From positions 6,090,001 through 6,154,000 of the forward strand of contig NZ_CP126115.1 of the NCBI RefSeq assembly GCF_030123505.1: a stretch of DNA of 64,000 bases, given 5' to 3'. This stretch comes from Neobacillus sp. YX16 (GTDB lineage: Bacteria > Bacillota > Bacilli > Bacillales > Cytobacillaceae). Shown here piece after piece: positions 1-64,000 of the stretch. The position numbers were made by a program, and so were the translations under genes. The notes below the pieces were generated by a model that was not told the origin of the DNA, ran no database searches, and worked only from the letters and a program-made list of their open reading frames with translations. The first letter of the stretch is position 1, and every line of letters begins with the position of its first letter.

Positions 1-45
1 ATTTTTCCTAGTTTGCCGACTAGGGCACTTTTTCTATTATCCAGT

Positions 46-283
46 TCCAGCGTCTAGGGGCTCGGGGTCATAAGCTTGTCTAGTTTCGGCTCCTTGGGAC
101 TCGAGTCATAAGCCACCCCCTTAAGAAGGCAAAAAGCGCCTTCTTACAGGGTTCGTCTTATGCCTTCGTCCCAGAGCAGTCGCCTCCACATTTCAGACAA
201 TCCGTCCAGAAGGTTAAAAACCAACCTTCCAGCCGGCTCGTCTTATGCCTGTCGCCCCTGAGCAAGACGCTTCCACTTTTAAT
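46..283 (-). repeat. Nested pair of dispersed R1 repeats
   Basis: The sequence matches the R1 family found about a dozen times in this window (ends like GAAAAGCGGAAGCGCC and CTAGACAA on the minus strand, with an internal inverted AGAAGGTT/AACCTTCT stem). The outer copy is interrupted after position 75 (gtcataagc) and resumes near 198 (caatccgtcc). Between them lies another diverged R1 copy starting TTGTCT and ending AGACAA. A copy inside a copy suggests mobility. No gene is visible in positions 1-354. Confidence 0.75.
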
Positions 284-310
284 ATTATAACCGTAGAAAA
301 GCCACAATTC

Positions 311-342
311 AAAAGATGCCTGCCCCGCGATGGGGACAGGCA
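311..342 (-). terminator. Probable terminator after speB
   Basis: On the minus strand, just after the speB stop, a GC-rich hairpin (arms near TGCCTGTCCCC and GGGGCAGGCA with one bulged base) is followed by TCTTTT. The position and T-tract fit an intrinsic terminator. Confidence 0.6.
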
Positions 343-354
343 CGAAGAAAGTTT

Positions 355-1227
355 TTATTTCACCCAGCCAAGCAGCATTTCACGAATCAATTTGCTGGCG
401 GTGTTCGCTGTTTGTTCAGATGGATCGTAAATAGGTGCAACTTCAACAAGGTCACAGCCGACTACGTTCACACCAGAACGGGCGATTTCATGAATAGAGG
501 CAAGCAGCTCTTTAGAAGTAATCCCGCCGCAATCAACCGTACCCGTTCCCGGTGCATGTGCAGGGTCTAAGACATCTATATCAATCGTGACATAAACCGG
601 ACGTCCGTCAAGCTCAGGTAGTATCTCTTTTAACGGTTGATGCACTTCAAATTTAGAAATATGCATGCCGTTTTCTTTTGCCCATTGGAATTCTTCCTTC
701 ATCCCGGAGCGGATACCAAAGGAATAGACGTTCTTCGGTCCAATATGTTCAGCAATTTTGCGAATTGGAGTGGAGTGGGATAATGGTTCACCCTCATAGT
801 TCTCCCGAAGATCCGTATGGGCATCCATATGAATGATTGCTAAGTCAGGGTATTTCTTATAAACCGCCTTCATCACCGGCCAAGACACCAAGTGCTCGCC
901 GCCCATACCAAAAGGAAATTTACCAGCTGCTAACACTTGATCAACGAAATCCTCAATCAAATCTAAGCTCTTTTGGGCATTTCCGAATGGAAGCGGAATA
1001 TCACCAGCGTCAAAGTATTTTACCTCTTCCAGCTCGCGGTCAAGATATGCACTATACTCTTCTAGTCCAATCGATACCTCACGGATTCGAGATGGCCCAA
1101 AGCGGGAGCCCGGACGATAGCTAACGGTCCAGTCCATCGGCATTCCGTATAGAACAACCTGGCTCTCCTCAAAATTCGGATGACTCTTTATAAACACATT
1201 ACCAGAATAAGCCTCATCAAAACGCAT
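355..1227 (-). CDS. speB: Agmatinase SpeB
   Basis: Hydrolyses agmatine to putrescine and urea in the cytoplasm, feeding spermidine synthesis. The 290-residue protein has the ureohydrolase manganese ligands: GGEH (His112), MDAHTD (Asp135, His137, Asp139) and TIDIDVLDP (Asp216, Asp218). The length equals the usual Bacillus SpeB. The ATG is preceded by GAGGGATG. It lies downstream of speE on the same strand, the usual speE-speB order, but the two are separated by about 500 bp holding a tandem repeat array, so co-transcription would run through that array. Confidence 0.97.
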   Translation of the reverse strand: MRFDEAYSGNVFIKSHPNFEESQVVLYGMPMDWTVSYRPGSRFGPSRIREVSIGLEEYSAYLDRELEEVKYFDAGDIPLPFGNAQKSLDLIEDFVDQVLAAGKFPFGMGGEHLVSWPVMKAVYKKYPDLAIIHMDAHTDLRENYEGEPLSHSTPIRKIAEHIGPKNVYSFGIRSGMKEEFQWAKENGMHISKFEVHQPLKEILPELDGRPVYVTIDIDVLDPAHAPGTGTVDCGGITSKELLASIHEIARSGVNVVGCDLVEVAPIYDPSEQTANTASKLIREMLLGWVK

Positions 1228-1276
1228 CTAACATCCCTCACTTCTTATGTAATAACTAGGTCAAAGTTAACTTAAC

Positions 1277-1620
1277 TTCCGCCACCTAGTTCTTAGTTAC
1301 CGAAATTCCAACTTTTAAACGTAATCGGTAACTATAAACACTTTATAGTTACCTTAAACCCTCTTTTAAAATGATTTCGGGCACTATAAGTGCTCTTTAG
1401 TTACCGTAAACCTGCTTTCAAACCGATCTCGGGCACTATAAGCCCTCTTTAGTTACCCTAATCCTGCTTTCAAACCGATTTCGGGCACTATAAGCCCTCT
1501 TTAGTTACCCTAATCCTGCTTTCAAACCGATTTCGGGCACTATAAGCCCTCTTTAGTTACCCTAATCCCTCTTTTAAATTGATTCTAGGCACTATAAACA
1601 CTTTATAACGACCATACACT
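1277..1620. repeat. Tandem array, 52-bp period (about 6 copies)
   Basis: A unit beginning gcactataagccctctttag recurs with exact 52-bp spacing (anchors at 1329, 1381, 1433, 1485, 1537, 1589). The two central units are nearly identical and the outer ones diverged. The first copy contains a perfect inverted repeat, GGTAACTATAAA-CAC-TTTATAGTTACC (1326-1352), so the units can form hairpins. The array fills most of the speE-speB gap. No ORF or promoter was recognised in it. Confidence 0.9.
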
Positions 1621-1677
1621 CGATTTTCCCGCCTATTCTGTCACTGACTGTCCGCCTGAGGTGGACAGTGTCCACGA

Positions 1678-1709
1678 GCGGTGCCTGTCACCAAGGTGAC
1701 AGGCACCGC
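1678..1709. repeat. Perfect 15-bp inverted repeat downstream of speE
   Basis: Two 15-bp arms separated by AA (left 1678-1692, right 1695-1709) contain the 13-mer GGTGACAGGCACC in both orientations. It lies 17 bp after the speE stop. It would form a very stable hairpin but lacks a clear T-tract, so it may be an RNA-stabilising or weak terminator structure. The same 13-mer recurs at 20350 and 38468. Confidence 0.7.
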
Positions 1710-1725
1710 AGCGGCAGCACCAATA

Positions 1726-2553
1726 TTACTTTACTAAATCCCCAACAAATTTAGGCAGTACGAATGCCGCTTTGTGCAGTTCTTTTGTGTAGTATTTGGT
1801 TTCGATTTCGTGGAAGCGGTCTTCGCTTACTTCCAGTGGATCGTGCTTTTTAGATCCGATGGTGAATGCCCATAGTCCGCTTGGATATGTTGGGATGTTC
1901 GCTACGTATAAACGGGTAATCGAGAAGATTTCCCTAACGTCACGTTGTACGCTGCGAATAAGATCTGCTTTAAACCAAGGGTTGTCAGACTGCGCTACGA
2001 AGATACCATCTTCTTTTAATGCCTTAGAGATTCCCGCATAGAATCCTTTTGTAAATAGGTTCACTGCCGGTCCTACTGGCTCTGTTGAGTCAACCATAAT
2101 TACGTCATATTCATTTTCGCTTTTTGCGATGTGCATGAAGCCGTCATCTACTTGAACATCAACGCGCGGATCGTCAAGCATGCCTGCGATTTCTGGTAAA
2201 AACTTTTTAGAGTACTCAATTACTTTTCCATCAATATCAACAAGCGTTGCTTTCTTCACACTTGGGTGCTTCAATACTTCACGAATAACACCGCCATCGC
2301 CGCCGCCGACTACTAAAACGTTCTCAGGGTTTGGATGTGTAAACAAAGGAACATGTGCAACCATCTCGTGGTAAACGAACTCGTCTTTAACAGAGGTCAT
2401 AACCATGTCATCTAGTAGAAGCATGTTGCCCCATTCTTCTGTTTCCACCATATCAAGCTTTTGAAATTCCGTTTGTTCCGTATGTAAAGTTTTATTTATC
2501 TTCATTGTAATACCGAAGTTTTCAGTTTGCTTTTCTGTAAACCAAATTGCCAT
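1726..2553 (-). CDS. speE: Spermidine synthase SpeE
   Basis: Aminopropyltransferase that makes spermidine from putrescine and decarboxylated S-adenosylmethionine. The 275-residue protein has the Rossmann glycine motif GGGDGG (83-88), the acidic VDIDG motif near 106-110 and the catalytic-loop [10 protein letters not shown] with Asp155. Length and motifs fit the Bacillus enzyme. The ATG has a strong GGAAGGAAG ribosome binding site. Upstream is a good sigma-A-type promoter (2614-2642). It is the first gene of the polyamine pair with speB. Confidence 0.97.
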
Positions 2554-2613
2554 GTTTCATCTTCCTTCCAGATTCTATTTTATTCAAGCCTCATACTATG
2601 AAATCATTCCATT

Positions 2614-2642
2614 TTTATAGTACCCAAACTATTGAATTACAA
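2614..2642 (-). promoter_or_regulatory. Candidate sigma-A promoter of speE
   Basis: Minus-strand TTGTAA (2637-2642), a 17-bp spacer, then TATAAA (2614-2619), about 60 bp before the speE ATG. Matches to consensus are 4/6 and 5/6 with ideal spacing. Confidence 0.6.
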
Positions 2643-2791
2643 ACATAAAGAAAAGTCTAGCATAATCTATCAAAATTTCTAGAAAAATTTTCTTTTTGCT
2701 AGTTTAAAACCCCTAATTTGTTTCAATACTGTTACTATGGCATTTTTTATAAAAATGTAAATGGATTTTATTAATAACAAATGGACTAGTT

Positions 2792-2976
2792 GGCTTTGTT
2801 AACTTGGTCTGTTGATGTTCGTTCCACGCACTTCGCTTTCCGCAGGCGTTGCGGGGAGCCTCCTCGGCGCTGAAGCGCCTGTGGGGTCTCCCCTGCTCCG
2901 TACTCCTGCAGGAGTCTTCGTGCCTTCCACGAAAATCAACAGAGTGCCAATATCAAAATTTTTCCTTAACAAAGCC
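2792..2976. mobile_element. MITE-like element R2, copy 1
   Basis: A 185-bp non-coding element with perfect 11-bp terminal inverted repeats GGCTTTGTTAA and TTAACAAAGCC and GC-rich internal inverted sequence (cttcgctttccgcagg). Related copies lie at 6684 and 31225. It occupies the gap between the divergent speE and pbpG genes, upstream of pbpG. No clear target duplication is visible. It has no transposase gene, so it would depend on one elsewhere. Confidence 0.75.
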
Positions 2977-3031
2977 ACTGTAGAGAAATCAAATAGCACT
3001 TTTTATTAACTTGGCGAAGGAGGGTATTGCT

Positions 3032-5101
3032 GTGGAAGTGATGACGAATCATGGGTTTCGAAGAACGATAAAATACTTGCGTGCTTTTATTATCATTAGT
3101 TTGATAGGCTTGGCCTGCATGCTGATTGTTTTCCTTGGAATTCTTGGTTATGCCAAAATTCTTGGGGCACCGCCGCTTGCGGTTCCACAATCCACTTTAT
3201 TCTTTGCCAGTGATGGGACGCTGATTGGTGAAAGCAATAGCGGTCAAAAGCGATACTGGGTTCCTCTTGAAGAAATCTCGCCCGAATTGATTAACGCGAC
3301 AATCTCCATTGAAGATAAAAATTTTTATGAACATAATGGCTTTGACTATAAACGAATTTTGGGTGCGATTCTTGCTGATATTAAAGCTGGCTCGAAGGTT
3401 CAAGGTGCCAGCACAATTACCCAGCAATATGCACGGAATCTCTTCCTTGAGCATGACAAGACGTGGTCAAGGAAATTGCATGAAGCCTTTTATGCGATTC
3501 GGATTGAAATGAATTATTCAAAAGAAGAAATCTTGGAAGGCTATTTAAACACTATTTATTATGGCAACGGTGCATATGGTGTCCAAGCGGCCAGTCAATT
3601 TTATTATGGAAAAAATGCTTCTGACTTAACCCTGGCTGAAAGCTCCATGTTAGCAGGTGTCCCAAAAGGACCTAGCCACTATTCACCACTGGAGTCCTTG
3701 GAAAACGCTACAAGACGACAAGGAATTATTCTTAACACAATGGTAGAAAACGGCTATATAAAAAAAGAAACAGCCCTAAAGACAAAGGAAACTCCGCTTA
3801 CGTTTGTTGGCGAACATCCACATAAAACTGTGGAAGCGGCACCTTACTTTCAGGATGCTGTAAGAAATGCATTAAAAAATCAACTCAATCTTGATGAACG
3901 GACAATCGAACTTGGTGGTTTAAAAGTATATACCACTCTTGATTTAAAACAGCAGCAGGCTGCGGAAAAACAAATCCAAGAAACGATTGCAAGTGAATCG
4001 GAAATCCAGGTTGGTCTCGTCGCCATGGATCCCAAAAACGGTCATATCAAAGCGATGGTTGGCGGCCGGAATTATGAAGAAAGCCCGTTTAATCGTGCGG
4101 TTCAAGCCATTAGACAACCTGGCTCCACCATAAAGCCTATTCTTTATTACGCGGCATTAAGTCAAGGCTTTACCCCATCCTCAACGATGAGAAGTGAGAA
4201 AACTACTTTTAAATTTGATGATGGCAGAACGGAATATTCACCACATAACTTTAATAACAAGTATGCGGACGGAGAAATAACCCTTGCGCAAGCCCTGGCT
4301 GTCTCGGATAATATCTACGCAGTCAAAACGCACTTATTTATGGGTGCAGATACATTAATCGATACCGCTAAAAAGTTTGGAATCTCTACAAAGATGGACA
4401 ATGTTCCGTCACTGGCGCTAGGTACTTCAGGCGTTCGAGTCATTGACATGGCAAATGCCTATAGCCTTTTTGCAAATGGCGGAAAAAAGGTAGAACCTAC
4501 TTTGATTACAAAAGTAGAAGACTATAACGGAAATGTTATTTTTGAAAGAAACCACGAGGCTAAAAAAGTGCTAGACCCGGCTAAAGCCTATGTTATGACA
4601 CAGATGATGGCAGGAATGTTCGATAAGAAGCTGAACGGCTATGCCAAGGTTACAGGGAATTCCCTTATCGACGACATCACACGTCCTTATGCAGGTAAAT
4701 CTGGTTCAACTGAGACTGACAGCTGGATGATTGGTTTTACACCACAGCTGGTGACAGCCGTTTGGGCCGGTCATGATGTGGGGAAACCGATCACTCTTAC
4801 TGCAGAAAAGAGCTATGCGAAAAACATTTGGGCAAATTTCATGGAGGAATCCTTAAAAGGGAAGCCAGTCAAGGCATTTACTCCACCGAAAGAAGGGGTC
4901 ATTGGCGTTTACGTCAATCCTGAAAACGGCAAGCTTGCCTCAAAAGACTGCCCAGTCCGCCGTTTTACCTATTTTGTTACTGGCACAGAGCCAACTGAAT
5001 ACTGTACCGATCATTTAGAGCATAAAGAAGATAAACCAGCGAAAGAGAAACAGGATACAAAGGATCCTTGGTATAAAAGGATTTTCAAGTGGGGCGCCTA
5101 G
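3032..5101 (+). CDS. pbpG: Class A penicillin-binding protein (PbpG/PBP2d-like)
   Basis: Bifunctional glycosyltransferase/transpeptidase for peptidoglycan synthesis; in B. subtilis the orthologue acts in the forespore. The GTG at 3032 is chosen because AAGGAGG lies 8 nt before it; a TTG at 3011 lacks a ribosome site. The resulting 689 residues match the family's usual length. There is an N-terminal membrane anchor at about 15-40. The GT51 domain has EDKNFYEH (catalytic Glu94) and STITQQYARN. The transpeptidase motifs are STIK (Ser365), SDN (Ser425) and KSG (Lys556). It is divergent from speE, as in B. subtilis. Confidence 0.95.
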   Translation: MEVMTNHGFRRTIKYLRAFIIISLIGLACMLIVFLGILGYAKILGAPPLAVPQSTLFFASDGTLIGESNSGQKRYWVPLEEISPELINATISIEDKNFYEHNGFDYKRILGAILADIKAGSKVQGASTITQQYARNLFLEHDKTWSRKLHEAFYAIRIEMNYSKEEILEGYLNTIYYGNGAYGVQAASQFYYGKNASDLTLAESSMLAGVPKGPSHYSPLESLENATRRQGIILNTMVENGYIKKETALKTKETPLTFVGEHPHKTVEAAPYFQDAVRNALKNQLNLDERTIELGGLKVYTTLDLKQQQAAEKQIQETIASESEIQVGLVAMDPKNGHIKAMVGGRNYEESPFNRAVQAIRQPGSTIKPILYYAALSQGFTPSSTMRSEKTTFKFDDGRTEYSPHNFNNKYADGEITLAQALAVSDNIYAVKTHLFMGADTLIDTAKKFGISTKMDNVPSLALGTSGVRVIDMANAYSLFANGGKKVEPTLITKVEDYNGNVIFERNHEAKKVLDPAKAYVMTQMMAGMFDKKLNGYAKVTGNSLIDDITRPYAGKSGSTETDSWMIGFTPQLVTAVWAGHDVGKPITLTAEKSYAKNIWANFMEESLKGKPVKAFTPPKEGVIGVYVNPENGKLASKDCPVRRFTYFVTGTEPTEYCTDHLEHKEDKPAKEKQDTKDPWYKRIFKWGA

Positions 5102-5122
5102 GCGCTGAAGCTGGATTAAATT

Positions 5123-5157
5123 AGAAAAGCTCCGGAGATTGTCTCCGGAGCTTTTCT
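5123..5157 (+). terminator. Intrinsic terminator of pbpG (possibly bidirectional)
   Basis: A 16-bp perfect stem (AGAAAAGCTCCGGAGA and its complement) with a TTG loop and a T-tract within the descending arm, 21 bp after the pbpG stop and facing convergent ywhD. Confidence 0.9.
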
Positions 5158-5240
5158 GTGTCCTAGTGTTATATCGTGCTTAAACACTTCCTTAATTTTA
5201 CTACTTATTTTTTAAAAATGCTATTGTAAAAAAATTAAAT

Positions 5241-5753
5241 TTATTCAACCGCCAAGCCTTTTTTCAACTCTTCAGCTGAATTGTTCCACATGTCTTGATT
5301 GTGATTTTGGAGGAAGTCGGATAAGATTTTTTTCGATTTATCGTCCATATGGTCGACGATAATATGACGCTTCAACGACTTATCCATCCTGTTCACATGC
5401 TCAGGAAGTGACTTGTACCCGCGGCGGATTTCACGGTCCACGGTCATTTCGCAGGCGGTGACTCCGGCATAATAAGGGCCCTCTTGTTTTCTATCCACCG
5501 TCACCCAAACCAGCCAGTACGGTTTGCCGTTCGGAACCTCTTCCTTCGTCTTAAGGAACTTAATTCCCTTTTCGACCACACTGCGCGCATGCATTGCTCC
5601 GACATCGATGACCGCATCACCTGCGTCGACATCGACAATAACTGGAGAAACATTATCAAGGCTCAAGGCTCCCTTGCCAAAGCCCTTATGTCCATCCGTC
5701 GGGTCAGGTTTAATTATATTAAAGCCAATTGGTTTTTTCTTATTTTCTTCCAA
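5241..5753 (-). CDS. ywhD: YwhD family protein
   Basis: Conserved Bacillus protein of unknown function, 170 residues against about 172 in B. subtilis. It starts with TTG at 5753, preceded by GGAGG at a 9-nt distance. No signal peptide or membrane segment is visible. The protein is mixed-charge and soluble, with a conserved-looking core around GAMHARSVVEKGIKFLK and KPYWLVWVTVDRKQEGPYYA. The position between pbpG and ywhC matches B. subtilis. No biochemical role is assigned. Confidence 0.9.
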   Translation of the reverse strand: MEENKKKPIGFNIIKPDPTDGHKGFGKGALSLDNVSPVIVDVDAGDAVIDVGAMHARSVVEKGIKFLKTKEEVPNGKPYWLVWVTVDRKQEGPYYAGVTACEMTVDREIRRGYKSLPEHVNRMDKSLKRHIIVDHMDDKSKKILSDFLQNHNQDMWNNSAEELKKGLAVE

Positions 5754-5772
5754 AACTCGTAACCTCCAATTT

Positions 5773-5924
5773 AGAAAAGCGTAAGCGCCTTGTCCAGGGA
5801 AAAAAGAAGTTCATTTTTTCCTCGGGGCGACAGGCATAAGACGAGCCGGCGAGAAGGTTGGTCTTTACCTTCTTGACGGATTGGCTTATGACCCCGAGCC
5901 CCTAGGCTGCTTGCGCTAGACAAG
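5773..5924 (+). repeat. Dispersed repeat R1 (full copy)
   Basis: A 152-bp copy running AGAAAAGCGTAAGCGCC to CGCTAGACAA with internal inverted arms (AGAAGGTT ... ACCTTCTT). Unlike most copies it is oriented against its neighbours ywhC and ywhD, and its CTAGACAA end abuts the ywhC stop codon. Confidence 0.85.
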
Positions 5925-6587
5925 TTAAAAAAATAGTTGATAAAAGAAATTATTTAGTCCTTCCCAGATTCCAGGGATAATAAATTGGAAAATCGGCTGG
6001 ATGGTGTAGCGATCAAGAGGAGTAATCACTAAAATCAGAAAGATTAATACTCCGTATTGTTCAAATTGAGTCATTTTTGCCCGAATATCGTTTGGCGCCA
6101 AATCCTCTAGAATCCGATAGCCATCCAAAGGGGGAAACGGTAATAAATTAAATACAAACAGAACTAAATTCAGCCAGTTAAAGATTTCTAGAAATTCAAA
6201 AATGCCTGGGAGATTTAAAGCTAATCCTGTTCGTGCTAATCCAAAGGCAGTAAAAAAACCTATTGCCGCCAGGATAAGGTTACTAAGAGGACCTGCTACA
6301 GAAACTAATATACCTGCAAGGCGGGGCCTTTTAAAGAAAAAGCGGTTAACCGGCACCGGTCGTGCCCAGCCAAATCCAGCGATGAAAATTAAGATGGTAC
6401 CGAATGGATCAAGATGCTTCAGCGGATTTAATGTTAACCGACCCTGCTTTTGTGCTGTATGATCTCCGAATTTATAGGCAACGTAGGCATGGGCAAATTC
6501 ATGAAACGTGAAGGCAATCATTAATGTAATCGCGACATAGGGAATTTCCCTTAATGAATAAGCAAGAAATCCTTCTAAATTTTCCAA
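5925..6587 (-). CDS. ywhC: Site-2 protease family (M50) membrane protein YwhC
   Basis: Predicted intramembrane zinc metalloprotease. The 220-residue protein has the HExxH motif HEFAH (His29, Glu30, His33) in the first membrane segment and the second-site motif NLLPFPPLDG with Asp155, the third metal ligand. Several hydrophobic segments are visible (about 15-35, 63-72, 92-118, 138-150, 172-190). The start is TTG at 6587; the ribosome site (GGGGAAA, with GAGGAG further up) is only moderate. Natural substrates are unknown. Position and length match B. subtilis YwhC. Confidence 0.92.
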   Translation of the reverse strand: MENLEGFLAYSLREIPYVAITLMIAFTFHEFAHAYVAYKFGDHTAQKQGRLTLNPLKHLDPFGTILIFIAGFGWARPVPVNRFFFKRPRLAGILVSVAGPLSNLILAAIGFFTAFGLARTGLALNLPGIFEFLEIFNWLNLVLFVFNLLPFPPLDGYRILEDLAPNDIRAKMTQFEQYGVLIFLILVITPLDRYTIQPIFQFIIPGIWEGLNNFFYQLFF

Positions 6588-6683
6588 ATCGGTTTCCCCA
6601 TTTCTCCTCTTTTTTCCTTTTAGTATACATGAAACTGGATATAAAATGAAAATGTTTGCTAAACTATCTATGATACAGAAATA

Positions 6684-6837
6684 GGCTGTGTTAACTAGTC
6701 TGTTGATTTGTGCTCCACTAAGGAAAGCTTCTTTGAATAATCACCGCAGTGACAGGCCGTCTCTGCCTGTCACGAGGTGCTTCGCTTTCCTCACAAATCA
6801 ACAGGGTTCCAAAATCAAAAATTTCCTTTACACAGCC
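6684..6837. mobile_element. MITE-like element R2, copy 2, directly upstream of ywhB
   Basis: A 154-bp element with ends GGCTGTGTTAA and TTTACACAGCC, possibly flanked by a 3-bp duplication (ata at 6681-6683 and 6838-6840). Its right end is only 3 bp from the ywhB Shine-Dalgarno sequence, so the ywhB leader, and possibly its promoter, lie in or beyond the element. Confidence 0.75.
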
Positions 6838-6855
6838 ATAAAGGAGGAGTATATA

Positions 6856-7041
6856 ATGCCATATGTTACAGTAAAAATGCTTCCAGGGCGTACAGATGAC
6901 CAGAAGAGAGCTCTTGTTGAAAAGGTGACGGATGCTGTCAGTGAAACGACTGGCGCACCTAAAGAAGCCGTTGTTGTTTTTATCGAAGAAATGCAAAAAG
7001 AACATTACGGTGTTGCCGGTGTTCGTGCAAGCGACAAATAA
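6856..7041 (+). CDS. ywhB: 4-oxalocrotonate tautomerase family protein YwhB
   Basis: Small tautomerase, 61 residues. After removal of Met1 the N-terminal Pro is the catalytic base of this family; the sequence begins MPYVTVKMLPGRTDDQK. The ATG at 6856 has AAGGAGGAG 6 nt upstream; the longer frame running back into the R2 element is rejected. The physiological substrate is unknown; 2-hydroxymuconate-type compounds are the usual assay substrates for the family. The stop codon merges with the start of an R1 repeat. Confidence 0.93.
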   Translation: MPYVTVKMLPGRTDDQKRALVEKVTDAVSETTGAPKEAVVVFIEEMQKEHYGVAGVRASDK

Positions 7042-7192
7042 GAAAAGCGGAAGCGCCTTGTCCAAGGGAAAAAGCAGTTCATTTTTTCCCAGGGGCGACA
7101 GGCATAAGACGAGCCGGCGAGAAGGTTGTTATTTAACCTTCTTGACGGATTGGCTTATGACCCCGAGCCCCTAGGCGCTACAGCTAGACAAA
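7041..7192 (+). repeat. Dispersed repeat R1 (full copy) fused to the ywhB stop
   Basis: Begins at the last base of the ywhB TAA (AGAAAAGCGGAAGCGCC) and ends CAGCTAGACAA. Internal inverted arms AGAAGGTT/AACCTTCT are intact. It has the same orientation as ywhB, so it forms the 3' untranslated region of that gene. Confidence 0.88.
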
Positions 7193-7201
7193 TAAGTAAA
7201 A

Positions 7202-7250
7202 AGCGTCTGCGATTCTGAAAAATTATTTCAAAATCGCGGACGCTTTTTTA
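7202..7250. terminator. Bidirectional terminator between ywhB and ywgA
   Basis: A long imperfect stem (AGCGTCTGCGATT ... AATCGCGGACGCT) flanked by T-tracts in both directions, serving ywhB on the plus strand and ywgA on the minus strand. Confidence 0.88.
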
Positions 7251-7757
7251 ATTAAGTTTAGCTTTTTCTTTTAATGCCTCAATATAGGCATAGGCTTGGT
7301 CAATTTCTTCCTCTGTATAACGCTGGCTGCTTTTTAAAGTAAAGACTTTGTCGGTTACTTCATCTTTCGATAGATTATCAAAATATAAAACAGTCGAAAC
7401 AAGCTCGAGGAATCTAGCATTCTGCTCGTTCATATCCCCTAGGCAATCTTGTAAACATGGCATTTCCACTTCGTTTAAGCTTAAAAACTCTTTTCCAGTG
7501 TCTGTCAGGGTATAGCGGTATTGAAAGTAGCCGCCCTTTTTCTCTTTGATTTCATTGAGGAATCCCATATTGCAAAGCTCTTCCACTCGTAATGTTAGTT
7601 CCTCAGAATATGGGCCATAAAAATGAAACTGAAACCGTTCATGGAACGGAAATGACACCTTTTTTGCAATATATATCATCTTTTGCAGCTTTTTTCTCCC
7701 GATGATTTCTCCGGATACTAAAACAGCCTGCATCAGCTTAGCATGATCTTTTAACAA
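7248..7757 (-). CDS. ywgA: YwgA family protein
   Basis: Conserved Bacillus protein of unknown function, 169 residues. The TTG start is preceded by a GGAG-type site (GAGTAGGAG). The N-terminal half (KLQKMIYIAKK ... FHFYGPYSEEL ... VEELCNMGFL ... YRYTLTDTGKEFL) resembles a winged-helix arrangement, seen also in some antitoxin-like proteins; this is inference from sequence style. The C-terminal part is helical and charged. It follows ywfO by 24 bp and is probably co-transcribed with it. Confidence 0.88.
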   Translation of the reverse strand: MLKDHAKLMQAVLVSGEIIGRKKLQKMIYIAKKVSFPFHERFQFHFYGPYSEELTLRVEELCNMGFLNEIKEKKGGYFQYRYTLTDTGKEFLSLNEVEMPCLQDCLGDMNEQNARFLELVSTVLYFDNLSKDEVTDKVFTLKSSQRYTEEEIDQAYAYIEALKEKAKLN

Positions 7758-7781
7758 CGTTCGTCAGCTCCTACTCCAGGG

Positions 7782-9080
7782 TTATATCTCTAATAGGCTA
7801 CGTATTTGTTTTTTTATTTCTTTTTCTGAGGATTCGTCCTCTAAGAAATCACCAGGGTAATATAGTTTATGGTCGGTTCTCCTTTTACCAGAGATAGCAT
7901 CCACAATCTCGGACTCTCGAGAAAGCTCCTTCAATTCCCCGCTCTTCATTAATAAATGAATGGGTAAACGCTCCTCTTCTTCACCCGGACGATAAAAATC
8001 ATAAGGTAAATCTGAGGAAGAATCGACAACTAAATAATATTCAGGGTCAATTCCTGCTTTTTCAAAAAGACGGTTCAATTCAGCGAGCTTTTTATACTCC
8101 TTCGCAGGATCAAATTCAGCATATTTAAATAAATTCCGATTTACAAAACGCCGGCAAAGGTCGCTTAAAATCTGGTCGTCTTCATCCTGCCAGATTTGAA
8201 AATAATACATAATAATCGATTCATCTAGCTTTAAATAGTCTTCTAAGGTCACCTGATCCTTAAAGAAAGAATAAAAGTGTATCGGGTCATTTTTAAAAGA
8301 ATAGTTGTTTTCATACAGCTGCTTGGCGCGGTGAAGGATTTTGGTCAAAATAACCTCGGCACTGCGGGACACAGGATGAAAGTAAACCTGCCAATACATC
8401 TGATAACGACTCATAATATAATCCTCAACCGCATGCATACCGCTCTTCTTAATCACCACTTGATCTTCCTTTGGCCTCATAACGCGAAGAATTCTCTCCA
8501 TATCAAATTGGCCATAGCTTACACCGGTAAAATAAGCATCCCGCTGCAGGTAATCCATCCGATCGGCGTCAATTTGACTGGAAATTAAGCTGACCACGAG
8601 CTTTTTCGCAGAAGTTTTCGCAATCACTTCAGCAACTTGCTGGGGAAAATCAGAACTAACCTTTTTTAAAATAAAATTGACCTCTGTATCTCCTAACACA
8701 ATGTTCTGTGTAAAATCTTCATGGTCGAAGTCGAATACTTTTTCAAATGAATGGGAAAATGGACCGTGCCCCAAATCGTGGAGAAGAGCGGCACATAGAG
8801 TAAGCAGGCGGTCATCGTCATTCCATTCCGGTCTGCCTGCAAACACATCATCGATAATGCGTCTAACAATTTCATATACTCCGAGAGAATGGTTAAAGCG
8901 GCTGTGCTCAGCGCCATGGAAGGTTAAAAAGGTGGTGCCAAGCTGTTTGATACGGCGCAGGCGTTGAAACTCTTTTGTTCCGACCAAATCCCAAATCACG
9001 CGATCACGTACGTGTACGTAGCGATGAACAGGGTCTTTAAACACTTTTTCTTCACTCAGTTTTTCCGCCGAATATCGCAT
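7782..9080 (-). CDS. ywfO: HD-domain hydrolase YwfO (dNTPase-like)
   Basis: HD-superfamily phosphohydrolase, 432 residues from the ATG at 9080, chosen because GAGGAAGAGGG precedes it; an in-frame ATG 14 codons upstream lacks a ribosome site. Metal-ligand motifs are SRFNHSLGV (His64), LLHDLGHGPFSH (His101, Asp102) and SSQIDADRMDYL. Relatives such as Enterococcus EF1143 hydrolyse deoxynucleoside triphosphates, so a nucleotide-pool role is plausible but unproved here. ywgA follows in the same transcript. Confidence 0.92.
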   Translation of the reverse strand: MRYSAEKLSEEKVFKDPVHRYVHVRDRVIWDLVGTKEFQRLRRIKQLGTTFLTFHGAEHSRFNHSLGVYEIVRRIIDDVFAGRPEWNDDDRLLTLCAALLHDLGHGPFSHSFEKVFDFDHEDFTQNIVLGDTEVNFILKKVSSDFPQQVAEVIAKTSAKKLVVSLISSQIDADRMDYLQRDAYFTGVSYGQFDMERILRVMRPKEDQVVIKKSGMHAVEDYIMSRYQMYWQVYFHPVSRSAEVILTKILHRAKQLYENNYSFKNDPIHFYSFFKDQVTLEDYLKLDESIIMYYFQIWQDEDDQILSDLCRRFVNRNLFKYAEFDPAKEYKKLAELNRLFEKAGIDPEYYLVVDSSSDLPYDFYRPGEEEERLPIHLLMKSGELKELSRESEIVDAISGKRRTDHKLYYPGDFLEDESSEKEIKKQIRSLLEI

Positions 9081-9170
9081 TGCTTTCCCTCTTCCTCTAA
9101 ACTTTCTTCTATTATATCCCAATTACCAACAATTTTCTGCAGGATTTTTCGACAAATACATGAAAAGAAA

Positions 9171-9203
9171 AATCACCTAGGATCGCGAAGCCGTAGGTGA
9201 TTA
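9171..9203 (-). terminator. Terminator overlapping the DUF1450 gene stop
   Basis: AATCACCTA ... TAGGTGATT stem (9171-9179 with 9194-9202); on the minus strand it is followed by TTTTTC. It overlaps the stop codon at 9201-9203. Confidence 0.8.
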
Positions 9204-9422
9204 TTTTAGCTTTTTATTTACTTTCTCCATTAATTCCTCTTCGGTTAGGGCAGCAACCGGACGGTTATTGACAAAGGCAAATGTTTTCTTCCGGCCAGGT
9301 CCACAATAAGATTGGCAGCCAATTTTTATTTCAGCTTCAGGATCCAATTCTTTCAAACGAGGGATTAATGTCTTAAGATTCACGGCCTGACAATCATCAC
9401 AAACGCGGAATTCATTTGACAT
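9201..9422 (-). CDS. DUF1450 family protein (YuzB-like)
   Basis: Small 73-residue protein of unknown function with two cysteine pairs, CDDC near the N-terminus and CQSYC in the middle, followed by [13 protein letters not shown]. This pattern is typical of DUF1450/UPF0349 proteins, which look thioredoxin-fold-like or metal-binding. The start is the ATG at 9422 with AAAGGGTGG 5 nt upstream; an upstream GTG overlaps that site and is rejected. It is monocistronic by its own terminator. Confidence 0.85.
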
Positions 9423-9688
9423 TATTTCCACCCTTTCTTTTCGGGTATCTATAAGATTATTTTATCCAATATATCTACGGTTTAACTCCTTAGGTATTTT
9501 ACAATTTCTTTCTATCCATTGCAAGTTGCTTTTCTTTTGAAATCCTTCTAACTCTTTTAGTTAAAAAAACTATTATCCTTGCAGACATTTTGGTATAAAG
9601 CTTGAAAAACTTGTCCAAGATAAGACTAGAACTTTTAAAAACTCGTCTTGCGAGTTCATTGAAATTATTATTTAGGGAGTTGAAAAGA

Positions 9689-10441
9689 ATGAAAGTAAGG
9701 CAAGATGCCTGGACAGATGAAGATGATCTATTGCTAGCTGAAACCGTCCTTCGCCATGTACGTGAAGGAAGTACCCAGCTGAACGCTTTTGAAGAAGTTG
9801 GCGACAAGCTAAATCGGACATCCGCGGCCTGTGGATTCAGATGGAACGCGGTTGTGCGCCATCGCTATGAAAAAGCATTGCAATTAGCTAAAAAACAACG
9901 TAAACAAAGACAGAGAGTGTTAGGAAAAGACCAAGGAGGAAAGAAAAAGTTACTTTATAACCCTCCAGTCCCAGCTGTAGATGACTTTGAAACACTAGCA
10001 GCACCTATGGAAGTTCCAATGGAAGCTTCTTCTTATGAAATGCCAGATTTAACAACAGAGGTTGCCGCTGAAACCTATGTAAAGGCACCTGTTGCAGCAC
10101 AGACTTATAGACAAGCAGCACCAACGGCATCAGGACTATCACTTGATAGCGTCATTGATTACTTGCAAAACTTTAATCATGCGAATCTGCAAAATGAAGC
10201 ATTAAAAAGTGAGAATGAAAGATTAAAGCGCGAAATCGCAGAGTTACGTAAGCAAAATGAAGAAATGTCTGCAAAAATTGAAGGTCTCGAGCAAAATACC
10301 GAAACCATCCAGGAAGATTACGAGACACTCATGAAAATCATGAACCGCGCACGTAAGCTTGTATTATTTGAAGAAGAAGAAAGACCTGCGACAAAATTCA
10401 AAATGGACCGTAACGGAAATTTAGAGAAGGTCGCTGAGTAA
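9689..10441 (+). CDS. rsfA: Prespore regulator RsfA
   Basis: Sporulation transcription factor controlled by sigma-F and active in the forespore in B. subtilis. The start at 9689 (AGGGAG 9 nt upstream) gives 250 residues. The N-terminal Myb/SANT-like domain reads [20 protein letters not shown] with [13 protein letters not shown]. The middle is a low-complexity Pro/Ala linker, and the C-terminus (about 170-235) is a leucine-zipper-like coiled coil ([20 protein letters not shown]). The 29-codon upstream extension has no ribosome site. It marks the organism as a spore former. Confidence 0.93.
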
Positions 10442-10447
10442 AACGAA

Positions 10448-10485
10448 CAGCTAAAAGCGCCTGCCTATCAGCGCTTGAGCTAGAC
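10448..10485 (+). repeat. Short, degenerate R1 remnant after rsfA
   Basis: AGCTAAAAGCGCCTGCC ... CGCTTGAGCTAGACGG keeps only the two ends of the R1 repeat. It starts about 6 bp after the rsfA stop, in the same orientation as the gene. Confidence 0.6.
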
Positions 10486-10524
10486 GGAGCTATTGGGAGA
10501 AGAACAATATCCTCTTAAAAAAGG

Positions 10525-10556
10525 GCCGTAAATCCACTAAGGGTTTACGGCTTTTT
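10525..10556. terminator. Bidirectional terminator between rsfA and lipL
   Basis: GCCGTAAATCC ... GGGTTTACGGC stem with T-tract on the plus strand and A-tract on the left; it overlaps the lipL stop codon on the other strand. Confidence 0.9.
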
Positions 10557-11385
10557 ACATTTCATCAAGTTTTTCATTTCGTTCGATTATTCTTTGATAA
10601 TAGCCGGGAAGGAGGTCCAATTCCAGCTCATTTAATGGTCCGGCGTAAAGATGGTCGCTGTTCTTCTTTAATTGATTTAATAGACGCAGCATGACATCTG
10701 ATATGGTAATCGGAGTTTCCAAAAGCTCAGATAGGGAGGCCATGATCTCAGGTACAATCTCTGGATAGATGAACTTTGTCTGCTGGTCTCCTTTAGCAAT
10801 CTCATAAAATTGTTTAATTACCTGTGCCCGCTTACTGCCGCTGCCATTGACACATAAATAGATTTGAACCGCGACCCCTTTTTTGAGGCGGCGCTGTGAA
10901 ATACCGGCGAATTTTTTCCCATCGATACTAAGATCATAGCTTCCTGGGCAATAGGAGCCGACGATTTCTCGTGCCTCAATATTCTTATTATATTCAGCAA
11001 ACATATCTTGAATAAGCTGCCACATCGTATCGTACCCGCGGTTTATATCTATCCCTTTTTCTTTTTCAGGGAGGATCAATGAGATATTCAAAACCCCTTC
11101 ATCGAGCACCACCGCCAACCCGCCAGAGTTCCGGACAATAGACTGATAGCCCTGTGCTTCAAGAAACTGTCTTCCTTCTTTTAAGAATGGCAGTTTGGTA
11201 TCTTGTATCCCGAGTACGATGGTATTGTGATGAACCCAGGTTCTTGCCGTCGCTGGAGCCTGTCCAGATCCGACAGAAGCACATAATGTATCATCGGTGC
11301 CAAACGACTGTAATGCTTGAAAATGGCGGCCAGCAGTCGACTGATCGATAATCCGCCATTCTTGTTGACGCAATAAACCTTCCAT
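10555..11385 (-). CDS. lipL: Octanoyl-[GcvH]:protein N-octanoyltransferase LipL
   Basis: Moves octanoyl groups from GcvH to the E2 subunits of 2-oxoacid dehydrogenases, completing lipoate assembly. The 276-residue protein has the family's active-site Cys in [12 protein letters not shown] (Cys146) and the lysine region [11 protein letters not shown]. The [16 protein letters not shown] segment is typical of the biotin/lipoate transferase fold. The ATG has GAGGAG upstream. Position between rsfA and pta follows B. subtilis (ywfL). Confidence 0.94.
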
Positions 11386-11494
11386 ATTGTTGTTCTCCTC
11401 AAAATGAATAGTAAGCTTATTTTAGCAAAAAGAAACTAGTTTAAACAGTTACTATGTTTGTCGCTGATTTCCACATATTGTCTAATCGTACAAA

Positions 11495-11605
11495 ACCCCT
11501 CTAAAAAAGTCCAAATGGGTCTCAAAAAGGTCCATAACCTATTGAAAATAGTCCAAATGCCGCACAAACAAGTCCATAACCCACCAAAAATAGTCCAAAA
11601 CTCAG
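11495..11605. repeat. Tandem array, 21-bp period
   Basis: The core aaaagtccaaa/gtccataac recurs at exact 21-bp steps (gtcc at 11509, 11530, 11551, 11572, 11593), alternating two variants to give a 42-bp higher-order unit. It lies between lipL and pta. No coding potential. Confidence 0.85.
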
Positions 11606-11618
11606 AACCCCCCCATTT

Positions 11619-11646
11619 AAAAAGCCAGCCCCACCCAGGACTGGCT
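11619..11646 (-). terminator. Terminator of pta
   Basis: On the minus strand AGCCAGTCC ... GGCTGGCT is followed by TTTTT, 10 bp after the pta stop. Confidence 0.85.
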
Positions 11647-11655
11647 CCCAAAACT

Positions 11656-12630
11656 CTATTTTATTCCTTGCGCCGCAGTAATTAATGCCAATTTATAAAC
11701 ATCTTCTTCATTACAGCCGCGTGATAGGTCGTTCACCGGTTTATTTAACCCTTGAAGGATCGGACCAACTGCTTCGAACCCGCCTAAACGCTGCGCAATT
11801 TTGTAGCCGATGTTACCTGCTTCGAGGCTCGGGAAAATAAACACGTTCGCATCCCCTTGAAGAGGTGAATCTGGTGCTTTACTTTTTGCCACAGACGGAA
11901 CAAATGCAGCATCAAATTGGAACTCACCATCGATTACCAATGATGGGTCACGGCGCTTTGCTTCTTCCACTGCCCCTGAGACTCTTTCCGTTTCCGAAGA
12001 CTTCGCTGAGCCCTTTGTAGAGAAGCTAAGCATGGCAATACGAGGTTGGATATCAAACATATTTGCTGTCTTCGCACTTTCTACCGCAATTTCAGCTAAA
12101 TCATTGCTGTCCGGAGCAATATTGATCGCACAATCGGCAAATACGTATTTTTCATCCTCACGAACCATGATGAAGACACCAGACGTTTTCTTCACGCCTT
12201 CTTTTGTTTTAATAATTTGCAGCGCAGGGCGAACCGTATCTGCTGTAGAGTGTGCCGCACCGCTCACCAAACCGTCTGCTTTATTCAAGTACACCAACAT
12301 GGTGCCAAAGTAATTTTCATCTAATAAGATCTTACGCGCATCTTCTTCCGTAGCTTTTCCTTTACGACGTTCAACAAACGCTGCCACTAACTCGTCCATT
12401 GCCGCATAACTCGCTGGATCATAAATTTCTGCTGCATCTAAGGAAACTCCAAGCTCCTGAGCCTTCGCCTGGACCTGTTCGATATTTCCAATTAAGATAG
12501 GCGTTAATCGCTTTTCCTCCGCAAGTCTGCTGGCTGCTCTGACAATTCGCTCATCCAATCCTTCTGGAAAAACAATCCTCATATCACGGCCTGATAATTT
12601 TTGTTTTAAACCTTCAAATAAATCTGCCAC
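11656..12630 (-). CDS. pta: Phosphate acetyltransferase Pta
   Basis: Interconverts acetyl-CoA and acetyl phosphate in overflow metabolism. The 324-residue protein is the compact class I form; B. subtilis Pta is 323 residues. Family segments include FPEGLDERIVRAASRLAEE, NKADGLVSGAAHSTADTVRPALQ and FPSLEAGNIGYKIAQRLGG. The GTG start has AGGGAGG 7 nt upstream. It is divergent from hemQ, as in B. subtilis. Confidence 0.97.
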   Translation of the reverse strand: MADLFEGLKQKLSGRDMRIVFPEGLDERIVRAASRLAEEKRLTPILIGNIEQVQAKAQELGVSLDAAEIYDPASYAAMDELVAAFVERRKGKATEEDARKILLDENYFGTMLVYLNKADGLVSGAAHSTADTVRPALQIIKTKEGVKKTSGVFIMVREDEKYVFADCAINIAPDSNDLAEIAVESAKTANMFDIQPRIAMLSFSTKGSAKSSETERVSGAVEEAKRRDPSLVIDGEFQFDAAFVPSVAKSKAPDSPLQGDANVFIFPSLEAGNIGYKIAQRLGGFEAVGPILQGLNKPVNDLSRGCNEEDVYKLALITAAQGIK

Positions 12631-12865
12631 ATTAAATCCTCCCTAAATACATCTACTTCTTTTAGCATACTTTACCTGTTGAAAATTTCAACTTAGGCAG
12701 CGTTTTCAATTAAATATTCTTTTATTCAAAAAACTTCACACTACCTCTTACTATTTACCTCATTTTTTAAAATTATCCATGTAGGTTTATTCGAGCGTGT
12801 CTTGGTCAAACTATGATATAGTAAAGATTGTTAATAAGAAGAATGATTATTTAGGAGTGATTATA

Positions 12866-13609
12866 ATGAGTGAAGCAGCTCAAACGCTTGATGGCTGGTA
12901 TTGTTTGCATGATTTCCGTACGGTTGATTGGACGACTTGGAAAATGCTTTCAAGTGATGAACGTCAATCGGCGATTCACGAGTTTTTAAGTCTAGTTGAA
13001 AAGTGGAATCACACGCAAGAGCGGAACGAAGGCAGCCATGCTCTATATACAATTGTTGGTCAAAAAGCTGATTTTATGATGATGATTTTGCGCCCGACAA
13101 TGGCAGAACTTAACGAAATTGAAACAGAATTTAATAAAACAAAATTAGCTGAATTTACAATTCCAGCACATTCTTATGTTTCCGTTGTTGAACTCAGCAA
13201 CTATTTGCCTGCTGGTGAGGATCCATACCAAAATCCACAAATTCTTGCACGACTTTATCCGAAATTACCTAAAACAGCGCATGTTTGTTTCTATCCAATG
13301 GACAAACGCCGTCAGGGCAATGATAACTGGTATATGCTACCGATGGAAGAGCGCCGCAGTATGATGCGCAGCCACGGCATGATTGGACGTACATATGCAG
13401 GAAAAGTGAAACAAATTATCACCGGTTCAGTCGGCTTTGACGACTACGAATGGGGCGTAACGCTTTTTGCTGAAGATGTACTTCAATTCAAAAAGCTTAT
13501 CTATGAAATGCGTTTTGACGAAGTAAGTGCACGTTACGGTGAATTTGGTGCCTTCTTTGTTGGCAATCTGTTAGAGGAAGAAAGAGTATCTCGATTCTTA
13601 CATGTTTAA
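12866..13609 (+). CDS. hemQ: Coproheme decarboxylase HemQ
   Basis: Last step of the coproporphyrin-dependent heme pathway of Gram-positive bacteria: oxidative decarboxylation of coproheme to heme b. The ATG at 12866 (TTAGGAG upstream) gives 247 residues; an in-frame extension of 23 codons is rejected. The family's catalytic tyrosine is in [11 protein letters not shown] (Tyr143) and the proximal heme His in [12 protein letters not shown] (His170). It belongs to the chlorite-dismutase fold family, but the context and residues indicate heme synthesis. Confidence 0.96.
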
Positions 13610-13616
13610 TCTTGAA

Positions 13617-13647
13617 AGTTCCCAGCATATGCTGGGGACTTTTTTTG
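13617..13647 (+). terminator. Terminator of hemQ
   Basis: A CCCAGCATATGCTGGG stem flanked by AGT/ACT pairs, followed by seven Ts. Confidence 0.93.
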
Positions 13648-13824
13648 TATTTTCGTTAAGTCATATTTCCCCCTTCCTCCTCATACTAATAAAACAGCGA
13701 GTCTTAAGTTTTAGCTCCGAATCATCTCACAAACGGGACTATCCTGATTGTCACCATCTAGGCTTCTGGGAGTATGAATAGAATGTTGGTACAAAAGGGT
13801 TAGTTATTTTTAGGAGGGGAAAAG

Positions 13825-14289
13825 ATGAATCAGCATTATAATCAACAAGGGTATCAGCCCTATCAAGCTAGACAGGGAGCCGCAACTCCATATCAAGGGC
13901 AAGGATTTTTTCCTGGCGGGCAACAGCAAGGTTATCCACAGTTCCCACAACAAGGAGTTCCATCGGGGCCTCCTGCAGGAGCTCCACAGCCTCAGGGAAT
14001 GCTGCCAATTGAACAATCGTACATCGAAAATATTTTGCGCTTAAATAAAGGAAAATTAGTGACTGTATATGCAACATTTGAAGGAAACAGCCAGTGGAAT
14101 GCAAAAGTATTTAAAGGGATTATTGAAGCAGCAGGACGGGACCATGTCATATTAAGTGACCCACAGACTGGTATGCGATACCTCATTCCAATGGTGCCGA
14201 TCGATTACTTTACATTTGATGAAGAAATAGAATATGAGTATCCTTTTGGAGCCGGACCAACCGCTTTTGGTACTTATCCTCCAAGATAA
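13825..14289 (+). CDS. gerQ: Spore coat/germination protein GerQ
   Basis: In B. subtilis GerQ is needed to place the lytic enzyme CwlJ in the spore coat and is cross-linked by the transglutaminase Tgl. The 154-residue protein has a Gln/Gly/Pro-rich N-terminal half (QQGYQPYQ, PGGQQQGYPQFPQQG) followed by the conserved C-terminal domain (YIENILRLNKGKLVTVYATF ... YLIPMVPIDYFTFDEE). AGGAGGGG precedes the ATG. It is somewhat shorter than the B. subtilis protein. Confidence 0.93.
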   Translation: MNQHYNQQGYQPYQARQGAATPYQGQGFFPGGQQQGYPQFPQQGVPSGPPAGAPQPQGMLPIEQSYIENILRLNKGKLVTVYATFEGNSQWNAKVFKGIIEAAGRDHVILSDPQTGMRYLIPMVPIDYFTFDEEIEYEYPFGAGPTAFGTYPPR

Positions 14290-14293
14290 AAAC

Positions 14294-14329
14294 AAAAGGC
14301 ATTGGGAGCCAAGTCCAATGCCTTTTTAC
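14294..14329. terminator. Bidirectional terminator between gerQ and ywdK
   Basis: AAAAGGCATTGG ... CCAATGCCTTTTT stem just after the gerQ stop; the A-tract on the other side serves ywdK. Confidence 0.92.
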
Positions 14330-14333
14330 TATT

Positions 14334-14705
14334 TTATAAATCTTTAACTGTTCCGATGATCATCAGAACCCAGCCTGCTAAGAAGCATACTCCGCCAAGC
14401 GGTGTGATGGCACCCAGCACTCCTATCTTCGTCAAGCTTAATACATAAAGACTGCCGCTAAAAAGAATGATTCCGATAAAAAATAACCAGCCGGACCATG
14501 TAAAGAAAGAACTGACTTCAACTTTTCCAAGAAGCAGTCCAATTACTAACAGCCCTGTTGCGTGAAACATTTGATAGGTGACACCTGTTTTCCAAATTTC
14601 TAGATAATGAGGATCTAGTTTATCCTTTAGTCCGTGCGCGCCAAAGGCTCCAAGTGCAACAGCTAAAAGAGCGTTTATGGCGCCGATAATAATAAAAGTT
14701 TTCAT
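14334..14705 (-). CDS. ywdK: DUF423 membrane protein YwdK
   Basis: Small integral membrane protein of unknown function, 123 residues with four hydrophobic segments (about 2-22, 45-62, 68-88, 95-118). It opens with MKTFIIIGAINALLAVALGAF and contains the conserved GAFGAHGLKDKL. The RBS is GAGGGG. Position downstream of ywdI follows B. subtilis. Confidence 0.92.
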   Translation of the reverse strand: MKTFIIIGAINALLAVALGAFGAHGLKDKLDPHYLEIWKTGVTYQMFHATGLLVIGLLLGKVEVSSFFTWSGWLFFIGIILFSGSLYVLSLTKIGVLGAITPLGGVCFLAGWVLMIIGTVKDL

Positions 14706-14731
14706 TTTCGTTCCCCTCTTTCATGTCTATC

Positions 14732-14761
14732 TTCAGCGCCTAGGGGCGCTTCCGCTTTTCG
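14732..14761 (-). repeat. Minimal R1 remnant after ywdI
   Basis: Only the two ends of the R1 repeat remain (GAAAAGCGGAAGCGCC joined to CTAGGCGCTG on the minus strand). It begins 1 bp after the ywdI stop codon. Confidence 0.65.
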
Positions 14762-14762
14762 T

Positions 14763-15050
14763 TTAAAAATCAAATAACGAATCTCCGTTTGCTTCGTCTT
14801 CCATTTCTAGTTTTTTCGGCTGATTTAGTGATACTGGCTGCTGAAAGGCTGGCTGTGCTACTACCGGCTGAAAGGCTGCTAAAGGAATAGGTTTAGACTC
14901 CGGTTGTACCTGCTTTTCATCTAGGATCAACTCGCATAATATTTTAATAGAGTACACTTTTTCCCGCAAGTTTTCTTGCTTCGTGCTGTTTTTTGCCAGC
15001 TTTAATTCCTCTTCTATTTTTGTTAGTAACTTTTCTACCGATATATTCAC
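14763..15050 (-). CDS. ywdI: YwdI family protein (DUF5327)
   Basis: Small 95-residue protein of unknown function. The N-terminal 45 residues look helical (KLLTKIEEELKLAKNSTKQ), followed by a Pro/Gln-rich linker and an acidic tail ending DSLFDF. The GTG start has AGAGGAG 10 nt upstream. It lies at the edge of the conserved ywd block; the next genes on this strand are the accessory formate dehydrogenase block. Confidence 0.85.
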   Translation of the reverse strand: MNISVEKLLTKIEEELKLAKNSTKQENLREKVYSIKILCELILDEKQVQPESKPIPLAAFQPVVAQPAFQQPVSLNQPKKLEMEDEANGDSLFDF

Positions 15051-15120
15051 GATTGGTTAACTCCTCTATTTATTCTCTACTTCATCATACCAAATTCGTC
15101 ACCTAATTAGAAATTCGACA

Positions 15121-15136
15121 TGTTTCACGTGAAACA
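15121..15136. promoter_or_regulatory. parS chromosome-partitioning site
   Basis: TGTTTCACGTGAAACA is a perfect 16-bp match to the Spo0J/ParB binding consensus of Bacillus. The palindrome extends three more bases each side. ParB loads and spreads here and recruits SMC. It sits in the intergenic gap upstream of ywdI. B. subtilis carries one of its parS sites in roughly this part of the map, which fits the conserved gene order. Confidence 0.93.
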
Positions 15137-15153
15137 TGTTAGGTTTTGTCATA

Positions 15154-15181
15154 ATAAAAAAACCCGTACCATTAAGGTACG
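15154..15181 (-). terminator. Terminator of the molybdopterin/formate dehydrogenase block
   Basis: On the minus strand CGTACC-TTAAT-GGTACG is followed by GGTTTTTTTATT. It lies downstream of moeB and an R1 copy. Confidence 0.8.
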
Positions 15182-15191
15182 AGTATCGACG

Positions 15192-15343
15192 TTGTCCAGC
15201 TCCAGCGCCTAGTCCCTCGGTGGAAAAAGAAAAATCACTTTTTCCTCGGGCATAAGCCAATCACTTCGGAAGGCAAAAAGCACGCCTTCTGTCAGCGCTC
15301 GTCTTATGCCTGTCGGGTCTGACCAAGGCGCTTCCGCTTTTCT
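15192..15343 (-). repeat. Dispersed repeat R1 (full copy) after moeB
   Basis: A 152-bp copy, GAAAAGCGGAAGCGCC at its start on the minus strand, beginning 2 bp after the moeB stop, same orientation as moeB. The internal stem has diverged (GAAGGCGTGCTTTTTGCCTTC). Confidence 0.85.
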
Positions 15344-15345
15344 AT

Positions 15346-16365
15346 TCATCCTAAAATTCTTTGGTAGATAGATTTGGCATGGATAAGATCTTTTGTTCCA
15401 TGAATGAGGGCACGGCCGTCGTTGAAGATGACCATCCGCTCCTCTCCCATTTCTACTGATAAAAGATAGGGGTTCCCTTTTACAATATATCCAAGTGTAC
15501 TAAGCTGTCCTGCCAGCTTCTCTAGCGATACTTCCCCTTGAGTGGATGGACGTATTTGCACCGTATCCCGCCCGCATAAAACAGTGGTTTTCGTCATATT
15601 TTCCTGGTCGAGATAAGGGTAAGTCCTATCCTCGCCACACGATAAACAGCCTGCAAATTTGGCTTTTCCCATTTTCAAACTAGTATATTGGTTTCGCCAT
15701 AAGTCAAAGCTGACAAACGAAGTTCGAACCGCGTCCCAGTCCTCGACTAGCATTTTGAGTGCTTCGGCACTTTGATGAGCAATGACCATTTGGACAGCCG
15801 GTGAGATAATTCCCCCGGTATCACACGTTAACCCCTGCATCGGGATTGTCCGTAACAAACAGTTTAGGCACGGGGTCTTTCCAGGAATGATTGAAAAACT
15901 CATCCCATAACTGCCGACACACGCACCGTAGATCCACGGTATCTGATACTTTTGTGAAACATCATTAATAACCATCCGCGTTTCAAAATTATCGGTGGCA
16001 TCCATGATGATATCGACATCCTTCACCAAATCCTCAAGCATAGCTGGAGTAGCATCACCGATGATTGCTTGAATTTCAACATCTGAATTGATTGCCTTTA
16101 ACCGCTTTTCTGCAGCAGCAGCCTTCGGAAGCTTCTCCGCCACATCCTCTTCGGTATAAAGCTGCTGGCGCTGCAAATTGCTTGATTCGACATAATCTCG
16201 ATCCACTATCGTCAGCCTGCCAACCCCTGCACGAATGAGGATCTCTGCATTCCCAGAACCAAGCGCCCCCGCACCAATCATTAACACATGCTTCGAACGG
16301 ATTTTATCTTGTCCATCTTTTCCGATTCCTGGAAAGAGGACCTGTCGTGAATATCGTTCGTTCAT
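15346..16365 (-). CDS. moeB: Molybdopterin-synthase adenylyltransferase MoeB (ThiF/HesA family)
   Basis: E1-like enzyme that adenylates the C-terminal Gly-Gly of MoaD so that it can be thiocarboxylated. The 339-residue protein has the nucleotide-binding GAGALGSG (31-38), the DRDYVESSNLQRQQ loop, ATDNFETR, and zinc-binding CLNC and CLSC pairs. TCDTGG holds the likely conserved Cys. The C-terminal extra domain (about 260-339) is MoaD-interaction-like, not rhodanese. It closes the molybdenum-cofactor gene run; moaD lies upstream across a tandem repeat. Confidence 0.94.
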   Translation of the reverse strand: MNERYSRQVLFPGIGKDGQDKIRSKHVLMIGAGALGSGNAEILIRAGVGRLTIVDRDYVESSNLQRQQLYTEEDVAEKLPKAAAAEKRLKAINSDVEIQAIIGDATPAMLEDLVKDVDIIMDATDNFETRMVINDVSQKYQIPWIYGACVGSYGMSFSIIPGKTPCLNCLLRTIPMQGLTCDTGGIISPAVQMVIAHQSAEALKMLVEDWDAVRTSFVSFDLWRNQYTSLKMGKAKFAGCLSCGEDRTYPYLDQENMTKTTVLCGRDTVQIRPSTQGEVSLEKLAGQLSTLGYIVKGNPYLLSVEMGEERMVIFNDGRALIHGTKDLIHAKSIYQRILG

Positions 16366-16410
16366 TCTGCTTCCCCTTCCAAAATCGTTTTATAACTACG
16401 TCTTTATTAG

Positions 16411-16590
16411 GGGTATTACTCGCTATCCGAGAGTAAACCTCGCTTATCCGAGAGTAATTCCCATCATCCTAGAGTAAACCCCGCTTATCCGAGAGTAATT
16501 CCCACCACCCGAGAGTAAACCCCGCTTATCCGAGAGTAATTCCCGCCATCCGAGAGTAAACCTCGCTTATCCGAGAGTAAACTCCTATTT
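16411..16590. repeat. Tandem array, 20-21-bp period
   Basis: The motif atccgagagtaa recurs about nine times at 20- or 21-bp steps, alternating gagagtaaaccccgcttatcc with gagagtaattcccgccatcc. It fills the moaD-moeB gap. A short relative lies at 46645 and a similar unit at 61300. Confidence 0.9.
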
Positions 16591-16606
16591 AGGGCTTTTT
16601 CTCTGT

Positions 16607-16840
16607 TCAGCCGCCGCTTACTGGCGGGATAAAGGCGATTTCATCACCGTCTTGAATCACTTCATCGTCCTGGGCGAATTCTTCGTTAATCGCAGTCATA
16701 ACAGTATCTAATTTTGGAAGGTTGTAGATTGCCGCCAATTCTGCTTTCACTTCACCAACAGTTTTGCCAATAGCATCTATTCTAAGAAACTCTTCGCCAA
16801 CAGCTTCGCGTAAATGAGCGAAAAACATTACTTTATTCAT
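16607..16840 (-). CDS. moaD: Molybdopterin synthase small subunit MoaD
   Basis: Ubiquitin-like sulfur carrier of molybdopterin synthase. The 77-residue protein ends PPVSGG; the terminal Gly-Gly is the site of adenylation by MoeB and thiocarboxylation. The start overlaps the end of moaE by 8 bp, suggesting coupled translation with its partner subunit. Confidence 0.95.
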   Translation of the reverse strand: MNKVMFFAHLREAVGEEFLRIDAIGKTVGEVKAELAAIYNLPKLDTVMTAINEEFAQDDEVIQDGDEIAFIPPVSGG

Positions 16841-17297
16841 TCAAATCGTCCTCCTCCGGCTTACCGCTTGGATAAGCAACTGTTTCGAGCTGGTTGCCCA
16901 TCCACTCTTCGCCATCTTCCCAATGTTCTTTTTTCCAAATCGGGACAATTTCTTTGATCCTCTCAATCGCATAACGATTGGCATCGTAAGCATCGGCACG
17001 GTGGGGAGTGGAAACAGCAATAACAACGGCAATATCCGTGATATCAAGACGGCCGACACGATGGGTTATGGCCACCTGAGAACCTTCCCAGCGCTCTTCA
17101 ATTTCCCTGCCGATTTGCTCAAGCTTTTTCACAGCCATGGCTTCATATGCATCGTAAATTAAAAATAGCGTCTTCTTTCCTTTTGTTAACTCACGAACCG
17201 TGCCAATAAAAGTAGTGATCGCTCCAGCATTACGCTGAACGACCTTATCAATGACCGATTGTATATCAATGGGTTCTTTTGAAATTTGAAAATTCAT
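16833..17297 (-). CDS. moaE: Molybdopterin synthase catalytic subunit MoaE
   Basis: Transfers sulfur from MoaD thiocarboxylate to precursor Z/cPMP to make molybdopterin. The ATG at 17297 with AAGAGGTG upstream gives 154 residues. Family motifs are GAITTFIGTVRE, AYEAMAVKKLEQI and VGRLDITDIAVVIAV, and the catalytic-lysine segment PIWKKEHWEDGEEW. It starts 2 bp after the stop of the upstream moeA-PBP fusion and overlaps moaD. Confidence 0.95.
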   Translation of the reverse strand: MNFQISKEPIDIQSVIDKVVQRNAGAITTFIGTVRELTKGKKTLFLIYDAYEAMAVKKLEQIGREIEERWEGSQVAITHRVGRLDITDIAVVIAVSTPHRADAYDANRYAIERIKEIVPIWKKEHWEDGEEWMGNQLETVAYPSGKPEEDDLNE

Positions 17298-17299
17298 TT

Positions 17300-19234
17300 T
17301 CAGCACCTCTTCAGACCAAATTCTTTGGCTTGCGCATTTTCCACTACTTCATATCCGCCAATCTTTTCAACCTGCTCTTTAAATGATGGTGATTGGATAA
17401 TTTCGATTAATAATTTGCCGCTTTCACTTTCAAAAAAGCTTCTCGTCATCACTAAATCATACTCTTCATCGGCAACAGGAACAAAATCCAGGTCCATAGC
17501 TTTTGCGGCGGGATAAATCCCGAGTCCTGCACTTTGACTGTCCCCATTTACTTCCGCAGCAACAGCTAGGTGTGAAAACATTTCTCTATCGTAGCCTGTG
17601 ATTTCTTCTGAAGAAATCCCGTTTTCCTCAAGAAGCATATCAAGGAGAATCCTCGTTCCTGCCCCTTTTTGACGGTTAACAAAGTTCGCTTTTTTCTCAG
17701 CGATATCCATCAGTGTTTCAATCCCCAGCGGATTTCCCTTTGGTAAAATCCATCCTTGCTTTCTTTTTAAAAATGGATAGAGAACAACATCCGCACCGGC
17801 TAACATTTTCTTAACATAAGAGATATTATATTGCTTTGTGTTTGGATCAAGCAAATGAATGCCCGCTACATGGGCCTCGCCTTTTCGAATGGCCATAATA
17901 CCAGCCATACTGCCAACATGCGCTGAAACGATTTTCATGTCTGCACGTACTCTTTTCACCTGTGAGGATAAAAGATCAATGGTCAAATCATGGCTGCCAC
18001 AAAACATAATTGCATTTTGGATTTCCTCAAGCGGCCTTAATAGCTCGACTTCTGCAAAATCACCTTGTTCATAGCCAATTACGTTGGCTGGTACGACAAG
18101 AAGGCCATCTGCTCTCACATAGGACATCGTTACCCCCGCAGCTCTTGTCAGCGGATTTGCAACAAATTGTCCATTCACATAGCCGATATTCATTCGTACA
18201 AAATCCTCGGCACCCATACCCGAAACAATTCGGCGGCCAAGCTTGACGGTAACCGTTTGCCTTTTTGGCTCAGGGATTTGTAAATACTTGCAAATCAGCG
18301 GCCGGACAAACCATTCTAAGGACAAATAGGCGGAGACAGGATATCCTGGAACACCTACGACAATCTTCTCATTTATTTTTCCTAAAATAACGGGTTTCCC
18401 AGGTCTTGCAGCCACACCGTGGGTAAAGACCGTTCCAATTTCTCCGATGATATGAACGGTATAATCCTTGGAACCTGCTGAGGATCCAGCATTGATGACA
18501 ATAATATCCGAGTCTTTCGCCGCTTCAAGTAATACAGACTTTATCATTTCAGGGTCGTCCTTCACAATTCGGTGGAGTCTTGGCTCCCCGCCCCAATCTT
18601 TTATAAAATTTGCGAATACCGTTCCATTAAACTCAATAATGTTTCCTGAAGATAGTACACTATTTGCCTCAACAAGCTCATTACCCGTTGGAATGATGGT
18701 GACAACTGGCTTTTTCGCAACCGGAATCTGAAGATGCTGCGATGCTAAAAGAATGCCTAAATCCGCTGGTCTAAGAATATGTCCCTGCGGGAAAAGCATT
18801 TCCTCCTGTACAATATCCTCGCCAATAGGGCGAATATGCTGCCATGGTGTTGCAGGCTCAATAATTTCAATCGTTTCTTCATCTATCATATCGACATGTT
18901 CAATCATAATTACCGCATTAAATGGAACTGGAATCGCATTTCCTGTATCCACTATAGCAAAATCAATTCCCAGCTTAAGCTGAAGTGGATTTTGCTCATG
19001 TGCGGAATACGTTTTTTCAGCGATTACCGCAATTCCATCCATGGCAGATGCATGGTAATGAGGCATTGATACACTTGCAAAAATTGGCTCAGCCGTTACA
19101 CGGCCAAGGGCATCACTTGTAGGAATCATTTCTATTTCAAGGGGCAGAGAAAAGTTCTCGAGAATTTCTCGCTTCGCTTCCGATCGGGGTTTGTCCTCTA
19201 AATATATTTTCCGTTTATACGTTTTGCGGTCCAT
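17300..19234 (-). CDS. MoeA-like molybdopterin biosynthesis protein fused to a periplasmic-binding-protein-like domain
   Basis: 644 residues. The first ~400 form a MoeA/gephyrin-type molybdenum-insertion domain (MPHYHASAMDGIAV, IIPTGNELVE, INAGSSAGSKDYT, VVGVPGYPVSAYL). The last ~230 are a PBP-like domain of the type seen fused to MoeA in Firmicutes and archaea (FCGSHDLTIDLL, AHVGSMAGIMAIRKGEAHVAG). It has no signal peptide, so the binding domain is cytoplasmic and may sense molybdate or a cofactor form; this is inference. The ATG has AGGGGG upstream. It sits 14 bp downstream of a second, ordinary moeA. Confidence 0.9.
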   Translation of the reverse strand: MDRKTYKRKIYLEDKPRSEAKREILENFSLPLEIEMIPTSDALGRVTAEPIFASVSMPHYHASAMDGIAVIAEKTYSAHEQNPLQLKLGIDFAIVDTGNAIPVPFNAVIMIEHVDMIDEETIEIIEPATPWQHIRPIGEDIVQEEMLFPQGHILRPADLGILLASQHLQIPVAKKPVVTIIPTGNELVEANSVLSSGNIIEFNGTVFANFIKDWGGEPRLHRIVKDDPEMIKSVLLEAAKDSDIIVINAGSSAGSKDYTVHIIGEIGTVFTHGVAARPGKPVILGKINEKIVVGVPGYPVSAYLSLEWFVRPLICKYLQIPEPKRQTVTVKLGRRIVSGMGAEDFVRMNIGYVNGQFVANPLTRAAGVTMSYVRADGLLVVPANVIGYEQGDFAEVELLRPLEEIQNAIMFCGSHDLTIDLLSSQVKRVRADMKIVSAHVGSMAGIMAIRKGEAHVAGIHLLDPNTKQYNISYVKKMLAGADVVLYPFLKRKQGWILPKGNPLGIETLMDIAEKKANFVNRQKGAGTRILLDMLLEENGISSEEITGYDREMFSHLAVAAEVNGDSQSAGLGIYPAAKAMDLDFVPVADEEYDLVMTRSFFESESGKLLIEIIQSPSFKEQVEKIGGYEVVENAQAKEFGLKRC

Positions 19235-19248
19235 CTATTTTATCCCCC

Positions 19249-20481
19249 TCATCGTGTTGCAATCACAGGTACATAGTCTCCCTGTGAAATACCCTCTTTT
19301 TCTGAAATAATTTCAACAATACCATCGCTTTTTACTAAGGTAGTAATTAACCCTGATTTTCCAATAATCGGCTCCGCCCACCATACGCCTTCTTTCTCGA
19401 TTAAACGAACACGAATATAATCGGAACGCCCAGGTGCAGAAGGAATATTCTTCGTAATCCGGGCAAAAATTCTATCAGGCTTCTTATCAATTTTTTCACC
19501 TTTTAACTTTTGAAGGATTCTCTTGCCAAACAGCATGAAAATAATCATCGCTGAGGCAGGATGCCCTGGCAGACCTATAACAGGTTTCCCATTCGCCATT
19601 GCAAGTATCGTAGGTTTCCCCGGTTTGATCGATATGCCATGAACGAACACGCCTGGTGAACCTAGGGACTGAATCACTTGTGTTGTGTAGTCCTTTGCTC
19701 CAACCGAGCTTCCCCCTGAGAGAATTAAGCAGTCTACTTCATTATATAAAGCCTGTGCTTTTTGCTGAAACTCCTGATAGTCATCCTTCACAATTCCACC
19801 GTACTCAACCTCAACATTCCATTGTTTTGCGAGCCCCGAAATCGTCAAATAGTTAATATCACGGATTTGACCTTCTGAAAGTTTTTCTGTTTGATAGGGA
19901 ACAATCTCGTCACCTGATGATAGATACCCGACCTTTAGCTTACGATAGACACATACATGGCTAATACCTAGTGAGGCAATTGCACCTAACTCTTGCGGAC
20001 GAATCAGGGTTCCTTCAGGAAGGAGGATTTCCCCTTCACGGATATCCTCACCTGCACGAATAATATTTTCACCAGGGGCCACTGGCTTGTAGGTGTTTAA
20101 TAGTCCGTCATGGTCTTCACAATGTTCAATCATAATTACGCTGTCACTGCCTGCAGGAATCATCCCGCCTGTTGGAACATAGACGGCTTCTCCTTGACCG
20201 ACAGGAATACCTGCCGACTCTCCCATTGCAACTTCTCCCACCACCGTTAAAAAACCCGGCATGGAATCAGAGGTTCCATATGTGTCCCGTGCTTTCACAG
20301 CATAGCCATCCACCGTCGAGCGGTCAAAGCCAGGGACATTTTCCTTTGCGGTGACAGGCACCGCTAGTATATAATTATGCGCCTCTTCTAGTGAGCGAAT
20401 TTCCGTATCTTTTATTGCTGGGATTTTTTCTTCTATCATTTCAAAAGTTTCTTCAACTGTTTTAACTTTGAAAAATTGCAC
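19249..20481 (-). CDS. moeA: Molybdopterin molybdenumtransferase MoeA
   Basis: Inserts molybdenum into adenylated molybdopterin. The 410 residues have the full MoeA set: PGFDRSTVDGYAV, PTGGMIPAGSDSVIMIEH, SSGDEIV, LSGGSSVGAKDYTTQ and GLPGHPASAM. The GTG start is preceded by GGAAGGATGTAAGG. Residues AVPVTA near position 40, where relatives usually read closer to AEDVTA, are encoded by a copy of the recurrent 13-mer (20350-20362). Two MoeA-type genes in tandem are common next to molybdo-/tungsto-enzymes. Confidence 0.94.
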   Translation of the reverse strand: MQFFKVKTVEETFEMIEEKIPAIKDTEIRSLEEAHNYILAVPVTAKENVPGFDRSTVDGYAVKARDTYGTSDSMPGFLTVVGEVAMGESAGIPVGQGEAVYVPTGGMIPAGSDSVIMIEHCEDHDGLLNTYKPVAPGENIIRAGEDIREGEILLPEGTLIRPQELGAIASLGISHVCVYRKLKVGYLSSGDEIVPYQTEKLSEGQIRDINYLTISGLAKQWNVEVEYGGIVKDDYQEFQQKAQALYNEVDCLILSGGSSVGAKDYTTQVIQSLGSPGVFVHGISIKPGKPTILAMANGKPVIGLPGHPASAMIIFMLFGKRILQKLKGEKIDKKPDRIFARITKNIPSAPGRSDYIRVRLIEKEGVWWAEPIIGKSGLITTLVKSDGIVEIISEKEGISQGDYVPVIATR

Positions 20482-20502
20482 TGTGCCTTACATCCTTCCT
20501 GC

Positions 20503-21099
20503 CTAATCAGCTTGAAGCCATTTTTTTGCGTCCTCATACTCATGGGGATGATTCATATTGAAAAAAACTCGCTCCATATCAATATTGCTATTGGCCTGCA
20601 GCTCTTTTTCCGTTACATAAAGGACATTTAGATGTTCAAGCAGATGTTTGATTGGAAGACGTCCATTTTCAATACATTCTTCAATTTTCGCTACACTCTT
20701 CTTTTGAAAAACCGCACATAGAGTTTGCATTTTTCCATTAATAACTGGAACTAAGGCATCATGATGGTCAATCATATTTACAAGGGTCGCAGCTAATTCG
20801 CCAGAAATAAAAGGCATATCACATGCTGTAATGAAATTCACATCATAGTCCGAAGCCATTAAGCCGGCATGAAATCCTGCAAGCGGTCCCTTTCCAGGAT
20901 AGTGATCGGACACCATTTTCACTCCTAAAAATTGATAGGATTCCATATCGTTGGTAACGAGAATGATATCATCAAAGTAGATTTTGAGAATATCAACCAT
21001 TCTTTCGATTGTGGTCTTCTCGTTTAGTTTTAGGAGAGCCTTGTTTGTGCCCATTCTGCTCGATTTCCCGCCCGATAAAATAATAGCCGCAGCTTTCAT
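20503..21099 (-). CDS. mobA: Molybdenum cofactor guanylyltransferase MobA
   Basis: Attaches GMP to Mo-molybdopterin to make the bis-MGD cofactor used by DMSO-reductase-family enzymes such as the formate dehydrogenase encoded nearby. The 198-residue protein has the GTP-binding LSGGKSSRMGTNKALL (residues 8-23) and the ACDMPFI metal-binding motif near 97-103. It lies between fdhE and moeA. Confidence 0.94.
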   Translation of the reverse strand: MKAAAIILSGGKSSRMGTNKALLKLNEKTTIERMVDILKIYFDDIILVTNDMESYQFLGVKMVSDHYPGKGPLAGFHAGLMASDYDVNFITACDMPFISGELAATLVNMIDHHDALVPVINGKMQTLCAVFQKKSVAKIEECIENGRLPIKHLLEHLNVLYVTEKELQANSNIDMERVFFNMNHPHEYEDAKKWLQAD

Positions 21100-21131
21100 G
21101 AAAAAGCACCTTCTTAATTGGTTTCTTTAGT

Positions 21132-21254
21132 TTGTCTAGCTACAGCGCCTAGGGGCTCGGGGTCATAAGCCAATCCGTCAAGAAGGTAAAGACCAACCTT
21201 CTCGCCGGATCGTCTAATGCCTGTCACCCCTGGACAAGGCGCTTCCGCTTTTCG
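21132..21254 (-). repeat. Dispersed repeat R1 overlapping the end of fdhE
   Basis: A copy (GAAAAGCGGAAGCGCC first on the minus strand) whose first ~40 bp are read as the last 12 codons of fdhE before a stop. The gene end therefore appears to have been altered by this element. Confidence 0.85.
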
Positions 21255-22050
21255 CTTCGCCCACCGCTTGATATCCTTGCTCTTGAGCTACAAAATCAAG
21301 ATGAATTGTATTTAAGTCCAGCATGGCTGCTGAAGGCTTGCTGAGATATTGTCTTGTATCTATCACTTTAATATATCCTGTACACTTTTCGCAAACCTGA
21401 ATTTGTGAGGATGCATCCCCTTCAATGGTTATATATTGAATGGTTTTATGGTCATCATTACCGCAGTGTGCACATTCAATTCGTTTTGCATGCCAATGAG
21501 CAAGACAGCGAGGGCATGTCATTACTTTTTTCCCTTCATCTTCAAGAACGGCAAGTCGAGCTGGTTCACCGCAAACAGGGCAGCCTGCGCCTGGAACAGC
21601 ATGAGTGATTTCGTGCTGGATTTTCTCTGCTATTAGCTGTAGGTAAGGTCGCAGTGCTGTTTCTGCTAAGAATTGCGGGATCCACTCTTCAAGTCCATTT
21701 TCCTCTGCAAAACTAGCAAAATACATACTATTAAAAGAAAATGCCTCATCTATCCAGCGAATCGCCGTTTCTTCGTTTAATAGAGCACTAATTCCAGCAA
21801 GCTTTGTTTCAAGCTCAGGATTTTTTTGGGACAATAATCCATTTATCTCCTCTATCCACTGTAAGAATAGTGGAATTTTGAAATTAATAGACGTTAATGC
21901 CGCCGCCGGCACCCCCGCTGACATTGGTGCCTTATCAAGGTTCGGTGTAATTGATTCTGGATTGATGCTCTTCTTCCAATTCTCTTGAAGGGTTAAAAAA
22001 TCCTTCTGCAAATTCTGATATTCTTTCGAAACAACAGATTTTTTCATCAT
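21214..22050 (-). CDS. fdhE: Formate dehydrogenase accessory protein FdhE
   Basis: Cytoplasmic rubredoxin-like protein needed for assembly of Tat-exported formate dehydrogenases. The 278-residue protein has four CxxC pairs in order: CPVC, CPRC, CAHC, CEKC, the iron/zinc-binding signature of FdhE. AGAGGTG precedes a double ATG. The final residues (KSGSALSRGDRH) are encoded by an R1 repeat, so the original C-terminus probably ended shortly after QGYQAVGE or was replaced; the core domains are intact. Confidence 0.92.
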   Translation of the reverse strand: MMKKSVVSKEYQNLQKDFLTLQENWKKSINPESITPNLDKAPMSAGVPAAALTSINFKIPLFLQWIEEINGLLSQKNPELETKLAGISALLNEETAIRWIDEAFSFNSMYFASFAEENGLEEWIPQFLAETALRPYLQLIAEKIQHEITHAVPGAGCPVCGEPARLAVLEDEGKKVMTCPRCLAHWHAKRIECAHCGNDDHKTIQYITIEGDASSQIQVCEKCTGYIKVIDTRQYLSKPSAAMLDLNTIHLDFVAQEQGYQAVGEAKSGSALSRGDRH

Positions 22051-22097
22051 TGTACACCTCTTTTAGTATTTGGTAGGTCCAAAATGTTTCTTTAAAT

Positions 22098-22127
22098 AAA
22101 GGCTGTCCTGCAAGAGACAGCCTTTAT
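22098..22127. terminator. Hairpin between the cytochrome b gene and fdhE
   Basis: AAAGGCTGTC ... GACAGCCTTT stem followed by a weak T-rich run in either direction. It may attenuate transcription from the fdn genes into fdhE and the cofactor genes. Confidence 0.6.
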
Positions 22128-22148
22128 TATTATTAACTTTTAATGTGA

Positions 22149-22232
22149 TGTCTAGCTACAGCGCCTAGCCCCTCGAGGTCACTTCGGTCCTGCAGCGCTT
22201 GTCGGGGCTGACCAAGGCGCTTCCGCTTTTCG
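22149..22232 (-). repeat. Dispersed repeat R1 (internally shortened) after the cytochrome b gene
   Basis: CGAAAAGCGGAAGCGCC to CTAGACA on the minus strand, 84 bp, beginning 3 bp after the stop of the formate dehydrogenase cytochrome gene and in the same orientation. Confidence 0.8.
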
Positions 22233-22235
22233 TTA

Positions 22236-22964
22236 TCAAGCGCCTTTTTTCTTTTTCTTGTCAGGGCTGGTTGGTTTATGCGGGTCGTCTAGTTTAGGGA
22301 AGTTGCCTTTTTTAACCTCTTCCTCATACCATTCTGTATAGTGTTCCTTTGCCCACCATGCAGGCACTTCACCTGTAATAACACCGGTATATCCGGGTTT
22401 AGAATTTTTGTGTATAACAGATAGATAGATGTGTCCGACCACTACCGCAATCGCAAGACCAAAGCCTACGTTGTGCAATAAATATCCCCACTGAACAACC
22501 GCTCTTGGGAAGAATTGCGGGAACCACATTGGTAAGCCAGAACCAATGATTAAGATTGCTGTGAAAATTTGAATGATTGAGTTAATCTTTTCACCAGCGT
22601 TAAAGAATGTTTGCTTTACGTGCTTAAAATTGAAACCAAATAGCTCCTTAACAAACTCTGTAAAGAACTCTAGGTCACGTTTCTTCCAGGTAACAAGTTC
22701 TTTCATCCAAAGCTTGAAGCCCTTGAAGTCAAAAATTACCCAGATAAACGTTGGTGTAATAAACGCCACGGCGAAAATTCTGTGAAGTAGACGTGCACCT
22801 TCTGGTCCGCCAAGCACCGGGTATAACCAGTCAAAAAACTCTGTGTACATTGGCAAGGCTGTGATATAGAGAGCAATAAATGAAATCGCGTTAACAGCAT
22901 GCGCCCAAACAAATGCCTTTGAAAAACGTTTCACCTTTACAGTCGAATTTTGAGGTTTACTCAT
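22236..22964 (-). CDS. fdnI: Formate dehydrogenase cytochrome b subunit (FdnI-like)
   Basis: Membrane subunit that passes electrons from the iron-sulfur subunit to the quinone pool. The ATG at 22964 (GGAGGTGAGCACC before it) gives 242 residues; the longer frame overlaps fdnH and is rejected. Four membrane segments are visible (about 20-38, 58-76, 120-138, 160-180). Heme-ligand candidates are the His residues in VWAHAVNAISF, LLHRIFAVAF, YLLHNVGFGL and VVGHIYLSV. The C-terminal tail is charged and ends in polylysine. The start overlaps the fdnH end by 8 bp, supporting coupled translation. Confidence 0.93.
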   Translation of the reverse strand: MSKPQNSTVKVKRFSKAFVWAHAVNAISFIALYITALPMYTEFFDWLYPVLGGPEGARLLHRIFAVAFITPTFIWVIFDFKGFKLWMKELVTWKKRDLEFFTEFVKELFGFNFKHVKQTFFNAGEKINSIIQIFTAILIIGSGLPMWFPQFFPRAVVQWGYLLHNVGFGLAIAVVVGHIYLSVIHKNSKPGYTGVITGEVPAWWAKEHYTEWYEEEVKKGNFPKLDDPHKPTSPDKKKKKGA

Positions 22965-23787
22965 GGTGCTCACCTCCGTCTTCGTTTTTACCATTCTTTT
23001 TCTTACTAATAATTGTATTGGTAATAAAAGCACCGACAACCGCCATCGTGGTTGCACCAATCATCATTTTACCAATTGGCTGTGCATAGTCCTTCCAAAT
23101 CACAGCGGAAGTTGGAACTTTAGGATTTTCAGGTAAACCATATACAGATGGCTTTTCTGCTAATACATAAACCGTATGCGTTCCGCCGACACCTTGTGGA
23201 TTGTAGACCATTGCATTTGGATAACGATCTTTAATTTGTTTCACACGATCTTCTGCTTTCTTGATCATCGCAGCTTTGCCGCCGAATTCCATAGCCCCTG
23301 TATGACAAGTAGTTACACAGGCAGGCTGCAAGCCTTCTTCAAGACGGTCTGTACACATTGTACATTTATTTGCTTTACGATATTTGTCACCATTTTTATC
23401 AACGTATTCCTTAAGGGAAATAACTTCAAATGGACAGTTATTTACGCAATATCCACAGCCTACACATTTCTCATGATCAATGACAACAGTACCAAAATCC
23501 GTGTAGCTAATTGCATTTTCCGGGCAAACCTTTTCACAGGCAGCATCTGTACAGTGGAAGCATGCAGAGTGGCGGAAAAGGTAGTCAAGATTGCCTTTTG
23601 AATCTTCATGCTCGATATATTGCAGTACATTCCAAGTATCTGCCGTTGTCTTAGCATGTGACTGAGCGCTCCCTAAGAAGTCCTGTGGTTCTGCTGGAAG
23701 GTCATTCCAGTTTTTACAGGCAACCATACAGGCGCGACAGCCGTCACACTTGGTCACATCAACAAATTTCACATATTCAGCAGCCAT
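22957..23787 (-). CDS. fdnH: Formate dehydrogenase iron-sulfur subunit (FdnH-like)
   Basis: Electron-transfer subunit with four [4Fe-4S] clusters. The 276-residue protein has cysteine groups CDGCRACMVAC (Cys14, 17, 20, 24), CFHCTDAACEKVCP, CVGCGYCVNNCP and CTMC ... CVTTC. A C-terminal membrane segment (MMIGATTMAVVGAFI, about 243-260) anchors it, as in E. coli FdnH. Its ATG overlaps the fdnG stop (TAATG) and GGAGGG sits inside the end of fdnG, so the two are translationally linked. Confidence 0.95.
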   Translation of the reverse strand: MAAEYVKFVDVTKCDGCRACMVACKNWNDLPAEPQDFLGSAQSHAKTTADTWNVLQYIEHEDSKGNLDYLFRHSACFHCTDAACEKVCPENAISYTDFGTVVIDHEKCVGCGYCVNNCPFEVISLKEYVDKNGDKYRKANKCTMCTDRLEEGLQPACVTTCHTGAMEFGGKAAMIKKAEDRVKQIKDRYPNAMVYNPQGVGGTHTVYVLAEKPSVYGLPENPKVPTSAVIWKDYAQPIGKMMIGATTMAVVGAFITNTIISKKKNGKNEDGGEHHE

Positions 23788-26774
23788 TAGTCAGCCCTCC
23801 TTACGTTACAGAGGAATGCCTTATATTCAGGAATAGTTGTATTCGCATCCCCGATATGAGGCGTCAGGCGATTAGCTGTCTCCCCAGTTGCGATACCTTT
23901 ATAACCAAAATGCCACGGCATTCCGATTTGATGAACATCTTTGCCACCGATCTTATGAGGCTTGAAGCGCTTTGTTACCATTGCATAAGCTTTGACCTCG
24001 CCTCGTGCAGAGCTGACAATGACTTTATCTTTATTTTTAATGCCCTTTTCTTTTGCTAGCTCTTCGCTCATTTCAATATACATATGAGGTACAAGCTCTG
24101 ATAACCATGCTTGGTTACGTGTCATCGTACCAGATTGCCAGTGCTCACTTACTCGGTAAGTGGTTGCCACAATTGGGAAATCTGCCTTGAAGCCGCGCTC
24201 ATTAAATTTGCCATCAAATAATTGAATAGCAGGGTTAATTTCCTGGCTTGAAAATGGATTCTTAACCGGGCTTTCAAACGGCTCATAGTGTTCAGGGAAC
24301 GGACCATCGTTTAATGTTGGTGCATAAACTCCACCTACACCATCATTCATCATGATAAATGGATCCTCAAAGCCAGCGTCACCAGGCCTCCTTGTTGCAA
24401 CAAAGTCCGGAACGTCCACTCCTGTCCATTTACCTTGTACTGCGTCATACCATACAACCGCTTTTTCCTTATTGTATGGAACACCGTTTGGATCACATGA
24501 AGCGCGATTATAAAGAATACGGCGATTCATCGGCCAAGCATACGACCAGTTTAGATATAAACTCATTCCGGTATCTTTCTTATCGCGGTTTTTCGCACGG
24601 TTCTTGCCTTCTTCAGGGTAGAATCCGCAATAAATCCAGTTACCTGAACATGTTGAACCATCATCCTTTAGATTTCCAAAGCCGGCAATTAGCTTGCCTG
24701 TATTCACGTCATACCCGTTGATCTCCTTACAAACAAGGTCGATATCTGGGTGATGACCTTCACCATAGTTCCAATAAAGAGCATTAATTGGAGCTGCGGC
24801 TGGACCTGCTTCATTTTTATATAAACCTTTGATTCTAGTAGCAAGCTCATGGATAATCTCTAAGTCTGCTTTTGATTCACCAAGCGGCTTAATTGCCTGC
24901 CAGCGGTACTGCATCCAGCGGGCACTGTTAGATATACTTCCTTCTTTTTCATAGGAAGAACATGCTGGAAGAAGGAATACCTCTGTGTTGATCTTAGATG
25001 GGTTACTGCCAGCCTCTTCTTGCCAGAAGGCAGAAGTTTCTGTTTCCCAAAGGTCAACAGCTACTAACCATTTTAAATTGGAAAGTGCTTCTTTTTCTTT
25101 TCCTGCATTCGGTCCGCCGACTACTGGGTTTGTTCCGAAAAGGAATGCACCTTCTAGCGTGCCGTCATACATAGCCTTAAATAAGTTAATGTGTGAGTAG
25201 TTTTTATTGCCTTTTGGCAGGTATTGATAGCCAAATTCATTTGCTGCTGTTGCATTCGGTCCATACCAAGCTTTTAATAAGCTGACAATGAACTTACGCT
25301 TGTTACTCCAATAACCTGTTTTTGGTGTTTCTTTTTCCATGTGGCCAGCGAGTGTTGCATTCTCTGGAACCTTAGATGTTGGTGCATTTAAGTAGCCTGT
25401 TAAGTTACCATATAATAATCCAAAGTCAGTTGAGCCTTGTACGTTAGACTCACCACGCATTGCGTTAACCCCGCCGCCTGGTAAACCAACGTTACCAAGT
25501 AGAAGTTGAATCATGGCAAACGCACGAACGTTTTGTGTTCCAACTGTATGCTGGGTTGTTCCCATTGCATACATGATGGTTCCTGCTTTACCGACTTGAC
25601 CCGTTGCACAGAAAGCTTCATATACCTTTAATAGGTCGGCTTTTGGTGTTCCAGTGATTTTTACAACTGTGTCAACATCATAGCGAGAGTAATGTTTTTT
25701 CATTAGTTGGAAAACGGATCTTGGGTGTTCTAATGTGAAGTCTTTAACAAGTTTTCCTTCGGCATCTTTTTCAAATGCCCATTGTGTTTTATCATAAGCA
25801 CGCTTATCTTCGTTATATCCAGAGAATAAGCCGTCTTCAAATTTATAGCTTGGACTTACAATAAAGCTAGCGTTTGTATATTTAGCAACATACTCTTTGT
25901 GGTAAAGATTATTTTCTAGCGCATATTTGATCATCCCGCCGATAAACGGAATATCTGTTCCAGAGCGTAAAGGGGCATAAATATCAGACATTGACGATGT
26001 TCTTGTGTAACGAGGGTCAACGCTTACTATTTTTCCGCCATTCTCTTTTGCTTTTGTTAACCACCTAAAGCTAATTGGATGGTTCTCAGCTGGATTTGCT
26101 CCCATAATCAACGCACAATCGGTATACTGCACATCATTCCAACTGTTAGTCATTGCTCCACGACCAAATGAAGGTGCCAGACCGGCAACCGTAGAACTAT
26201 GTCATATTCGTGCCTGGTGCTCTAAATAGGTGACACCAAGCCCTCTCATCATTTTAGAAAGCAGGTACGTCTCTTCATTATCAAGAGCTGCTCCGCCAAG
26301 GCTTGCAATTGCCTCGGTCTTATTCACTGTCATGCCATCTTCACTTACAACAAAAGTTTTATCACGAGTTTCTTTTGTACGCTTGGCAATGGTTTCATAC
26401 ATCCATTCCCAATCCTTTTCTTCCCATTTATTACTGCCTGGTGCACGATAAAGCGGTTTCTTAATACGTTTTTCAGAAGTATATAACTGTCTAATTGTTG
26501 TTCCTTTACTGCATAGCTTACCTTCGTTAATTGGGTTATCCGGATCCCCTTCCGTATAAACCACAGTGTTGTCCTTTGTATGGACTAAAATCCCACAGCC
26601 AACGCCGCAAAAGCAGCAAATAGTTGGTGTAACAGTTGATTTGGCAATTTTGAATTCTTTTGTGCTGGCATATGCTTTTTTCTCATTAAAGCCTAGTTCA
26701 ACTACTGCTAGAGTGGCTGCAGTAGCACCAGACAACTTTAAGAATTGCCGGCGGTTTAAGTTGATTTCAACCAT
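23787..26774 (-). CDS. fdnG: Selenocysteine-containing formate dehydrogenase catalytic subunit (FdnG-like)
   Basis: Oxidises formate to CO2 at a bis-MGD molybdenum/tungsten centre. Read through one in-frame UGA (26202-26204) it is 995 residues with selenocysteine at 191. The N-terminus carries a Tat signal (NRRQFLKLSG, likely cut after KKAYA), then the [4Fe-4S] ligands Cys53, 56, 60 and 88. Around the UGA the protein reads EHQARI-U-HSSTVAGLAPSFGRGAM, matching the active-site block of E. coli FdnG. The two halves are in the same frame with 16 sense codons between the UGA and the next Met. GGAAGGAG precedes the ATG. Reading it as two genes or a nonsense mutant fits less well, because a SECIS hairpin follows the UGA. 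Confidence 0.93.
26173..26190 (-). promoter_or_regulatory. bSECIS hairpin for selenocysteine insertion
   Basis: On the minus strand GGTTGCCGGTCTGGCACC folds as GGU-(bulged U)-GCC, apical loop GGUCU, GGCACC. It begins 11 nt after the UGA. The bulged U, the loop GGUCU and the 11-nt distance match what is known of the E. coli fdhF SECIS bound by SelB. It lies inside the coding region, as bacterial SECIS elements must. Confidence 0.9.
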
Positions 26775-26816
26775 TTTTCTATCTCCTTCCCATTAAATAA
26801 ATAGAACATCCCTTGA

Positions 26817-26963
26817 AATGCGGAAGCGCTTTGCCCAGGGAAAAAAGAAGTTCATTTTTTCCTCGGGGCGACAGGCATAGGACGAGCCGGCTAGAAGGTT
26901 GTTCTTTACCTTCTGGACGGATTGGCTTAGACCTGAGAGCCCCTAGGCGCTGCAGCTAGACAC
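26817..26963 (+). repeat. Dispersed repeat R1 between fdhD and fdnG
   Basis: A 147-bp copy (GAAATGCGGAAGCGCT to GCAGCTAGACAC), oriented opposite to the flanking minus-strand genes. It separates the fdhD stop from the fdnG ribosome site, so any fdnG promoter must lie in or next to it. Confidence 0.85.
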
Positions 26964-27002
26964 ATTTTCTATCTAATACTGCTTAGTCGTTAATTCCCCC
27001 CT

Positions 27003-27764
27003 TCAATGCATCTCTACAGCGGGTATTTCCACTAAATCATTTTCAACTCGGCCTGTTGAGGTGTAAATATTAGCCATTTTCCCTCGTAAATAGCCAATAA
27101 CCTCTATATTTAAATATTTAGCCAATTGAACGGCCTGCTTGGTAGCTGCTGTTCGTGAACCAATAACAGGAAAGCCGAATTTCGCTGCTTTGGAAAGCAT
27201 TTCATATGAAACCCTGCCGGTTGTTAATAAAACTAACCGTTCAGGCTGTAAACCCATTCGTAGTGTGTGGCCAATGATCTTATCGACGGCATTATGCCGC
27301 CCAATATCTTCACGGACGGTGATATTGCCTTCTTTATCTACAATACAGGCTCCATGCATGCCGCCAGTTTCCAAGTAAAACGGTGAATTCCGAGCAAATT
27401 CACTCTGTCTTTTTAATAAATAACTCAATTTATATCTATATTCAGTAGCTACTTTTTGAAAATTTTTCACGTCTGTCATCGAGAAAAATGTGACTCCGCG
27501 TCCGCACCCAGCCGTATAGTGTTTCTTTTTCGTAAATAACTCTTCTTCATTAAATCCATTCAGAAGTGAGACGTTGATGCTTCCCATCTCCTCATTAATG
27601 GTAATGGATTCAATCTCACTCGCTTCCTGAATAAATCCTTCAGAAAACAAATAACCATAGGCCCAATCCTCTAAATCATGTTTAGTTAGCTGAAATACGG
27701 CAATCTCATACCCATTTAAAATCAGGGTAATCGGATATTCATCAGGACATCCTTTGCGGTACAT
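27003..27764 (-). CDS. fdhD: Formate dehydrogenase sulfurtransferase FdhD
   Basis: Delivers sulfur from the cysteine desulfurase to the molybdenum cofactor, needed for active formate dehydrogenase. The start is the ATG at 27764 (GAAGGGGG upstream), giving 253 residues; an upstream TTG frame start is rejected. The active-loop cysteine is in AGCGRGV (Cys87), and the conserved ETGGMHGACIVD and REDIGRHNAVDKIIG blocks are present. It is the first gene of the minus-strand formate dehydrogenase/cofactor block. Confidence 0.95.
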   Translation of the reverse strand: MYRKGCPDEYPITLILNGYEIAVFQLTKHDLEDWAYGYLFSEGFIQEASEIESITINEEMGSINVSLLNGFNEEELFTKKKHYTAGCGRGVTFFSMTDVKNFQKVATEYRYKLSYLLKRQSEFARNSPFYLETGGMHGACIVDKEGNITVREDIGRHNAVDKIIGHTLRMGLQPERLVLLTTGRVSYEMLSKAAKFGFPVIGSRTAATKQAVQLAKYLNIEVIGYLRGKMANIYTSTGRVENDLVEIPAVEMH

Positions 27765-28211
27765 TTGCTTTCCCCCTTCAGGAATTAACATTCTAGGCGT
27801 TTTCAATTGTAATAATGTTAACCGACCTTCTCAGCGACATTTATCACAATCTACAGCACACCTAAATGAATTAGCTATGCCTTTTAAATTTATAATAAAT
27901 ATCGAAGCCTTAATCACAGGACTTTGACGAATCTCGGTCGTATTTGTGTCAGATTATCGAATTTTTTTAAAATCAACTGCCCAAATCACAATTTGTAAGC
28001 GATTCCAAATATTTTTTTGTATCTTTGGTACTATCGTACGATGAGTCTTTTTTCCCGGAAGTAAGAATTATCACATATAAACATCTAAATAATATAGAAA
28101 CAGTCATTTGTCATTTTTCTGACAAAATCATGTTTTAAATTTCTGCTATATTTCTACGTTTGATTTATAATAGGAATAGTGTTTTTACAACTAGCTTTAG
28201 GAGGAATACAT
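27765..28211. promoter_or_regulatory. Divergent regulatory gap between fdhD and pdxK
   Basis: 447 bp of AT-rich sequence with no gene. It holds a dyad TTTGTCA-N6-TGACAAA (28107-28126), which resembles a variant Crp/Fnr-type box, and a TATAAT (28166-28171) 40 bp before the pdxK start without a good -35. If that TATAAT is used, the dyad centre is near -61. No riboswitch fold was recognised. Confidence 0.4.
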
Positions 28212-29039
28212 ATGACAATTAAAAAGGTTATGACGATCGCGGGTTCGGACACAAGCGGGGGTGCAGGAATTCAAGCTGATATCAAAACATTCCAAGAACT
28301 AGGTGTGTATGGAATGACAGCACTGACTACCATCGTTACGATGGATCCTAAGGATTGGCACCACAGTGTATTTCCAATCTCCGTTGAGACTCTAAAACCA
28401 CAAATTGATACCGTCCTGTCTGTAGGAATTAACGCAATGAAAACAGGTATGCTTGGTACGGTTGAAATTATTGAATTAGTAGCAAAGGTGATCGATGAAC
28501 ATAAATTAGAAACAGTCGTCATTGACCCTGTTATGGTGTGTAAGGGCGAGGATGAGGTCTTAAATCCTGAAACCACTGATGCTATGCGCGAATTGTTACT
28601 GCCACGAGCTTTAGTTGTGACACCTAACCTTTTCGAGGCCGGCCAATTAGCTCAAATGGGACCCGTTAAAACCTTAGAGCAGATGAAGGAAGCAGCTGTA
28701 AAGATTCACGATTTAGGTGCGAAGTATGTTGTCATTAAAGGCGGCAGCAAGCTTTTAACAGAGGAAAAATCAATTGACCTTCTATACGATGGTAAAGACT
28801 TCACTATTTTTGAATCAGATAAAATCGAAACGAACTTCACCCATGGTGCTGGCTGTACCTTCTCATCTGCGATTACTGCAGAGCTGGCAAAGGGCAGTTC
28901 CGTTGTTGAAGCAGTTGAAGTTGCAAAAGACTTCATTTCAGCAGCTATCAGCCAAGGCTTCCGCTTAAATGAATTTGTCGGGCCTACTTGGCATGGTGCC
29001 TACCGCGGTGCAAAAACTGAATACTGCACAGATTGTTAA
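28212..29039 (+). CDS. pdxK: Pyridoxine/hydroxymethylpyrimidine kinase PdxK (ThiD family)
   Basis: Phosphorylates pyridoxal-type vitamers and, in B. subtilis, also hydroxymethylpyrimidine. The ATG at 28212 (TAGGAGG upstream) gives 275 residues. Motifs: TIAGSDTSGGAGIQADIKTF near the N-terminus, VIDPVMVCKGEDE, and the anion-hole THGAGCTFSSAITAEL with its Cys. The orthologue lies in the ywd region of B. subtilis, so the left- and right-hand flanks of the formate dehydrogenase block are both conserved. Confidence 0.93.
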   Translation: MTIKKVMTIAGSDTSGGAGIQADIKTFQELGVYGMTALTTIVTMDPKDWHHSVFPISVETLKPQIDTVLSVGINAMKTGMLGTVEIIELVAKVIDEHKLETVVIDPVMVCKGEDEVLNPETTDAMRELLLPRALVVTPNLFEAGQLAQMGPVKTLEQMKEAAVKIHDLGAKYVVIKGGSKLLTEEKSIDLLYDGKDFTIFESDKIETNFTHGAGCTFSSAITAELAKGSSVVEAVEVAKDFISAAISQGFRLNEFVGPTWHGAYRGAKTEYCTDC

Positions 29040-29046
29040 TCATACC

Positions 29047-29076
29047 AAGGCCGTTCCCTACCGAACGGCCTTTTTT
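29047..29076 (+). terminator. Terminator of pdxK
   Basis: AAGGCCGTTC ... GAACGGCC followed by six Ts, 8 bp after the pdxK stop. Confidence 0.93.
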
Positions 29077-29195
29077 ATTGTGAAAAATAAGGCTAACATT
29101 TCGCTTTTTCAATGTGATTTTAGTATGATAGTTACATTATTAAATACACTAGTTTATAGATTACATACCATGTACAGGGAAAGGAGAAAAGACAT

Positions 29196-29546
29196 ATGGA
29201 ACCGATTAAGAATCATCTTCAGGTTCAAGAAGTGATTAACAGCTTCGCGAATCAGGATGTTTATATTCACCTGGAAACAACGAATGGTGCCTATGCATCC
29301 CACCATGATCAAACCTTCTTTTCAGCAGGCGCCTATATTCGAAATGCACTGGTCCGTTATGAACATGGGAAAATCACTGGAACTGACCCTTATCGTGTCG
29401 GATTAAAAATTAACCTTGGCTGGATTTATGCGGAAGGTCTCACTCATTTTGAAGTCGATGAGGAAAACCGCCTGCTGTTAGCAGGCCATGATAACAAAGG
29501 GAAACTCGCGGTTGCCCTAGAAATAAGCCCTACACCGTTTGAGTAA
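29196..29546 (+). CDS. yojF: YojF family protein (DUF1806)
   Basis: Conserved 116-residue Bacillus protein of unknown function that precedes bshB2 in many genomes. It has no signal or membrane segment. Sequence features include QDVYIHLETTNGAYASHHD and NLGWIYAEGLTHFE. AAAGGAG lies upstream of the ATG. The bshB2 gene starts 19 bp later, indicating an operon and a possible link to bacillithiol metabolism. Confidence 0.93.
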   Translation: MEPIKNHLQVQEVINSFANQDVYIHLETTNGAYASHHDQTFFSAGAYIRNALVRYEHGKITGTDPYRVGLKINLGWIYAEGLTHFEVDEENRLLLAGHDNKGKLAVALEISPTPFE

Positions 29547-29564
29547 GGAAAGGAGGAACCTTTT

Positions 29565-30233
29565 ATGGAAAAAGAACGTCATCTATTAGTCGTCTTTCCA
29601 CATCCGGACGACGAAGCTTTTGGAGTATCTGGAACCATTGCCACTCATGTACAAAATGGTACTCCTGTCACTTACGCATGTTTAACCTTGGGTGAAATGG
29701 GACGTAACATGGGGAATCCCCCTTTTACCAACCGAGAAAATCTCCCGAAAATTAGAAAAGAGGAGCTTAAAGCTGCCGCCGCAGCCTTAGGTATTCAGGA
29801 TTTACGAATGCTGGGGTACCGTGATAAAACGGTTGAGTTTGAAGACGATGAGGAACTGGCAAATGCGATGCTGGCATTAATTAATGACGTAAATCCATCG
29901 CTTGTCATTACTTTTTATCCAGGCTATTCCGTTCACCCTGACCATGACGCTACTGGTGCGGCGGTGGTAAGGGCAATCGAAAAGATTCCTGCTGCACAAA
30001 GACCAAAGCTGCACTGCGTTGCTTTTTCAAATAATTGCGTCGAGGAGCTCGGTGAGGCCGACCTTATCAATAACATCACTGCTGTTGCAGATAAAAAACT
30101 GGCTGCCATTCAAGCCCATCGTTCCCAAACGGAGCAAATGTTTGGAGACGTGACCGAGAAATTGAAAAATCAAGACCCGCAAATGATGGTCTGGATCAAC
30201 AACGAACGATTCTGGACTTACAAATTTGAATAA
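29565..30233 (+). CDS. bshB2: Bacillithiol biosynthesis deacetylase BshB2
   Basis: Zinc-dependent LmbE/PIG-L-family deacetylase that removes acetate from N-acetylglucosaminyl-malate during bacillithiol synthesis. The 222-residue protein has the zinc-binding HPDDE (13-17) and HPDHDATG motif. AAGGAGG precedes the ATG. It is paired with yojF as in B. subtilis yojF-yojG. Confidence 0.94.
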   Translation: MEKERHLLVVFPHPDDEAFGVSGTIATHVQNGTPVTYACLTLGEMGRNMGNPPFTNRENLPKIRKEELKAAAAALGIQDLRMLGYRDKTVEFEDDEELANAMLALINDVNPSLVITFYPGYSVHPDHDATGAAVVRAIEKIPAAQRPKLHCVAFSNNCVEELGEADLINNITAVADKKLAAIQAHRSQTEQMFGDVTEKLKNQDPQMMVWINNERFWTYKFE

Positions 30234-30259
30234 TTAAATTTACTTTTTTCTTAAAGAGC

Positions 30260-30418
30260 CCTGGTGAAGGACAAATCTTTCATGGTCTCAACGAGTTTTG
30301 TCCTTCAATGCTCTTATGAAGGACAAATCGTTCACGACCTTATCGAGTTTTGTCCTTCAGTGGCCTTATGAAGGACAAATCGTTCACGATCTCAACGAGT
30401 TTTGTCCTTCAGTGTGCT
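30260..30418. repeat. Tandem array, 52-bp period (3 copies)
   Basis: Units beginning gaaggacaaatcgttcacga start at 30266, 30318 and 30370, exactly 52 bp apart. Each contains the inverted pair GAAGGACAAA / TTTGTCCTTC and so can form a hairpin. It lies after bshB2. Confidence 0.92.
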
Positions 30419-30428
30419 CTCAACCAGA

Positions 30429-30459
30429 AAAAAACCTTCGTCCATGACGAAGGTTTTTT
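30429..30459. terminator. Bidirectional terminator between bshB2 and the Fnr-like gene
   Basis: ACCTTCGTC-CAT-GACGAAGGT stem with A-tract before and T-tract after; it overlaps the convergent regulator's stop. Confidence 0.92.
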
Positions 30460-31201
30460 AATAGGCTGGATTGATTAAGGTGCACAGCTTGCACATATCA
30501 AGGATGATGATTTTCCTTGATTTCATATCAATGATTCCTTCTTTTTTCAACTTCGAAAATACACGGCTTACGCTTTCCCGTGATGTCCCCACTACCGTAG
30601 CAAACTCTTGAATCGTCAAGGGGATTTCAATATTCCATCTCGAGGTGGATGTATTAAATTTATTCCCTAACCGCTCTAACGCCTTTACTGTCTTCGCATA
30701 AACATCCAACAAGGCAACGTCTCTTAAGGTGGAAGTCATTTCACGGAGAGCATCGCTCATGTATTCGATCATTTGAACCGCAAGATCGGGATATTCATGA
30801 AGACCCTTCTCTAATTCCATTTTATCTAAAAAGAAAAGCTGACCATCTTGGAGCATAGTGGCCGTCGCCGGATAGAGCTGTGAGGTTTTTGAGAATAAAC
30901 AAGCCTCCGCAAACACATCACCCTTTTGCTTCATACAAACAATGATTTCATTACCGTTCTCATCCTGCTTTGTTAGCTTTACCGCTCCGGAATGTATAAA
31001 AAATACCCCTTTGCCCACTTCATCTTCACAAATAACCTGTACTCCTTTTTTAATGGTTAATGTTTGAATCCGTTTGGCGATAAGGTGAATGGATTTTGCC
31101 GATAAATCCTTAAAAATGACTATTTTCCGTAAAAAGTCCTCGATTTTCAATTCTCTTACTCTGCCAAATGGCTGTTCCTGTAAAGCATGTATGGGGTTCA
31201 T
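30458..31201 (-). CDS. Crp/Fnr-family transcriptional regulator
   Basis: 247 residues: a cyclic-nucleotide-binding-type beta-roll (about 25-140), a long dimer helix, and a winged HTH with recognition region TIQEFATVVGTSRESVSRVF (196-215). C-terminal Cys237 and Cys240 recall the cluster-binding tail of B. subtilis Fnr, but a third C-terminal Cys is absent; other cysteines are 58, 89 and 101. GGAAGGAGGAG precedes the ATG. It is divergent from the nos genes with two Fnr-type boxes in between, so it probably controls N2O reduction and itself in response to oxygen or NO; this is inference from position. Confidence 0.88.
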   Translation of the reverse strand: MNPIHALQEQPFGRVRELKIEDFLRKIVIFKDLSAKSIHLIAKRIQTLTIKKGVQVICEDEVGKGVFFIHSGAVKLTKQDENGNEIIVCMKQKGDVFAEACLFSKTSQLYPATATMLQDGQLFFLDKMELEKGLHEYPDLAVQMIEYMSDALREMTSTLRDVALLDVYAKTVKALERLGNKFNTSTSRWNIEIPLTIQEFATVVGTSRESVSRVFSKLKKEGIIDMKSRKIIILDMCKLCTLINPAY

Positions 31202-31224
31202 TCTGCTCCTCCTTCCTTTTTTTA

Positions 31225-31400
31225 GGCTGTGTTAAATTGGGCTGTTGATTTGTGCTCCACTAAGGAAAGCCTCTTTGAATAATCACCGCAGTGACAGGCG
31301 GTCTCTGCCTGGCACGATGCGCTTCGCTTTCCGCAGGAGTCTCGCGCCTTCCGCACAAATCAACAGAGTTCTAAAATCAACATTCACCTGTAACACAGAC
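31225..31400. mobile_element. MITE-like element R2, copy 3, in the leader of the Fnr-like gene
   Basis: A 176-bp element with ends GGCTGTGTTAA and TAACACAGAC (one mismatch), and internal tgtgctccactaaggaaagc shared with the copy at 6684. It lies between the regulator's ribosome site and its predicted promoter, so it would be transcribed as part of the 5' leader. Confidence 0.72.
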
Positions 31401-31437
31401 CTTTTTAAAATGCTGTGAGACCACATATGTTAATTCT

Positions 31438-31480
31438 ATTGTAGTGAAAATCGTCTCGTCTCGAAGTGATAATTTTCACA
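31438..31480 (-). promoter_or_regulatory. Fnr-type box and promoter for the Fnr-like regulator
   Basis: The box AGTGA-TAATTT-TCACA (31465-31480) differs from TGTGA-N6-TCACA at one base. On the minus strand TACAAT (31438-31443) would start transcription near 31431, placing the box centre at about -41.5, the usual class II activator position. This suggests autoregulation. Confidence 0.6.
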
Positions 31481-31550
31481 AAACGTTCAATTTCTTGAAA
31501 CACTATCATTCCAACCCCCTTCACAAAACGTTCAAAGTTGGATAGAAAAC

Positions 31551-31593
31551 TGTGAGAAACGTCACATTTTAAATCTTGATTTCTTATTAGGAT
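31551..31593 (+). promoter_or_regulatory. Fnr-type box and promoter for the nos operon
   Basis: TGTGAGAAACGTCACA (31551-31566) is a perfect TGTGA-N6-TCACA dyad. A weak -10 (TAGGAT 31588-31593 or TATTAG 31585-31590) would put the box at about -38 to -41, with no -35 needed. It lies about 60 bp upstream of nosC. Confidence 0.72.
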
Positions 31594-31626
31594 GAAGTTG
31601 TTCATTAGACAGAAGGAGGGGGAAGT

Positions 31627-32070
31627 ATGAATAAGGCAATAATCAGCTTTGTCGTTAGCATCGTAATTGGTTTTGGTCTTGGATACTTGGTGTTTGGCGT
31701 TATTATGGGAGATTCCGATAAAGAGCCTCAAGTCGCTCAAACAGAACAAATAGACGAAGCAAGTGAAACTGAAGGCAACAAGGAAGAAGCAAAAGAGGAA
31801 ACAGCAACGGTGGATGCCAATAACATCCTTAATAGTAAAGGCTGTCTCGGCTGTCACGCAGTTGATTCTCTTGGATTAGCAGGCGGGGCAACGGGTCCAG
31901 ACCTTTCAAAAGCCTTCACAGATGTTGAAGGTAAGCATGGAAAATCAATCGATGAATTCTTAAAAGAACCAACTTCCGCGGTTATGTCGAGCGTTATTGG
32001 CGGCAGCCCGCTAACAGATGAAGAACGCACGCAAGTGTTAGATATGTTGAAGCAAGCTTCAGAAAAATAA
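31627..32070 (+). CDS. nosC: Membrane-anchored c-type cytochrome (NosC-like)
   Basis: Monoheme cytochrome c probably delivering electrons to NosZ. The 147-residue protein has an uncleaved N-terminal membrane anchor (AIISFVVSIVIGFGLGYLVF), an acidic Glu-rich linker (30-62), the heme site CLGCH (Cys73, Cys76, His77) and a likely Met ligand at 120 (SAVMSSV). GAAGGAGGGGG precedes the ATG. It is the first gene after the Fnr box, and nosZ follows 16 bp later; nosC next to nosZ is typical of clade II clusters. Confidence 0.9.
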   Translation: MNKAIISFVVSIVIGFGLGYLVFGVIMGDSDKEPQVAQTEQIDEASETEGNKEEAKEETATVDANNILNSKGCLGCHAVDSLGLAGGATGPDLSKAFTDVEGKHGKSIDEFLKEPTSAVMSSVIGGSPLTDEERTQVLDMLKQASEK

Positions 32071-32086
32071 TAAGGTGGTGTAATTG

Positions 32087-33955
32087 ATGAAGAAATGGAT
32101 TCCTATCGCATCAGGTTTACTAGCAGGCTTTGTAGCAGCAACGATTTCCTTTGCTGACTTTTCAAATAGTACAAACAATCAAGTAGCTTCTAGTACTACC
32201 AAAAGCGATGCTGAAAAAGTTTATGTACCATTCGGCGAAAAAGATGATTACTACCTATTCGCATCAGGCGGCCACTCCGGTCAAATGTTTATCTATGGTG
32301 TTCCATCTATGCGTCATATTCGGACTGTACCAGTATTCTCACCAGACTCTGCAACAGGATATGGGTTTGACGAGCATTCTAAAAAGTTATTAGGCGACTA
32401 CACATGGGGAGATCTTCATCACCCAGCATTCTCAGAAACGAATGGTGACTATGACGGTAAATATATGTTTGCAACGGATGTCGGAAACAGCCGTGCAGCT
32501 GCAATGGATTTAGAAACCTTTACCGTAAAAGACATTATTAATGTTCCGAATACTAGCGGCCCGCACTGTGCGGCCTTCGTTACGCAGAATACAGAGTATA
32601 TGTTCCTGCCAACACGTTTCGCTGTGCCAATCGGCTCTGAATACAAGTCATTAGACGATTACAGCGACCAATACCGTGGTGTAATGTCTGCCGTAACGTT
32701 TGATCAAAACAAAGATAAGCTCAATATTGCCTACCAGGTTGCTCTTCCACCATGGTCCTATGATTTATCGGACGCTGGTAAGAAATCCTCTGCGGATTGG
32801 GCAGTCATGACAACTTACAATACAGAAGAAGCAACAACAAATCTTGAAATTAACGCTTCACAGGCTGACCGTGACTTCATTGTTCTTTTTAACTGGAAAG
32901 AGCTTGTGAAAATGGTTGCAGACGGACAGTATGATGAAGTTACTGGTCAAAAAATGATTTTCCCTGAAAAGCATAAAGGCGGTATCTACCTTGTTCCTGT
33001 TGCGAAATCACCACATGGTGTGGACGTTACGCCTGATGGAAAACACTTTATCGCTTCTGGAAAGCTAGCACCATCGATGACAGTATTCTCTTTTGAAAAA
33101 GCATTTGAAGCGATTGAAAAGCAAGATTTCGCTGGCGAGCGCAACGGTATTCCAATTATCAACTATGATTCTATTATGGAGAGAGAAGTTAACCCTGAAA
33201 ACGCACTTGGACCGCTTCACACTCAATTTGATGACAAAGGAATGGCTTACACAACAATGTTCATTTCTTCTGAAATCGTGAAATGGGATCCAAAAACAGG
33301 CGAAACGTTAGATCGTGTACCTGTACAATATTCACCTGGACACTCTGTAGCAGCTGAAGGTGATACAGTTGCACCTGATGGAAAATGGCTGATTGCTCTT
33401 AACAAAATTGCCAAAGACAGCTATTTATCTGTAGGACCTTCACATCCTGAGTCCATGCAGTTAATCGATATCAGCGGCAAAATGAAGGTGATTCAATCTT
33501 CACCGGTTAACCCTGAACCACACTACGCGCAAATCATTAAGGCAGATAAGATTAAAACAATTGAAGTATATCCGAAGGATGAAAACAATAAGCTTGCGAC
33601 GTATAAGCAGGATCAGGCTAGAATCGAACGTAATGGAAACGAAGTTCATGTCTATGGTATTGCTATGCGTTCGAAGTTTATCTTTGATGCAAAAGCAAAA
33701 CGTCCTGATGTGATTGAAGTCAATCAAGGAGACAAGGTGTTTATCCACTTAACGAATACTGATTTTGATGAGGATATTACCCACGGATTTGCCATCAACA
33801 GCTATAACTTAAACATTGAAGTTCAGCCTGGCCAAACGAATACAATCGAATTTACTGCAGATAAAGCTGGAACGTTCCCGCTTTACTGTACTAACTTCTG
33901 TTCAGCACTACACCAAGAAATGACCGGCTACTTCCTTGTAAAGCCTAATAAGTAA
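32087..33955 (+). CDS. nosZ: Nitrous-oxide reductase NosZ, clade II (Sec-exported)
   Basis: Reduces N2O to N2 at the tetranuclear CuZ site. The 622-residue protein has a plain Sec signal (MKKWIPIASGLLAGFVAATI) without twin arginine, a hallmark of clade II. Candidate CuZ histidines are in DLHHPAFSE, SGPHCAAF, SPHGVDV, GPLHTQF, SPGHSV and EPHYAQ. The C-terminal CuA domain has CTNFCSALHQEM (Cys601, Cys605, His609, Met612). The ATG at 32087 is preferred over TTG 32084 because AAGGTGG is 6-8 nt upstream. nosB, nosD, nosY and nosF follow. Confidence 0.96.
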   Translation: MKKWIPIASGLLAGFVAATISFADFSNSTNNQVASSTTKSDAEKVYVPFGEKDDYYLFASGGHSGQMFIYGVPSMRHIRTVPVFSPDSATGYGFDEHSKKLLGDYTWGDLHHPAFSETNGDYDGKYMFATDVGNSRAAAMDLETFTVKDIINVPNTSGPHCAAFVTQNTEYMFLPTRFAVPIGSEYKSLDDYSDQYRGVMSAVTFDQNKDKLNIAYQVALPPWSYDLSDAGKKSSADWAVMTTYNTEEATTNLEINASQADRDFIVLFNWKELVKMVADGQYDEVTGQKMIFPEKHKGGIYLVPVAKSPHGVDVTPDGKHFIASGKLAPSMTVFSFEKAFEAIEKQDFAGERNGIPIINYDSIMEREVNPENALGPLHTQFDDKGMAYTTMFISSEIVKWDPKTGETLDRVPVQYSPGHSVAAEGDTVAPDGKWLIALNKIAKDSYLSVGPSHPESMQLIDISGKMKVIQSSPVNPEPHYAQIIKADKIKTIEVYPKDENNKLATYKQDQARIERNGNEVHVYGIAMRSKFIFDAKAKRPDVIEVNQGDKVFIHLTNTDFDEDITHGFAINSYNLNIEVQPGQTNTIEFTADKAGTFPLYCTNFCSALHQEMTGYFLVKPNK

Positions 33956-33967
33956 AATGGATGGTAT

Positions 33968-33994
33968 GGGTATCAATTGATTCAATTGGTACCC
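33968..33994 (+). other. Intercistronic hairpin after nosZ
   Basis: GGGTATCAATTGA / TTCAATTGGTACCC can pair over about 12 bp with a tiny loop, 13 bp after the nosZ stop, without a strong T-tract. It may partly terminate or protect the nosZ mRNA end, giving more nosZ than downstream message. Confidence 0.55.
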
Positions 33995-34022
33995 TTCTCC
34001 GTTTAGAAAGGACTTGTTTTAC

Positions 34023-34589
34023 ATGAAAGCAAAAAAATTATCACTGGTTTCATCACTGGTGATTACTTTAGCAGCAGTTTTAGTGGTTCTATCCTTATTT
34101 TTTCCCTGGTGGCAAATGATTTTCTTTGCGCCGCAATATCCAGAAGGATTAAATATTATTGTTTATCCAAATAAGCTTGAAGGAGAAATCGATATTGTTA
34201 ACGGGTTAAATCACTATATTGGAATGGAAAATTTCAGTGAAGAGAATTTTCCTGAATTAGCGTATCTCTCTTACTTAGTCATTGGTTTGGCAGCACTTAC
34301 CCTCTTGACGGCCATCCTGCGCAAGAAAGCAGTGCTCTATGGATTAATTGGTTTGTTTATCATAGGCGGTGGACTCGGTGTTTGGGACCTTACCCGTGCA
34401 CTTCGTAAATTCGGCACCAACTTAAGCCCGACTGCTCCGATAAAAATTGACCCATTTGTTCCGCCCCTTTTAGGGCATAATACAGTTGCAAACTTTGTCA
34501 CCGAAAGTGTGCTTGGATACGGTGCGTATTTCCTTATTGCAGCCTTTATTTTATTACTAATTCCGTTATGGAAGGATCGAACAAGATGA
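34023..34589 (+). CDS. nosB: NosB, clade II nos-cluster membrane protein
   Basis: Membrane protein characteristic of clade II nos clusters; its exact role is unknown. The 188-residue protein has four hydrophobic segments (about 7-30, 80-98, 105-125, 162-182), with conserved-looking FFPWWQMIFFAPQYPEGL after the first. The start is the ATG at 34023 (AGAAAGG upstream); a TTG three codons earlier has too short a spacing. Its stop overlaps the nosD start (ATGA). Confidence 0.86.
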   Translation: MKAKKLSLVSSLVITLAAVLVVLSLFFPWWQMIFFAPQYPEGLNIIVYPNKLEGEIDIVNGLNHYIGMENFSEENFPELAYLSYLVIGLAALTLLTAILRKKAVLYGLIGLFIIGGGLGVWDLTRALRKFGTNLSPTAPIKIDPFVPPLLGHNTVANFVTESVLGYGAYFLIAAFILLLIPLWKDRTR

Positions 34590-35902
34590 AAAAATTACTG
34601 CTCTTTCTATTCGTTTTCTCTATCACAGTTTGCATCAACCCTGAGAAAAATAATGCTGCCGAAAACTTGCAAGCCATGATCGACAGCTTGGAAGAAGGAG
34701 CAGTTCTGAAGCTTGAGGATAAAACTTATGAAGGCAATATTGTTATCAACAAAGAGTTGACCCTTATTGGAAAGGCAAATACCGTTATTAAGGGTGACGG
34801 AACTGGAAATGTTATCTCCATAAAAGCTCCCAATGTGACCCTTAGGAAGCTGACTGTTACCAATAGCGGCATGGACCGCAACTCACCAGAGGAATATGCA
34901 GGAATTAAGATTCATACCAACGGAAATGTCGTGGAACATATCAAGATCACCGATTCCTTTCACGGAATCTATTTAAGCCAGGCACACGACAATAAAATCT
35001 CCTATGTTGAGATTAAAGGAATGGGCAAAGGGGAAATTGCCGCACAAGGTAATGGAATCCATGTCTATTACGCCAACCATAACCTCTTATCAAATAACAC
35101 CATTGAAGGCACTCGTGATGGAATGTTCTTCGAATATGGTAACAACAATGAAAGCTATGAAAATAATATAAGCGGTACGCGGTACGGTCTGCATTACATG
35201 TATTCAGATGAGAACATTTTTAAGAATAATACCTTTACGATGAATACGGGCGGCGCTGCGGTCATGAATTCCAACCGTCTGCTCCTAGAGGATAACCATT
35301 TTATCGTAAACTATGGAAACCAATCGTTCGGATTATTACTTCTTCAAGCGAATGATAATCAGATAAAAAACAATACTTTTTATATGAACCAAAGAGGTAT
35401 CTACATCGATCAAGCGACAAGAAATACTATTGAAGGAAATAAAATCTCTCAAAACCAAATTGGAATTGAGCTTTGGGCTAGTTCTAACGAACAAGTTTTT
35501 ACAGAAAATCTAATTACCGAAAACACTATTCCTGCCGTGACAATAGGCGGAACAGGAGAAACCAATTTCTGGAGTCATGAAGGCAAAGGAAATGACTGGG
35601 GAAACTCCTTCCCGCTCACTGATTTAAACCAGAACGGCATTGGGGACTTTCCTATAACCTATCGATCATCGTTATATCAATTAATTGAAGACCAAGAATT
35701 ATCTTATTTATTTTTAAAAAGTCCAGCACTCGCTATCTATGAAAAAATGAATTCCGTGCTAATGGATGAAAAAATTATGTTTAATGACCCGCACCCGCTG
35801 GCCGCTGCAAAAAGTAAGAACCATTTCCTGCTAATTGCTGTGATAGGGCTCGCCGCAGTGCTGATTTTAATAAAGGCATGTTATCGTAAATATTATTGTT
35901 AA
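34586..35902 (+). CDS. nosD: NosD, copper-site maturation beta-helix protein
   Basis: Works with the NosFY ABC transporter in assembling the NosZ copper site. The 438-residue protein has a Sec signal (MKKLLLFLFVFSITVCI), then many right-handed beta-helix (CASH-type) repeats rich in Asn (NGIHVYYANHNLLSNNTIEG, NNNESYENNISGTRYGLHYM), and a C-terminal membrane segment (FLLIAVIGLAAVLILIKA) anchoring it outside. The ATG at 34586 overlaps the nosB stop. Confidence 0.93.
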   Translation: MKKLLLFLFVFSITVCINPEKNNAAENLQAMIDSLEEGAVLKLEDKTYEGNIVINKELTLIGKANTVIKGDGTGNVISIKAPNVTLRKLTVTNSGMDRNSPEEYAGIKIHTNGNVVEHIKITDSFHGIYLSQAHDNKISYVEIKGMGKGEIAAQGNGIHVYYANHNLLSNNTIEGTRDGMFFEYGNNNESYENNISGTRYGLHYMYSDENIFKNNTFTMNTGGAAVMNSNRLLLEDNHFIVNYGNQSFGLLLLQANDNQIKNNTFYMNQRGIYIDQATRNTIEGNKISQNQIGIELWASSNEQVFTENLITENTIPAVTIGGTGETNFWSHEGKGNDWGNSFPLTDLNQNGIGDFPITYRSSLYQLIEDQELSYLFLKSPALAIYEKMNSVLMDEKIMFNDPHPLAAAKSKNHFLLIAVIGLAAVLILIKACYRKYYC

Positions 35903-35969
35903 AATCCTAAAGCCGATTTTAACGTGGAAGTATCTATTTTAGCGACGTAATTGCGTTAGCTTGCTCTTT

Positions 35970-36000
35970 TCTCATTAATTATTCACATAATTTAATGAGA
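35970..36000. promoter_or_regulatory. Dyad between nosD and nosY
   Basis: Perfect 9-bp inverted arms TCTCATTAA and TTAATGAGA separated by 13 bp, in the 178-bp gap before nosY. The gap could hold a second promoter for nosYF; the binding factor is unknown. Confidence 0.4.
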
Positions 36001-36080
36001 ATCAATTAATCCATCATAATGATATTTCAAATCGCTATAAAGTTGAAGAAAAGAGACTTACTAAAAGGGAGACATCTACT

Positions 36081-36878
36081 ATGCATTACATTTGGAAGGA
36101 ATGGAAGGAAAATATAAGAGGAAAAGGACTATGGCTCGCCTTAAGCATCATTGTTCTCATTTCGGTCAGCATCTTGTTTCGTTCCACTGCCCTTTCATTT
36201 GATAAAGGCTACTATGTTCTCTTAATTAATTTGTTTGACACAATCATTTACTTTATCCCGATACTCTGTTTGTTTATTGGCGCCTTTTCCATCTTTCAAG
36301 AAAAGGAACAAAAGACGTTAATCATGCTTCTGACAAAAAAAGATTCTTATGCAAGCTTTTTATTGCGAAAAAGTTTAGGGCTTTATGCCGTCGTCCTTAT
36401 ACCAATCCTGGTCTGGTTTTTTCTCTATTTATTATTACTCAAGTTTAATTTCCAGCTGGATATGAAGGCGTATTTCATCTTTATTTTAGCAATTGTGACC
36501 TTGTCGCTGGTGTTCCTGCAGATAGGAGCAGCAATCGGCAGCTTCAGCTCTTCCAGAATGCAGATTATCGGCTATACAATCTTTGTTTGGTTTTACTTTT
36601 TCTTCTTGCACGACTTTATTTTGCTCTCGTTTTTACCTGATGTTACCCATGAAAATGTAAAATTATTTTCGTCACTGTATTTCTTAAATCCACTGCAGTC
36701 TGTTCGAATGTTCTTAGAAACCGGAATGGGCGTTTATTCATTTGGTCATATGTCACGGCTTCTACAGGCTTTCATGTGGACAAAACCAGCATTCTTCTTG
36801 CTTTTTAATCTAGTATTTTGGCTCATTGCTTCCATCATCACAGCAAGTGTTTTTCACCGTAAGGAGGGATTTGAATGA
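36081..36878 (+). CDS. nosY: NosY, ABC-type permease of the nos cluster
   Basis: Membrane partner of NosF. The 265-residue protein has about six hydrophobic segments (15-33, 50-70, 100-122, 132-155, 165-185, 240-258). AAGGGAG lies upstream of the ATG. It overlaps nosF by 4 bp (ATGA), so subunits are translated together. ABC-2-type permeases of this family are thought to supply a sulfur species for the CuZ site. Confidence 0.9.
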   Translation: MHYIWKEWKENIRGKGLWLALSIIVLISVSILFRSTALSFDKGYYVLLINLFDTIIYFIPILCLFIGAFSIFQEKEQKTLIMLLTKKDSYASFLLRKSLGLYAVVLIPILVWFFLYLLLLKFNFQLDMKAYFIFILAIVTLSLVFLQIGAAIGSFSSSRMQIIGYTIFVWFYFFFLHDFILLSFLPDVTHENVKLFSSLYFLNPLQSVRMFLETGMGVYSFGHMSRLLQAFMWTKPAFFLLFNLVFWLIASIITASVFHRKEGFE

Positions 36879-37552
36879 TAACAGTCTCCAATTTAAACCA
36901 ATCCTTCGGGAAAAAATTAATTCTGGAGTCTATCAATATTGAAATTAATAAACATGAAATTTGTGCCCTTGTTGGACGTAATGGTGCTGGAAAGTCCACT
37001 TTTATCAACAGTCTTCTTGGGCTCCTTCCAGTCAAACAAGGCACCATTAGCATTAACGGAGTTAAAGTGACCAAGAAAAATCATGACTGGAAAAAAGCGA
37101 TTGCGTATCTGCCGGAAAAATTTCAACTTTATCCGATGCTGACGGGTCTCGAGAACATTACCTTCTTTGCCGAGGCGGTTGGAAAGACAGTAGATCAAGG
37201 ACGTATCGAGAGTGTCCTTAAGTCGGTAAGCTTATGGGAGGACCGCACAGTTCAGGTGAAGAAGTATTCAAAAGGCATGCTGCAGCGCCTTGGGTTGGCC
37301 ATCACCCTCTATCAGGATTCAAGTATTCTGATTCTTGATGAGCCTACCAGCGGGATTGACCCAATGGGACGAAAGGAAATCTTAGAGGTGTTAAAATCAC
37401 TTCAAGATAAGACCATCCTGCTCTCTTCCCACCATCTTGATGAGATTAAACAGGTTTGTACACATGTCGCTTATTTAAATAATGGTAAAATGGAGAAATA
37501 CACTGTGGAGGAATTTTTACAAACACATAATCTTGGAGGAATTGAATCATGA
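36875..37552 (+). CDS. nosF: NosF, ABC-type ATPase of the nos cluster
   Basis: ATP-hydrolysing subunit partnering NosY and NosD. The 225-residue protein has Walker A GRNGAGKST, a signature variant YSKGMLQRLGLA, Walker B LILDEPTSG and the switch His in LLSSHHLDE. It overlaps both nosY and the downstream lipoprotein gene by 4 bp. Confidence 0.93.
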   Translation: MITVSNLNQSFGKKLILESINIEINKHEICALVGRNGAGKSTFINSLLGLLPVKQGTISINGVKVTKKNHDWKKAIAYLPEKFQLYPMLTGLENITFFAEAVGKTVDQGRIESVLKSVSLWEDRTVQVKKYSKGMLQRLGLAITLYQDSSILILDEPTSGIDPMGRKEILEVLKSLQDKTILLSSHHLDEIKQVCTHVAYLNNGKMEKYTVEEFLQTHNLGGIES

Positions 37553-38451
37553 AAAAACTGATGAGGCTGACCGCACTGCTGCTTTTAGCTGTACTTGCAG
37601 GCTGTAGTGCAGACCCTGAGTATAGCGTTGAAGTGGTAAAACCAATCTATCAACTAGCAGATAAAGAAATGCCTTTTGTAATAAAGGTTGCAGAAAAAGA
37701 TGAGGCAGCAACTGGGCTTAACGTTTCGGCTGAGTTTTCAATGACCAATATGGATCACGGCACAACGGAAGTGAAACTAACGGAAAAAGAAAATGGGATT
37801 TATTCTGGGAAAGTCGAACTCCCAATGGCCGGAAAATATGAAATTTTCTTTGTATTAGAAAGAGATGGAAAAAAGGCAGACAAGGTCATTAATTATGAGG
37901 TCAAAGAGTCAGAAGGCGTTGCTTCGATTAACGGAGAATGGATTACTAATGAGGATATAGAGTTTTATAAGTTTATCAACTATCTCCAGCTTGCCATCAA
38001 CCGTGAAACCGACCAAAAGCGCTACACAGGCGATCAGCTAAAGGAAGCACTATCCTACTGGGAGTCACAAGAAAAACTGGTTGAAGACCAAAATCAATTA
38101 GTAACACAAATTATCCGCCTCCGCGCAATGGCGATGCTCGCTGAAGAAAAGGGACACACCGCGACCGGTGCGGAAGTTGAAACAGAAATCAATAAGGTCC
38201 GCGACCAATACAGCCAGTTTGAATCCGCGAAGGCCATAATCAACGAATACGGAGAAGATAAATTTTGGGAAATTGAAAAGCAGCAATACCAGCTCATCGT
38301 CCTATCCCAAAAAGTACAAAAAGACATCATCGAAAAAGTAAAAAAAGAAAACCCTGAAATGGCCCAACAAGAAATCAACTTCCAAGCCCAAAAACAATAC
38401 GAAGAACTGCTAGTATCGCAGGTTAACTCAATGGAAATAGTTATCCTTTAA
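37549..38451 (+). CDS. Lipoprotein with YtkA-like and SurA-N-like domains, at the nosL position
   Basis: 300 residues, translationally coupled to nosF (ATGA overlap). Lipobox LAGC with Cys19. Residues about 25-118 look like a YtkA/FixH-type beta domain with FSMTNMDHG (Met65, Met68, His70) and Met93 as potential copper ligands. Residues about 123-300 look like the N-terminal helical domain of SurA/PrsA-type chaperones (ASINGEWITNEDIEFYKFI ...), without a following parvulin domain. It is not a NosL sequence. A role in copper delivery or extracellular folding of NosZ is inference from its place in the operon. Confidence 0.8.
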   Translation: MKKLMRLTALLLLAVLAGCSADPEYSVEVVKPIYQLADKEMPFVIKVAEKDEAATGLNVSAEFSMTNMDHGTTEVKLTEKENGIYSGKVELPMAGKYEIFFVLERDGKKADKVINYEVKESEGVASINGEWITNEDIEFYKFINYLQLAINRETDQKRYTGDQLKEALSYWESQEKLVEDQNQLVTQIIRLRAMAMLAEEKGHTATGAEVETEINKVRDQYSQFESAKAIINEYGEDKFWEIEKQQYQLIVLSQKVQKDIIEKVKKENPEMAQQEINFQAQKQYEELLVSQVNSMEIVIL

Positions 38452-38474
38452 CGATGACATCGTATACGGTGACA

Positions 38475-38531
38475 GGCACCAAATATACAAAAAAGCGCCT
38501 TTATGCAGCGCTTTTTTGTATATTTGGTGCC
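38475..38531. terminator. Very long bidirectional terminator (24-bp perfect stem)
   Basis: Arms 38475-38498 and 38508-38531 are exact complements over 24 bp with a 9-nt loop, and include AAAAAAGCGC/GCGCTTTTTT. The left arm shares the GGCACC end of the recurrent 13-mer (38468-38480). It ends the nos operon and the convergent small gene. Confidence 0.9.
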
Positions 38532-38536
38532 TTTTA

Positions 38537-38770
38537 TTAGTCTTCGGGTGTGTTGATGATTTTTAGGGTTTTGAAGCCGAGGTTGATTTTGTAGTTTAGG
38601 TTCCAGTTTGCGCCATGGATTTCGATTTCGTTTTCTTGAAGGGTAAATCTGAGCATGACGTCATTGTCTTCGTCGATGATGGCGTAGGAGTTTTTGTTTG
38701 TATAGATTTGATAGGTTGGATGAGCAATTAGTGTCCACCCATATTGTAATTTATTGCTTTTTGTCGTCAT
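38537..38770 (-). CDS. Small hypothetical protein
   Basis: 77 residues, not recognised. Predicted mostly beta, with aromatic and hydrophobic alternation (WTLIAHPTYQIYTNKNSYAI, IEIHGANWNLNYKINLGF). No signal or membrane segment. The ATG at 38770 has AAAGG about 10 nt upstream; a GTG two codons earlier is possible. It follows the lipoprotein dehydrogenase-like gene on the same strand by 22 bp, so it may be co-transcribed with it. Confidence 0.65.
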   Translation of the reverse strand: MTTKSNKLQYGWTLIAHPTYQIYTNKNSYAIIDEDNDVMLRFTLQENEIEIHGANWNLNYKINLGFKTLKIINTPED

Positions 38771-38792
38771 ATTCACACCAGCCTTTACCCAT

Positions 38793-39872
38793 TTAGTTCA
38801 AATTGGTTAACAATACTCGGTACAATTTGTCATCCTTTTCATCAGGGTTCCCTCTGCCATCTGTATTGTTGCTGACAAAATAGAGGTATTCACCATCAAC
38901 AAACACATCACGAATCCTCCCTAATCCCGTAATAACCGGACTTGCAATGTTCTTGCCTAACTCGAATTCTCTGACTGCATTCCCTCTAAGTGTTGCAGCA
39001 TACAACGTATCATCGTGGGCCGCCAATCCTGAAGGTGCCCAGGTTTCATCACCTGAATGAAACAATGATGTCTCCATACTGGCTTTACTTTCATTTCCTT
39101 CAATTACCGGCCAACCATAATTTGCACCTGGTTTTATCAAATTGATTTCATCATGTGCTGATTGACCATGCTCACTCGAATATAAGGTATCGCCAATCCA
39201 CACAAGCCCCTGAGGATTACGATGACCATAGCTATAAACGTAGGAATTCTCAAAAGGATTATCCTCCGGAATACTGCCATCCAAATTCATTCTTAGAATC
39301 TTTCCGTTCAAGGACCTCTGGTCTTGCGCGAGTTCTGGTGTAGTGGCGTCGCCAGTAGTAATATACAGCTTCCCATCCGGTCCAATCTTCAACCGACCGC
39401 CATGATGATAGGCAGCACTCGGAATCATGTCTAGAAGTATTCGTTCCTCTGTCCACTTGTTCCCCTCAAGCCCGAGAACAACGACTCTGTTAAACTGCCC
39501 CTGTCCATTCTCATACGTATAGTAGGCAAACGCCTTTTGATTATCAGCAAACCCCGGATTGAGAACAAAGCCAAGCAGTCCGGCTTCCGCTGCTTTCGCA
39601 AGCGGTTTTTCCAAAGCAACTTGTTGTCGTTCCATTTTTCCATTATCAATTTTCACGATATTTCCTGTTCGTTCACTCACGTAAAAAACCTGATTTACCT
39701 TATTAATAGACCAGGGAACCCGTAACTCTTCAGCGACCACTTCAATCTCTGGCTGAAGGACAACTGCTTCATCCTCTTGTTGGTCTCTAGGCTTCAGATT
39801 TTCTTTTTCAAAAAGAGAACAACCTGACATCAACAGTATCATCGATAATAAAATGGAACCCACTTTGACCAT
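38793..39872 (-). CDS. PQQ-dependent sugar dehydrogenase-like lipoprotein
   Basis: 359-residue extracytoplasmic lipoprotein (lipobox LMSGC, Cys18) of the soluble glucose/sorbosone dehydrogenase beta-propeller family. Motifs: VPWSINKVNQVFYVSERTGN, EAGLLGFVLNPGFADN, YHHGGRLKIGPDGKLYITTGDA and YSYGHRNPQGLVW, with the His of HHGGR and GHRNPQG as typical active-site residues. Substrate and cofactor in Bacillus relatives are unclear. GGAAAGGAAGAG precedes the ATG. Confidence 0.88.
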   Translation of the reverse strand: MVKVGSILLSMILLMSGCSLFEKENLKPRDQQEDEAVVLQPEIEVVAEELRVPWSINKVNQVFYVSERTGNIVKIDNGKMERQQVALEKPLAKAAEAGLLGFVLNPGFADNQKAFAYYTYENGQGQFNRVVVLGLEGNKWTEERILLDMIPSAAYHHGGRLKIGPDGKLYITTGDATTPELAQDQRSLNGKILRMNLDGSIPEDNPFENSYVYSYGHRNPQGLVWIGDTLYSSEHGQSAHDEINLIKPGANYGWPVIEGNESKASMETSLFHSGDETWAPSGLAAHDDTLYAATLRGNAVREFELGKNIASPVITGLGRIRDVFVDGEYLYFVSNNTDGRGNPDEKDDKLYRVLLTNLN

Positions 39873-39887
39873 CAGTCTCTTCCTTTC

Positions 39888-40742
39888 CTATAAAACTTCC
39901 AGTATTGCCTTTGCTACTCCATGTTCATCATTTGTAGCGGTAATCACATCACAAAGAGTTTTTATTTCATAATCGGCATTCCCCATTGCGACCGCTCTAC
40001 CGACTCTTTCCAGCATGGAGACGTCATTAAAACTATCACCCATCGCCATTGTTTCTGAAATGTCGATTCCTTTTGATTGAACAAACGTTTCTAACGCAAT
40101 TCCTTTTTGAGCATTTCGATGAGTTATTTCCAAATTGTTATGGCCAGAACTGGACACTTCCAACTCTGTTAATTCTTCAAGTGCATTTGCTGCAGCTTCA
40201 CGCCTGTCTGAATCAATCGCAAATCCAAAAAGCTTATAAATTTGGTGTGCTTCATCATTAAATAAAAGATCATAACTTTCAACCTGATGGACCAAACCAT
40301 TACGAGTGCGGGCTTCTGCTCGTTTAACCACATCTTCAGGTTTCACATCAGGATTGGCACTAACGACAATATCAACTATAATGGCCACGGCTTTATTAGG
40401 ATCTAGCGAGTATGTACCCTGGTTTGTATAGACTTCAAAATAGATATCCTTTTCCATTAGCTTTTCCGCAGCTTTTTTGGCTACGTGCTTTTCAATTGGT
40501 GTAGCAGATAAAATTTCTCCTTCTTTTGTGCGGACTTCTGCACCATTTACACCAATGACAGGGCAATGTAAATCTGCTTCATCTAGGATAAATCGAACCT
40601 CTTGAAAAGATCTCCCAGTTGCTATTACTACTTCAATTCCCTGTGACTGGGCTTTTAGAATCGCTTCTTTATTTTCCTGACTAACTTGTTGATACGAATT
40701 TAATAAAGTACCATCCATATCTGACGCAATACACTTAATCAT
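39888..40742 (-). CDS. Cof-type HAD-superfamily phosphatase
   Basis: 284-residue sugar-phosphate or nucleotide phosphatase-like protein. HAD motif I is DMDGTLLN with the Asp nucleophile, motif II ATGRSF, and motif IV GDSFNDVSML. A C2-type cap lies between. The ATG at 40742 has AGGTGA upstream; a GTG three codons earlier is rejected. The substrate cannot be told from sequence. It lies just upstream of the dehydrogenase-like lipoprotein on the same strand (15-bp gap). Confidence 0.9.
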   Translation of the reverse strand: MIKCIASDMDGTLLNSYQQVSQENKEAILKAQSQGIEVVIATGRSFQEVRFILDEADLHCPVIGVNGAEVRTKEGEILSATPIEKHVAKKAAEKLMEKDIYFEVYTNQGTYSLDPNKAVAIIVDIVVSANPDVKPEDVVKRAEARTRNGLVHQVESYDLLFNDEAHQIYKLFGFAIDSDRREAAANALEELTELEVSSSGHNNLEITHRNAQKGIALETFVQSKGIDISETMAMGDSFNDVSMLERVGRAVAMGNADYEIKTLCDVITATNDEHGVAKAILEVL

Positions 40743-40813
40743 GCAGTTCACCTATTTCTATTTTTTGTTACTGCCATCTTATCAGATATCCGCTTCCAGT
40801 TTCACCATTTTGC

Positions 40814-41488
40814 TCATGAAAGATACTTGCTGCCTTCTCTTATACTTAACGGAGCAAGCTCGTTTCCTTCAATAAATGCCTTAACAGACTCAGGGTTTGT
40901 TTTCGAGTATTCCCTCAATGCCCAGCCGATGGCTTTTTGAATGAAGAATTCCTTGCTATCGGCATTTTTAACCATGTATTTATAGAGAAGTGCTTCATTC
41001 GTTTCATTCTTATATTTTAATTGAAAGAGGATCGAAGCTCTCCGCAGCCAAAAGTTATCATGTATCGACCAATGATTAATGTTCTCTTCGACAAGTTCAG
41101 GATATTTCCGAGCAAGCTCTCCAACTAGAGGAGCAATAGAATCCACACTATCCCACCAAGATTTTGTCGTGATCAATCTTTCAAGCAATAGTATCGTGTC
41201 CTTTGGCATTTTCTTTATGAATTTTCCGATATATGTAATAGCAGTATATTGATATTCTCTTTGATCCTTATCCCAAAGACCTTCTACGATATCCTTGTTA
41301 AATTCCTCTTTCAGTATTCCTGTCTCTTTAAAAAATTGCTTTTCCAGCTCTTTTCGGAGCGGTGACTTAATTCCTAAGAACGGGAAATGATCTTTCATAT
41401 ATTTTTTCATAGGTCCAGCATTATCATCATTTCGATGCTCTTCAAACATAGCAGTTAGTTGTTCTATTTCATTTTTCAAAATTCCCAC
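40814..41488 (-). CDS. DNA alkylation repair enzyme (AlkD-like)
   Basis: 224-residue HEAT-like-repeat glycosylase family, which removes bulky or cationic alkylated bases in characterised relatives. Segments typical of the family: GIKSPLRKELEKQFF, LLERLITTKSWWDSVDSIAP, DNFWLRRASILFQLKY and FFIQKAIGWALREYSKTNP. The start ATG is preceded by TAGGAGTGGG. It is probably monocistronic. Confidence 0.9.
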   Translation of the reverse strand: MGILKNEIEQLTAMFEEHRNDDNAGPMKKYMKDHFPFLGIKSPLRKELEKQFFKETGILKEEFNKDIVEGLWDKDQREYQYTAITYIGKFIKKMPKDTILLLERLITTKSWWDSVDSIAPLVGELARKYPELVEENINHWSIHDNFWLRRASILFQLKYKNETNEALLYKYMVKNADSKEFFIQKAIGWALREYSKTNPESVKAFIEGNELAPLSIREGSKYLS

Positions 41489-41625
41489 TCCTAAAAAATC
41501 ACTATAGTGCTATTTTAGCTCTTTTAATAATTCTATAAACCCGCACTATTCCCTCTATTAAAATGCATAATGACTGCCCTAAATGCCAAACTAAACTGTA
41601 CCGAAGGATGAAAGGAGAGGATTCT

Positions 41626-41781
41626 ATGACGAAAAAGGTTAATAAAGGCAGTAAAAACCAAAATTCGCCTCAGGCAGGTCATGCAGAGGCTGAATTCGCA
41701 AGTGAATTTGTCAGCGGAGATAACAGCAAGGGCAATAAGCGAAATAAAGGTCAGCAAAGCAAAACAAATCCGCATGAATAG
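41626..41781 (+). CDS. Gamma-type small acid-soluble spore protein
   Basis: 51 residues, very polar, with AEAEFASEFVSG; the EFASE block is the germination-protease recognition motif of gamma-type SASPs, and the Asn/Gln/Lys-rich flanks fit. Only one motif is present, shorter than B. subtilis SspE, which has two. AAAGGAGAGG is upstream of the ATG; a longer frame is rejected. Gamma SASPs serve as an amino-acid store in spores. The stop is immediately followed by an R1 remnant. Confidence 0.82.
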   Translation: MTKKVNKGSKNQNSPQAGHAEAEFASEFVSGDNSKGNKRNKGQQSKTNPHE

Positions 41782-41847
41782 AAACGCGGAAGGCGCCTGC
41801 TTATCGGCGACAGCATAAGACGAGCCGATGGCGCCTGGAGCTAGACA
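41782..41847 (+). repeat. Dispersed R1 repeat, internally deleted, abutting the SASP stop
   Basis: GAAACGCGGAAGGCGCC ... GCATAAGACGAGCCG ... GGAGCTAGACAG, 66 bp, begins at the base after the TAG stop and runs in the same direction as the gene. Confidence 0.75.
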
Positions 41848-41882
41848 GTTATCTAAGTTCAAGGTTTCATACTTATTTTGTA

Positions 41883-41923
41883 AAAGAGAGTCGGCGTTCC
41901 ACTTAGGAAGGCCGACTCTCTTT
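41883..41923. terminator. Bidirectional terminator
   Basis: AAAGAGAGTCGGC ... GCCGACTCTCTTT stem, 13 bp, between the SASP gene and the convergent small gene. Confidence 0.9.
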
Positions 41924-41925
41924 GG

Positions 41926-42132
41926 CTATTGAGGGGTAGAAATGGCAGCTGGAGAAGTACGTATGTCTTTATTTCCTTCATTATTGAACTGATTTTGTAA
42001 ATCTATGTTAGCTCTTTCTGCTTCTGATTGTGCCTCAACGGGGGCATGAACCTTTCCATCTTCCAATTGTCTATTGATTTCAATATTCGCTTCTACAGTA
42101 TCATTTGCTGAATTTGGGTCACTTTTCACAGT
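41926..42132 (-). CDS. Small hypothetical acidic protein
   Basis: About 68 residues, not recognised; rich in Asn, Asp, Glu and Gln with no hydrophobic core segment (ANDTVEANIEINRQLEDGKV, QSEAERANIDLQNQFN). The GTG at 42132 is favoured because GATGGAG lies 9 nt upstream; an ATG four codons earlier has no ribosome site. The composition resembles small spore-associated or stress proteins, but no function is claimed. Confidence 0.6.
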   Translation of the reverse strand, partial: TVKSDPNSANDTVEANIEINRQLEDGKVHAPVEAQSEAERANIDLQNQFNNEGNKDIRTSPAAISTPQ

Positions 42133-42245
42133 AAACATCTCCATCTATCATTTGTTATAGAACATACTGTTATCTTTCCCAGCCAGCACATAAGTATCAC
42201 AAAAAACTGTCCCTATTCGAGACAGTTGATATATTGCTCCTTTTC

Positions 42246-43358
42246 CTACTGAGTGCTGTAAATATTGTTTAATTCTAACTCTCTGATTTCCTCGGCAATC
42301 CTGTTCTGAATATCTTCGACCACAGAAAAATCCATCGCCGGAACATAAATGGCTTCCAGCTTATCATGAAGTTCTTTTGCTCTTGCTAAATAAGAGATAG
42401 CTTCCTTCATTTTACTTTTATAGCTTGCCGCGATTGGTTTAATTTGATCTTCATAGATTTCATCTGTTCCCGGATTAATCAGAAGCTCATACATATCAAT
42501 GATTTCATCGCCGGCACGGCTTGGAAAGTATTCGTGTGGAGCCGTACTGTCAAAAATGGCAATGCCAAGCTCTCTAAAAATAACCATATCCAAACTATTG
42601 GGATCAAATCCGCAGTGAAAAACCTCTATATCAATCCCTCTTGCTTCTGCAGCTGCTGCTAACTTCTTTAACATAGTCGACTTTCCAGAACCAGGACGTC
42701 CTTTAATAAAATAACGCTTTTCAATATCCTCCGTTAAATTCGGAACAAAATCGACAGCTCCCTTTGGTGTTGCTGCTCCTAGGAATCGATGGCGGATATC
42801 GGATTGCTTATTTATTTTCAGCTTGCCAAAAAAGGACTGAATTAATTTATTGGTCAGCTGGTCTGCTTTTTCAAAATCCATGTTTTCAATATAAATTTTC
42901 TCCCAATCATCATGAACATCTAATGCCTGCTTAAAGGTGGAGTAGGCTATATGAAAGGAGGCACTAATTTGGTTTGTTAAGCGCTCAATGTTCTTTTTCT
43001 CGGCAGCAAGTGCTTTTGCGTCCCATGCCTCACCCAAATTAATATACTGTTCTACTGCACCTGGGGCCTTGGGTTCGATGACATGTGGCGCTGTTCCATC
43101 AACGATTCCTACCTTTAAGGCACGAATGATGACACCATCTATGGAACTATTATCTGACGAGCAATGTAAGTATTCGATATCATATCCTTTTTCGACCCAT
43201 TCATCGCCTATTTTTTTCATCAGCGAGGATTTTCCCGTCCCAGGACCACCTTTAAGAATATAGATTCGTTCCAGTCCTTGGAGATTTGAATCATATAGGC
43301 TATGGAATCCTCTTGCTGTATTCCCGCCTGCAAAATAATTTTTTATCTTACCAGCCAC
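42246..43358 (-). CDS. Duplicated P-loop ATPase (PRK06851-type)
   Basis: About 370 residues made of two homologous halves, each starting with a Walker A: GGPGTGKSSLM near residue 40 and GRPGSGKSTML near 220. Each half continues similarly (DIEYLHCSSDNSSIDGVIIR versus DIEVFHCGFDPNSLDMVIFR; DGTAPHVIEP versus DSTAPHEYFP). The function of this Bacillus family is unknown. The GTG at 43358 fits AAAGGAGA with 7-9 nt spacing; the GTG three codons earlier is too close. Confidence 0.85.
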   Translation of the reverse strand: MAGKIKNYFAGGNTARGFHSLYDSNLQGLERIYILKGGPGTGKSSLMKKIGDEWVEKGYDIEYLHCSSDNSSIDGVIIRALKVGIVDGTAPHVIEPKAPGAVEQYINLGEAWDAKALAAEKKNIERLTNQISASFHIAYSTFKQALDVHDDWEKIYIENMDFEKADQLTNKLIQSFFGKLKINKQSDIRHRFLGAATPKGAVDFVPNLTEDIEKRYFIKGRPGSGKSTMLKKLAAAAEARGIDIEVFHCGFDPNSLDMVIFRELGIAIFDSTAPHEYFPSRAGDEIIDMYELLINPGTDEIYEDQIKPIAASYKSKMKEAISYLARAKELHDKLEAIYVPAMDFSVVEDIQNRIAEEIRELELNNIYSTQ

Positions 43359-43397
43359 ACTGAACACTCTCCTTTACGTGACATAGCGAAGTTTCAT

Positions 43398-43520
43398 TTG
43401 TCTAGCTGCAGCGCCTAGGGGCTCGGGGTCATAAGCCAATCCGTCAAGAAGGTTAAAGAGCAACCTTCCCGCCGGCTCGACTTATGCCTGTCGCCCCTGT
43501 TCAAGGCGCTTCCGCTTTTC
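43398..43520 (-). repeat. Dispersed repeat R1
   Basis: GAAAAGCGGAAGCGCC first on the minus strand, 123 bp, ending CTAGACAA. It lies 51 bp after the ybaK stop in the same orientation, and 40 bp before the ATPase gene. Confidence 0.85.
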
Positions 43521-43571
43521 ATTTCTCCATATCCTATGCCATGTACGTTTTATAGGTGAATGCCTATTACA

Positions 43572-44048
43572 TTATTTTCTAACATCAGGTGTTTCAGCGC
43601 TTGTCAGATTTACTAACATTTTTGGATCAATTACAATTTGAACACCGATTTTCCCAGCGCTGACTACCATATTTTCAAGTTCTATGCAGCTCTCATCTAT
43701 AAATGTCTTATATTCCTTTTTCATCCCAATCGGTGAACAGCCGCCGCGGATATAGCCCGTCCATTTCAGAATGTCCTTAACAGGAATCATCTCCACGTTC
43801 TTTTCCCCGGCTGCCTTTGCGGCTTTTTTTAAATCTAATTCTGCTTCGACTGGTATTACAAATACGTAGATACTTTTGCTTGCTCCTTGTGCGACAAGCG
43901 TTTTATAGACTTCACGAGGATCTCTGCCTATCTTCACGGCAACAGAAACTCCATCAATTTTTCCATCTTGATTTTCATATGTAAGCACTTCATAAGTTAT
44001 CTTTTTGCTATCGAGAATCCGAATAGCATTCGTTTTGACCTTTGCCAT
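43572..44048 (-). CDS. ybaK: Cys-tRNA(Pro) deacylase YbaK/EbsC family
   Basis: 158-residue trans-editing protein that hydrolyses mischarged Cys-tRNA(Pro). The ATG at 44048 follows GGATGAGGGG; a longer in-frame start is rejected. Family segments: TNAIRILDSKKITYEVLTYE, PREVYKTLVAQG, and the catalytic region TGYIRGGCSPIGMKK. Confidence 0.93.
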   Translation of the reverse strand: MAKVKTNAIRILDSKKITYEVLTYENQDGKIDGVSVAVKIGRDPREVYKTLVAQGASKSIYVFVIPVEAELDLKKAAKAAGEKNVEMIPVKDILKWTGYIRGGCSPIGMKKEYKTFIDESCIELENMVVSAGKIGVQIVIDPKMLVNLTSAETPDVRK

Positions 44049-44149
44049 TTTCCCCTCATCCTTCAACCATTTACCATTATTATAACAATTTTCTCCAGCA
44101 AAGATAAAAGACAAGGTAAGGAATGCTAGGTTTCCTTACCTTGTGCTTT

Positions 44150-44539
44150 TTATGAACATCTAAATGATCGAATTCTCCTAAGGTCCGTTCCATAATATAC
44201 CCAGCGGAAGTTCCTCCAACGATATCCTGCAATTGAATCTCTTCCAACATATGTTGGATAAAACCAGAAACTGCTGCCATTATTCAGCCAAATATAGGTA
44301 TAGCGGTAAAGGCAGCCTCTGATAGCTCCAGGGTCAACAGCGTATAAAGAGGGTGATTCTTGTGGCGTGTAGGATGGCGGCGGTGAAGATGGCGGTCCAT
44401 CTTGTTGTTGTCCTCCTCCAAATGGCGGGAATCCTTGCTGTCCCCCACCAAATCCAGGGGGAGGGAATCCAGGCTGTTGTCCACCGCCAAACCGTGAAGG
44501 GATATAAGGTATTTCATAACCATAATAATTCAAGGGCAT
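44150..44539 (-). CDS. Gly/Gln/Pro-rich protein with conserved aromatic C-terminal domain
   Basis: 129 residues, family not recalled with certainty. The N-terminal 60 residues are low complexity (SRFGGGQQPGFPPPGFGGGQ), like some coat or surface proteins. The C-terminal 65 residues are aromatic and cysteine-bearing (RGCLYRYTYIWLNNG, WFYPTYVGRDSIAGYRW, RRIRSFRC). AAAGGAGG lies 3 nt before the ATG but 9 nt before the TTG third codon, so the latter may be the true start. A spore-surface role is only a guess. Confidence 0.65.
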   Translation of the reverse strand: MPLNYYGYEIPYIPSRFGGGQQPGFPPPGFGGGQQGFPPFGGGQQQDGPPSSPPPSYTPQESPSLYAVDPGAIRGCLYRYTYIWLNNGSSFWFYPTYVGRDSIAGYRWRNFRWVYYGTDLRRIRSFRCS

Positions 44540-44830
44540 ATTCCTCCTTTAATATGTTTTCCCTCTACTATATGTTTTCTGCCTAACATGGGTGAGTGGT
44601 CTGCATAGTCTATACAGCCAACCATACACCGAATCTCCATATTGTTGTCACCCGTTTGTCACTCTATAAATCCATCATTATAGTAAAATAAAGGTAGTTA
44701 GAAAATACTTACAGTTGTGAATGGTGAAATCGTTTATCAGGTTTATCACTTTGTCACAGTTAATTCATTGAAATTATGTGAAATATTTCACAATATATTA
44801 TATATTATTAAAATGAAAAAGGTGGCTTAT

Positions 44831-46639
44831 ATGAAGTATGATTTAGTCCTTTTACACGCACCAAGTGTTTATGACTTTCGAAAAAATTCCCTGCTGGCAG
44901 GACCCATTAGCGATGTAGTGCCGTCATCACCAGTATTTGAAATGTATCCAATTGGATTAACAAGTATTGCGGATTATTTAGAACGGTTCGGTCTTCGCGT
45001 TAAAATTATCAATATTGCAAACCGGATGCTGATGAGTGAGAAGTTCGATGTAGAAAAGAAGCTAAGAAAAATCAAAACACGTGCCTTCGGAATTGACCTG
45101 CACTGGCTGCCGCATGCACACGGCAGTATCGAATTAGCTAAAATTGTTAAGAGACTGCACCCAGATACACCCATGATTTTCGGAGGTTTATCGGCTACCT
45201 ATTATCATAAGGAGCTAATGGACTATCCATTTATTGATTTCGTCCTGCGTGGTGACTCAACAGAAAAACTTATGCTTTTGCTGATGAATAAATTAGAACT
45301 CGGAAATACTCACTATGCTGACATTCCGAACTTAACCTGGAAAAAAGGCAGCGAAATTGGCTATAATCCTATTACCTACGTACCAAAGGATTTAGATGAT
45401 CTAGACGTACCAGGCTACCGCTATACAGTCCGTTCCGTCTTTAAATATCGCAACTTTCTAGACCCTCTGCCATACAAAGGCTGGCTTGAATATCCTAACA
45501 CCGCGTTACTAACAGCAAGAGGCTGTTCGCAGAACTGTCTCATCTGCGGCGGTTCAAAGGATGCCTATGATCAAAACTGTGGAAGAAGTTCTCTTGCCCT
45601 ACGTTCACCAGAAAAGCTAATGGAAGACATTCAGTTTATTTCTCGCTTCAGCCGTGCACCAATCTTTATCCTGCATGACCTTAGGCAAGGCGGCAGGGAA
45701 TATGTCAAAGAGTTCTTCAACCGTCTAAAGAAGCTTAATCTTAAAAATGAAATTGTCTTTGAATTATTCCAATATGCGGGTGAAGAGTTTTTTCAAATGA
45801 TGAATAACAGCTGTTCTAAATATAGCATTGAGATTACCCTGGAAACACACGATGAAAAAATCAGACGTTATAATGGAAAATTCAATTGTACCAATCCAAA
45901 GGTGATTGAAACACTTAACTTTGCCTTAAAGCATGGTGCTAAAAAGATAGACTTGTTCTTTATGACAGGTATTCCTAGTCAAACGTACCAAAGCGCAATT
46001 GAAAATATTGATTTTTGTGAGAAAATCCATCTTTCTTGTAATCAAGACCCTAGACTATTCTATTTTGTTGCACCTCTTGCACCGTTCCTTGACCCTGCAA
46101 GCCCAGCATTTGAAAATCCAGAGCTACATGGCTTTAAGAAATTCTGTCATACGCTTGAGGACCACCGCAAGGCGATTACCCAGCCATCCTGGAAGCATAT
46201 GCTCAGCTATGAAACGACACAAATGACACGTGATGATATCGTAAAATCCACCTACGATTCTGCTCAAAAGTTAAATGAATTCAAATTAAAATACGGTCTA
46301 ATTGATCAAGCTGGCTACGATGAAATTAAAGGTAAAATTGAAAAATCACAAGCCTATATTGAAAAAATTGATTATGTTCTTTCACTGCCAGAAGAAGAGC
46401 AGAAGGCGGAATTGGCATTAATTCAGAAAGAGATTGAAGAGTTAAATAAATATAGTATTTGCGGTAAGAACGAGCTGAAATGGGAGGTACAAAAGAATTA
46501 CGCAAACTTCTTCTCCCTTGCATTAGTTGGTTTAGAGCAGCTCTATGAAGAGTATGCAACAAAAATCAAACATTCCTTTCAACCAAAGCTTCGTCATCAA
46601 TTTAAACTAGAAACCGAACATCAGAATGCAAAAATGTAA
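44831..46639 (+). CDS. B12-binding-domain radical SAM protein
   Basis: 602 residues from the ATG at 44831 (AAAGGTGG upstream); the 38-codon upstream extension is rejected. The N-terminal ~190 residues are a cobalamin-binding-like Rossmann domain (MYPIGLTSIADYLERFG, FGIDLHWLPHAHGSIEL, MIFGGLSATYYH). The radical SAM cluster motif is CSQNCLIC (Cys232, 236, 239). A helical C-terminal part (about 480-602) is charged and coiled. It resembles the TIGR04190-type (Ta0216) family; the substrate is unknown. No obvious partner gene lies alongside. Confidence 0.85.
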   Translation: MKYDLVLLHAPSVYDFRKNSLLAGPISDVVPSSPVFEMYPIGLTSIADYLERFGLRVKIINIANRMLMSEKFDVEKKLRKIKTRAFGIDLHWLPHAHGSIELAKIVKRLHPDTPMIFGGLSATYYHKELMDYPFIDFVLRGDSTEKLMLLLMNKLELGNTHYADIPNLTWKKGSEIGYNPITYVPKDLDDLDVPGYRYTVRSVFKYRNFLDPLPYKGWLEYPNTALLTARGCSQNCLICGGSKDAYDQNCGRSSLALRSPEKLMEDIQFISRFSRAPIFILHDLRQGGREYVKEFFNRLKKLNLKNEIVFELFQYAGEEFFQMMNNSCSKYSIEITLETHDEKIRRYNGKFNCTNPKVIETLNFALKHGAKKIDLFFMTGIPSQTYQSAIENIDFCEKIHLSCNQDPRLFYFVAPLAPFLDPASPAFENPELHGFKKFCHTLEDHRKAITQPSWKHMLSYETTQMTRDDIVKSTYDSAQKLNEFKLKYGLIDQAGYDEIKGKIEKSQAYIEKIDYVLSLPEEEQKAELALIQKEIEELNKYSICGKNELKWEVQKNYANFFSLALVGLEQLYEEYATKIKHSFQPKLRHQFKLETEHQNAKM

Positions 46640-46644
46640 GAGAG

Positions 46645-46682
46645 TTTTTTTCCGTTATCCGAGAGTATTTTCCGTTATCCGC
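46645..46682. repeat. Two copies of a TTTTCCGTTATCCG motif
   Basis: Two near-identical units, ttttccgttatccgagagta and ttttccgttatccgcaaaaa, the first carrying the atccgagagta core of the array at 16411. Confidence 0.7.
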
Positions 46683-46718
46683 AAAAAGGCGCGTGATTTA
46701 AAAATCACACGCCTTTTT
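46683..46718. terminator. Bidirectional terminator between the radical SAM gene and livF
   Basis: AAAAAGGCGCGTGATTT ... AAATCACACGCCTTTTT stem with tracts on both sides. Confidence 0.92.
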
Positions 46719-46725
46719 GCAGCTA

Positions 46726-47433
46726 TTAATGGCCGCCCAAGTAAGCCATTCGTATTTGGTCGCTCTGGTTTAACTCTTCGGAGGATCCTGAGATCACGAT
46801 TTTTCCAGTCTCGATGACGTAGGCGCGGTCAGCGATTGATAACGCCATGTTTGCATTTTGCTCAACTAATAGAATCGTAGTGCCTGACTTATTGATTTCT
46901 TCGATAATCCGAAAAATCGTCTTAACTAAAAGCGGTGCTAGTCCCATAGATGGTTCGTCCAATAGTAAGAGCTTTGGGCGTGCCATCAAGGCTCTGCCCA
47001 TTGCCAGCATTTGCTGCTCACCGCCTGATAACGTACCAGACAGCTGCTTACGCCGTTCGAGTAAACGAGGAAATAGATTGTAGACCTTTTCAAAGTCCTC
47101 CTTTATCCCTTGCTTATCCTTCCGTAAATAAGCTCCTAATTCAAGATTCTCTTCAACAGACATGTTGGCAAACACACGACGGCCTTCAGGAACATGCGAA
47201 AGTCCCTGTTTCACGATAGACTGAGCAACCTTGCCTGAAATGGATTGTCCTTCAAACAAGATACTCCCGTTTTTTGGCTTTAGTAAACCGGAAATTGTTT
47301 TTAACAGCGTACTTTTCCCCGCGCCATTTGCTCCAATCAAGGTAACGATTTCCCCTTCATTAATATCAAGTGATACACCCTTTAAGGCATGAATATTACC
47401 ATAGAACACGTTAATATCCTCAATTTTTAGCAT
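46726..47433 (-). CDS. livF: Branched-chain amino-acid ABC transporter ATPase LivF
   Basis: 235 residues; Walker A GANGAGKST, signature LSGGEQQMLAMGRALM, Walker B LLLLDEPSMGLAP, switch region LLVEQNA. This is the short LivF-type ATPase. Its start overlaps the livG stop (TAATG). Energises uptake of Leu/Ile/Val or related amino acids with livGMHK. Confidence 0.95.
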   Translation of the reverse strand: MLKIEDINVFYGNIHALKGVSLDINEGEIVTLIGANGAGKSTLLKTISGLLKPKNGSILFEGQSISGKVAQSIVKQGLSHVPEGRRVFANMSVEENLELGAYLRKDKQGIKEDFEKVYNLFPRLLERRKQLSGTLSGGEQQMLAMGRALMARPKLLLLDEPSMGLAPLLVKTIFRIIEEINKSGTTILLVEQNANMALSIADRAYVIETGKIVISGSSEELNQSDQIRMAYLGGH

Positions 47434-48212
47434 TACGAAACCTCCTCCCCAAGATACGCTTCGATGACTTTTGGATTATTTCTGATTTGTTCAGGAGTCC
47501 CATCTGCAATAAGCTGACCGTGGTCTAGTACATAAATACGCTCACATACACCCATTACAAGGAGCATGTCATGCTCAATCAAAAGGATCGTTAAATCAAA
47601 CTTTTTACGAATTAACGCAATCAAATTCATTAATTCCTCTGTTTCCTGTGGATTCATACCCGCTGCAGGTTCGTCCAGGAGTAAAAGCTTTGGATTGGCT
47701 GCCAGCGCTCTCGCAATCTCTAGACGGCGCTGCTGACCGTACGGCAGATTCTTCGCCGTTTCATGCATGACATTATCTAAATTAAAAATCTTTAAAAATT
47801 CAATTGCCTTTTCTTCCATATACTTTTCTTCTGAAAAGTGTTTAGGGAGGCGGAATATCGAACTCAGAATCGAATGCTTCGCAAGGGAGTGGTATGCAAC
47901 CTTTACATTATCAAGCACCGACAATTCGCTGAATAGACGAATATTTTGAAAGGTCCTGCTTATACCTTTTTTAGTAATTTTATAGGGTGCTAAACCATTT
48001 AATTTATCTCCATCTAATTCAATACTGCCTTCGGTAGGCACATATACTCCGGTTAACAGGTTGAAAAAAGTTGTTTTACCGGCACCATTTGGTCCAATCA
48101 AACCTACTAATTCACCTTGCTTTAACTCGAGGTTCACGTCTGAAACAGCCTTTAATCCGCCAAAACGGATACCTGCATTATTTACTTGAAGCAATGGGGT
48201 GTTTGCTGTCAT
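47433..48212 (-). CDS. livG: Branched-chain amino-acid ABC transporter ATPase LivG
   Basis: 259 residues; Walker A GPNGAGKTT, the LivG-type LTGVYVPTEG insertion, Walker B LLLLDEPAAGMNPQETEEL, switch LIEHDM. The signature is NLPYGQQRRLEIARAL (PYGQQ in place of SGGQ, usual for LivG). It overlaps livM by 4 bp. Confidence 0.95.
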   Translation of the reverse strand: MTANTPLLQVNNAGIRFGGLKAVSDVNLELKQGELVGLIGPNGAGKTTFFNLLTGVYVPTEGSIELDGDKLNGLAPYKITKKGISRTFQNIRLFSELSVLDNVKVAYHSLAKHSILSSIFRLPKHFSEEKYMEEKAIEFLKIFNLDNVMHETAKNLPYGQQRRLEIARALAANPKLLLLDEPAAGMNPQETEELMNLIALIRKKFDLTILLIEHDMLLVMGVCERIYVLDHGQLIADGTPEQIRNNPKVIEAYLGEEVS

Positions 48213-49162
48213 GAGTTGACTCCTCCTTTTGCAGACTTGCCAAACTTAAAGAATGAGGTCAATTCTCTTGTGCCCATAATTCCCTGTGGACGGTAAAGCA
48301 TCATCAGTACCAATACTAAGCTATAAATAATCATTCGTAATTCAGGAAAGCTTTGCAGGAATGTAGAAACGATTGTTAGGAGAATCGCAGCCAGTACCGC
48401 ACCAGACATACTTCCTAATCCTCCAAGTACCACAAAGATTAAAATATCAAACGATTTTAAGAAACCGAAGTTTGTCGGCTGGATAATGAAAAAGTTATGT
48501 GCATACAAAGCACCTGCAACTCCAGCGAAAAAGGCTCCGATCGCAAACGCGACTACCTTATAGTAAGTAGTGTTAATCCCCATGGCATCAGCTGCAATTT
48601 CATTTTCTCTGACAGAAATGCAGGCTCGTCCATGTGTTGAATTGGTAAAGTTTCTGATGACGATTAATGTTAGAAGGATACTTCCAAATAGCCATGGCCA
48701 AGTCGTAAGCTGGGTAACAGTCATCCCGCTTGCTCCGCCAACATATTCAATATTTAAAAAGACAATCCGGACAATTTCACCAAACCCAAGTGTGGCAATC
48801 GCAAGATAATCTCCTTTTAGCCGAAGTGTAGGAATTCCAATTATTAAGCCTGCAATTGCAGCTGCTACTCCTCCCGCTAATAGACCAAGAGCGAAGGGAA
48901 GCTCTAATTTCATTGTTATAATGGCAGAGGCATAAGCACCTACAGCCAGGAAGCCTGCATGTCCAATCGAAAACTGTCCAGTAATTCCAATGATCAAATG
49001 TAAGCTGGCAGCAAGAATAATATTAATACCAATAAAGTATAGTGTGTTCACATAGAAGAAGTTAATTATTTCTCCGGTAATTAAAAATTGCATCACAACA
49101 CCAAAAACAATGGCTAAAACGATTGATGACCAAAAACCTTTCGCAGTCCTGAGTATATTCAT
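48209..49162 (-). CDS. livM: Branched-chain amino-acid ABC transporter permease LivM
   Basis: 317 residues from the ATG at 49162 with GGGGGG upstream; an 11-codon extension overlapping livH is rejected. Many membrane segments and the family motif GITGQFSIGHAGFLAVGAYASA near residues 60-80, plus RVGASGMT-like VGGASGMT. It lies 13 bp after livH. Confidence 0.95.
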   Translation of the reverse strand: MNILRTAKGFWSSIVLAIVFGVVMQFLITGEIINFFYVNTLYFIGINIILAASLHLIIGITGQFSIGHAGFLAVGAYASAIITMKLELPFALGLLAGGVAAAIAGLIIGIPTLRLKGDYLAIATLGFGEIVRIVFLNIEYVGGASGMTVTQLTTWPWLFGSILLTLIVIRNFTNSTHGRACISVRENEIAADAMGINTTYYKVVAFAIGAFFAGVAGALYAHNFFIIQPTNFGFLKSFDILIFVVLGGLGSMSGAVLAAILLTIVSTFLQSFPELRMIIYSLVLVLMMLYRPQGIMGTRELTSFFKFGKSAKGGVNS

Positions 49163-49175
49163 CGCTATAGCCCCC

Positions 49176-50054
49176 CTACACTTTTTCCCGTACATTTTTA
49201 CCGAATAAACCGGCTGGACGGAAAATCAAAATTAAAATCAATACGACAAATGCCACACCATCTCGCCAAAGTGAGAAGCCTGCTGCACTTACCAGTGACT
49301 CGATAACACCTAATAATAGACCGCCAACCATTGCTCCTGGAATAATTCCAATGCCGCCTAAGACGGCTGCAACGAAGGCTTTAAGGCCTGGGATAATTCC
49401 CATTAACGGCTCAATTTTTGTATAATACATTCCGAAAGCAACACCCGCTGCACCCGCTAACGCTGACCCAATCGCAAAGGTTGCGGAAATAGTATTGTTA
49501 ACGTTAATTCCCATCAATCTTGCTGCATCCATATCATAAGAGACTGCACGCATAGCTTTTCCAATTTTTGTCTTATGTACGATAAATTGCAATAAGATCA
49601 TTAATACTACAGAAGTACCTAAAATTAGCAGTGACTGACTGCTCACCTTTACACCTAAGAAATCTAAGCTTGTTGCCGGAATCAAGTCACTAGGATATGC
49701 TTCTGGCTGAGCACCTCGAACATAAATGACTCCATATTCAATTAACAATGATACTCCAATTGCAGTAATAAGAGCCGCAATTCTAGTGGCATTACGCAAA
49801 GGTTTGTAGGCGATTCTTTCAATGAGAACCCCTAAGATGGCACAAACTGCCATGGAAATAAGCAAGGAAGGGAAAAATCCCAAATCTAGTATCGTAATAG
49901 AGTAAAAACCGATAAATGCACCAACCATGAAGACGTCTCCATGGGCAAAGTTAATTAATTTTACAATTCCGTACACCATTGTATACCCAAGGGCAATCAA
50001 GGCATAAATACTGCCTAACGACACCCCGTTGACCAGCTGTTGTAAAAATTCCAT
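49176..50054 (-). CDS. livH: Branched-chain amino-acid ABC transporter permease LivH
   Basis: 292 residues, hydrophobic throughout; starts with LQQLVNGVSLGSIYALIALG and has the conserved GYTMVYGIVKLINFAHGDVF and KAMRAVSYDMDAARLMGIN. TTAGGAGGAG precedes the ATG. It lies downstream of livK across a 131-bp gap that contains an R1 remnant. Confidence 0.95.
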   Translation of the reverse strand: MEFLQQLVNGVSLGSIYALIALGYTMVYGIVKLINFAHGDVFMVGAFIGFYSITILDLGFFPSLLISMAVCAILGVLIERIAYKPLRNATRIAALITAIGVSLLIEYGVIYVRGAQPEAYPSDLIPATSLDFLGVKVSSQSLLILGTSVVLMILLQFIVHKTKIGKAMRAVSYDMDAARLMGINVNNTISATFAIGSALAGAAGVAFGMYYTKIEPLMGIIPGLKAFVAAVLGGIGIIPGAMVGGLLLGVIESLVSAAGFSLWRDGVAFVVLILILIFRPAGLFGKNVREKV

Positions 50055-50145
50055 GTCTAAGTCTCCTCCTAAAATTAGGAAAATATCATCTGAATAGGGA
50101 ATAGGGAGACTAGCATTCTCCCTATTCTTTTTTCCCTATAAAATT

Positions 50146-50180
50146 TTGTCTAGCTCGGAGCGCCTATGCACTTCCGTCTT
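50146..50180 (-). repeat. Short R1 remnant after livK
   Basis: AAAAAGACGGAAGTGC ... GCGCTCCGAGCTAGACAA on the minus strand, starting about 5 bp after the livK stop, same orientation as the gene. Interior deleted. Confidence 0.65.
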
Positions 50181-50185
50181 TTTGT

Positions 50186-51361
50186 TTATGGGTTAACCTT
50201 TGTATTAAACTCTTGTTTGCCGCCTTTGTATTCTAAGATAACAGCAGCTTTGATAGGATCATGGTTTTTATCAAGTTTCATGTTACCTGATACAAGCCCA
50301 AGACCATCTGTTTCTTCAAGTGCTTTTTTGATTTTCTCAGGGTCTCCGCTTCCAGCACGCTTAACCGCATCTGCAATGTAGTAAGCAGTGTCATAGCCTA
50401 AAGCAGCAAAGGCATCAGGAGATTTACCATCATATTTACCTTCGAATGCTTTTACGAAATCCTGTACTTTTGGATCAGAGTCTCCAGAAGAATAGTGGTT
50501 TGTAATAAATGTATTGTTTAATGGATCTGCTCCAGCAATATCTACTAGAGTAGGAGAATCCCAGCCATCGCCGCCCATGATTGGAACATCAATTCCAAGT
50601 GCACGAGCCTGCTTGATAATTAATCCAACTTCTTCATAGAAACCAGGAAGGAATATGAATTCTGGATTTTTCGCTTTAATATTGGTTAAGATCGCATTGA
50701 AATCTGTATCCTTAGCTACATAAGCCTCTTCAGCTACAACCTTACCGCCATTTCCTTCAAATGATTCTTGGAAAGAAGCTGCAAGACCTTTTGAATAGTC
50801 ACTAGAGCTGTCAATAATAATCGCTGCATTTTTTACTTTTAAATCAGTAGAAGCAAAGTTAGCCGCTACTGTTCCTTGGAATGGGTCGATGAAACAAGTA
50901 CGGAATACAAAGTCATTAAGGACTCCATCCTTACTTGTAATCGTTGAGTTTGTTCCAGTTGGTGTGATTAGTGGAGTTTTGTTCTTTTGAGCAATTTCCA
51001 CCTGAGCCAATGTATTTGTACTTGTAGCTGCACCCACAATTGCTGAAACTTTATCTTGGCTGATTAGCTTAATGGCACCGTTTGTTGCTTCCGCCGCATC
51101 TGATTTATTATCGAAGGTTACGAGCTCTAACTTCTTGCCATCAATGCCTTCTTTGTTAATCTCTTCAATTGCCAATTTCAGACCTTCTTGAATCGATTGA
51201 CCGTAAGAAGCTACCCCGCCTGAAAGTTCAAGATTGGCACCAATTTTTACCGTTTCGCCATCTTTTTCACCGCTAGTAGTGGATGAACCACCACAGCCGG
51301 CCAACACGCCTGCCGCCATCATGAACGACATAAAAATACCTGCAAGTTTTTTCTTTCTCAC
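50186..51361 (-). CDS. livK: Branched-chain amino-acid binding lipoprotein LivK
   Basis: 391-residue substrate-binding protein; lipobox VLAGC (Cys22) followed by a GGSSTTSG linker. Type I periplasmic-binding fold with KIGANLELSGGVASYGQSIQEG, IVGAATSTNTLA, PLITPTGTNSTIT and SSDYSKGLAASFQESF. The GTG start has AGGGGG 8 nt upstream. It heads the livKHMGF operon and is the likely most-expressed member. Two CodY-like sites lie upstream. Confidence 0.95.
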   Translation of the reverse strand: MRKKKLAGIFMSFMMAAGVLAGCGGSSTTSGEKDGETVKIGANLELSGGVASYGQSIQEGLKLAIEEINKEGIDGKKLELVTFDNKSDAAEATNGAIKLISQDKVSAIVGAATSTNTLAQVEIAQKNKTPLITPTGTNSTITSKDGVLNDFVFRTCFIDPFQGTVAANFASTDLKVKNAAIIIDSSSDYSKGLAASFQESFEGNGGKVVAEEAYVAKDTDFNAILTNIKAKNPEFIFLPGFYEEVGLIIKQARALGIDVPIMGGDGWDSPTLVDIAGADPLNNTFITNHYSSGDSDPKVQDFVKAFEGKYDGKSPDAFAALGYDTAYYIADAVKRAGSGDPEKIKKALEETDGLGLVSGNMKLDKNHDPIKAAVILEYKGGKQEFNTKVNP

Positions 51362-51437
51362 TGTCTATACCCCCTATTTTTGAATAAAATTCCCCTTTTC
51401 AATCGATGTTTGTCCAATAAGATGTTTAAAAAAAGAT

Positions 51438-51452
51438 AATATTCTGAAAACA
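51438..51452. promoter_or_regulatory. CodY-like box 1 upstream of livK
   Basis: AATATTCTGAAAACA matches the CodY consensus AATTTTCWGAAAATT at 12 of 15 positions. CodY represses amino-acid transport genes when branched-chain amino acids are plentiful, which suits this operon. Confidence 0.5.
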
Positions 51453-51504
51453 TTGTACCAAAATAATTTCCTATTCGTCTAGTAGTAAAATGCGTTATTT
51501 TAAT

Positions 51505-51519
51505 ATAATTCTGAAAAAT
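51505..51519. promoter_or_regulatory. CodY-like box 2 upstream of livK
   Basis: ATAATTCTGAAAAAT matches the CodY consensus at 11 of 15 positions, 67 bp from the first box. The remaining livK-niaP gap (51362-51659) is AT-rich without a gene. Confidence 0.4.
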
Positions 51520-51617
51520 AAATATTTTAATAATCTCCTACTATAGTCATAGGATTAAAAAAACGATTCAATATACTTTGTCCCTTTAAAGGGGTAAAAT
51601 GACGCTGTGTTAAAAAA

Positions 51618-51655
51618 TAAAAGAGAGACTCCCATTTGGAAATCTCCCTCAACGA
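51618..51655 (-). terminator. Terminator of the MFS transporter gene
   Basis: On the minus strand GAGGGAGATTTCC ... GGGAGTCTCTC is followed by TTTTATTTTTT, just after the stop. Confidence 0.7.
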
Positions 51656-51659
51656 AACA

Positions 51660-52859
51660 TTATACTAATACTTTATTTTTCGTTTCTTTTCCTAAGAAAA
51701 TAACGGCAAAGGCAGCAACGAAAACTGATATACAAAAGATCGTAAAAATGGTGGAAATGGATGTATTTTGTGCCACTAAATAACCAACCAATAACGGTCC
51801 AAGCACTCCGCCTAACCGGCCAAATGCCGCTGCAGATCCTGACCCGGTTCCACGGATAATCGTAGGATACTGTTCCGGCGTATAAGCGTATAATCCTCCC
51901 CAAGCTCCAAGATTAAAGAAGGATAACAGAATACCCGAGGTAATTAACAGTGTCGTTGACTCTGCATTTCCAAAAAGAAAAGCACTGATCGCCGTTCCAA
52001 TTAAGTAGACAGCTAAGACAAATTTCCGGCCGAATCTTTCAATCGCCCAAGCAGCCGTAAAATAACCTGGTAATTGAGCAAGGGTCATAATTAAAACATA
52101 CCCAAAGCTTTTGATTAGACTAAAACCTTTCAATACCATCACACTTGGAAGCCATAGAAACATTCCATAATAGGAGAAAACAACACAGAACCAAACAATC
52201 CATAGCATCGTTGTACGGCGGCGATACTCGTTCGTCCATAGATTAGCAAGACTTTGAAACGGAGAAATCTTTTCTTTCTCCTTAATCGCTTCGAATCTCG
52301 GTGAGTCAGGTAAACCAACTCGTAAATATAAAGCATAAAGTGCAGGTGTTGCACTAATTAACAAGGCAGTCGACCATCCATACTTTGGAATAATAAAATA
52401 AGAAATAACTGCAGCAATCAGCCACCCAGCTGCCCAAAAGCTTTCTAGTAATACGACAATCCGTCCTCGTTTTTCGGCAGGAACACTTTCAGAAACAAGT
52501 GTCGAGGCAACGGGAAGCTCTCCGCCAAGACCCATGCCAATAAAAAATCTTAATATAAGGAAGACAGTAATCGATGTGGCAAACGCTGAAATTCCGCTTC
52601 CGATTGAAAATAATAATAACGTAATGATAAACACATTTTTCCGGCCAATTCGGTCTGCCATTAATCCGAAAATTAATGCCCCTACAGCCATCCCAATCGA
52701 TTGGACACTCCCAATCCAACCCATTTGCTCAGATGATAAATCCCATTCTACTTTCAATGCCGCAATAATGAAGGAAAGCATACCCACATCTAATGCATCA
52801 AACATCCAGCCTGTTCCGGAAACCCAGAGTAATTTCCGGTGAGAAATTTCTTTTTTCAT
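51660..52859 (-). CDS. niaP: MFS transporter, NiaP/YceI-like
   Basis: 399 residues, 12 predicted membrane segments. Family motifs: GWMFDALDVGMLSFIIAAL in segment 1 (Asp-rich as in NiaP and aromatic-acid transporters), GLMADRIGRKNVF between segments 2 and 3, FRFFIGMGLGGELPVAST-like RFFIGMGLGGELPVAST, and ERFGRKFVLAVYLIG. B. subtilis NiaP (YceI) carries nicotinate; the resemblance is strong but substrate prediction in this family is loose. No NiaR site was seen. Confidence 0.8.
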   Translation of the reverse strand: MKKEISHRKLLWVSGTGWMFDALDVGMLSFIIAALKVEWDLSSEQMGWIGSVQSIGMAVGALIFGLMADRIGRKNVFIITLLLFSIGSGISAFATSITVFLILRFFIGMGLGGELPVASTLVSESVPAEKRGRIVVLLESFWAAGWLIAAVISYFIIPKYGWSTALLISATPALYALYLRVGLPDSPRFEAIKEKEKISPFQSLANLWTNEYRRRTTMLWIVWFCVVFSYYGMFLWLPSVMVLKGFSLIKSFGYVLIMTLAQLPGYFTAAWAIERFGRKFVLAVYLIGTAISAFLFGNAESTTLLITSGILLSFFNLGAWGGLYAYTPEQYPTIIRGTGSGSAAAFGRLGGVLGPLLVGYLVAQNTSISTIFTIFCISVFVAAFAVIFLGKETKNKVLV

Positions 52860-52907
52860 AGCCAGCCCCCTTTAAGACTACATTATTCCCTTACGATAGT
52901 TATTTCA

Positions 52908-54767
52908 TTAATCTACAGAGATTTCAACATTTTTAAATTGGTTAAAGAACATATTATGATATTTCCCCTGCTGGTTCATGAGTTCACCGTGACTTCCTTT
53001 TTCTAGGATTTGTCCTTTTTCAATTACCATAATGCTATCCGCATCACGAATCGTGTTTAACCGGTGAGCGATAATAAAACTAGTACGCCCCTCCATTAAG
53101 GTTAACAGCGCCTCTTGAATATGAAGCTCGGTACGGGTATCAATACTGCTTGTTGCCTCGTCTAGTATCAGTACTGCGGGCTTTGCAAGAATAACCCTGG
53201 CAATGGCAATCAACTGGCGCTGCCCTTGACTTAAGTTTCCGCCGTTTTCTGAAAGGGTTGTATCATACTGATTGGGCAATCGTCTTATAAAAGAATCCGC
53301 ATTGGCCATTTTCGCAGCAGTGACGACCTCTTCATCACTTGCCGAAGGCTTTCCATACTTAATATTCTCCTTAATACTACCTGAAAACAGATAGGTATCC
53401 TGCAGAACAAATCCAAAACAGCTTCTCAAGCTGTCACGTGTATATTCTCTAATATCATGGCCATCTAACAAAATTCTGCCCTCGGTGACATCATAAAAAC
53501 GTGTCAACAAATTAACAATCGTCGTTTTTCCCGCTCCAGTCGGGCCGACTAATGCCGTACTGCTCCCAATATCACTTTCAAAACTAACATTTTTTAAAAT
53601 CGGTACATCGCCGCGATAGCCGAAGCTGACGTTTTCAAAAACAACTTGCCCTTTTGGCTTGTCTAACACAATGGCATCCTTTCTATCATCAGGCTCCTCT
53701 TGCTCATCGAGAATTTCAAAAACTCGCTCGGCACCGGCTACACCGGATTGCAGCATGTTGAAAATTTGGGCAAGGTCGTTGAGCGGCCGGACAAACTGCC
53801 TCGAATAGGTAATAAAACTTGCAATCGCACCGATGGTAATCATGCCCTTTACAGCAAGAAATCCTCCCGTAACCGCCACAATCGCAAAGCCTAAATTATT
53901 AATCACGTTCATGATGGGCATAAGAAAGCCGGACCAAATTTGCGCCTTAAGGCCAACCTCACGCAGCTTTTGATTGACCTCTTCAAATTCAGAAATAACC
54001 TTATCCTCATGATTAAATGCTTTAACAACCTCTATACCCGAAATCGTTTCTTCAATTTGTCCATTTAACTTCCCAAGCTGGATTTGCTGATCCTTAAAGT
54101 AGACACTTGTTCTTTTGGCAATCGTCTTAGTTAAGAGAAAGACAAGGGGAACGGTCAGTAAGCTCGCCACTGTCAAAATCGGACTAAGAATCAGCATCAT
54201 AATAAACGAACCCATAATCACAATGACACCTGACATCAGCTGTGTCGTCGATTGTGAGATGGTACTGCTGACATTATCGATATCATTTGAAAGCCTGCTC
54301 ATCAATTCTCCATGTGTCCGTTTGTCAAAAAAGGAGACGGGGAGGTTTTGGAGTTTTCTAAACAATGCATCCCGAAGCCTTTTTACAATTCGCTGTGAGA
54401 CACCGGCCATTAGCCAGCCCTGCATAAACGTCAATACACCATCTAAAATATAGGCCGAGATAAGGATAACGATCATTACTTCAAGAAAACTAAAATCAAC
54501 TTTGTTGTCAAGGCTTATGGCATCAACCGCTTTTCCGATTAAGAACGGAGAGAGCAGCGATAGTGCTGAACTAAAAAGAATGAACAAAAACACAATGCTA
54601 AGCATTTTTTTCTCATTGCCAAAATAATGCCATAACCTTCGCATCGTCTCTTTAAAGTTCTTTGGTTTTACAATTGGGGCGCCCCGGCGATGGCCTCCAA
54701 AGCCAGGTCTTCCTGGAAGTGAGAGGGAAGGTGGTGCGTTACTTGATTGATTTGCTTCCTTCGACAT
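52908..54767 (-). CDS. yfiC: ABC exporter subunit with canonical ATP site (YfiC-like)
   Basis: 619-residue half-transporter of a heterodimeric multidrug-type exporter. A Pro/Gly-rich N-terminal tail precedes six membrane segments (about 55-340). The nucleotide domain has Walker A GPTGAGKTT, signature LSQGQRQLIAIARV, Walker B LILDEATSSID with the catalytic Glu, and switch IAHRLNT. Its ATG directly follows the stop of the upstream partner (TAAATG), with AGGAGGTGG inside that gene's end. Confidence 0.92.
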   Translation of the reverse strand: MSKEANQSSNAPPSLSLPGRPGFGGHRRGAPIVKPKNFKETMRRLWHYFGNEKKMLSIVFLFILFSSALSLLSPFLIGKAVDAISLDNKVDFSFLEVMIVILISAYILDGVLTFMQGWLMAGVSQRIVKRLRDALFRKLQNLPVSFFDKRTHGELMSRLSNDIDNVSSTISQSTTQLMSGVIVIMGSFIMMLILSPILTVASLLTVPLVFLLTKTIAKRTSVYFKDQQIQLGKLNGQIEETISGIEVVKAFNHEDKVISEFEEVNQKLREVGLKAQIWSGFLMPIMNVINNLGFAIVAVTGGFLAVKGMITIGAIASFITYSRQFVRPLNDLAQIFNMLQSGVAGAERVFEILDEQEEPDDRKDAIVLDKPKGQVVFENVSFGYRGDVPILKNVSFESDIGSSTALVGPTGAGKTTIVNLLTRFYDVTEGRILLDGHDIREYTRDSLRSCFGFVLQDTYLFSGSIKENIKYGKPSASDEEVVTAAKMANADSFIRRLPNQYDTTLSENGGNLSQGQRQLIAIARVILAKPAVLILDEATSSIDTRTELHIQEALLTLMEGRTSFIIAHRLNTIRDADSIMVIEKGQILEKGSHGELMNQQGKYHNMFFNQFKNVEISVD

Positions 54768-56498
54768 TTAGAGAGCCACCTCCTTACCCACTTGTGATTG
54801 ATAGATTTCCTGGTAAACCTTACAGTCTCTTAATAATTCTTCATGTTTTCCGATCCCAGCAATTTCCCCATGATCCATAACAACTATTTTATCAGCATCC
54901 ATAATCGAGGTAATTCGCTGAGCAATAAGGAGACACGTCAGCCCTTTTGCATATTTTTTCAATCCAGCCTTAATACCTGCCTCTGTGGTAACGTCAACCG
55001 CACTGGTGCTATCATCTAATATTAAAATCTTGGGATTTTTAATTAATGCCCTCGCAATCGAGATTCGCTGCTTTTGACCACCTGAAAAGTTAACTCCGCC
55101 TTGACCGATCCTTGTTTGATACCCTTCAGGGGAGGAGGTGATAAAATCATGTGCGCCAGCAATCTCTGCCGCTTTTTCAACTTCTTCCATTGAGGCATCT
55201 TCTTTTCCCCATTTAACGTTTTCCTCAACACTCCCGGTAAAAAGAATGTTTTTTTGCGGGACAAAAGCAATTTTCTCTCTTAGCCTCTTAGGATCCACAA
55301 GGTGGATATCCTCACCATCTACTTTAATACTTCCGGCACTCACATCATAAAAACGGGGAATTAAGCCGACAAGGGTGCTTTTACCAGCGCCTGTCGAACC
55401 AATGATTCCGACTGTTTCTCCCGGCAGGATGGTCAGGTTAATATCCTTTAGCACAGGTTCACCGCTTGTCCCTTCATAAGAAAAGAAAACTTTGTTAAAA
55501 TCGATTCTTCCTTGTTCAACAGGGGCTTCGCCCACTTCATCCCTCCAAGTTAAATCATCTTCCTGGGCAAATACTTCGCTAATCCTTACAGCCGAGGTTT
55601 TTGCACGGACAAACATATTAAATACCATCGAAATCATCATCAGTGAAAACAGAATTTGGGTCATATAGTTGATAAAAGCGATAATATGACCTACTTGAAC
55701 ATTGCCATTTGTCACGCCAAAGCCGCCAATCCAGAGGACAGCAACAATTCCGAGGTTAACCGTCAGCATAATCGCCGGGCTGAACACAGCCATCAGCCTC
55801 GTGGCAGCAATCGATTGCTTTTTAAAATCATCATTTGTTTTCTCAAACTTGTTTACCTCGACATCAAAACGATTGAACGCTTTGACAACACGCACCCCGG
55901 ACAAGTATTCACGCATGACACCATTCACTCGGTCAAGTGCCTTTTGTACTTTTGAAAACATGGGGAATCCAAGTTTTAGGTTTAGAATGATAAAAATGGC
56001 CACAATCGGGACAACGACAATTAGTACGACCGATAAGTGGAGATTTAGCCGAGTCGCCATGATTAATCCCCCGATTGCTAATAACGGAGATTTAACAAAA
56101 ATCCTCATTAAGCCATTCGCAAAAACCTGCACTTGAGTCACATCATTTGTCAGCCTTGTGATTAACGACGCGCGTTCAAAGCGGTCAATATTTTTGAAGG
56201 ACAGCGTTTGAATTTTCTTATATAAATCCGACCTTAACTCGGCCCCAAAGCTTTGTGAGACATTGCTGGCAATGATACTTCTAGTCGAAGCCGCAACTGC
56301 ACCAAAAAGCGTAATCAAAAGCATCAATCCACCCATTTTCAGTACATAATCTATATCTCTGCCTGCAACACCGACATCAATAATTTTTGCCATGATCGTT
56401 GGCATCATCAAATCACTAAAGGCTTCAAAGGTTAAAAATAATACTGCTAAGCTAAAAGACTTCCAATACTTCCTTATGTATTTCGCTAAAAACCCCAT
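54768..56498 (-). CDS. yfiB: ABC exporter subunit with degenerate ATP site (YfiB-like)
   Basis: 576 residues from the ATG at 56498 (GGGGTGAAG upstream; a 14-codon longer start is rejected). Six membrane segments, then Walker A GSTGAGKST, signature FSGGQKQRISIARAL, Walker B LILDDSTSAVD and switch IAQRITS. Asp replaces the catalytic Glu and Gln replaces the switch His, so one of the two composite ATP sites of the heterodimer is non-catalytic, as in BmrCD/TM287-288-type exporters. Substrate unknown; no dedicated regulator lies next to it. Confidence 0.92.
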   Translation of the reverse strand: MGFLAKYIRKYWKSFSLAVLFLTFEAFSDLMMPTIMAKIIDVGVAGRDIDYVLKMGGLMLLITLFGAVAASTRSIIASNVSQSFGAELRSDLYKKIQTLSFKNIDRFERASLITRLTNDVTQVQVFANGLMRIFVKSPLLAIGGLIMATRLNLHLSVVLIVVVPIVAIFIILNLKLGFPMFSKVQKALDRVNGVMREYLSGVRVVKAFNRFDVEVNKFEKTNDDFKKQSIAATRLMAVFSPAIMLTVNLGIVAVLWIGGFGVTNGNVQVGHIIAFINYMTQILFSLMMISMVFNMFVRAKTSAVRISEVFAQEDDLTWRDEVGEAPVEQGRIDFNKVFFSYEGTSGEPVLKDINLTILPGETVGIIGSTGAGKSTLVGLIPRFYDVSAGSIKVDGEDIHLVDPKRLREKIAFVPQKNILFTGSVEENVKWGKEDASMEEVEKAAEIAGAHDFITSSPEGYQTRIGQGGVNFSGGQKQRISIARALIKNPKILILDDSTSAVDVTTEAGIKAGLKKYAKGLTCLLIAQRITSIMDADKIVVMDHGEIAGIGKHEELLRDCKVYQEIYQSQVGKEVAL

Positions 56499-56563
56499 TA
56501 CTACTTCACCCCAACACCCATTTGGAAATCTTTTGAACATTATGATAAAGATATTATAGCAAA

Positions 56564-56599
56564 AAAAGTATGAGTTCTATGAAAAGAACTCATACTTTT
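56564..56599 (-). terminator. Terminator of the ASCH-domain gene
   Basis: AAAAGTATGAGTTCT ... AGAACTCATACTTTT, a 15-bp perfect stem; on the minus strand it is followed by seven Ts, just after the ASCH gene stop. Confidence 0.93.
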
Positions 56600-56601
56600 A
56601 C

Positions 56602-56946
56602 TTAATCTTCTAGAGGGCGAAACTCATGAACCCAAACACGCATATGCGGAAGCCACGGCATTCCAGGGTGATAGGCAAGAATCGATTGCTTATATTCTTC
56701 AACCGTTGAGAAACCCTCACTGCGTGCGTCATTATCTGTCAGTTCACCTAAGCTTTGTGAGTAAACTCGGTCCACAATAAATTGACGTCCTTCTAACGTC
56801 ATGATTTCTCCTGGATCTGCATATCTTCCATTTCGTCTTGTTGCTGTCTTCTTACCGGAAAGCACCAATTTTACATCACTTTCCATGGTAACTAAACGTT
56901 CAATTGAGCATGATTTTGGCGGCAGCGTAGTGTTTTCATTTTGCAT
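56602..56946 (-). CDS. ASCH-domain protein
   Basis: 114 residues with the ASCH (PUA-like) fold signature: VKLVLSGKKTATRRNGRY near 26-43, PGEIMTLEGRQFIVDRVYSQ, and a C-terminal WVHEFRPLED. ASCH proteins bind RNA or modified nucleosides; some are N4-acetylcytidine amidohydrolases. The exact role here is unknown. GGAGG lies upstream of the ATG. Confidence 0.85.
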   Translation of the reverse strand: MQNENTTLPPKSCSIERLVTMESDVKLVLSGKKTATRRNGRYADPGEIMTLEGRQFIVDRVYSQSLGELTDNDARSEGFSTVEEYKQSILAYHPGMPWLPHMRVWVHEFRPLED

Positions 56947-57015
56947 ATACTTTTCCTCCTATTTCCATTTCGACTTTCCTATTTTACACTATCACCATAT
57001 TATTAAAAAGCATAC

Positions 57016-57813
57016 TCACACATTCAAATCTCTTTTTTTATAAAATAAAAATGTCGCTACCGTAAGAGCAGTAATCAGAACACCTGATAATAGTACAAAG
57101 ATGAACTCAAACCCTCCGCCAAACATCACATTTTTAGCTTCGAAATATTTAAACGGAGTGAGGTATTTTAAGCTTTCTATATTTTCATTCAAGTCAATCG
57201 CAACCGAGATGACATACGTAAGCAAAAGAACACCGGTTGCTAAGGAAGCTGCATTTTTCGATTTCTTTTTAACAGCTGCAAGGGAGCTGCCGATTACCAT
57301 AAATAGGAGCTGTACAATGAACATACCAGCTATTGTGATCGCAATATCCTTGGTAACCACTTCACCATTGCTGTATTTCCCTACCAATCCCACGGATGAA
57401 ACAAAGGTAACCAAGTTCAAAATTAGGATATTTAAAAATGCTGCCAGCAATTTTGCTGTAATAACCCGATTTCTTGAGACGGGTTTAACAAATAAAAACT
57501 CCGAGGTTTTGTCGCGCTCTTCCTTCGCAATAATCGTTGCCCCCAGCATCGCAGCATGAATGGTTGCCATTAATAGCAAATAGATGAATAGTAACCCGTA
57601 ATAACCGGTTGCTGTTGAAATATCAAAATCACCTATTCCCAATATGGCAAGCATCGATTTAGGCATACCCGCCAGCATTTCATTCATGTGCTGGCCAGAA
57701 GAAGATAAACTCTCATATTTAACCATCCCAGACGCAACCATTAGAAAAACACCAATACTCCAAAAAACAAGCGATTTTCGATGTGACTTCATTTCTTTTA
57801 AAAATATATTCAT
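57016..57813 (-). CDS. ABC-2-type permease (second of pair)
   Basis: 265 residues, about six membrane segments, starting MNIFLKEMKSHRKSLVFWSI. It resembles the neighbouring permease in layout (ATIIAKEERDKTSEFLFVKP versus TSIVSKEVREKTADFLLTKP; LTPFKYFEAKN versus LSPFKYFDTAY), so the two are paralogues by duplication and probably form a heterodimeric channel with the ATPase at 58638. Last gene of the tetR operon. Confidence 0.88.
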   Translation of the reverse strand: MNIFLKEMKSHRKSLVFWSIGVFLMVASGMVKYESLSSSGQHMNEMLAGMPKSMLAILGIGDFDISTATGYYGLLFIYLLLMATIHAAMLGATIIAKEERDKTSEFLFVKPVSRNRVITAKLLAAFLNILILNLVTFVSSVGLVGKYSNGEVVTKDIAITIAGMFIVQLLFMVIGSSLAAVKKKSKNAASLATGVLLLTYVISVAIDLNENIESLKYLTPFKYFEAKNVMFGGGFEFIFVLLSGVLITALTVATFLFYKKRDLNV

Positions 57814-57833
57814 TTCAACATCACCCCTCCTTA

Positions 57834-58631
57834 TTAAACCGAGTGAATATCCTTTTTGGCATATACGATAAAGCTAGCCCCAATAGCTAAAACAATAACA
57901 ACTGCTCCGGTAATCAAAAAGGAAGCTTCGTAACTAGACTTTTCGATGATATAAGCCGTGTCAAAATATTTAAAGGGAGAAAGATATCGTTTCACTTCAT
58001 CACCGGAAGTAGCACTAAACATTCCTAAAAAGTAAAAGGCAAAAACGGTTGCGAGCGAAATCGTCAACACAGATTTTATCTTAGGTACAATCACAGAAAT
58101 GATGATCCCTATAGCTAAAAAAATCAACTGTACGAAAAAGACCGTCAATGAAAGGAGGATAAAAATACTCACGCTAAACTCCTCCGTTTTCACTTGTGAG
58201 GCAATGAATGTGGCCGCGGCTATATAAACAATATTGGTTAGAATAATTGAAATCAGTGCCGCCAATAATTTGTTAATCAAAACAGCGGTCCGTGTAACAG
58301 GCTTTGTTAGCAGAAAATCAGCTGTTTTTTCGCGAACCTCTTTACTGACTATACTCGTTCCTAGATTCATAGCCTGAATCGCTCCGCAAAGTGTTACAAA
58401 GGAAAGCCCATAACAGTAGAATCCAAGAATCGAAAAGAAATTATCGAGATTAATCCCGAATGCTTCTCTTAGTGGTGCCGGATACCCTTCAAGCAGCTTT
58501 GTAAACTCCTCTGCATCCTTTGTAAAAGAAGGAAAAAGTGACATAAATAAAGCTACTATGGCAATTAATGATATCGTCCAAATGATTGTAGACTTTCGAT
58601 AAGCCCTCAATTCATGCAACAAAATATTCAT
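57834..58631 (-). CDS. ABC-2-type permease (first of pair)
   Basis: 265 residues, exactly the length of its downstream paralogue, with about six membrane segments. It has the motif KEVREKTADFLLTKPVTRT after the second segment. It starts 6 bp after the ATPase stop. The family includes BcrB/YhcI-like exporters for peptides or antibiotics; the substrate is not evident. Confidence 0.88.
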   Translation of the reverse strand: MNILLHELRAYRKSTIIWTISLIAIVALFMSLFPSFTKDAEEFTKLLEGYPAPLREAFGINLDNFFSILGFYCYGLSFVTLCGAIQAMNLGTSIVSKEVREKTADFLLTKPVTRTAVLINKLLAALISIILTNIVYIAAATFIASQVKTEEFSVSIFILLSLTVFFVQLIFLAIGIIISVIVPKIKSVLTISLATVFAFYFLGMFSATSGDEVKRYLSPFKYFDTAYIIEKSSYEASFLITGAVVIVLAIGASFIVYAKKDIHSV

Positions 58632-58637
58632 CGTCTT

Positions 58638-59522
58638 TTATGCCTCCTTCTCGTAGTAATGCATGAAAATCTCCTCAAGGTCCGGCTCTTCAATCCATAG
58701 ATTACTAATTTCAATGTCCGCTATTTTTTTCATGACTTCGTTAATATTTCCTTTGAATAAAAAGCTTGTCATGTTTTCCTTTGTTTCTAACTTATTTACT
58801 CCTGCGAGGTTGAAATACTCAGGATTTGGCTTCGCTTTTGTTTCTATCTTGAACTTTTTATAGGTGTTTTCCTTTAAAGTGCTGATCTTTTCAACTGTTA
58901 CAATCTTGCCCTCTTTAATAATCGCCACACGATTACATAAGCGCTGAACCTCCGTTAAAATATGAGAGGAAAATAGAATCGTCGCGCCTTTTCTATTCTC
59001 TTCCTCAAGCAATTCAAAGAACTTCTGCTGCATGAGAGGGTCTAATCCACTCGTTGGTTCATCAAGAATAATCAGTTTCGGCTCATGAAGCAGCCCCTGA
59101 ACAATTCCAACCTTCTTTTTATTTCCCAGTGAAAGGTCGTCAATTCTTTTGTTGAGGTCCAAATTCATGATCTCAGCCAACTCTTTTATTCTCTTACTAC
59201 AGTCTTTTTTATAAAAACTAGCTGAATAGTTTAATAGATCCTTCACCTTCATATTGTCGTAATAAAAGACTTCAGATGGCAAATAGCCAATTTCCTTTTT
59301 GATTTCAGGAGCAAATCGGACAGAATCCTTTCCAAAAATAGTCGCACTGCCGCTGGTAGGGTAAATGAGTGAAAGGAGGGTCCGAATCGTAGTCGATTTC
59401 CCGGCACCATTTGGACCGATAAAGCCAAAAATCTCGCCTTCCTCAACGTTAAAGCTGATGTCGCTAATACCTCTTGCTTTGCCGTAAGTCTTTGTTAGAT
59501 TCTTAATCTCAATCACATTCAT
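58638..59522 (-). CDS. ABC transporter ATPase
   Basis: 294 residues; Walker A GPNGAGKST, signature LSLGNKKKVGIVQGLL (LSLGN in place of LSGGQ), Walker B LIILDEPTSGLDP, switch LFSSHILTEV, then a ~75-residue C-terminal extension common in drug-type ATPases. The ATG at 59522 is placed 8 nt after AGGGGG; a GTG two codons earlier is too close. It lies 12 bp after the tetR stop. Confidence 0.92.
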   Translation of the reverse strand: MNVIEIKNLTKTYGKARGISDISFNVEEGEIFGFIGPNGAGKSTTIRTLLSLIYPTSGSATIFGKDSVRFAPEIKKEIGYLPSEVFYYDNMKVKDLLNYSASFYKKDCSKRIKELAEIMNLDLNKRIDDLSLGNKKKVGIVQGLLHEPKLIILDEPTSGLDPLMQQKFFELLEEENRKGATILFSSHILTEVQRLCNRVAIIKEGKIVTVEKISTLKENTYKKFKIETKAKPNPEYFNLAGVNKLETKENMTSFLFKGNINEVMKKIADIEISNLWIEEPDLEEIFMHYYEKEA

Positions 59523-59534
59523 CTTCACAGCCCC

Positions 59535-60158
59535 CTATTTATAAAAGCATTTAATAAAAATCTCAAAATATTCTTCTGCTTCCAGAAAGACTTTTTCATA
59601 ATCAATCTTGTGACCAGGGACCATTTTTGCCTTGTGGAGCTCCTCATCACTCATTTTTTCAAACGTCCACGAAATGACTTTTAATATTTTTTGGACATCG
59701 ACATCATCCCTGAATTTAGAGAGGTCGATCCCATCATAGATAATCCCTATGTTAGCAGCGTTAAGTTCCTGTTTCTTTTTATCAAACTCGTCTTTTATTT
59801 CCGGTGAGTCCTGCATAAATGCCTCTTGGATAAACGTTAAGATATCTGGATATTTCGTTTGAAGATCCATTTTAATAAGGACGGCCTGGCGAATCCTTTT
59901 AAAAAAATCTTTTTCACCTAAATCGACCTTTTTATAAAATTCATCGGCAACCAAGTTGTAGCAATAATCAAACAGGAAGAAAAACAATTGCTTTTTGTTT
60001 TTAAAATAATGAAAGAGAAGTCCCTTTGAAATACCAGCTTCCTTAACAATTTCATTTGTCGAGGCGTTATCATACCCCTTTTGGGCAAATTCCTTAATTG
60101 CAGCGTTAATGATTCTATCCTGTTTTTCAGGATCCAGATTAAAAAACTTCGAAAACAA
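59535..60158 (-). CDS. TetR-family transcriptional regulator
   Basis: About 207 residues. The TTG at 60158 is favoured, with AGGGGGG 7 nt upstream. The N-terminal HTH is typical (RIINAAIKEFAQKGYDNAST, KEAGISKGLLFHYFKNKKQL). The C-terminal ligand domain is unassigned. It is the first gene of an operon with an ABC ATPase and two permeases, and two identical-spacing palindromes lie in its promoter, so it is most likely the local repressor. Confidence 0.9.
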   Translation of the reverse strand: MFSKFFNLDPEKQDRIINAAIKEFAQKGYDNASTNEIVKEAGISKGLLFHYFKNKKQLFFFLFDYCYNLVADEFYKKVDLGEKDFFKRIRQAVLIKMDLQTKYPDILTFIQEAFMQDSPEIKDEFDKKKQELNAANIGIIYDGIDLSKFRDDVDVQKILKVISWTFEKMSDEELHKAKMVPGHKIDYEKVFLEAEEYFEIFIKCFYK

Positions 60159-60184
60159 ACTGGCACCCCCCTTTCTTTTCACCG

Positions 60185-60234
60185 TTGACCACTTCAGTCA
60201 ATCACAGTTTACTCCCGTTGACTCCCCTGGTCAA
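60185..60234 (-). promoter_or_regulatory. tetR operon promoter with two operator palindromes
   Basis: Two TTGAC-N7-GTCAA palindromes at 60185-60201 and 60218-60234 are 33 bp apart centre to centre (three helical turns). The minus-strand promoter TTGACC (60229-60234), 17-bp spacer, TAAACT (60206-60211) is embedded: the upstream palindrome covers the -35 and the downstream one lies near the start site. Confidence 0.7.
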
Positions 60235-60320
60235 TAGTAGACAAGTTATATTTTTTACAAAATTATGAAATTCATATTTTTAAGTAGAGGGATGTGCTAG
60301 GATACATGTGGAGGTGAAAT

Positions 60321-61271
60321 ATGAAAGAACGTTCTGACTCACTCACATTAAAGGGCTTGATTGCTGCCCAAAGCAGGCTTTCCACTACGCATCCTATGGT
60401 GTCTACTCTTGCATCAAAACAATCGATTATTGAGGCAGGTATTGGAGGCGAGCAAAGGGTTGCTGAAGTCCTTCAAAAGTACCGATTTCCATTTAAAAAC
60501 AACATTTTCCACGATTTATCCCTTTCTTCAGATACCCACTTTCAAATGGACCATTTTTTCAAAACACCCTATTTTGGCATTATTTTCGAAACCAAAAATA
60601 TGGCCGGTAGTTTAGAATTCAGGGATAATCCGCCCCAGCTTATTCAAAAGCGGGAGGACGGACAAATTAAATATTATGAGAGTCCAGTAGTGCAATTAGA
60701 ACGGAATATGGAGCTTATGTCAGCTTGGCTATCACAGCGTAATATCGATTTCCCTCTTTATGGTGCCATCGTATTAGCCTATCCCAAGCAGCATGTGGAA
60801 ATTCCCCCACCCAATACCAAGCTATTATTTCCAAACCTGATCCCACCCTTTATCAAAAGTCTTCCACAGGAAGAAAAGGGGCTAGATACCGCCACTTTTA
60901 ACAAGCTTTCGAGCGACATACTTAAAAGTCATCAAACCTACATACCTAAACCCATCTGTGATTCGTACCAAATTCCAGAAGACGCTATCCAACCAGGGGT
61001 GAGGTGTGTAACCTGTGGGAATATCGGGATGATTAAATTGCCAAGGACCTGGCATTGTCCATTATGTAAGGTGAACAATCATCTGGCTCATCAGGGAACC
61101 TTAGTCGAGTGGTTTTTAGTGGTTAAAAGAACAATTACCAATCGGGAGTGTCGTGAGTTTTTAGGTGTGGACATACACACTGCTAAGCGAATTTTACAGA
61201 GTATGGATTTGATAACCTGTGGCACTTACAGAGATAGGTCCTATAGGATGGATTTTTCTAAAAAAAGGTAA
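60321..61271 (+). CDS. NERD-domain (nuclease-related) protein
   Basis: 316 residues. The NERD domain (about 38-150) has GGEQRVAEVL, the acidic FQMDHFF and the IIFETKNMAGS motif, giving a restriction-endonuclease-like set of Glu/Asp/Lys. A C-terminal zinc ribbon has CVTCGN ... CPLCK (about 232-255). NERD proteins are linked to DNA processing but are poorly characterised. GTGGAGGTG precedes the ATG. It is divergent from the TetR operon. Confidence 0.87.
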   Translation: MKERSDSLTLKGLIAAQSRLSTTHPMVSTLASKQSIIEAGIGGEQRVAEVLQKYRFPFKNNIFHDLSLSSDTHFQMDHFFKTPYFGIIFETKNMAGSLEFRDNPPQLIQKREDGQIKYYESPVVQLERNMELMSAWLSQRNIDFPLYGAIVLAYPKQHVEIPPPNTKLLFPNLIPPFIKSLPQEEKGLDTATFNKLSSDILKSHQTYIPKPICDSYQIPEDAIQPGVRCVTCGNIGMIKLPRTWHCPLCKVNNHLAHQGTLVEWFLVVKRTITNRECREFLGVDIHTAKRILQSMDLITCGTYRDRSYRMDFSKKR

Positions 61272-61294
61272 TTTTGCTCTTATCAGCCAGTATT

Positions 61295-61512
61295 CCCGGC
61301 CATCAGTCAGTGTTTCTCGCCATCCGCCAGTGTTTCCGGCTATCCACCAGTGTTTCCGGCTATCCACCAGTGTTTCTCGCTATCCGCCAGTGTTTCTCGC
61401 TATCCGCCAGTGTTTCTCGCTATCCGCCAGTGTTTCTCGCTATCCGCCAGTGTTTCTCGCTATCCGCCAGTGTTTCCGGCTATCCGCCAGTGTTTCTCGC
61501 CATCCGCCAGTA
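61295..61512. repeat. Tandem array, 20-bp period (about 11 copies)
   Basis: Unit cagtgtttctcgctatccgc, repeated with exact 20-bp period and minor variants (tccggctatcc). It is directly adjacent to the NERD gene end. Because 20 is not a multiple of 3, it is open in all forward frames for long stretches, which creates false repetitive ORFs. Its tatccgccagtg core resembles tatccgagagta of the 16411 array. Confidence 0.93.
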
Positions 61513-61619
61513 TCACACTAAAAAATACCTATTTTCAGTAACCCAATCTCCCATTTCACCCAGCCGGCTCAACATGCTATTATTAAGTGGTAAAAAATTG
61601 AAAGGGGAGTGCTGCAAAC

Positions 61620-62846
61620 GTGAAGAATGAGATTATTGAAAGGTTTACTTCCTATGTAAAGGTGGATACTCAGTCGAATGAGAGCAATGATAACTGTCCT
61701 TCGACACCAGGACAGCTCACATTGGCCAACATGCTGGTGGAGGAGTTAAAGTCGATTGGGATGGAAGAGGTAAGTATTGATGAGAACGGGTATGTGATGG
61801 CGACCCTGCCATCCAATACGGATAAAGAGGTGCCAACCATTGGGTTCCTAGCTCACGTCGATACAGCAACTGATTTCACGGGCACCAACGTGAACCCGCA
61901 AATCATTGAAAACTATGACGGGAATGATATCCAACTTAACCCAAATGTCATCATGACTACGAAGGATTTTCCAGCCCTTCCAAGCTACAAGGGGCACACG
62001 CTAATCACAACGGATGGCACGACTCTTCTAGGTGCAGACAACAAAGCGGGGATCGCTGAAATCATGACTGCCATGGCTCACCTGATTCAACATCCAGAAA
62101 TCAAGCATGGTAAGGTCCGCGTTGCGTTCACGCCGGACGAGGAGATTGGCAGAGGTCCACATAAGTTTGACGTTGCGGCGTTCAATGCCAAGTACGCGTA
62201 TACGGTGGATGGTGGTCCGCTTGGGGAGTTAGAATACGAAAGCTTCAATGCGGCGGCAGCGAAAATCACCATCAAAGGAACCAATATCCATCCAGGTTCA
62301 GCGAAAGACAAAATGGTGAATTCAATGAAGATTGCCATGGAATTACATAGCCAGCTGCCCGCACTCGAAGCACCTGAACATACGGAAGGTTATGAAGGCT
62401 TCTACCACTTGATTTCCTTCAATGGTGATGTCGAGCAAACGAAGATGTACTATATTATCCGTGACCATGACAAGGAAATTTTCGAAGCAAGAAAAAGCAG
62501 GATGCAAAACATTGTCGACCTTCTTAATGAAAGATACGGCAAAGATACCATTCTTCTAGCATTAAAGGACCAATATTACAATATGGGTGAAAAAATCAAA
62601 CCGGTAATGGAGATCGTCGACATCGCTCAAGAGGCAATGGAGAACCTCGACATTAAACCGCTCATCAAACCAATCCGCGGCGGTACAGATGGCTCTCAAC
62701 TTTCTTACATGGGGCTTCCAACTCCAAATATTTTTACCGGCGGGGAAAACTTCCACGGAAAGTATGAATTTATTTCCGTAGATAACATGATAAAGGCAGC
62801 AAACACCGTCATCGAAATTACGAAACTTTTCGAACAAAAGGCATAA
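61620..62846 (+). CDS. pepT: Peptidase T (tripeptide aminopeptidase) PepT
   Basis: M20-family zinc aminopeptidase acting on tripeptides in the cytoplasm. The 408 residues show AHVDTATDF (His79, Asp81), [16 protein letters not shown] (metal Asp), the catalytic TPDEEIGRG, and [14 protein letters not shown]; the last metal His is in [26 protein letters not shown] sequence near the end. The GTG start has AAAGGGGAG upstream. The length matches Bacillus PepT. Confidence 0.96.
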
Positions 62847-62849
62847 AAT

Positions 62850-62876
62850 AAAGCCCAGCTGAAAAGTTGGGCTTTT
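62850..62876. terminator. Bidirectional terminator between pepT and gltC
   Basis: AAAGCCCAGCT ... AGTTGGGCTTT stem with T-tract; overlaps the convergent gltC stop region. Confidence 0.9.
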
Positions 62877-63780
62877 ACATTTGATATCGGTCTAATCTAG
62901 AAAAGAAATCCTTTAAGAATTCATAAAAGAGCCTGACCGTAGGGAGCAGCTTACGTTCCCTCGGGATAATAACTCCGACCGTACGGCTAACCTCAGGCTC
63001 AATAATCGGTATCTTAACGGTTGACCTGGGAAATCCATCCACCAGCGTGATTTCAGGAATTAAGGTGATACCGAGACCTGCTGATACCAATCCTTTTATC
63101 GAGTCAGTATCTACCCCTTCGAAGGACACCTTTGGCTGAAAGCCAATCTGCTCACAAGCACGAACAATGATTTCTCGTAATACATATTCCTTTGGAAACA
63201 AAACATAGGAATCCTCACGCAGTTGATTTAATTTTATCGCTTTCTGATTGGCTAAAGGATGAGTAGAGGGCAAGAGCGCCACAATATTATCTGTAAATAA
63301 TGTTGTCCCTAACACCTTCTTTTCCTGTTTTGGAACAGGACCAATTAAAGCCATATCAAAGTCACCATTAATAACCCCCTCAATCAGTTCGATATATGAG
63401 CCTTGTTTTAGTTGAAATTTCACCTGAGGATAGTGTTCACGAAAGGCTGAGATGGTTGTGGGAAGGGTATGGGACGCCAAGCTGCTGGGAAAACCAATTC
63501 GAATCGTACCTTTCATGGGATCTAGGTATTCTTTAATTTCCCGTTGTGCCTCCTCAATCACCTTCATCGCTTGTTCCATGTGCTCTAGAAACATCTGTCC
63601 GATCATTGTGAGTTTGACATTTCGTCCCTCACGGATAAATAAGTTCACACCGAGCTCTGTTTCCAAATTGAAAATTTGCCTGCTGACAGCTGATTGAGCC
63701 ACATGCAGAGCCAACGCTGCCTCCGTAACATGTTCTCTCTTGGCCACTTCCATAAAGTATTGAATTTGTCGTAATTCCAA
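62875..63780 (-). CDS. gltC: LysR-family regulator GltC
   Basis: 301 residues, very similar to the B. subtilis activator of glutamate synthase genes: it begins ELRQIQYFMEVAKREHVTEA and contains HVAQSAVSRQIFNLETELGV (HTH), REGRNVKLT, GTIRIGFPSSLASHTLPT and GLVSAGLGITLIPE. The TTG at 63780 is chosen because GGAGGTG is 6 nt upstream and it gives the usual N-terminus; an ATG five codons earlier overlaps the operator. It is divergent from a gene that looks like gdhA and not gltA. Confidence 0.93.
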   Translation of the reverse strand: MELRQIQYFMEVAKREHVTEAALALHVAQSAVSRQIFNLETELGVNLFIREGRNVKLTMIGQMFLEHMEQAMKVIEEAQREIKEYLDPMKGTIRIGFPSSLASHTLPTTISAFREHYPQVKFQLKQGSYIELIEGVINGDFDMALIGPVPKQEKKVLGTTLFTDNIVALLPSTHPLANQKAIKLNQLREDSYVLFPKEYVLREIIVRACEQIGFQPKVSFEGVDTDSIKGLVSAGLGITLIPEITLVDGFPRSTVKIPIIEPEVSRTVGVIIPRERKLLPTVRLFYEFLKDFFSRLDRYQM

Positions 63781-63794
63781 AGAGTTCACCTCCA

Positions 63795-63860
63795 TTCATC
63801 TCATTTTGAGATGAATGTTATCTATTATTAGCATTGTTTAGATTGTTATTTAATTATAAA
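63795..63860 (+). promoter_or_regulatory. GltC-type operator pair and promoter of the divergent gene
   Basis: Box I: ATCTCATTTTGAGAT (63798-63812), a perfect T-N11-A dyad extended to 9-bp arms. Box II: weaker ATCTATTATTAGCAT (63820-63834), 22 bp away (two helical turns). TATAAA at 63855-63860 would put Box II near -40. The geometry fits LysR activation of the right-hand gene and autorepression of gltC. Confidence 0.65.
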
Positions 63861-63922
63861 ATATTCCTTATTAATATTCTAATAATTTAAAAATTTAAAT
63901 TCTCATTAAAGAGGTGGGTAAC

Positions 63923-64000
63923 TTGAAAACAATTGAACAGTTAAAACAAGATAATCAAAGTACAGCACTTCAATATGTGGATGAGGTGTTTAATACAGTA
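63923..64000 (+). CDS. gdhA: Start of a probable NADP-type glutamate dehydrogenase (partial)
   Basis: Only 26 codons are present (TTG start, GAGGTGG upstream). The N-terminal sequence ends ALQYVDEVFNTV, like the opening helix of hexameric NADP-specific glutamate dehydrogenases. It does not look like the start of GltA (glutamate synthase), the usual GltC target. The call rests on a short stretch plus the GltC context. Confidence 0.5.
   Translation, partial: MKTIEQLKQDNQSTALQYVDEVFNTV

Follow-up and report, generated by a model that had tools for sequence, protein, structure and literature searches.

The closest described relatives of the locus studied here are the formate dehydrogenase (FDH) FdnGHI of E. 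coli (1kqf) and the solved selenocysteine (Sec)-containing enzymes 9qm0 and 8cm4, which we take to be of the Desulfovibrio type. In E. coli fdhF, the passages of PMC8659212 give U17, G23 and U24 as essential positions (we assume that the count starts from the UGA). For bacterial SECIS elements (bSECIS), the relevant passages of PMC13188914 describe an apical loop of 3–9 nt, an upper stem of 4–16 bp, a loop lying 16–37 nt from the UGA, and G in the first two loop positions. Table 2 of Zhang et al. 2006 (PMC1794560) lists three families and three selenoproteins for Bacillales, which the passages of that paper leave unnamed, whereas the YX16 genome carries six candidate genes, FDH included; the families in its Table 1 include FdhA, SelD, SelW-like and Prx, as in YX16.

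The window, a stretch of 64,000 nucleotides from Neobacillus sp. YX16, contains a gene for an fdnG-type FDH alpha (catalytic) subunit of 995 codons at 23787..26774 on the minus strand, with an in-frame UGA, putatively for selenocysteine, at codon 191 (26202..26204, minus strand). Translation of this region with TGA as Sec gave 995 residues, with U191 as the sole recoded codon in the context QARI-U-HSSTVAGLAPSFGRGAM, confirming the single UGA followed by 804 codons that an earlier note on this DNA had described. The protein matched TIGR01553 (FDH-N alpha) with 1272.7 bits over residues 6–992 (cut-off, 814.2), and PF10518, PF04879, PF00384 and PF01568, representing the Tat signal, Fe4S4, molybdopterin and dinucleotide-binding domains, were above their cut-offs, in agreement with the Tat signal described in the earlier note. 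The gene is best explained as encoding the catalytic subunit of a respiratory molybdenum FDH of the FDH-N type, which, judging from the family, would be exported by the Tat pathway. Among solved structures, the best match was 9qm0/8cm4 (1042 bits), and homology with E. coli FdnG (1kqf) extended over the full length of the alpha subunit (940 bits). Codon 191 aligned with the catalytic residue of 9qm0, bearing out the proposal that the UGA occupies the family active site. Differences were found next to this site: VAGL follows it in YX16 but VPAL in 9qm0/8cm4, and YX16 has U-H-S-S as opposed to the U-H-x-P motif listed in the passages of PMC13188914.

As in E. coli FdnGHI, FdnH- and FdnI-like genes lie directly behind the alpha subunit gene, encoding an iron-sulfur subunit (22957..23787; TIGR01582, 227.5 bits; cut-off, 334.7) and a cytochrome b subunit (22236..23060; TIGR01583, 83.9 bits; cut-off, 115.85; a TTG start is listed, and the true start is probably downstream). 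Unlike the E. coli proteins, these clear homologues score below the equivalog cut-offs. The earlier note had also named FdhD and FdhE as neighbours. The FdhD sulfurtransferase (27003..27806; TIGR00129, 183.2 bits) exceeded its NCBIfam cut-off of 140.9, while the FdhE-like accessory protein (21214..22050; TIGR01562, 50.5 bits; cut-off, 187.65), like FdnH and FdnI, was a clear match below the equivalog level. The molybdenum cofactor genes comprise a MobA-like guanylyltransferase (20503..21099) and a MoeA-like molybdotransferase (19249..20481), both with matches below curated cut-offs, a MoeA fusion protein for molybdopterin biosynthesis (17300..19234; NF011068, 717.8 bits; cut-off, 534), a MoaE-like molybdopterin synthase subunit (16833..17306; below cut-off) and a MoeB/ThiF-type adenylyltransferase (15346..16365; NF009123, 536.3 bits; cut-off, 510). 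All of these neighbouring genes are on the minus strand. The 64-kb window yielded neither a tRNA nor an Rfam match above the gathering scores, and the promoter-like and terminator-like sites around the operon (18 and 7, respectively) were uninformative, being about as numerous in shuffles (18.9 and 7.1).

A search for selA, selB, selD and tRNA-Sec had been set beforehand as a test of UGA decoding. In the YX16 genome, a single contig (C1) of 6.23 Mb, all four were present above curated cut-offs, and decoding was not refuted: selA (C1:3345097-3346479; 561 bits), selB with SelB winged-helix domains (C1:2510551-2512410; 344 bits), selD, itself with one TGA (C1:3347491-3348417; 403 bits), and tRNA-Sec (selC) with a TCA anticodon (C1:2124323-2124415; 62.1 bits; cut-off, 47). 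By analogy with the family, SelA, together with selenophosphate from SelD, would form Sec-tRNA-Sec, and SelB would deliver it to UGA codon 191, directed by a hairpin starting 11 nt downstream. The selenol of the exported enzyme would then be expected to ligate the metal, and electrons may reach quinone by way of the iron-sulfur subunit and cytochrome b.

This predicted hairpin, GGU-U-GCC[GGUCU]GGC-ACC (26173..26190, minus strand), was assigned as the upper hairpin of a bacterial SECIS from its fold and conservation. The 38 nt past the UGA alone fold into it (‒7.7 kcal/mol); its 6-bp stem with one bulged U, its GGUCU loop and the 18 nt from the UGA to the loop agree with the bSECIS description in the passages of PMC13188914. 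U17, G23 and U24 (UGA being 1–3) were the same in all 50 distinct sequences, and the YX16 hairpin, which keeps them, is in this respect like that of E. coli fdhF. On folding, neither of two Cys-codon FDH genes formed the hairpin; one locus, L137, deviates at several hairpin positions. Because the hairpin hardly varies, it provides no covariation: the 50 distinct sequences contained no double change, a result that shuffles equal, and the 67-nt region folded no better than shuffles (z ‒0.69). A single-sequence fold suggested that the SECIS continues into a lower stem of 10 pairs; this extension was rejected, as 84.6% of cells were paired in the 50 distinct sequences and two of the pairs were disrupted, one in 25 sequences and the other in 28. 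Codon choice was strongly restricted at the hairpin. The mean commonest-codon frequency at codons 195–200 was 0.985, rank 1 of 129 six-codon windows, and that at codons 194–201 was 0.911, compared with 0.607 for other conserved-residue codons; five conserved-residue codons outside 194–201 likewise reached at least 0.98.

The UGA itself is highly conserved. TGA stood at codon 191 in 108 of 110 loci and a Cys codon in the other two, with TAA or TAG in none, and among distinct homologues the UGA was kept in 89 of 91, the remaining two again having Cys codons. In 150 related genomes, 71 of 72 homologous matches contain one TGA, indicating that its presence is not due to chance; the 72nd is a contig-broken fragment that begins at residue 246. 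The same TGA is found in separately deposited records, such as those of Bacillus sp. 7884-1 and Neobacillus niacini (L061, L062), which makes a sequencing error at 26202–26204, for which no support was found, a negligible concern.

Were the UGA a real stop, the locus would be a pseudogene or would encode two separate products, of 190 and 788 aa. The standard code (table 11) does split the frame in this manner, into 26202–26774 (190 aa) and 23787–26153 (788 aa), and the database entries support the remark of the earlier note that automated annotation would split the gene: of 7737 database matches at or below the E-value limit, 114 of the best 120 are pieces of 725–789 aa that hold only the part downstream of the UGA. 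Against termination, the codon coincides with the catalytic residue, no other stop interrupts the frame, and nearly all distinct genes retain it; all four sel genes are present; dN/dS, compared for the parts before and after the UGA, was far below 1 (0.025–0.10 in 13 of 14 comparisons, the 14th being saturated); and, from the domain positions, the 788-aa piece would be without the Tat signal and Fe4S4 domain. A real stop is therefore very improbable; the UGA and hairpin are conserved, and the coding sequence before and after the UGA is under purifying selection. Together with the sel genes, this conservation and selection lead us to infer, with a probability of about 0.97, that UGA codon 191 is decoded as selenocysteine. 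Compatible with Sec decoding is a dual use, in which the UGA would mainly terminate under low selenium and the two products would vary with supply. The passages of PMC8659212 report low readthrough (1–3%) at such UGA codons and discuss a role of RF2, but this argument is not specific to the present locus and no role is indicated here for the putative short product, so that dual use is a tentative and rather doubtful addition.

All six full-length proteins among the best 120 of the 7737 matches have Cys at the site, and two of them apparently correspond to the genes L113 and L115. The Cys-type FDH-N of Robertmurraya siralis (L113; P0010) belongs to the same family and is 68% identical to the YX16 protein, but has TGT at the site, no SECIS hairpin, and VPGL in place of VAGL; a UGA copy (L124) occurs in the same assembly. 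A rule by which the hairpin, through its constraint on the codons, requires Ala (VAGL) in Sec forms, with Pro (VPGL) in Cys forms, fits the 108 Sec loci and the six full-length Cys proteins, but is not general, as a further Cys form (P0157) has Gly and the solved Sec enzyme has Pro.

We then consider the selenium trait in 60 sampled genomes of the genus Neobacillus. The selA gene, tRNA-Sec and a UGA-containing SelW gene were each present in 59, and this FDH in 48, all within those 59; the other 11 carry selA, tRNA-Sec and UGA-SelW without it. In the 60th genome, G050, selA is decayed, and tRNA-Sec, selD, UGA-SelW and this FDH are absent. These data show that Sec is an almost constant feature of the genus as sampled, and the statement that selenocysteine use is uncommon in Bacillaceae is not supported for this genus, where selA was over the cut-off in 59 of 60 genomes. 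The control genomes that matched selA did not include Bacillus subtilis, and G091, a draft assembly of a relative outside the genus, has the UGA-FDH and selA without a tRNA-Sec match under the stricter filters. Readthrough can occur at UGA codons, and codon 191 might be read as another amino acid, such as Trp or Cys by near-cognate decoding, independently of selenium. The loss of this FDH and SelW in G050, which is without intact selA, tRNA-Sec and selD, argues against such readthrough, as does the conservation of the hairpin at synonymous sites and its absence from the two Cys genes; selenium-independent reading is thus highly unlikely.

Besides FDH, five YX16 genes have a UGA where it would be expected, with a hairpin behind it: those for SelD and SelW and three of the peroxiredoxin family. 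FDH and these five are known kinds of selenoprotein. The trio consists of a Bcp-like protein (TPGU), an AhpC-like protein (FVUPT), in which Ala takes the place of a C-terminal Cys of the best solved relative, and a redoxin-like putative lipoprotein (UGLC). Among own-genome matches to PF00085 (thioredoxin), TGA was present in none of seven. Compensatory changes were observed in the SelD and SelW hairpins. For selD, GCGCAA[GUU]UUGCGY was preferred, because its pairing was complete (100%) and double changes occurred in three of its pairs (0 of 500 shuffles), over GGUCC/GGACC, which was shown by the 39-nt fold but had 89.6% pairing and no double changes. The SelW hairpin had one pair with double changes; 333 of 500 shuffles reached one pair, and none its four cells. 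A Cys-type SelD (L172) forms a strong, different hairpin in the same region (‒13.7 kcal/mol), which argues against a simple reading of the folds.

Neobacillus, which forms spores, probably has a broad selenoproteome, with at least six selenoproteins in the YX16 genome, three of the peroxiredoxin family. One SelB would probably read two hairpin types, one E. coli-like in FDH (bulged U and GGUCU loop) and the other bulge-less with GUU- or GG-containing loops. Because the 11 sampled genomes without this FDH retain selA, tRNA-Sec and UGA-SelW, the trait itself would probably be maintained for the most part by SelD and SelW, perhaps with the peroxiredoxins. The database entries for this FDH call for correction, as 114 of the best 120 matches hold the part after the UGA only. 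G050, in which the trait is lost, and the Robertmurraya siralis assembly, in which Sec and Cys copies occur together, represent natural experiments, and these bacteria could allow a genetic separation of selenium use in respiration from that in peroxide defence.

The formate dehydrogenase gene lies at 23787–26774 of the window on the minus strand. Translated with TGA as selenocysteine, it gave 995 residues with a single TGA at codon 191 (26202–26204) and 804 codons thereafter, so that the frame and UGA placement described in the earlier note were exact; without recoding, the frame would be read as two ORFs of 190 aa and 788 aa. The product was identified as the alpha subunit of FDH-N (TIGR01553, 1272.7 bits against a cut-off of 814.2), with Tat, Fe4S4, molybdopterin and dinucleotide-binding domains and a 940-bit match to structure 1kqf. 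Its UGA site was aligned to the catalytic residue of 9qm0, a solved selenocysteine-containing formate dehydrogenase. Among the neighbouring genes, FdhD scored above its cut-off, FdnH, FdnI and FdhE were clear homologues under the equivalog cut-offs, and molybdenum-cofactor genes were found downstream of the fdh genes.

The genome is represented by one contig (C1) of 6,231,385 bases, which contains the window at C1:6090001–6154000. The earlier note had proposed a search for selA, selB, selD and tRNA-Sec, and all four were present: tRNA-Sec, with the anticodon TCA, at C1:2124323–2124415 (62.1 bits; gathering score 47), selA at C1:3345097–3346479, selB at C1:2510551–2512410, with the SelB winged-helix domains, and selD at C1:3347491–3348417, with one in-frame TGA of its own. 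The search for selB covered this genome only. The sel genes are dispersed over the contig; only selA and selD are near each other, separated by a SelW-like gene. The decisive genomic test of the formate dehydrogenase finding was positive, and the finding is right.

This formate dehydrogenase was detected at E ≤ 1e-60 in 68 of 150 related genomes; 71 of the 72 matches carried one TGA, and the remaining match was a fragment beginning at residue 246. Codon 191 was compared at 110 loci, namely 30 loci from the 150-genome search and 80 named loci (the best 80 of 342 relatives), with genomes partly shared between the two sets. It was TGA at 108 loci, TGT at one and TGC at one, corresponding to 91 distinct genes (89 TGA, two Cys). 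TGA was restricted to codon 191 in the 110 aligned frames, none of which contained TAA or TAG. On the two sides of the UGA, dN/dS between the window gene and seven relatives was 0.025–0.10 in 13 of 14 comparisons, and the 14th (locus L110, part after the UGA) was saturated. The named relatives with the enzyme include Neobacillus, Mesobacillus, Cytobacillus, Robertmurraya, Schinkia and a few MAGs outside Bacillales. One assembly of Robertmurraya siralis contained a Cys-type (TGT, L113) and a Sec-type (TGA, L124) FDH-N gene together; the L113 match was approximately 530 bases longer than expected.

Codons 195–200 were the most codon-conserved run, with a mean commonest-codon frequency of 0.985 (rank 1 of 129 six-codon windows, based on 388 codons with a conserved residue). 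The mean was 0.911 for codons 194–201 versus 0.607 for the others, five of which likewise reached 0.98. Folded alone, the 38 nt after the UGA were predicted, at −7.7 kcal/mol, to form a 6-bp stem that contains one bulged U and is capped by the loop GGUCU. With the UGA counted as positions 1–3, U18 was unpaired in the predicted fold, and U17 and U18 were interchangeable as the bulge. U17, G23 and U24 were invariant in 50 distinct sequences, and U18 nearly so; a passage of a review describes U17, G23 and U24 as essential in E. coli fdhF, its numbering being taken as from the UGA (PMC8659212). The hairpin shape satisfies the bSECIS constraints as given in a passage of PMC13188914. The upper helix was 99.0% paired, and covariation was silent because this helix hardly varies. 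The two Cys-type genes, L113 among them, did not form the hairpin. An extended lower stem under the hairpin was not supported, and a 67-nt fold of the UGA region was no better than shuffles (z −0.69).

In the genus sample of 60 genomes, this one included, selA and tRNA-Sec were each above the cut-off in 59 genomes (78 and 77, respectively, of the 100 genomes searched overall). The earlier note's claim that selenocysteine use is uncommon in Bacillaceae is therefore wrong for this genus. A SelW-like gene with one TGA was found in 36 of 36 and 23 of 24 genomes, i.e. 59 of 60, and SelD with one TGA in 36 of 36; among the other 24, one genome, G050, was searched for SelD. The window's type of formate dehydrogenase was present in 48 of the 60. 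The sole exception for selA, tRNA-Sec and SelW was G050 each time: its selA consisted of fragments with stop codons, and searches detected no tRNA-Sec (E ≤ 1e-7), SelW or formate dehydrogenase, and no SelD above the cut-off. This genome represents an apparent natural loss of the selenocysteine trait. Outside the genus, both SelD genes without TGA came from genomes without selA above the cut-off (G066 and G080). Against this pattern, G091, also outside the genus, has formate dehydrogenase and selA but no tRNA-Sec match.

The SelW/Rdx-like selenoprotein gene (L059:8080–8400, minus strand; PF10262, CMQU) and selD, with its in-frame UGA (L059:8423–9523, plus strand; GUGCK), are on one stretch of C1. 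The SelW hairpin, CCGCGA[GUU]UCGCGG, was paired in 100% of cells among 24 distinct sequences from 30 loci, and four of the 24 carried a double change at one pair; its covariation score was reached by none of 500 shuffles, while one double-changed pair also occurred in 333 of the 500. The covarying 6-bp SelD hairpin with a GUU loop, GCGCAA[GUU]UUGCGY, was likewise paired in 100% of cells (23 distinct sequences), and three pairs were changed on both sides, as in 0 of 500 shuffles, a comparison in which kinship alone can beat shuffles.

A PF00578 search of the genome gave 14 matches, three of them with one TGA, and a PF00085 search gave seven, none with TGA. The three genes encode a Bcp-like protein (L201:1725–2204, minus strand), in which the U of TPGU was aligned to the conserved Cys in a peroxiredoxin of solved structure; an AhpC-like protein (L202:1663–2280, plus strand), with FVUPT aligned to FVCPT; and a putative redoxin-like lipoprotein (L203:1537–2076, plus strand) that carries UGLC and has weak similarity to solved peroxiredoxins. 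From knowledge of the families, we take these UGA sites to be catalytic positions. A SECIS-like hairpin followed the UGA in each gene. Homologues were sought in stretches of relatives picked by presumed gene order, a search silent on absence elsewhere in those genomes. Same-site TGA homologues of the Bcp-like and AhpC-like genes were found in G055 only (40 stretches, six genomes), and those of the UGLC gene in eight of 19 genomes sampled (20 stretches), one matching residues 1–92 only. With the gene of this genome counted, nine UGLC genes were compared, and an A-U to G-C double change in the stem was observed in three of them.

Elsewhere in the window, a dispersed repeat starting TGTCTAGCTNCAGCGCCTAG was present in eight copies at ≤3 mismatches, four of them exact (shuffle mean 0.00), at 5098, 7171, 14724, 15193, 21133, 22149, 26943 and 43399; three of them (21133, 22149 and 26943) occupy gaps that separate or flank fdh genes. 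The nitrous-oxide reductase genes NosZ and NosD (31627–35902; NosZ TIGR04246, 889.9 bits) are accompanied by a Crp/Fnr-type regulator (30458–31201). 'Sec-dependent' in the name of TIGR04246 presumably denotes secretion, not selenocysteine.

In the portions of the literature consulted, Zhang et al. 2006 already list three selenoprotein families and three selenoproteins for Bacillales, and the families they give for bacteria include FdhA, SelD, SelW-like and Prx (PMC1794560); FdhA and SelD are given as the most widespread bacterial selenoproteins (PMC5029168), and Bcp-type peroxiredoxin with TxxU as a listed family (PMC9312934). Among the matches listed, the database name of a close relative (Mesobacillus selenatarsenatis) already includes 'selenocysteine-containing'. 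Open-licence titles and abstract beginnings on Neobacillus, Bacillaceae, Bacillales and Bacillus (Bacillus azotoformans included) did not describe the Neobacillus selenoprotein set, which may be published elsewhere. The six candidate selenoprotein genes are a lower bound because, beyond genes met incidentally, only two thiol-redox families were screened. The formate dehydrogenase is of a type ordinary for selenium-using bacteria, and the wider selenoproteome is of more interest than this enzyme itself.
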